Of a stretch of 19,983 nt of DNA, positions 1 through 19,983 are shown in pieces. The first letter of the stretch is position 1, and each line of letters opens with the position of its first letter. This stretch comes from an uncultured Oscillospiraceae bacterium (GTDB taxonomy: Bacteria; Bacillota_A; Clostridia; Oscillospirales; Oscillospiraceae): assembly GCA_910579155.1 (NCBI GenBank), contig CAJTTS010000061.1, positions 1 to 19,983 of the forward strand, given 5' to 3'. Below the pieces are notes generated by a model. It did no database searches. It saw only the letters and a list, made by a program, of their open reading frames with translations, and was not told where the DNA came from. Both the position numbers and the translations under genes were made by a program.

Positions 1-76
1 ATGGCGTTGCACTACGAAATCGCTATTTCTGAAAATCGTTGCGGTGCGATGGTTTCCGGGAACAGCGTCCTCATTT

Positions 77-1078
77 TCACTGCTCATGGAACGCACACCA
101 CAGCGCCCGCACCCGTTTTTGAACTATATCCCGCGAAGTTTGTTTCTTAGTAAAGAAGTCAAACCCGTGGAATGTTCCGGGCACATCCTCCAGCTGAACC
201 TCTACGCCAGCCGCCCGCAGGGCCTGAGCATAGGCGATCCCCTCATCATGGAGACAGTCAAATTCCTCCACCTCCACATAGGCGGGCGGGAGGCCGGAGA
301 AATCGGAGACCAGCATGGGGGAGACATACTCCGGCGTCCCATTGACCCCATTGCGGAGGTACATCGCCCACATCTTTCGATTCAGCTTTGCGTTCCACAG
401 CGGGCTGTCCGCAAATCGTTTCATAGAGACGGTTCCCATCCGGCTGTCGGTTACGGGATAAATCAGCATCTGGAAGCAGAGTTTTGGCCCGCCCTCGTCC
501 CTGGCCCGGAGGGCACAGGCGGCGGCCAAAGCTCCCCCGGCGCTGTCCCCGCCCACCGCGATCCGCGCCCGGTCTATCCGCAGCTCTGGGGCGTTGTCCC
601 ACACCCAGTGAAGGGCGGCGCAGCAGTCCTCAAACGGGGTGGGAAATGGCGTGGCGTCCGATGTGCGGTAGTGGACGAACACCACCGCACACTGCGCGCC
701 CTGGGCGTACTGGGCCACGTAGCGGTGGATATAGCCCGCGTCCCTAAAGCAGAACCCGCCGCCGTGGAAGTAGACCAAGCAGGGGAGGGCCTGGTCTACG
801 GCTTCCGGGCGGTAGACAGTCAAGCGGATAGGTGTGCCATCTTCCGATGAAATTTGATACTCGCGGCGTTCGATCCCCCTGGGCGGTTCCGGCAGCGCCA
901 TCCAGGACAGCGCCCGGTTGGCCAGCTTCGCCGTGCCCGCGTTCAGCACCCAGCCGGGGACAGTCAGCTTGTTGGCAAAGCGGAGTTCCCTTCGGACGGG
1001 GTATTTCCAATTGCGGTGGATGCACCAACCACCCGCTGCAACTCCTGCCGCCAGCGCCGCCCAATACCGTTTCTTCAT
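77..1078 (-). CDS. Alpha/beta hydrolase, HSL-type esterase/lipase
   Basis: This 333-aa protein belongs to the hormone-sensitive-lipase branch of alpha/beta hydrolases, which hydrolyse carboxyl esters of small acyl substrates. The oxyanion-hole motif HGGGF is at residues 105-109, the nucleophile elbow GDSAGG at 177-182 gives Ser179, and the likely triad partners are Asp274 (in EEFDCLHDEG) and His304 (in GTFHGF). A short hydrophobic stretch at about residues 5-18 with Lys-Lys-Arg before it could anchor the N terminus in the membrane. The length is usual for the family. The start codon lies 6 bp after the stop of the HAD gene with a GGCGG-like ribosome site, so this is the last gene of a dehydrogenase-HAD-esterase operon. 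The substrate cannot be deduced. Confidence 0.9.
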   Translation of the reverse strand: MKKRYWAALAAGVAAGGWCIHRNWKYPVRRELRFANKLTVPGWVLNAGTAKLANRALSWMALPEPPRGIERREYQISSEDGTPIRLTVYRPEAVDQALPCLVYFHGGGFCFRDAGYIHRYVAQYAQGAQCAVVFVHYRTSDATPFPTPFEDCCAALHWVWDNAPELRIDRARIAVGGDSAGGALAAACALRARDEGGPKLCFQMLIYPVTDSRMGTVSMKRFADSPLWNAKLNRKMWAMYLRNGVNGTPEYVSPMLVSDFSGLPPAYVEVEEFDCLHDEGIAYAQALRAAGVEVQLEDVPGTFHGFDFFTKKQTSRDIVQKRVRALWCAFHEQ

Positions 1079-1084
1079 ACCGCC

Positions 1085-1747
1085 TTATCCAAAAATCAGG
1101 CTCAACACCTGTGTCAGATCATCCATGGCCTCCACATCGTCATGCCGCTGATCTCGCCCCCGGAGGAGCAACACCGGCCTGATCCCGGCGCCCCGTGCGC
1201 CCAGCACGTCGGTGTCATAGGAGTCCCCGATGTGGACGGCTTCATCTGACCCGCAGCCGCTGACCCGCAGGACCTCGTCGAAGATCTCCCGGTGGGCTTT
1301 GCAGGCCCGGACGGTGTTCCCGCTGACCACCCCCACCGCCTTCAGCCCATTGCGGCGCAGGGCCTGTTCCATGTAGGGGAGGCCGTTGTTGGTGATGATA
1401 TAGATGGGCACTGGGCACCGCTCAAAGAAGCCGGGGGCGTCCGGGAACACCGGGGCGTTGACCCAGTGGCTGCGGATCAGCCCGATCAGCGCGGTGCGGT
1501 CGTCCGCCAGCCCGATTTGCTCCTCCGCATCGGAAACAATTTGCTCCGCAATCTCGTCCTCGGTGAGATACCTGTCCAGATAGCTGTCCGCCTCATAGCG
1601 GCGGCGGGTGTCTAAGATGAACTTCTGAACCTGCCTGGGGTCATGGAGGGCGCTGTGCTTGCAGAAACGTTCAACGATCTCCGCCATCTCCGGGCTGTGC
1701 TCGTCCGCCGTTGTCCCCATATAGTCGATAAAAACCGCTTTTACCAT
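1085..1747 (-). CDS. HAD-superfamily hydrolase (220 aa)
   Basis: This is a haloacid-dehalogenase-like hydrolase. Motif I is FIDYMGTT with nucleophile Asp8; motif II is IITNN; motif III is the Lys in CKAHREIF; motif IV is HIGDSYDTDVLGA. The cap is a helical C1 insertion between motifs I and II. The start was chosen at the ATG in front of VKAVFIDY because GGAGG lies 7 nt upstream; the open frame continues 30 codons further up but overlaps the dehydrogenase gene. Position +2 after the nucleophile, normally the general-acid Asp of phosphatases, is Met10. This raises the possibility of a non-phosphatase activity or altered chemistry. The gene sits 22 bp after the dehydrogenase stop and 6 bp before the esterase, so co-expression is likely. 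Confidence 0.88.
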   Translation of the reverse strand: MVKAVFIDYMGTTADEHSPEMAEIVERFCKHSALHDPRQVQKFILDTRRRYEADSYLDRYLTEDEIAEQIVSDAEEQIGLADDRTALIGLIRSHWVNAPVFPDAPGFFERCPVPIYIITNNGLPYMEQALRRNGLKAVGVVSGNTVRACKAHREIFDEVLRVSGCGSDEAVHIGDSYDTDVLGARGAGIRPVLLLRGRDQRHDDVEAMDDLTQVLSLIFG

Positions 1748-1769
1748 GTCAGTTCCTCCAATTTTCTGT

Positions 1770-2819
1770 TCAGGGCTCGATGGCCACCTTGATGACTCCG
1801 TCCCGCCGTTGCTCAAACAACTCATAAGCCGCCGCAATATCCGCCAGCGGGTAGGTGTGGGTAATCAGCGGCGTGGTGTCGATCTTACCCTGCTCGATCA
1901 GCTCCAGCGTCCGGGCGCACTGGCACCCGTCCACCCCGCCAGTCTTGAAGGTCAGGTTCTTGCCGTACATCTCAGGCAGAGGGAGTACCTGCGGTCCATC
2001 ATACAGCGCCACCACCGTCACCACTGCGTTGGGCCGGGCACATTCCCAGGCCAGCCGGAAGGTTTCCTCACTGCCCGCCACCTCCAGCACCGCATCGGCT
2101 CCGCCGTGGAAGCTGTGACGGCGGACAAATCCCACTGCCTTCTCCGGCCCAACGGTCAGCACCTGGGGGTAATGGGTCTGAACGAAGGCCCGCCGCTGGG
2201 GGTCGCGTTCGCAGACGATGACCTGCTCCGCCCCCTTCAGCAGAACGCATTGCAGGGTACAGATGCCGGTGGGGCCTGCGCCGATGATCAGCACCGTGTC
2301 CCCAGCGGAGATCGACCCGATATCCGCCGCCCAGTATCCGGTGGCCAGAATATCGCCCACGAACAGGGCCTGCCGGTCTGTGACAGCGTCCGGGATCCTG
2401 GTCAGCCCCTGGTCGGCGTAGGGCACCCGGACATACTCCGCCTGCCCGCCGTCGATGCGGCAGCCCAGCGCCCAGCCGCCGTTGGGATCGGTGCAGTTGT
2501 TCACCCAGCCGTGCTGGCAGAAAAAGCAGTCCCCGCAGAAGGTCTCCACGTTCACCGCCACCCGGTCACCGGGGCGGAGGGTGGAGACGCCGCTGCCCAC
2601 TGACTCCACCACGCCCACCATCTCATGGCCCACGGTGATGCCGGGGATGGCTTTGGGCACACTACCGTGCTTGATGTGCAGGTCACTGGTGCAGATACTG
2701 GCCAGCGTCACCCGGACGATGACGTCCCGGTCATCTTGCAGGACAGGCTTCGGTTTTTCCAGCAATTCGAACCGGCCCCGTTCCACATAGGTATAAGCAA
2801 GCATTTGATCTCTATTCAT
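1770..2819 (-). CDS. Zinc-dependent medium-chain alcohol/polyol dehydrogenase
   Basis: This 349-aa MDR-family oxidoreductase should oxidise a secondary alcohol or polyol (or reduce the matching ketone) with a nicotinamide cofactor in the cytoplasm. Catalytic zinc ligands are Cys43 (ICTSDLH), His65-Glu66 (VGHE) and Asp156. Structural zinc is held by Cys95, Cys98, Cys101 and Cys109. The Rossmann motif GAGPTG is at 180-185, and the acidic Glu204 at the end of the second strand favours NAD(H) over NADP(H). The start at MNRDQ has GAGGTGG upstream; an internal ATG at codon 6 is an alternative. It is the first gene of the three-gene operon ending with the esterase. The family resembles sorbitol, butanediol and threonine dehydrogenases, and the substrate is not determinable here. 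Confidence 0.9.
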   Translation of the reverse strand: MNRDQMLAYTYVERGRFELLEKPKPVLQDDRDVIVRVTLASICTSDLHIKHGSVPKAIPGITVGHEMVGVVESVGSGVSTLRPGDRVAVNVETFCGDCFFCQHGWVNNCTDPNGGWALGCRIDGGQAEYVRVPYADQGLTRIPDAVTDRQALFVGDILATGYWAADIGSISAGDTVLIIGAGPTGICTLQCVLLKGAEQVIVCERDPQRRAFVQTHYPQVLTVGPEKAVGFVRRHSFHGGADAVLEVAGSEETFRLAWECARPNAVVTVVALYDGPQVLPLPEMYGKNLTFKTGGVDGCQCARTLELIEQGKIDTTPLITHTYPLADIAAAYELFEQRRDGVIKVAIEP

Positions 2820-2890
2820 TGGTCAGCCACCTCAAAAAATTTGTGATTTGCACACCCTTTGATGGTATCATGATAACACACATGGCTCCC
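2820..2890 (-). promoter_or_regulatory. Probable promoter/operator region of the dehydrogenase operon
   Basis: This AT-rich gap is the only non-coding DNA in front of the dehydrogenase operon. It contains a perfect 10-bp palindrome TATCATGATA at 2866-2875, about 47 bp before the start codon, which could be an operator or overlap a -10 element. I see no convincing -35/-10 pair, so the promoter assignment rests on position. Confidence 0.3.
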
Positions 2891-2906
2891 GCTGTCGAGA
2901 GACAGC
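2891..2906 (-). terminator. Short hairpin directly after the zinc-finger-like gene
   Basis: A perfect 6-bp stem (GCTGTC/GACAGC) with a TCTC tetraloop begins right after the stop codon of the upstream gene. There is no T-run after it, so it may be a weak terminator or an mRNA 3'-end stabiliser. Confidence 0.3.
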
Positions 2907-3650
2907 TCAACCTTCAGCCCTGAGCTGAAACGGGTTGCGCACCTGAATCAGCTTTGCCGGGAAGGTAACGCCTGCCGACTTCGCGCTTCGAATAAACCGC
3001 TCCATGCAGGTTCCGTGAACCACCTCGCCGGAGGACATCTCATACCGGGGCTGATCCAGGTAGACCGGGCTGCAGCAGAAGGCGCAGGCCACTGTGACGG
3101 AACAGTACAGCTCCACCAGCTTATCCCGGATATCCTGAACGAGCGCCACGCACTCCGCATAGGTCAGGCAGTAGTGCCGCGTGGGGATCTTGCCCCGCTG
3201 CGTCAGGAACAGATGGATTACCGTTTTGGAAACGGTCTGAATGGCGTATCGGAACTCCGGTCCGTGGATCTGTTCCCGCAGGTTGTCGAAATCAAAGGGC
3301 GGCGTATCTCTGGGGAAGCAGCTGTAGTCATAGTCGGCGCAGTCATCGTAAGAAAGTTCACCCCGTTTGATGGCGGGGCGCAGGCACTTCTTGTGAATGA
3401 TTTGGCCGTCACGCAGCAGGCACAGCCGGTTCTGCCGTGTGAACAGCTCCCCGCAGAGGGGGCAGTGGTCGAGGTCGGCATATTTTCCGGATGCCAACGC
3501 CGCTTCCAGCGTGCTTGCGAACAACTCCGCCTCGTCCCGTTCCAAGAGATGCGAGTGGGCGCAGGTACTGCCGCTCCGGCGATTTGTCAGGACGAGCACC
3601 AGCTTTTCATCAGCGGTGATCTGCACCTTGAAAGGGGGTGCCATGTTCAT
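2907..3650 (-). CDS. Unassigned protein with two CxxC...HxxC zinc-binding motifs
   Basis: I do not recognise this 247-aa protein. It shows two similar metal-binding-like blocks: Cys63-x2-Cys66 with His86-x2-Cys89, and Cys189-x2-Cys192 with His212-x2-Cys215. Each C-x2-C is followed about 20 residues later by H-x2-C, a LIM/treble-clef-like spacing. In both blocks the H-x2-C follows a short strand (GQIIHKKC and GEVVHGTC), which suggests an internal duplication. No signal peptide or membrane segment is visible, so it is probably cytoplasmic. The start used has GGAAAGG about 11 nt upstream; a second ATG two codons later is an alternative. It is separated from the dehydrogenase operon by a hairpin. 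Confidence 0.7.
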   Translation of the reverse strand: MNMAPPFKVQITADEKLVLVLTNRRSGSTCAHSHLLERDEAELFASTLEAALASGKYADLDHCPLCGELFTRQNRLCLLRDGQIIHKKCLRPAIKRGELSYDDCADYDYSCFPRDTPPFDFDNLREQIHGPEFRYAIQTVSKTVIHLFLTQRGKIPTRHYCLTYAECVALVQDIRDKLVELYCSVTVACAFCCSPVYLDQPRYEMSSGEVVHGTCMERFIRSAKSAGVTFPAKLIQVRNPFQLRAEG

Positions 3651-3727
3651 GATTATTCAGACCTTTCCAAAAAAGTTTAATGGTTTTGTAACAGTTCCGT
3701 TCGAACTTTCGTAACGAACTCCCGCTA

Positions 3728-3763
3728 TCATAAAACTTGCAAGAGATACTCTTTCTTTTTCAT
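3728..3763 (-). CDS. Possible 11-codon leader ORF
   Basis: The sequence ATGGAGGATAAAATG gives a strong GGAGG ribosome site 5 nt before an ATG that opens an 11-codon frame (MKKKEYLLQVL). It sits about 80 bp upstream of the zinc-finger-like gene and about 20 nt after a GC-rich hairpin. It could be a leader peptide or the truncated start of a lost gene. Nothing beyond the ribosome site supports translation. Confidence 0.3.
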   Translation of the reverse strand: MKKKEYLLQVL

Positions 3764-3782
3764 TTTATCCTCCATCCTCAAA

Positions 3783-3812
3783 GGGCCGGGGCGGTGTGAA
3801 CCGCTCCGGCCC
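3783..3812 (-). terminator. GC-rich hairpin closing the recombinase/phosphoesterase operon
   Basis: The arms GGGCCGGAGCGG and CCGCCCCGGCCC form a 12-bp stem with one A-C mismatch and a 6-nt loop, followed on the minus strand by TTTGAGG. It starts about 37 nt after the stop of the 49-aa gene. The T-tract is short, so termination may be partial. Confidence 0.5.
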
Positions 3813-3849
3813 CTCTTTCTGCATTCTGGCTGCCACCGACTGGAGGCAC

Positions 3850-3999
3850 TCATCTCCCGGCAGTATCCTGTGCCGCATCCTCATCGATGAGCGCGGGGCA
3901 GGATTTTTCATTGGGGATCAGGAGCACACATTCGCCGCCTGTGATCTGACATTCCCAGCCGTGGAACTGGTCTGTTGCTGCGGCATACTGACACCTCAT
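3850..3999 (-). CDS. Small Cys-containing conserved-type protein (49 aa)
   Basis: This short frame starts with an ATG that overlaps the TGA of the metallophosphoesterase gene (ATGA), so it is probably translationally coupled. It encodes a 49-residue protein beginning MRCQYAAATDQFHGWEC, with cysteines at 3, 17, 24 and 34 and an acidic tail. The four cysteines suggest metal binding or a redox role, but I cannot assign a function. From memory, similar small proteins follow metallophosphoesterase genes in mobile elements of Clostridia; that is recall, not a search result. Confidence 0.6.
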   Translation of the reverse strand: MRCQYAAATDQFHGWECQITGGECVLLIPNEKSCPALIDEDAAQDTAGR

Positions 4000-4760
4000 G
4001 CCTGTCCCTCCCCGGCTTCAATCTTGGAAATCTGCTCCCACTGTACCACGAACCGTCCATCGACCACCCGGTTGGTGTGATAGTGTCCGCAGAACCATTG
4101 GCTGAACCGGCACCGCTCTTTGACCGTTTCCAGGAAGTCGGTCAGCCTGTCCGGCTGATAGTCGGGGTTCAGCTCCCTGGTGACGCTGGTGGGGGCGCAG
4201 TGGGTGAGCACGCAGTCCACGCACCATCCGGCCCGCTCCAGATTGGCCTCGGCTTCGGTGTATTCCTCCTCGCTGGGTATCTCCTGGGGCCACCACGACT
4301 TCCCCAGCACCCGGAACCGGGCGTTCATACGCCGCATGGCCCAGTAGCGCCGCTCGAAGTCCGGCGCGGCGGGATCAAGGACGCCGTCCTGGATGTCATG
4401 GGAGGCGGCCCCGCCCATGGTGAACCAGATGAGCCCGCCGATCTCAAAGACCTGCCCTCGCATCAGGTGCAGCACATGGGGCCGCACCACATGGACGCGC
4501 CCGCCGTGCCACTCCTGCTCGGGATAGGCGTTCAGCAGGTCGAAGTTCTCATGGTTCCCGTCCACGAACAGAGTGGTGAAGGGCTTGTCCTCCAGCCAAT
4601 CCAGATGGTGGCCGTCCGCCTGTTCTCCGGCCCATACGCCGCCAAAATCGCCCGCGATGATCATGCAGTCCTCCCGGTTCATGCCCTTCAGCTGGGGGAA
4701 ATTCCTCGTGGTGAACCGCTGGAACCCGCCGTGGGTATCCCCTGTGACATAGATTCTCAT
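3996..4760 (-). CDS. Calcineurin-like metallophosphoesterase (254 aa)
   Basis: The protein has the ordered motifs of a binuclear metallophosphoesterase: GDTHG at residues 7-11, GDFGGVW in the second block, GNHEN in the third, and a C-terminal GHYH. These residues bind two metal ions and hydrolyse phosphomono- or diesters. There is no signal peptide, so it should act in the cytoplasm. Its start overlaps the stop of the third recombinase (ATGA) and its stop overlaps the next small gene, so it belongs to the recombinase operon. The substrate (nucleic acid, nucleotide or phosphoprotein) is unknown. Confidence 0.88.
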   Translation of the reverse strand: MRIYVTGDTHGGFQRFTTRNFPQLKGMNREDCMIIAGDFGGVWAGEQADGHHLDWLEDKPFTTLFVDGNHENFDLLNAYPEQEWHGGRVHVVRPHVLHLMRGQVFEIGGLIWFTMGGAASHDIQDGVLDPAAPDFERRYWAMRRMNARFRVLGKSWWPQEIPSEEEYTEAEANLERAGWCVDCVLTHCAPTSVTRELNPDYQPDRLTDFLETVKERCRFSQWFCGHYHTNRVVDGRFVVQWEQISKIEAGEGQA

Positions 4761-6409
4761 GCACTGACCCTCCTTGTGATTTCGATGACCTCCTGCTCGA
4801 CCTCCGTCCCATCCTTGAAGCGGACGGAGATCCGCTCTGCGTCCAGCACCTTGATGCTACTGATGGTCTGGTAGACCATGCCATCATCAAACTCCGTGAT
4901 GGCGCTGTCCATCTGCTCCAAGGTGTCGGTGATGTCCAGCACCCGGCTGTCGTAGGCGGCATCGGTGCAGCCCTGCCGCACCAGCTCAGCCTTTCGCTCC
5001 AGCATCGCGGTCATAGCGGCGCTCACCTGGGTGAGCTTCTCATCGTACTCGGTGCAGTCCGGCTCCTCCATTGCCAGCTGGAGCAGACTCATTTGTTCCT
5101 CCTGGAGCGCCTTCAGCCGAACCTCCACGGCGGGAAGGGTGAGGCCGCCGTCCTCCGCACCCGCCAGGGCGGCGGAGATGCACTGGGCCAGCAGCTCCTT
5201 TGCCGTCCTCTGCCGGAACATCTCGTTCAGGGCGGACACCACAGCGTCACGCAGTTCCGGCTCCTCCATTGTGGCAGAATCGTGGCAGATCCGCTTTCCG
5301 TGCTCGATGCGGTTGATGCACCGCCAGACGAACCGCTTCTGCCCGTTCGGCATATAGGTCACGCGGCGGTATGGGCTGCCGCACTCCGAGCACACCAGCA
5401 AGCCGCTGAGAACGTATTTCCCGCTGTGTTTGCCCTGCTCGGTTTTCGTTTTGGAGGAGGTTTTCCGCAGGCTGGACCGCCGCGCCATCTCCTCCTGCAC
5501 CCGCTGGAAAGTGACCCGGTCGATGATGGCGGGGTGGCAGTCGTGGACGTAGTATTTGGGGAGCTGGCCCTCATTTTTCACCTGCCGACGGTCGAACAGA
5601 TCCTCCGAGAAGGTTTTTTGCAGGATGGCGTCACCAATATACTTCTCATTTTGCAGGATAGACTTCACCGTGGAGCTGCACCAGGTTTCGCCGCCCTTGA
5701 CGCTTTTGATGCCGTCCGCCATCAGCCCATTGCAGATCTGCTGGTAGCTCTGGCCCATCAAACAGCGGGCGAAGATGCGGCGCACCACCACGGCCTCGTC
5801 CGGGTCGATCTCCGGCTCGCCGTCCGGGCCCGCGCGGTAGCCCAGCAGACTGTCGTAGTGGTAGTATACCACGCCGTCCGCGAACCGCTTGCGGTACCCC
5901 CATTTCACGTTGGTGGACAGGGATTCGCTCTCGGCCTGGGCCTGGCTCATCATGAAGGTGAGGAGCATCTCGTTGTCCAAGTATAGGGTGTTGGTATTTT
6001 CCTTCTCGAAGAACACGCCCACGCCGCACCGCTTCAGGCGGCGGACATATTCCAGCCCTTCCAGGGTATTGCGGCCAAACCGGGAGACCGATTTGGTGAT
6101 CACCAGGTCGATCTTGCCCTTTTCCGCGTCCCGGATCATTTTCATAAATTCCGGGCGCTTTTTGGCGGAGGTGCCGGAGATCCCCCGGTCGGCGTACATC
6201 CGCACCATAGTCCAGTCCTTGTTCCCGGCAATGCGCTGGGTGAAGTAGTCCATCTGGGCGGTGAAGCTGGTCTGCTGCTCCTCGCTGCCAGTGGACACCC
6301 GGCAGTAGGGGGCCACCCGCAGGTGCTGCTTGCGGATGTCCTTTTCGGTGTATTTTGGGTCTGCCGGGGTGACGGTGACCTTCCGCGGGGTTTTCTGCTG
6401 CATCTTCAT
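4757..6409 (-). CDS. Large serine recombinase (third of three)
   Basis: This 550-aa protein is a large serine recombinase, cutting and rejoining att-type DNA sites through a phosphoserine intermediate. The resolvase catalytic domain starts at about residue 31 (VAPYCRVST, nucleophile Ser39) and has the arginine motif KSVSRFGRN (Arg110, Arg113). The recombinase domain follows, then a zinc ribbon with CSEC and a later C...C pair around residues 335-385, and a coiled-coil-rich tail. The start overlaps the stop of the middle recombinase by 4 bp. Together with the two preceding genes it probably integrates and excises the element. The att site is not identifiable from this window alone. Confidence 0.93.
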   Translation of the reverse strand: MKMQQKTPRKVTVTPADPKYTEKDIRKQHLRVAPYCRVSTGSEEQQTSFTAQMDYFTQRIAGNKDWTMVRMYADRGISGTSAKKRPEFMKMIRDAEKGKIDLVITKSVSRFGRNTLEGLEYVRRLKRCGVGVFFEKENTNTLYLDNEMLLTFMMSQAQAESESLSTNVKWGYRKRFADGVVYYHYDSLLGYRAGPDGEPEIDPDEAVVVRRIFARCLMGQSYQQICNGLMADGIKSVKGGETWCSSTVKSILQNEKYIGDAILQKTFSEDLFDRRQVKNEGQLPKYYVHDCHPAIIDRVTFQRVQEEMARRSSLRKTSSKTKTEQGKHSGKYVLSGLLVCSECGSPYRRVTYMPNGQKRFVWRCINRIEHGKRICHDSATMEEPELRDAVVSALNEMFRQRTAKELLAQCISAALAGAEDGGLTLPAVEVRLKALQEEQMSLLQLAMEEPDCTEYDEKLTQVSAAMTAMLERKAELVRQGCTDAAYDSRVLDITDTLEQMDSAITEFDDGMVYQTISSIKVLDAERISVRFKDGTEVEQEVIEITRRVSA

Positions 6410-7275
6410 GCGCTCTGAACCTCCTTTTCCTCTGTGATGATGGTGCCGTTGACCAACTCCAGCTCCACACCTTTCTCTGGTGTGAGCCGGACAGCCCGCA
6501 CAGCTATGGACAGCAAGTCAGCCAGCGTATCGGTATCGGCAGGGCCCTGCTCCAACCGCACCCGGAGCTGTTCCATCTTATGGGCAGAGGTGGGGTCCGG
6601 GAGCTGTGCGTACCGCTGGGCAGCGATGGCGAAGATCAGCTTTTTCATGTACTCGGGCGTTTCAGTGCCCCGGTTGAAGGCCATGGTGAGCTCGTTCTGG
6701 AGCCGGATGGCGTCCATGTTGGGCGCGGTCTGCTGGAAAACTGGGGCGGTGAGCAGGTGGGGTGATTGGGCCAGCTCCCGGAGCCGCCCATCCACCAGCT
6801 CGGCCAGCATCTCGTCACTGATGGAGATGCTTTGTCCGCAGTCCGGGCTCTGACATTTCCAATGCACTCGGCCATGGGAGCGGGTGCCCCGCGCCGTCCT
6901 GCCGCCGCACAGGGCGCAGACGGTCTTGCCCTGGATAGGCTGTATCTCAGTGGCCAGCGGGGCGTATGTATTGCGCTCAGTGCGCTGGCGCTGGGCGGCG
7001 GCGAAGTCCTCATCGGGAACCAGCCGGGGCCAGCCGTCCGCGCCGGTGTATTTGGCATTTTCCAGGATACGTTTGACCATATTTTTGTTCCAGCCCGCCG
7101 TGTGCTGGTGGTAGCGGATGCCCTGATGGGTCATCTCCTCCGCAATAGCGAGGAGGGAGGCCCCGGCCTGATACTGGCCGAAGATGTACTTTACCGCGTC
7201 CGCTTCCTGGGGCTGGGGTTGAACCACGCCGCCCCGGATCATGTATCCGAAGGGGACCTTTCTCTGCCATGCCAT
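6406..7275 (-). CDS. Recombinase-family protein lacking the catalytic domain (second of three)
   Basis: This 289-aa protein begins directly in the recombinase DNA-binding domain (MAWQRKVPFGYMIRGG) and carries the conserved WNKNMVKRILENAKYTG segment. It continues with a zinc ribbon (CALC...C...C at about 112-140) and a C-terminal helical region. No resolvase domain or nucleophilic serine precedes it: the upstream gene stops only 3 bp before this start. Because both its neighbours are complete recombinases and the genes overlap or abut, it is more likely a dedicated accessory DNA-binding subunit than debris. It may set site choice or directionality. Confidence 0.85.
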   Translation of the reverse strand: MAWQRKVPFGYMIRGGVVQPQPQEADAVKYIFGQYQAGASLLAIAEEMTHQGIRYHQHTAGWNKNMVKRILENAKYTGADGWPRLVPDEDFAAAQRQRTERNTYAPLATEIQPIQGKTVCALCGGRTARGTRSHGRVHWKCQSPDCGQSISISDEMLAELVDGRLRELAQSPHLLTAPVFQQTAPNMDAIRLQNELTMAFNRGTETPEYMKKLIFAIAAQRYAQLPDPTSAHKMEQLRVRLEQGPADTDTLADLLSIAVRAVRLTPEKGVELELVNGTIITEEKEVQSA

Positions 7276-7278
7276 GGT

Positions 7279-8832
7279 TCACACCAGCCTTTCCATCAGC
7301 TCCAGCCCGTTGAGGAGCCGGAGTCTCACTTCTTCCGCCGAGACCACTGTGATCCGTTCCACCAGATTCTCAAAGATGTCGGGGGTGACTTCATCCTGCC
7401 ACTGGGCGCTGTCCAGATAGTCCAGCATGGCCTCGGTGGCCTGAATCTGCTCGTCCCCATCGGCGGCCTCCAGCACCTTCCGGCGCAGGCGGCGCAGGTC
7501 ACGGAGTTTGCGGTTGAGGGCATCCGCCTGGGATAAAGCAAGGGCAGGATCGATGCACCCCTTGCTTTTCAGCCGGATGAGCACCAGATTCTGCCCTGAA
7601 ATGTTGGCTATTTCCTTGTCGATGTCGGATAATTTTTGGTTGGAGCGCAGCTCCCGCTCCCGCAGCTCCCGGAGCTGTTCCAGCAGGGGCTGAAGGATTT
7701 CCTGCCCGTGGAGGGCCAGCTTGTTGTGGAGCCGTAGCAGGGCGGCGGTGAGAACTGTTTCGGGGATTTGGCGGGCAGTGCAGCAATCTTTGCCGGAGTT
7801 GTGGCGGTAGCAGTCCCAATATACCTTACTGCCGCATACCTTTCTGCGAAGTTTTGACCCGCATTTGCCGCAGTAGATCCTGCCGATGTAGATGGAGCGG
7901 GAGGACGTGGCCCCATCATAGAACTGTGTCCGGCGCTGGTCGATCAGCGTCTGTACCTTCTGGAAATCCTCCCGGCTGATGATGGCCGGATGATCCTCAT
8001 CCGCATGATATTTTGGATGCTGACCCACGTTCCTCATCTTCTGGAATGGGATAGTGTCGGTGGTGCAGAACTTCTGCCAGACGGAGTCCCCGGTATAGAA
8101 ACTGTTGGTGAGGATGTAGTGGACGGTGGTGTGGTGCCAGATTTTCCGCCCATGGCCCCGGTCGATGCCCAACTCGTTGAGCTCGGCGGCGATGGTTTTC
8201 CGGCCCATGCCGCACAGGGCAGAGGAGAAGATGTGCCGCACCACCTCGGCCTCCTCGGGGACGATCTCCGGTTCCAGCCCATGCAGGCGGTAGCCGTAGG
8301 GCATGGAGGACGGGGTGAAGATGCCGTTCTCCATCCGCATTCGGACGCTGGTGCGCATGGTGCTGGAGTGGCCGGTGGACTCCATCTGGGCGAAGGCCGC
8401 GTAGATCGCCGCCACCTGCTCGCCGCTGAGCTTGGCAGTGTCCATGTTTTCCTTCTCGAACTGGATGGTGACACCCAGCCGCATCAGCTCCCGCATGAAC
8501 CGCAGGGTGTCCCTGGTGTTGCGGGCGAACCGGGAGACGGACTTGACCAGGATGCGGTCGATCTTCCCGGAGCGGCAGTCCGCCATCATGCGGTTGAACT
8601 CATCCCGCTTCCGGGTGTCCAGCCCGGAAATCCCCTCGTCGGCGTAGATGTCCGCCAGTTCCCAGTCCCCGTTCTCGCCGATGAATCTGGTGTAGTAGTC
8701 CACCTGGGCCATGTAGGAGTTGAGCTGGTCTGCGGAATCGCTGCTGACGCGGGCGTAGGCAGCCACCCGGAGCTTGGCCTTTTCTTGGGTCACAGGCTGG
8801 ATCACAGTGACCCTTGGGGTTTGATTTGCCAT
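7279..8832 (-). CDS. Large serine recombinase (first of three)
   Basis: This is a 517-aa large serine recombinase. The catalytic domain contains AAYARVSSDS (nucleophile Ser30), the YADEGISG segment and KSVSRFARN (Arg101, Arg104). A recombinase domain follows, then a zinc ribbon (YCGKCG...CYRH...CC at about 324-358), and a long charged coiled-coil region typical of serine integrases. The start has a strong AAAGGAGG about 9 nt upstream. It opens the recombinase block and is followed after 3 bp by the catalytically incomplete partner. It likely shares the work of integration and excision with the third recombinase. Confidence 0.93.
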   Translation of the reverse strand: MANQTPRVTVIQPVTQEKAKLRVAAYARVSSDSADQLNSYMAQVDYYTRFIGENGDWELADIYADEGISGLDTRKRDEFNRMMADCRSGKIDRILVKSVSRFARNTRDTLRFMRELMRLGVTIQFEKENMDTAKLSGEQVAAIYAAFAQMESTGHSSTMRTSVRMRMENGIFTPSSMPYGYRLHGLEPEIVPEEAEVVRHIFSSALCGMGRKTIAAELNELGIDRGHGRKIWHHTTVHYILTNSFYTGDSVWQKFCTTDTIPFQKMRNVGQHPKYHADEDHPAIISREDFQKVQTLIDQRRTQFYDGATSSRSIYIGRIYCGKCGSKLRRKVCGSKVYWDCYRHNSGKDCCTARQIPETVLTAALLRLHNKLALHGQEILQPLLEQLRELRERELRSNQKLSDIDKEIANISGQNLVLIRLKSKGCIDPALALSQADALNRKLRDLRRLRRKVLEAADGDEQIQATEAMLDYLDSAQWQDEVTPDIFENLVERITVVSAEEVRLRLLNGLELMERLV

Positions 8833-8941
8833 GAAATTGTTCCTCCTTTCAACAGCAACGATACCACAACACCTTGGACAAAGCTATTTGGGAATAGCAA
8901 CGAGAAGCAGGGGCGGGAATTGGGCAGATTACAAGCAAAAA

Positions 8942-9097
8942 TCAGGCCAGGATCACGGTGGGCCGGAGCTTCCGCTCCAGCTCCTCCCGGGTGCGTTCCT
9001 CCTCGTCTGCGGAGAGGAGCCCCTGCGCCACAAGCTGGGCCAGCATCCGCGTGGCAGAGGCGAAGGTGAGGTTATCGGTAAGTTCAGTTTTCGACAT
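8942..9097 (-). CDS. SHOCT-like small protein (51 aa)
   Basis: The frame is longer upstream, but the real start is the ATG at 9097, which has AAGGAG 9 nt upstream; the upstream part overlaps a terminator. The 51-aa product contains a short helix-turn-helix-like region (MLAQLVAQGLLSADEEERTR) matching the SHOCT-type oligomerisation motif, where a G-LL-x-EEF-like turn separates two helices. It is the first gene after the hairpin-rich leader and lies 109 bp upstream of the first recombinase. It may be a small regulator or partner of the recombinases; that is inferred from position. Confidence 0.75.
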   Translation of the reverse strand: MSKTELTDNLTFASATRMLAQLVAQGLLSADEEERTREELERKLRPTVILA

Positions 9098-9135
9098 AGT
9101 GCATTGCTCCTTCGTAAAAATTATGAGTTGATTGC

Positions 9136-9189
9136 AAAAAAACGGGGACCGCCCGCTTTGTTGTGCTCGGGTAGGTCGGGCGATCCCCG
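9136..9189 (-). terminator. Strong intrinsic terminator in front of the recombinase operon
   Basis: Arms CGGGGATCGCCCG and CGGGCGGTCCCCG pair over 13 positions with one A-C mismatch around a 21-nt loop, and are followed on the minus strand by seven T. It ends about 38 bp before the start of the SHOCT-like gene. It therefore either ends the upstream transcription unit or acts as an attenuator for the recombinase genes. Confidence 0.8.
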
Positions 9190-9590
9190 CGGCTTTTGAA
9201 ATCAACTGTTTCCGGATGACGTTTGTTTTCCTGTCATCCGTATCACCTGTATTCGACACTACTTCCCCAGGCGCAGGGCAGTTGGACTGAGACCACGCTT
9301 GGCGTGTCACGGGGATTTCACCCCTCCGAGGATCTCTCCGAGCTGCCCGCAGGCAGGAGTATCATTATGTACTGACGGGGTCGTTGCGAAACAGCTTGTC
9401 CTGCTGTTTTGTGGCCGGATGGGTACCGCTCGCCGCCTTATTTGGCCGTCTTTGATGCAGGGAACCTGCACAGGCGGGTCTTGGCGCATCCTCCAATGTC
9501 GCTTGCGCTTTTGGCGCTCCGTCAGGGAACGATCTCAGTCGCTGGATATGACCGGGCAGGCCCGGTGTTTTTCAAGGTGCGGAGGTCGCC
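9136..9590 (-). ncRNA. Candidate structured RNA or long attenuating leader
   Basis: About 450 nt without a credible gene lie between the HTH gene and the terminator. The minus strand is packed with local hairpins: CCGGGC/GCCCGG (9552-9565), GCGC/GCGC (9505-9517), TGCAGG/CCTGCA (9456-9470), CAGC/GCTG (9392-9406), CTGCC/GGCAG (9343-9356), GGGG-TGAAAT-CCCC (9311-9324), CACGC-CAA-GCGTG (9294-9306), CGGATGAC/GTCATCCG (9213-9240) and the final terminator stem. The density and the terminal T-run suggest a stand-alone structured RNA or a regulated leader for the recombinase operon. I do not recognise a known riboswitch core. No promoter was identified. Confidence 0.5.
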
Positions 9591-9593
9591 CTG

Positions 9594-9929
9594 TCAGCAC
9601 CCACGGGAAAGGGAAAACTGGACGAGGATACTGTTCAGCACAATCAGGTCGTTGCCCGCCAGGGTCGGCCTCATGCGCCGGAGCAGTTCTTCCTGCTGGG
9701 GTGACAATGTGCTGGCGTTGGGATGGAACCAACTTGCCAGTTCAACGCCGCCGCCATAGCGGCCTCGAGCAGTTTGGATTGGGTAAGCGGAGGAGAGCGC
9801 GGTGATGTCGGTGTATATGGTGCGCTCGGAAACGCCAAACAACCTTGCCAAAGATGTCACAGTGGTGTGCCCGTCCCTGCGCAAAGTGTTCATGATGGCG
9901 TTGCGGCGTTCAAGCTGGTTCAACCGCAC
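9594..9929 (-). CDS. DeoR/HTH_11-type transcriptional regulator (111 aa)
   Basis: The N-terminal half is a winged helix-turn-helix (QLERRNAIMNTLRRDGHTTV, then TSLARLFGVSERTIYTDITA), the pattern of DeoR and WYL-family regulators. After a GRYGGGV wing the protein has only a short helical tail and no sugar-binding or WYL domain, so it is a compact DNA binder. Translation starts at GTG 9929 with GGGGG 4 nt before it, and it overlaps the stop of the 73-aa gene by 10 bp. It lies upstream of the structured leader of the recombinase operon and is a good candidate for its control. Confidence 0.8.
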   Translation of the reverse strand: MRLNQLERRNAIMNTLRRDGHTTVTSLARLFGVSERTIYTDITALSSAYPIQTARGRYGGGVELASWFHPNASTLSPQQEELLRRMRPTLAGNDLIVLNSILVQFSLSRGC

Positions 9930-10141
9930 TCGCCCCCTGACTTCCGATCCATGTCCGTGAGTGTAACAGCTAAACCTGAAGCGGCACTTCCGAATAAAAA
10001 AAGTTTTTCGGGCTGCGTTACAGATTCAGCGATATGCAACAAAGCAGAGCAAGAAATTGTGCGTTTTGCACGAAACTGTCGATTGGCAGCGTAGCCAGTG
10101 GGCTGGTGCGGCTGCGTTTTTTCTATGTAAATCCGTCTCAT
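9920..10141 (-). CDS. Unknown 73-aa protein
   Basis: The start is set by a perfect AGGAGG 7 nt before ATG 10141. The frame extends further upstream but without a plausible start. The product begins MRRIYIEKTQPHQPTGYAAN, is basic in its first half, and contains a hydrophobic patch (KLFLFGSAASGLAVTLT). Its stop overlaps the GTG of the HTH regulator, which supports a real gene in an operon. I do not recognise the family. Confidence 0.5.
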   Translation of the reverse strand: MRRIYIEKTQPHQPTGYAANRQFRAKRTISCSALLHIAESVTQPEKLFLFGSAASGLAVTLTDMDRKSGGECG

Positions 10142-10154
10142 GGACGAACCTCCT

Positions 10155-10198
10155 CTTCTGAAATTGGGGCAGGGCAGGTAAATCCTTGATTTCAGAAG
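10155..10198 (-). repeat. 10-bp inverted repeat next to a ribosome binding site
   Basis: Perfect arms CTTCTGAAAT and ATTTCAGAAG at 10155-10164 and 10189-10198 enclose 24 nt. The repeat ends just before the AGGAGG of the 73-aa gene, so it could be an operator or an mRNA hairpin affecting translation. A further small hairpin GCCCC/GGGGC lies next to it at about 10204-10220. Confidence 0.5.
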
Positions 10199-10296
10199 CG
10201 GAGGCCCCCGACAGCGGGGCAAAAAAACTCGACACCTTCCGGCGTGGCTTAACAGCAACGGCTGTCGAACCATATCGAAAAGTGTCGAATGAAAAA

Positions 10297-10327
10297 GGTG
10301 CGCAAACTGCCCAGCAGCTTGCGCACC
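10297..10327. terminator. Bidirectional intrinsic terminator
   Basis: Arms GGTGCGCAA and TTGCGCACC form a 9-bp stem that continues after one mismatch into CTGC/GCAG around a 3-nt loop. T-rich tracts follow on both strands (TTTTT on the minus strand, TTTATTTT on the plus strand). It separates the flagellin-side transcription unit from the regulator/recombinase unit. Confidence 0.8.
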
Positions 10328-10621
10328 TTTATTTTGCTGTATTTGATTATTCTGGCATCCCGCTGGCTGTTTGCCAACGAGCGGTGGCCGGACCGTATTT
10401 GCCGCAGGCAGGACAGTAAAAAATATCAACACAAAGAATGTGTTGGAAAAGCGGTGGAGGCGGGGGGGCTCTTTATCTCCCCGCGCTCAATTCAGGCAAG
10501 ATGCACGTTGCCTCAACCCGTGGCCTTACGGCTGATTCACACTACTGAGCCAACTCAACGACAGGGTGCATCACGTATAGTAACGGACTTGCTGCAATAG
10601 TGCGGATATGGCACGCTATTA
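10328..10621. other. Intergenic stretch without a recognised gene
   Basis: Together with 10142-10296 this is about 480 bp without a convincing gene. It contains a GC hairpin of type GCGGGG/CCCCGC around 10458-10488 and, on the minus strand, an unstarted frame with a CPACGKYG motif around 10370-10400 that could be a zinc-ribbon gene remnant. In 10210-10290 the motif TTCGACA occurs twice, with an inverted copy further on. No RNA gene or mobile element end was recognised. Confidence 0.4.
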
Positions 10622-11440
10622 TCAAGCGGCAAAGGCGACCCCAAGCTGTCTGCCATTTCTGAAAATGACATAGTTCCCGTTTTCGTCCTTCATCAGATAC
10701 CAGCCAGGGGCGAGCTTGTAGCTGCCGTCCTTGATGCTCTGTGTGACCGCGGCCAGCTTGATGGCGGCATCCTGCAGGGGCAGCACATCATCCCTCAGCT
10801 TTTTCAGGCTGTCTATGGCCTCATTCAGCTGCTTGCGCTCAATTGCGCCGGTGATCGCGCTGGCGATCATGTCGGTGACGATAAAGGCGGCCGCGCTGAT
10901 TACCGTGCTGAGCAGCGCGCCCCCCATAAATGCCATAACAGATGCGGCGACGCCCCCGATTGCGCTGATCAAGGCAATCGTAATGGAAATGCCCTGGAAA
11001 ATGTAGAAGCCCAGATAAGCGGCGGCCGCCGCAGTAGCAACCGTTGAAATAATCTTGCACACCTTCAGAAGGGTAAGCTCTCCCAGATCCTCCAGCTTTG
11101 CGCCCTTTTCCTTCCAGTCGTTGGGAAGCAGTTCGGTTACGCCAATGTCATCCATCAATTTCTTCATTTTTGAATCGGAATCCGATATCACCGCGTTGAT
11201 CTCTTCAATGCACGCTCCAACGGGGTCCGCGTTGATGTTTTTTTCGAGCTTGCGCAGGGTCACCCCGTAGAACGGAGTACCCGGCTTTGCCGCCTGCTGG
11301 AACGCTGCGTTCAAAAGGTCGGCATTTTCGTTCCACGCGTTTTTATACTGCCTGAACAGGGTTGTGATCTCCCCGCGGAGATTGGCGACCTCCTGGCGCT
11401 TCCTGGGATTCTCGGGGTAAAAGACATCATCGAAAATCAT
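10622..11440 (-). CDS. Unknown helical protein with long central hydrophobic segment
   Basis: I do not recognise this 272-aa protein. Residues 1-120 and 200-240 look strongly helical and charged. Residues about 126-200 are almost continuously hydrophobic, rich in Ala, Ile, Val and Gly, enough for two or three membrane passes. The last 30 residues (YKLAPGWYLMKDENGNYVIF) look like a small beta unit. A helix-hydrophobic hairpin-helix layout is seen in alpha-helical pore-forming toxins of the HBL/ClyA type, but no specific motif confirms that and no classical signal peptide is visible. AGGAG lies 9 nt before the ATG. It is the gene directly after flagellin. Confidence 0.65.
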   Translation of the reverse strand: MIFDDVFYPENPRKRQEVANLRGEITTLFRQYKNAWNENADLLNAAFQQAAKPGTPFYGVTLRKLEKNINADPVGACIEEINAVISDSDSKMKKLMDDIGVTELLPNDWKEKGAKLEDLGELTLLKVCKIISTVATAAAAAYLGFYIFQGISITIALISAIGGVAASVMAFMGGALLSTVISAAAFIVTDMIASAITGAIERKQLNEAIDSLKKLRDDVLPLQDAAIKLAAVTQSIKDGSYKLAPGWYLMKDENGNYVIFRNGRQLGVAFAA

Positions 11441-11467
11441 TTGTATGTTCTCCTATAAAATAGTGTG

Positions 11468-11489
11468 GGGGCGGGCCGAAGCCCGCCCC
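11468..11489 (-). terminator. Stable UUCG hairpin after flagellin
   Basis: A perfect 9-bp stem GGGGCGGGC/GCCCGCCCC closed by a TTCG loop stands about 80 bp after the flagellin stop. It is followed by CACACTATTTT, so termination is probably partial and some transcripts may continue into the next gene. On the plus strand it is followed by GTTTTG. Confidence 0.6.
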
Positions 11490-11568
11490 GTTTTGCATTG
11501 GGTTTATGCAGATTTTCCAAGAACGGCGCTCCCCAAAGGGCTCCCGCAGAGCCGGACTTTGCGACGAA

Positions 11569-14067
11569 TCACTGGAGGAGCTGGAGCACGCCCTGGGGGA
11601 CCTGGTTGGCCTGGGCCAGCATGGCCTGGGCGGACTGGATCAGGATGTTGTTCTTGGTGTAGGCCATCATTTCCTCGGCCACGTCCACGTCGCGGATGGT
11701 GGACTCGGCGTCCTGGATGTTCTCGGTCATGACGGACAGGTTGTTGATGGTGTGGTCCAGGCGGTTCTGGGTGGCGCCCAGGGTGCCGCGGACATCGGAC
11801 ACGGCATTGATGGCGTCCTTGATCTTGTCGATGGCCTTGGCGGCATCAGCCTGGTTGGCGATGTTCAGACCATCCAGGCCCAGGGACTTGGCGTGCATAT
11901 CCCGGATGGACACTTCCAGCTGGTTGTAGCTGTCGGCGGTATCGCCGATCTGGAGCCGGAGGCCCTTGGCGCTGTTCACAGTATCGGCATTGTTCACGGT
12001 GGAGATGCCGATGTAGCTGGCGATCTTATCCTTGGTGGTCATGTCGGTGCTGTCCTTGGCGGAGGTCAGCTGCTGGAGGGTGGTGTGGCCCAGGCCGTCG
12101 TGGCCGACGGAGAAGGTGGCGTTGTCCTTGGCGGCGGCGGTCAGACGCATGGCAAAGGTCTGGACATCGGTCTTCTCGGTGTCGGACAGATAGACCACGT
12201 TGCTGGCGTTCTTGTACGCGCTGTTCTCGCCGATGGCCACGGTGTAGGTGGTGTCGCCCAGAGTGATCTGAGCGCCGTCCTTCATGGCGCTGGACAGGTC
12301 GATGGTGGCGTTGGCCAGCTGGGCGGACGCGCCGCTGTTGTAGTCGGTCACGTTCTGGAGGCCGGCGTTGATGGTGCCGCTGTCGGCGCTGGCCGCCTGG
12401 GTGGCGGTGAGGGCCGTGCCCGCGGTGCCGCCGTAGGAGACCGCGTCCAGCTCAGCCTCATCGCCAGTAGCAGCGGTCTTCTTGGTGAGGGTAAGGGTAT
12501 TGCCGGTGGCAGTCAGGGTATAATTTGTGGTAGCCTTGCCGTTCAGGGTCGTCGCCAGGTCGGTATCCCAGGTAAAGTCCTGGCCGTCAACCGTAACAGT
12601 GTCGCCGTCGTTCAGGGTCGCACCGGTGAAGTCATAGGTGGCACTGCCCTTCGTGCCATCGCTGCCGCCAGCGAGGGCGACGGTCTCAGTTACACCATCT
12701 ACGTCAACGGCCACATCACCGTTGCCAGCCGCGCCAGCTTCAGCGGCAGTAATGGTGATCGTGCCGTCAGTAGCAACGCTCCACTCATATTTGCCATCGG
12801 CGGTTGTGCCGGCCTTTTCTGCGGTGCCGTCAAAGTCACCGGCGTTGACCACTGTCTCGGTGCCAATCTTGAGAACACCAGTGCCATCGGTTTTCAGCTT
12901 AGCAGTAGCATTCTTTGTTGCGGCCTCCGGGTCAGCGGCGGTATTTCCCTTGGTGCCGTTGATATCCGTGCCGGCAACAGCGCCGTAGGAAATCGCGGGG
13001 GCAGCGGCGGCTCCGGTGGAATCGGTCAGGGTGATGGTCTTGGTATCGGCATCGTAGGCAATCTCATAGCCCTTATCATTGCCCGCCTGACCATCAATGT
13101 CACCGATATCCGTAACAGTAATCTCGTTTCCATCAATGGTGATCTTACCCGCAGCCACAATGTCAGCGATCTGGGCGTCGGTCAGAGTGAGGTTATACTT
13201 GACGGAGGTGTCGGTAGGGTCGCCGTTGGTCCAGGAGACCTTGGCCTGGGTCTTGACGCTGTTGGTGCCGGTGCTGGTGAACTTCAGGACGTTGTTCTCG
13301 GCGGTCACGGTGTAATCGTTGCCGTCGTCGCCGGTGAAGGTGCCAGTCTTGGCCAGCTCGGTGGCCAGAGCCTTGCCGTCATACGCCTTGCCGGCCTCAA
13401 GGGCAGCGGTCATGGTCTGACCGCCGATGGTCAGGGTGAAGTTCTCGCCCTTGCCCACGACGTTCACGTTGTCCAGGCTGATCTGGAACCCGGCGGAGGA
13501 CTTGGCGGTGCCCTCGGTCTCGACGACGCCCTTACCGGCAGCAACGTCTGCCTCGCTGGTGCCCAGGAAATCGGTGTTGGTAAACAGCTTCGCGACATCG
13601 CTCGTGCTCAGCTTGTCGTAGGTGGCCGCGTCCACACCGGAGGCCATGGTGCCGTCCAGCAGGTTGATGCCGTTGAAGTTGGAGGAATCAGCGATGCGGT
13701 TGATCTCGCTCAGCAGCTGGTCAACCTCTTTCTGGAGCTGCTTACGGTCGGTGGTATCCTCGTAGGTGCCGTTGGCGGACTGGGTGGCCAGCTCCACCAT
13801 ACGGTTGAGCATATCGTGAACCTCGGTCAGAGCGCCCTCGGCGGTCTGCACCAGGCTGATGCCGTCCTTGGCGTTCTTCTGGGCGGTCTCCAGGCCGGTG
13901 ATCTGGGCGCGCATCTTCTCGGAGATGGCCAGACCGGCGGCGTCATCGCCCGCGCGGTTGATCTTGTAGCCGGAGGACAGCTTCTCCAGGTTCTTCTTCA
14001 TGGCGGACACGTTGTTAGTGTAGTTACGGTACGCCGACATGGCCATTATGTTATGCTGGATCCTCAT
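11569..14067 (-). CDS. fliC: Flagellin (832 aa, large variable domain)
   Basis: This is a flagellin, the filament subunit exported by the flagellar type III system. The N-terminal D0/D1 domain (about 1-145) is canonical: [35 protein letters not shown], and [15 protein letters not shown] at 87-101. The C-terminal domain (about 715-832) is also canonical and ends [12 protein letters not shown]. Between them lies a very long Thr/Asp/Gly-rich variable region made of repeated short beta-strand-like units with very few aromatic residues. The total is much longer than the 270-500 aa usual for the family. GAGGAAG precedes the ATG. It follows csrA and the TnpB-like gene on the same strand, and the mobile-element setting suggests a cargo flagellin rather than the core chromosomal one; that last point is inference. 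Confidence 0.96.
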
Positions 14068-14094
14068 TTTAAAATCTTCCTCTCAATAAAATGA
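14064..14094 (-). promoter_or_regulatory. Flagellin start-region hairpin presenting the Shine-Dalgarno in its loop
   Basis: In the flagellin mRNA a perfect 8-bp stem TCATTTTA/TAAAATGA encloses a 15-nt loop. The loop contains GAGAGGAAG, which is the ribosome site and a GGA core. The 3' arm contains the AUG. CsrA is known to bind GGA in hairpin loops, and Bacillus hag mRNA is controlled this way. More GGA triplets occur at 14105-14145 (GCGGAG, CAGGGAA, ACGGAT) and just after the AUG. Confidence 0.6.
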
Positions 14095-14208
14095 TTTTTT
14101 GAATTACTCCGCTGTGCTTTCACCTATTCCCTGGATCCGTCACAATGGAGGGTGCGCTTCGCGTGTGTTCCGTGGCCTTTGGAATGTTAGCTCGGCGCGA
14201 TATTTCAA

Positions 14209-14224
14209 CCGGCTCGTCAGCCGG
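14209..14224 (-). terminator. Small hairpin between csrA and flagellin
   Basis: A perfect 6-bp stem CCGGCT/AGCCGG with a GACG loop starts about 13 nt after the csrA stop, without a T-run. It may reduce read-through or mark the processed 5' end of the flagellin message. I found no clear promoter between csrA and flagellin. Confidence 0.35.
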
Positions 14225-14236
14225 AAGAAACCAAAT

Positions 14237-14611
14237 TCATTTTGGGGCGTAGATCGTCTCATTGGACGCAAATTCGGGCGGGAACAGGAAGTCGAGCTGG
14301 CGGCGCAGATCCTTTACGCGCTCGTCCCCGCCGTCCATCTGGCTGAGCAGCCGCCGCATGGCGGTCAGCGCCTGGGACTTGTTCCGGTTCCAGGACAGCC
14401 CCGGGCCGGAGTGAACCGGGCGGGCCGTTTTCATGACGCACTCCGGGCGTTCTGCGCCGGTGCGTTCCAGTACCTCGCCCCGCACAATGGGCACTTCCCT
14501 GGGGGCCTCCACCATCAGCTTGCAGCGGCTGCCGGAAACGTCGTTCAGCTGGACAATCACGTCGCTGCCGATGGTCATGTATTCCCCTGTTTTGAGTTGA
14601 AGGAACAGCAT
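14237..14611 (-). CDS. csrA: CsrA-like RNA-binding translational regulator with C-terminal extension
   Basis: Residues 1-52 match CsrA: MLFLQLKTGEYMTIGSDVIV, then KLMVEAPREVPIVRGEVLER. Leu4 and the RNA-contacting Arg44 are kept, while the usual Arg6 is Leu6. CsrA dimers bind GGA-containing hairpins and block translation; in Bacillus the target is flagellin mRNA and FliW antagonises it. The protein is 124 aa, against about 60-75 for the family. The extra 70 residues form a charged, partly helical tail (SQALTAMRRLLSQMDGGD). The start at 14611 has AAAGGAG 6 nt upstream. The gene lies between the TnpB-like gene and flagellin, so flagellin mRNA is the natural target. Confidence 0.85.
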   Translation of the reverse strand: MLFLQLKTGEYMTIGSDVIVQLNDVSGSRCKLMVEAPREVPIVRGEVLERTGAERPECVMKTARPVHSGPGLSWNRNKSQALTAMRRLLSQMDGGDERVKDLRRQLDFLFPPEFASNETIYAPK

Positions 14612-14679
14612 GGCAAACTCCTTTCGCCTGCTTTTCATCGTCATAATGTTTTGGACGCCCCGAAGGGCTTCGGGCACGA

Positions 14680-14860
14680 ATTTCAAAGAAAAGGCGCCTT
14701 CTCGTTTCCCACTTAGCGGCCTGGAAAACGCTGAGTGAAAGGCGGCCGGACGGCTGCGCTTCACTCAACGCTCCCAGCCGGAACCATGGGCGTTCACCGG
14801 CGTCCCGACCGGTATAGCTGGGGTATATTTGCAAAGCTATGCGCTTTCTCGCAGCTCCTG
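14680..14860 (-). ncRNA. Candidate guide-RNA (omega-RNA-like) scaffold of the TnpB homologue
   Basis: TnpB proteins use an RNA encoded by the 3' end of their gene and the DNA just after it. Here the region after the stop shows the expected kind of structured tail: ACCGG/CCGGT near 14805, then GGGAGCGTTGAGTGAAGC (a motif I recall from clostridial IS605 ends). An 11-bp stem CGTTGAGTGAA/TTCACTCAGCG follows at 14729-14770, then an 8-bp stem CGTTTTCC/GGGAAACG at 14703-14730, and the palindrome AAGGCGCCTT followed by TTCTTT at 14691-14700. The guide would be expected at or just before the last element. The guide boundary and the target are not resolved from sequence. Confidence 0.5.
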
Positions 14861-16024
14861 CGAACTGAAATGCTGCTCAAGGCCCAAGGCTTTGATGTTT
14901 TTCGCGGCGTTGACTTCCCGGTTATGCGCCGCGCCGCACTTGGGGCATTGCCACCGCTTGCGCTTGTAATGCACCTCGTCATCCAGCACAAGCCCACAGA
15001 CAGAGCAGGTACGGGTTGTGGGCATATACCGATCCACCAGAATCAGCGGCTTGCCCTGCCGTGCCAGCTTGTATCGCAGACACTCCCGGAACATACCGAA
15101 CCCGGAATCCAGCACATTGCCCAGATTCATCCTTTTGGAGAGCGTCTGCATCGAATCGCTTCTGATGCACACGGCGTCCCAGCCGTTGGCTATCCGGCTG
15201 GATTCCTTGTGGATAAAGTCGCGCCGCTGGTTGGCGATGTGCTCATGGAGCTCACGGTACTTTTGGACTGCTTCGTTATAGTTGTTGGATCCGGGCTGCA
15301 TCCGGTTGAGCCGCCGCTGGAGCTTTGCCAGCTTTTCCTGGGACTGCTTCATCCAATGAGGGGCATCGGCCATACCGCCGTTGTCCGCCACATAGAAGTG
15401 GCCCATGGAGTATTTCAGGCCCACGGTGGTCTCCGCTGTGGGGGCGACAGGCTCCGGCTTCTTCACGGTATATTCGTAGAGAATATAGGCGTAATATTTG
15501 CCGGACTTCGTTTTCTCCACCGTGACCCGCCGCAGCTTCCAGCCGTTTCGCGGGCGGCGGGGGAACTTGCCCCGGACGATCCCCGCCTTGGTCATGCGGA
15601 TACCGTCCCGCGTGATATAAATGGTGGGGCCGGATTCAAACACATGGTTGCAGGCGGTAAAGGAATCCCGGTCAGTCTTTTTCTTTTTGAACTTGGGCCG
15701 ACCAAAGGCTTCCGGGCTCTTGAAGAACACGCGGAACGCCTGGGACAGCTTGTTGTGCTCCTGGATGAGCGCCTGGTTATCGACCTCTTTCAAAAACGGC
15801 GCTTCCTTTTTGTACTTGGCCGGGGTGGGGATGAAGTGCTTGTCGGTTTCCAGGTAAAACCGCTGCTGATCCGCCAGCATCCGGTTCCAGATGTAACGGC
15901 AGCATCCGAAGGTGTTTTCAAAGAGCTCCGCTTGAGCCTCGTTGGGGTAGAGACGGGCTTTGATGGTGTTGTACTGGACGATCCGCCCGTCTGCGGCGCG
16001 CTGTTCCCTGGGCTTCCTCGGCAT
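14837..16024 (-). CDS. tldR: Nuclease-dead TnpB homologue, TldR-like RNA-guided repressor
   Basis: The 395-aa protein has the full TnpB layout: an N-terminal wedge/helical part (QYNTIKARLYPNEAQ, CCRYIWNRML), a split RuvC domain and a C-terminal zinc finger with Cys340, Cys343, Cys360 and Cys363. The three RuvC catalytic positions are changed. The usual VG[IL]D is VGLK (Lys204), the usual Glu of VCIED is Arg288 (VCIRSD), and the last Asp of DRDxNAA is Glu370 (NREVNAA). DNA cleavage is therefore unlikely, while RNA and DNA binding may remain. Dead TnpBs next to flagellin genes are known as TldR, RNA-guided transcriptional repressors. No tnpA or intact transposon is present. Its neighbours are a resolvase upstream and csrA and flagellin downstream. 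Confidence 0.85.
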   Translation of the reverse strand: MPRKPREQRAADGRIVQYNTIKARLYPNEAQAELFENTFGCCRYIWNRMLADQQRFYLETDKHFIPTPAKYKKEAPFLKEVDNQALIQEHNKLSQAFRVFFKSPEAFGRPKFKKKKTDRDSFTACNHVFESGPTIYITRDGIRMTKAGIVRGKFPRRPRNGWKLRRVTVEKTKSGKYYAYILYEYTVKKPEPVAPTAETTVGLKYSMGHFYVADNGGMADAPHWMKQSQEKLAKLQRRLNRMQPGSNNYNEAVQKYRELHEHIANQRRDFIHKESSRIANGWDAVCIRSDSMQTLSKRMNLGNVLDSGFGMFRECLRYKLARQGKPLILVDRYMPTTRTCSVCGLVLDDEVHYKRKRWQCPKCGAAHNREVNAAKNIKALGLEQHFSSQELRESA

Positions 16025-16062
16025 TGCGGCCTACCTTCCCTTTCCTGCCCGAACGAAAATTT

Positions 16063-16088
16063 GGACGGGATTGTATACTCCTCCGTCC
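16063..16088. repeat. 26-bp dyad site, proximal copy
   Basis: Plus-strand half site GGACGGGATTGT, central AT, right half ACTCCTCCGTCC. It matches its partner at 16178-16203 in 22 of 26 positions, and 19 bp including the TTT in front are identical. The 26-bp length with a 2-bp centre is the format of crossover sites of small serine recombinases. It lies just upstream of the TnpB-like gene. Confidence 0.6.
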
Positions 16089-16127
16089 AGGGCATTTTTC
16101 AAAAATCTTACCTTCGTTCTGTACTAC

Positions 16128-16135
16128 ATATCGGC
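16128..16135 (-). promoter_or_regulatory. Perfect flagellar-sigma (sigma28/sigmaD) -10 box
   Basis: GCCGATAT, the -10 consensus of the flagellar sigma factor, points toward the tldR-csrA-fliC genes and lies between the two dyads. The -35 position at 15 nt spacing reads TTAT rather than TAAA, so the promoter may be weak, altered or accidental. Confidence 0.4.
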
Positions 16136-16177
16136 ATTGCTCCGAGGAAAATAATACTTTTGCGTAAAAATTTTTTT

Positions 16178-16203
16178 GGACGGGATTGTATACGTTCCCG
16201 TCC
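16178..16203. repeat. 26-bp dyad site, distal copy
   Basis: Half sites GGACGGGATTGT and ACGTTCCCGTCC flank a central AT. The two halves match in 10 of 12 positions when one is reversed, so this is the better dyad of the two. It ends 4 bp from the stop codon of the resolvase. Centre-to-centre distance to the other copy is 115 bp, in direct orientation. Confidence 0.65.
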
Positions 16204-16207
16204 AGCT

Positions 16208-16831
16208 TTATTTTGCCCTCACGCAGTCCGAAGCCCGTTCGGCGCGGAGGGAAGCGTCCCGGAACGTGGATTTCGGGATGCCGCAGGCTTCCGCCGCAGC
16301 CCGAAGTGTCATACGCTTATTCCGCCACGCCTGCCGCAGTTCCTCAAAACTATCTGGCAGCGGGTGGCATGGCGGGCCAAAACGCACTCCCTTGGCTTTT
16401 GCTTCCGCGATCCCCTCCGCCTGCCGCTGACGGATATTTTCCCGTTCCGTCTGGGCCACGTAGCTGAGGAGCTGGAGCACGATGTCCGCGATCAGCGTGC
16501 CGGTGAGATCCCGCCCCTGCCGGGTGTCCAGCAGGGGCATATCCAGCACTACGATGGCGGCTTTCCGCTGCTTTGTGATCGTACCCCACTGCTCCAAAAT
16601 CTCATCGTAGTTCCGCCCCAGCCGGTCGATGCTCTTGACCACCAGCACGTCCCCCGGCTGCAAGGCCCTCACCAGCCGCTGGTAGCGCGGGCGGCAGAAG
16701 TCCTTCCCGGACTGCTTTTCTACAATAATATTTTCTTCTGTGACGCCAAACTCCTGCATTGCGGTGAGCTGGCGCGCCTCGTTCTGCTCCTGTGTGGACA
16801 CCCGCACATAGCCGTATGTGTTCTCTGTCAT
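16208..16831 (-). CDS. Small serine recombinase (resolvase/invertase, 207 aa)
   Basis: This is a compact serine recombinase of the Hin/Tn3-resolvase type. The catalytic domain has YGYVRVSTQEQN with nucleophile Ser12 and KSIDRLGRN with Arg70 and Arg73. The long E helix (LLSYVAQTERENIRQRQAEG) follows, and a C-terminal helix-turn-helix (MTLRAAAEACGIPKSTFRDA) binds DNA. The catalytic domain is N-terminal and the HTH C-terminal, so it is not an IS607 TnpA, which has the opposite order. The start has AAAGGGG upstream. Two 26-bp dyads directly after the gene are likely its sites. It could resolve element dimers or switch the flagellin module. Confidence 0.92.
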   Translation of the reverse strand: MTENTYGYVRVSTQEQNEARQLTAMQEFGVTEENIIVEKQSGKDFCRPRYQRLVRALQPGDVLVVKSIDRLGRNYDEILEQWGTITKQRKAAIVVLDMPLLDTRQGRDLTGTLIADIVLQLLSYVAQTERENIRQRQAEGIAEAKAKGVRFGPPCHPLPDSFEELRQAWRNKRMTLRAAAEACGIPKSTFRDASLRAERASDCVRAK

Positions 16832-16841
16832 GGGTCGGCCC

Positions 16842-16970
16842 CTTTCTGTAAAATGCGGTATTTGAGTAATACTATATTTTACCAGAAACGGGCTGTTTAC
16901 ACATCCAGCGACTTCAAAAAGTTCCTATAACACCAAACAAACCGAGCTGTTTCGAACCGAGCTGTCTGAT
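16842..16970 (-). promoter_or_regulatory. Resolvase upstream region with tandem 15-bp repeat
   Basis: Two copies of AACCGAGCTGT at 16940-16950 and 16955-16965 form a tandem repeat with 15-bp period. Closer to the gene lies an AT-rich GGTAAAATATAGTATTAC stretch that could supply a -10 element (TATAGT). The repeat could bind a regulator; no -35 is convincing. Confidence 0.35.
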
Positions 16971-16972
16971 AC

Positions 16973-17230
16973 TCACTTGATTTGATAGAGATTTGAGGTC
17001 AAGCTCCCATTCTCCCTCCACCTGCTGGACTTCTCCACCAGCCCCGCCCTCACCAGATCGTCCAGCGCCCGCTTCACCGTTGAGCGGGACAGGCTCACCC
17101 CAGCGGCGATGGTATTGATCCCCGGCCAGCAGGTGCCCTGCTTGTTGGCGTGATCCCGCAGATAGATGAGCACGACCTTGGCACGTGAGCTTAACTCGCC
17201 ATCCTGATAGATAGAATCATAATAGGCCAC
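16973..17230 (-). CDS. Helix-turn-helix replication/conjugation-associated protein
   Basis: This 85-aa protein is a winged-helix DNA binder: AKVVLIYLRDHANKQGTCWP followed by GINTIAAGVSLSRSTVKRAL and DDLVRAGLVEK, the pattern of the HTH_36/RepA-N-like helix-turn-helix group. Two starts compete. GTG at 17230 has GGGAGG 7 nt upstream and begins MAYYDSIYQDGELS. ATG at 17245 adds five residues but contains that ribosome site inside the gene. I prefer the GTG. Either way the gene starts at or just inside the end of the VirD4 gene, so it is coupled to the conjugation operon. Its function there is unknown. Confidence 0.75.
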   Translation of the reverse strand: MAYYDSIYQDGELSSRAKVVLIYLRDHANKQGTCWPGINTIAAGVSLSRSTVKRALDDLVRAGLVEKSSRWRENGSLTSNLYQIK

Positions 17231-17234
17231 CACA

Positions 17235-18425
17235 TCACCTCCCATCCGTGGGCGGTGGCTGGCTGACCCGCCTCTTTGCGGAATCGGGCATCGTTGCCAA
17301 CGGATGACGTTCTGTCTGTCGAGGCTCGTCACCTCCATGCTCAATCTGCCGCCCAGCCCGTCCCTCTCGCGGGGGACGGGCTTTTTCGCCCTTCCTCGGG
17401 TCTGTCCAAAACCGGGCGATGATGGCGTCCTCCAGCTCCTGCCGTCCAGCGTAGTACACCTTCCGCTGCCCATGCTCCGGGGTCTGGTAAGGCTCCCCGA
17501 AGGTAATGCCCCAGTCCAGGAACAACCGCAGCCGTGTCCGCATGGGGTGTGAGCCGGTTTTCATCACCACAAACTCGCCCTTGGGGATGGACTTCAGCTC
17601 ATCCGGCGTCATCAGCGCCCGCTCCGCCATCTGGAGGGACTGGCTGTTCTCGCCCTTGCTCCGGCTAATGGAGCCGGACTGGACGGTGTAGCTGCCCAGA
17701 GAGCGGGACAACTCCTCGGCGGTCTTGCTGTTGGGGGCGAAGCCGCCGAAGATGGTCGATTGGCAGTTGTCCTGAATGATCTCCGAGCCCTCTTTGCCGT
17801 AGTTTTTTTCCAACTGCGCCAAGCTCTGTATGATGGGAAGCATGGTCAGCTTCCGGGAGCGTCCCGCGCTGAACAGGGACAGCACATCGAAGGGGGGCAT
17901 GGTGCCGAACTCGTCACAGAACAGCACCACCCGGTTCTTCAGCTTGCCGCCGTTTTCGTCCGCCACGGAGAACAGCTCCCGGCTCAAATTCTGGATCATT
18001 AATCCCGCCATGAAGTTCTTGGTCTGATCTTCCTCGGGGAGTATCAAAAAAATGGCGGATTTTTTACTGGCAAAGCTCTCGGCATCGAGCGGGCTGTCGA
18101 AGCAGATCGTCTGCTCCAGCTCGGTGTCCAGAAAAGCGTTCAGCCGGGAGAGCACCGTGGACAGCACCGATGCCATGGCCTGCTCGGAGGTGTTGAGGGC
18201 CGCTCCCGCAAACCACCGGGCCTTGTGCTCGGGCGGCAGGCGGCTCATCAGCACCTGGAAGCAGCTCTTGCCCTTGGTCTGGGACGGCTCCAGCAGATCC
18301 TGCACCAGCTTGAACACCGACACAATGTGGCGGCGTTCCCGAAGCTCCCCATCAATTTTCTTGGGCGGCAGGTACTCAGCCAGCAGGAGGATCACCGCTG
18401 TGAGCAGACCCTCGGCGGAGTCGTA
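17235..18425 (-). CDS. virD4: VirD4/TraG-type coupling protein, 3' exon (interrupted by a group II intron)
   Basis: This part encodes about 396 residues of a type IV coupling protein, the hexameric ATPase that brings DNA to a conjugation channel. Visible segments are EGLLTAVILLLAEYLPP, HKARWFAGAALNTSEQAMAS, the Walker B VVLFCDEFGTMPPF, FSAGRSRKLTMLPIIQSLAQ and DNCQSTIFGGFAPNSKT. The Walker A part and the membrane segments are missing because they lie in the 5' exon outside the window. The open frame continues upstream to 18503, but that part is intron domain V/VI and not protein. The exon begins near YDSAEG; the exact splice point is an estimate. If the intron splices, a full protein can still be made. 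Confidence 0.85.
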   Translation of the reverse strand, partial: YDSAEGLLTAVILLLAEYLPPKKIDGELRERRHIVSVFKLVQDLLEPSQTKGKSCFQVLMSRLPPEHKARWFAGAALNTSEQAMASVLSTVLSRLNAFLDTELEQTICFDSPLDAESFASKKSAIFLILPEEDQTKNFMAGLMIQNLSRELFSVADENGGKLKNRVVLFCDEFGTMPPFDVLSLFSAGRSRKLTMLPIIQSLAQLEKNYGKEGSEIIQDNCQSTIFGGFAPNSKTAEELSRSLGSYTVQSGSISRSKGENSQSLQMAERALMTPDELKSIPKGEFVVMKTGSHPMRTRLRLFLDWGITFGEPYQTPEHGQRKVYYAGRQELEDAIIARFWTDPRKGEKARPPREGRAGRQIEHGGDEPRQTERHPLATMPDSAKRRVSQPPPTDGR

Positions 18426-18488
18426 ATGGGATAAGCGTCCCCGCGCCTTGCCGCGTCTCCACGGTAGGTTTCGGGTCAGCTCTCCCCC

Positions 18489-18522
18489 GAACCGGACGTA
18501 CACCTCTCAGCGTATCCGGCTC
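18489..18522 (-). ncRNA. Group II intron domain V
   Basis: A 34-nt hairpin starts GAGCCGGATACGC, has a GAGA loop and ends GTACGTCCGGTTC. This is the conserved catalytic domain V with the AGC-type triad region near its 5' side. It lies 22 nt after the maturase stop, at the expected place. Confidence 0.9.
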
Positions 18523-18543
18523 TCCATCTACCAGCCTAAGCGA

Positions 18544-19983
18544 TTAGCTGTGTATCTTTTCGTGGCAGACTTTACATACGGCAAGGGATTTTCGCCGCAT
18601 TTTCCTCATCAACATTTCCCAGTCATTGCCGCCAGTGAGGTCTTTCAGCCTTCTGACGTGGTGCATACGGATATCGTCGGTTTTCTGCCCGCACAGTTCG
18701 CAAACGCCGCGCTTGATTCGGGCCGCATTGCTGTTTGGGCTGGTGTACTTCCTTACATATTCCGGCAGGGTGTCGGCGCCCATCAGAACCTCTTTGATGC
18801 GCTTGAAGCCGTCATGGTAAAATTCATACCTTTTCATGCCCGCTTTCGTCTGATACGGAACATAAAATATCCCGTTGTCCGAATATCTGTCGATGATTTT
18901 TCTCACCGTGGTGCGATATTTGCAGGCGAAGGTTTTGTACATACTGTACTCCATGATGTGGGCAAATTTACCCAGCACCGACACGTTATTTGCCAGCCGG
19001 TAGTAGTTGTAGATACCTCTGATTTCCGCGTTGAACTTGGTGATGATTTCGATATCAGGATGATTGACGAGTTTGCCACGGTGTACCGTTTTCCAGATTT
19101 CTTTTCCAGTTTCGTCATACTTGATTTTGAATGTGTGGTATTCCAACAGTTTCCCCATCCATTTTTCTTTCGGAACGTACAGCATGACTCGTCCGCTGTA
19201 CTCCCGTTTCGCGACGCCCTGCTCATTGTATTTGATGGCGTCACTGCGTGAGATGCAGATGTCGTAGCCCAGGAACCTGGCGAAGTCGGAGGAGTGCGTG
19301 ATTTTGGTCTTTTCCTCGGACAGCTCCAGCTTGAGGGCGCTTGCAAGAAAATCTTTTACATCTGCTTTGATGCGCTCTGCGTCCTGCTTGCTTCCAATTA
19401 CACTGATAATAAAATCATCGGCGTATCGGCAGTAGTGTAGGCATTTATAGCTGCTGTTGCATTGTGCATAGTAGGGGTAAACGAACATTTCATTCCTCGC
19501 CCTGCGGAGCTCCCGGTCCATCTCCGCTTTCTGTTCCGGGGCTGCTGTGTCCCATTGCCCTTGAAAGGATTTTTCCAGCTTGTGGTACTTGCCGCGGGCT
19601 CTCAGGTAGTCACTGGCTACCTTTCGATTTTTGGATGTACCAACGTCAAATGACCTCTTGTAGCTGTGCATGAACCGGTCCAGCCTGTCCAGATAAATAT
19701 TTGCCAGAATCGGGCTGACTCCGCTTCCCTGCGGTGTGCCGGAATAGGTTTTGTGGTATTGCCATTGCTCCATATATCCGGCCCGAAGGAATTTCCAGAT
19801 GAGGGCGAGAAAATATTCGTCACTGATGCGCGCACGAAGAATGTCCACCATGATATGGTGGTCGAAGCTGTCGAAGCAGGCTCTGATGTCGCCTTCCACG
19901 AACCACACCGCGCCCTTAAAGTTGATATCGATGTGCTTGAGCGCGGTGTGACAGCTCCGTTTGGGTCTGAATCCATGGGAATC
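18544..19983 (-). CDS. ltrA: Group II intron reverse transcriptase/maturase with HNH domain (5' truncated by window)
   Basis: The frame is open to the window edge and starts mid-protein at DSHGFRPKRSCHTALKH, an RT motif, so 479 residues are visible and the N terminus is missing. RT blocks include EGDIRACFDSFDH, GTPQGSGVSPILANIYLD and the catalytic CRYADDF. The maturase X region holds IRGIYNYYRLANN. The C terminus is an HNH endonuclease with CELCG, RMHHVRRLKDL and CKVCHEKIHS. The protein helps the intron splice and carries out target-primed reverse transcription at new DNA sites. All key residues seen are intact, so the intron may be mobile. Confidence 0.93.
   Translation of the reverse strand, partial: DSHGFRPKRSCHTALKHIDINFKGAVWFVEGDIRACFDSFDHHIMVDILRARISDEYFLALIWKFLRAGYMEQWQYHKTYSGTPQGSGVSPILANIYLDRLDRFMHSYKRSFDVGTSKNRKVASDYLRARGKYHKLEKSFQGQWDTAAPEQKAEMDRELRRARNEMFVYPYYAQCNSSYKCLHYCRYADDFIISVIGSKQDAERIKADVKDFLASALKLELSEEKTKITHSSDFARFLGYDICISRSDAIKYNEQGVAKREYSGRVMLYVPKEKWMGKLLEYHTFKIKYDETGKEIWKTVHRGKLVNHPDIEIITKFNAEIRGIYNYYRLANNVSVLGKFAHIMEYSMYKTFACKYRTTVRKIIDRYSDNGIFYVPYQTKAGMKRYEFYHDGFKRIKEVLMGADTLPEYVRKYTSPNSNAARIKRGVCELCGQKTDDIRMHHVRRLKDLTGGNDWEMLMRKMRRKSLAVCKVCHEKIHS

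Follow-up and report, generated by a model that had tools for sequence, protein, structure and literature searches.

What is a flagellin gene doing between a conjugation gene and a row of integrase-type recombinases, in one block with genes for a small serine recombinase, a TnpB homologue and a CsrA-like protein? The initial annotation of this window (the whole stretch of 19,983 nucleotides that was analysed) had read these four genes in that order on one strand, and profile matches agree with it in place, strand and order. From 16831 down to 11569 on the minus strand there follow a Hin-type invertase (PF00239, E 2.9e-30; PHROG 125 "DNA invertase", E 5.8e-51), the TnpB homologue, CsrA (PF02599, E 8.7e-15) and a flagellin of 832 amino acids, so that hin, csrA and fliC adjoin the TnpB-derived tldR on a single strand (Table). 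The csrA gene likely starts at the ATG at 14611 rather than at the GTG at 14764, judging from its alignment to CsrA models. The nearest hin is that of locus L058, at 92% identity, and the host is most likely a gut bacterium of the Oscillospiraceae. We consider it probable, with good confidence, that the block serves as a cassette for phase-variable, RNA-guided replacement of flagellin and is cargo of an integrative and conjugative element.

Among 80 relatives, defined by a tldR match at more than 45% identity, csrA and fliC follow tldR in 60, and 33 have the complete four-gene order on one strand, a count in which several contigs stop within the block and hin is reversed in 7 relatives. The order hin-tldR-csrA-fliC is not due to chance.

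Table. Features of the cassette and of the conjugative element around it
Feature	Position	Strand	Basis or remark
hin-type serine invertase, 207 aa	16208..16831	-	PF00239, PHROG 125
tldR, nuclease-dead TnpB, 395 aa	14837..16024	-	K204/R288/E370 replacing D/E/D
csrA, 124 aa, C-terminal extension	14237..14611	-	PF02599, CsrA-like PHROGs
flagellin, 832 aa	11569..14067	-	PF00669 E 4.1e-45, PF00700 E 4.2e-29
cassette limits	11568..16892	.	all blastn matches to 81 relatives fall within
upstream recombination site, quasi-palindrome centred on GTATAC	16177..16204	.	pattern match
downstream recombination site of the inverton	16062..16089	.	pattern match; segment inverted relative to L058
putative -10 box GCCGATAT within the inverton, pointing to tldR (ON orientation)	16128..16135	-	sequence, scan
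guide RNA scaffold	14653..14824	-	between tldR and csrA; covarying structure
guide region AAAACATTATGACGATGA	14635..14652	-	resembles flagellin gene start; core positions 3-11 = 14650-14642
3' exon of coupling protein (T4CP, CD1115 family)	17235..18425	-	PF02534, NCBIfam conju_CD1115
HTH_36 protein adjoining T4CP, conjugative backbone	16973..17473	-	kept by T4CP in 8 other elements fetched
DeoR-like HTH protein of the backbone	9594..9929	-	homologues in L001, L011, L081, L207
three consecutive genes for large serine recombinases	4757..8832	-	7279-8832, 6406-7275, 4757-6409; PF00239/PF07508/PF13408

The TnpB homologue matches NCBIfam guided_TnpB over its full length (E 3.6e-69, residues 21-379). 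Alignment to a solved TnpB-like nuclease places K204, R288 and E370 at the three RuvC acids, all of which are therefore replaced, and the reading of this protein as a TnpB of the TldR kind with a disabled RuvC site is borne out. In all 74 aligned TldR sequences (window included) the first acid is not D and the second not E, while the third is D in two; an intact DED site in relatives, a point raised in the initial annotation, occurs in none of the 74.

Between hin and tldR lies an invertible segment with a putative FliA/SigD promoter. The pattern of its recombination sites had an expectation of 0 from 200 shuffles. The segment stands in the window in the orientation opposite to that of its homologue in L058, and inversions of 121-159 bp were seen in five near-identical locus pairs with flanks at least 95% identical. 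The -10 box, which we take to be SigD/FliA-like, is found in reverse orientation in L011, and a box with one mismatch is reversed in L058; no clear -35 box was found for the GCCGATAT promoter. The small recombinase had been thought to be the resolvase of the element, and is better described as an invertase adjoining an invertible promoter. Neither this inverton nor the guide RNA had been located in the initial annotation.

By its sequence, the scaffold at the 3' end of tldR is a conserved, covarying TldR guide RNA scaffold with a guide. Scaffold and guide were found in 71 of the 76 loci examined (window included), while the search found no guide in L048, L059, L070, L071 and L072; L068, L073, L074, L078, L079 and L080, in which tldR is truncated or distant, were left out of it. 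The structure alignment took in 50 of the 71 guide-bearing sequences, and for these 50 RNAalifold gave two-sided changes in at least one sequence at 30 of 45 pairs. In 46 genomes, 31 of them with a match, the 16-mer AAYATTATGACNATGA was found 40 times and its backward control 0 times, and the idea that the guide is a chance copy was rejected. Antisense action on the mRNA was likewise discarded, since the guide has the same sense as flagellin mRNA. Three AAYATTATGACNATGA matches fall outside the scanned loci, two of them in one gene and the third in L190. The gene with two matches has, by the look of it, a translation resembling a membrane transporter.

The window guide belongs to a class with C at position 5 (17 of 71 guides). 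The counterpart of this position in the flagellins of most relatives is T, so that for this class the own and the best other flagellin may each hold one core mismatch. At position 12 hardly any flagellin matches (0.04 own, 0.08 other), and matching at position 2 is poor (0.21 own, 0.33 other), so that the paired part is short.

The matches fall in codons 5-11 of flagellin reading frames. RNA-guided silencing of the host flagellin had been proposed to act at a promoter; the guide RNA, the own flagellin and, judging from relatives, the aim at other flagellins all stand, while the promoter target gives way to the start of the coding region. The guide search near flagellins proposed at the outset did find matches in flagellin genes of relatives. 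At guide position 8 the own flagellin matches in 11% (53 pairs) and other flagellins of the same genome in 92% (64 pairs), "other" being any flagellin that does not follow a scanned tldR locus, of which at least two lie near such genes all the same (L191 near csrA, L192 near its own tldR and csrA). The full positions 3-11 match in 4/53 own against 39/64 other flagellins. This main test took all flagellins fitting one pattern and left out own flagellins without it (e.g., that of L024), and one comparison used the best other flagellin per guide. In the 38 genomes with both kinds of flagellin, 0 of 10,000 within-genome permutations reached the observed difference between own and other; the genomes are mostly MAGs and possibly incomplete. 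The share of ATT at other Ile codons, used as a control, is 18% in both groups (89/491 and 66/359). Codon 7 of the window flagellin (14049-14047) is ATA, the sole ATA among its 43 Ile codons. Five genomes outside the main test gave ATT in 1/6 own and 7/8 other flagellins, in a tally counted by hand some of whose own flagellins (e.g., that of G295) may already count in the ATA tally given below. If rU:dG is counted as pairing, own flagellins match position 8 in 0.66, so that an ATC mismatch would be weak.

One might ask whether this difference reflects codon preference near the translation start, or the descent of the flagellins in two lineages, instead of avoidance of the guide. Genomes without a TldR match have ATT at codon 7 in 19/31 flagellins (31 sites in 17 genomes, counted by hand), well over the 18% elsewhere, and the signal is thus partly a codon habit of the start region; in this and the five-genome tally the TldRs of G133 and G257 are only 52-54% identical, and L055 and L056 may come from genome G295. 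The loci are moreover related, so the permutation and Fisher tests overstate independence. Yet own flagellins lie below the TldR-free level (12/67 against 19/31, p 4e-5) and other flagellins above it (44/49, p 0.004), and ATA stands at codon 7 of own flagellins in 15/69 against 17/2324 elsewhere in them. The pattern is even reversed in L009 and L065, where the guide has ATC and the own flagellin ATT; in L009 both other flagellins have ATC. We regard codon preference or descent as quite unlikely to account for the difference, and avoidance of the guide as the better reading. That the module is a functionless remnant of a dead transposon would fit the loss of the nuclease site, and L190, which retains the guide RNA and csrA with most of tldR gone. 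Against this, the window TldR is 75-91% identical at the protein level to 30 homologues in which K204, R288 and the zinc-finger cysteines are invariant, the RNA changes preserve structure, gene order is conserved, and binding data for a relative are in print (PMC13418256); such a remnant is very improbable.

The carriage of the cassette on a mobile element, claimed initially, holds in the form of a conjugative element, whose backbone flanks it. The upstream conjugation gene is a T4CP of the CD1115 family and downstream, three genes encode large serine recombinases; the second of them lacks a Pfam resolvase domain, which the other two have, and together they likely form an integration module. 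The element of Flavonifractor plautii ATCC 29863 (L207, on G040 contig C219) shares, in the same order, the T4CP (72%), the HTH_36 protein (53%), the DeoR-like protein (50%), the three recombinases (in pieces) and a metallophosphoesterase (39% over 69 aa), but its cargo slot holds AgrB, a GHKL kinase and a LytTR regulator in place of the flagellin cassette. The 20-kb window contains no relaxase, VirB4 or attachment ends. Searching the flanks for a host or an empty site gave at best about 80% identity over single genes and no empty site, and no exact direct or inverted repeats of at least 9 bases link the two cassette edges.

It might still be supposed that we are dealing with an ordinary chromosomal regulator of the host, placed beside conjugation genes by chance or within a decayed element, with mobility irrelevant. 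Relatives have been called chromosomally encoded in PMC13418256, a T4CP shares a contig with the cassette nearby in only 2 of 23 genomes examined (G020/L024 and G044/L058), and element-like loci have their TldRs dispersed across the tree, with a most recent common ancestor that spans 71 of 74 tips. The window T4CP gene is itself split by a group II intron, with its 5' part beyond the window; the DNA of its 3' exon finds some match in 79/400 genomes, many of the matches short. On the other hand, DNA similarity to 81 relatives (blastn, E 1e-10 or better) ends at the cassette edges, and both flanks match the backbone that in L207 carries agr genes instead. Directly upstream of the cassette L058 has T4CP, VirB4-like, CHAP and DUF6017 genes, L024 has a VirB4 homologue (90%), and relaxase homologues lie near L001, L050 (31%) and L076 (46%). 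A host regulator of this kind is accordingly unlikely, and carriage as conjugative cargo is the reading we prefer.

As such cargo the cassette would work as follows. The Hin-type invertase would flip a segment of about 115 bp, measured between the centres of the two sites, that carries the motility-sigma promoter, and in the ON state, which is the window's orientation, a single operon would yield TldR, the guide RNA, CsrA and the flagellin of the element. TldR with its guide presumably binds other flagellin genes at their first codons (about 5-8) and keeps them from being transcribed, with the consequence that the element's flagellin would replace them. The own flagellin would escape because its Ile codon 7 ends in another base (ATA or ATC, not ATT), opposite guide position 8, while the peptide stays the same. 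In Salmonella hin-fljBA an invertase flips a promoter driving a flagellin and a repressor of the other flagellin; the cassette would be an analogue with an RNA-guided repressor in the place of FljA. The repressor there is the FljA protein, unlike the TldR with guide RNA, and CsrA besides, of the window.

CsrA may contribute translational control. When a CsrA site (CAAGGAUG) was tested in the leader of the repressed flagellin, CAAGGATG was found within 130 nt in 6/51 other against 0/72 own leaders. Own and other flagellins alike show an enrichment of GGA-loop hairpins upstream, and CsrA-type hairpins (own 33/72, other 30/51, p 0.20) do not separate the groups; by the same criterion the leader of the window's own flagellin has none. 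With these counts, and GGA hairpins in both groups, a sparing of the own flagellin by CsrA is not established.

TldRs associated with fliC in Enterobacter prophages were reportedly described by Wiegand et al. in 2024, and to our knowledge that prophage unit has neither csrA nor hin. The FR-phi prophages, as they appear in PMC13418256, are likewise mobile elements that bring a flagellin of their own and repress that of the host by an RNA-guided protein, but the vehicle is a phage and the target the fliC promoter, where the window has a conjugative vehicle, a target at the coding start and a phase switch. Whether the present arrangement was already catalogued had been left in doubt, and it is: Walker et al. 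2026 (PMC13418256) describe TldRs of Oscillibacter and Flavonifractor that are associated with hin and csrA and have guides matching flagellin reading frames; they give RIP-seq and ChIP-seq data on a relative from Oscillibacter, and mention the Hin switch. Those CsrA-associated loci share with the window the gene content, the dead RuvC, the guide RNA downstream of tldR, its aim within flagellin reading frames and inversions that follow hin and bear a FliA-type promoter, and CsrA is proposed there as a second layer. They differ in being called chromosomally encoded and host-encoded, while the window cassette lies within a conjugative element. The main text of that paper does not use the words mobile, conjugative, synonymous or self-target, though its supplementary tables may list the window locus, and self-exemption by a synonymous codon is measured here, unlike in that main text. 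The switch itself was thus already published in 2026; the placement as conjugative cargo and the codon-based self-exemption look new.

More broadly, we lean towards the view that conjugative elements, besides phages, spread flagellin-replacement cassettes in gut Oscillospiraceae, and that each cassette marks itself by the synonymous third base of codon 7 facing the guide seed, co-evolving with the guide, so that co-resident cassettes can repress each other's flagellins and not their own. If so, phages would not be the only carriers of RNA-guided flagellin swapping, conjugative elements being another, and a single transfer could exchange a surface antigen seen by host immunity among gut commensals, where it could afterwards be turned on or off. 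How a short TldR guide discriminates between near-identical genes can be tested sharply and cheaply by way of the codon-7 rule, which would also explain the coexistence of several such cassettes per genome. Neither the 72,556 plasmids nor the 50,697 phage records searched contained a match to the TldR of at least 60% identity, and among 22 IMG/VR loci L081 alone is a close relative (74%), the rest being 31-40% identical.

The four-gene block proposed in the initial annotation, comprising a serine recombinase, a TnpB homologue, CsrA and flagellin, was recovered in full, with every gene in its place and on the minus strand. The claim of a disabled RuvC site was also borne out. Residues 21–381 of the TnpB homologue align with solved TnpB-like nucleases, and K204, R288 and E370 stand where the RuvC acids would be expected. 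In 74 aligned sequences (window included) the first RuvC position is D in 0/74, the second E in 0/74 and the third D in 2/74; K204 and R288 are invariant in 31 aligned proteins (the window's and 30 homologues).

Features located in the window
Feature	Position	Strand	Remarks
Hin-type serine invertase	16208–16831	minus	
28-bp quasi-palindromes	16177–16204 and 16062–16089		none expected by chance
TnpB homologue (tldR)	14837–16024	minus	
Guide RNA scaffold	14824–14653	minus	
Guide AAAACATTATGACGATGA	starts 14652	minus	
CsrA	best start 14611, end 14237	minus	
Flagellin	11569–14067	minus	
272-aa protein	10622–11440		hydrophobic middle; between flagellin and DeoR-like gene
pemK RNA motif RF02913	9307–9368	minus	69 bits, cut-off 34.8; upstream of recombinases
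Mostly noncoding stretch	3676–3778		roughly 100 bp
Group II intron with reverse transcriptase	18426–19983		inserted in T4CP gene

A genome-collection scan for relatives returned at least 80 loci, labelled Oscillospiraceae, Oscillibacter, Flavonifractor, Lawsonibacter, Intestinimonas and similar, or uncultured bacteria or Firmicutes, with a Lachnospiraceae label on one; a close member, L081, came from IMG/VR. Gene order was counted in the 80 loci with a tldR match above 45% identity among the 81 listed (the scan plus L081). Among these matches, a flagellin start lies downstream of tldR in 70/80 and csrA in 62/80, and hin lies upstream in forward orientation in 40/80 and reversed in 7/80. All four genes occur in the correct order in 33/80, several loci being clipped by contig ends.

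TldRs are nuclease-dead TnpBs. PMC13418256 (Nature Microbiology 2026) describes TldRs linked to fliC and csrA whose guides are directed at sites inside the reading frames of flagellins, an Oscillibacter guide RNA that is split, a single strain with four such TldR loci, hin upstream of most such loci, and inversions of about 120 bp with a FliA promoter. The basic system in the window is therefore of the published kind. No further paper on a csrA-associated TldR system was among the literature matches listed (in one case 20 of 166), and the word TldR occurs once in PMC11481859. We regard the window locus as a real csrA-associated TldR system that looks functional and whose setting is a variant one: it is probable cargo of a conjugative element and shows a measurable codon-level self-exemption.

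A conserved segment separates the tldR stop from csrA, and a guide was recognised in 71/76 loci. RNAalifold on 50 sequences gave 45 pairs, 30 of which had at least one sequence changed on both sides with the pair kept. The last three bases of the segment are TCC or TTC, after which comes a stretch resembling flagellin codons 5–11. At one locus (L190; G017:C69, near 265–280) most of tldR is gone and the guide RNA and csrA are kept; this guide RNA is a possible source of guide in trans.

Flagellin starts were gathered from 48 genomes plus further stretches, and every guide was set, in one constant register, against its own flagellin (the one downstream of it) and against the remaining flagellins of that genome. 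The picture was the same whether a guide was paired with its best-fitting other flagellin (70 own, 48 other pairs) or with all others that fitted one pattern (53 own, 64 other pairs). In the latter comparison guide position 8, counted from the guide start, was matched by 0.11 of the own flagellins, against 0.92 of the others, and a full match over the core, positions 3–11, occurred in 4/53 own versus 39/64 other pairs. The observed own/other differences were reached in 0/10,000 within-genome flagellin permutations (38 genomes with both kinds), the loci being related to one another, so that these tests are less independent than they appear. Matches were 0.21 own and 0.33 other at position 2, and 0.04 and 0.08 at position 12. 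At most loci the guides mostly read ATGAC around position 12, versus ATGGC in nearly all flagellins; the ACGATGA that follows is conserved in guides though its match to flagellins is incomplete, and it may serve processing or pairing.

PMC13418256 places the Enterobacter TldR seed at nucleotides 1–6 and reports repression despite some natural mismatches. A guide proper beginning at position 3 would make position 8 the last seed base. If rU:dG is counted as pairing, position 8 is matched by 0.66 of own flagellins. Two guides of the 53-own/64-other comparison carry ATC, and for one of them (L009) both other flagellins have ATC and the own flagellin ATT. The AACATT of the L058 guide matches that of L169, another flagellin in the same genome. 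The window guide is among 17/71 with C at position 5; since the facing base is T in most relatives' flagellins, one core mismatch is possible in both own and best other flagellins of this class. We predict that the window's host has a flagellin with AAC-ATT.

Guide position 8 falls on the wobble base of flagellin codon 7, an Ile codon. This codon is ATT in 12/67 own versus 44/49 other flagellins; from codon 13 to about 140, ATT makes up 18% of Ile codons in own (89/491) and other (66/359) alike. ATA occupies codon 7 in 15/69 own flagellins versus 17/2324 Ile codons elsewhere in own genes (Fisher p 6e-16), and the sole ATA among the 43 Ile codons of the window flagellin is codon 7. In 17 family genomes with such flagellins and no TldR at E 1e-100, codon 7 was ATT in 19/31; against this level the other flagellins lie somewhat above (p 0.004) and the own well below (p 4e-5). 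Five TldR genomes outside the 53-own/64-other test had ATT in 1/6 own and 7/8 other flagellins. Codon-level self-exemption is measurable in the window's kind of TldR; it was not found in the main text of PMC13418256.

The quasi-palindromes enclose a segment holding GCCGATAT, directed at tldR. The segment is inverted in five locus pairs with flanks at least 95% identical: L011/L081 (142 bp), L064/L069 (121 bp, 100%), L022/L075 (about 159 bp), L045/L046 (152 bp) and L048/L050 (131 bp). Between the window and L058 about 150 bp are inverted at 78%, with collinear flanks at 81%. In 74 loci with enough sequence, a strict pattern for a GCCGAT-type box 40–230 bases upstream of tldR found 13 with the box pointing forward, 20 with it pointing backward and 41 without it; equal coding stretches of the same loci hold one in total. 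A small ORF between inverton and tldR (L011:2464–2937) resembles the C-terminal part of the invertase. Comparable matches lie ahead of tldR in L001, L008, L023, L026 and L081; the search against families covered the L011 ORF.

GGA-loop hairpins are enriched upstream of own (33/72 versus 9.1 in mononucleotide shuffles) and other flagellins (30/51 versus 8.4), the own/other difference not being significant. By the same criterion none was found in the window's own flagellin leader. The published motif CAAGGATG occurs in 6/51 other versus 0/72 own leaders (130 nt). We infer a role for CsrA in the cassette.

The flagellin cassette is probably cargo of a conjugative element in the window. When the whole window was compared by blastn with the 81 loci, matches were confined to 11568–16892, the cassette, and within it the variable middle of flagellin had none. 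Upstream lie an HTH_36 protein and a CD1115-family coupling protein (T4CP) whose 5' part the group II intron cuts off; downstream are a DeoR-like protein, the pemK motif and a set of three large serine-recombinase genes, of which the central one lacks a resolvase domain. Some match to the T4CP stretch occurs in 79/400 genomes. An element of Flavonifractor plautii ATCC 29863 (the genome of L049) shares the order T4CP, HTH_36, cargo, DeoR-like, recombinases (three homologues, in pieces) and metallophosphoesterase; unlike in the window, its cargo is agr-type genes.

In L058 the cassette comes after T4CP, VirB4-like, CHAP and DUF6017 genes; L024 has a VirB4 homologue at 90% and a T4CP on the cassette's contig, and L001, L050 and L076 have a relaxase or relaxase homologue nearby. 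The T4CPs of the window and L058 are about 26–27% identical, versus 92% for hin and 75% for TldR, which suggests that differing element backbones carry the cassette. With the queries used, most other relatives gave no conjugation genes, partly because of short contigs. In L195 and L201 a distant reverse transcriptase homologue lies upstream of T4CP. The 272-aa protein had no Pfam match and a weak tape-measure match in the PHROG search (E 3.5e-4). The mostly noncoding stretch recurs at 73–88% identity in many family genomes and could be a regulatory RNA or belong to the end of an element.
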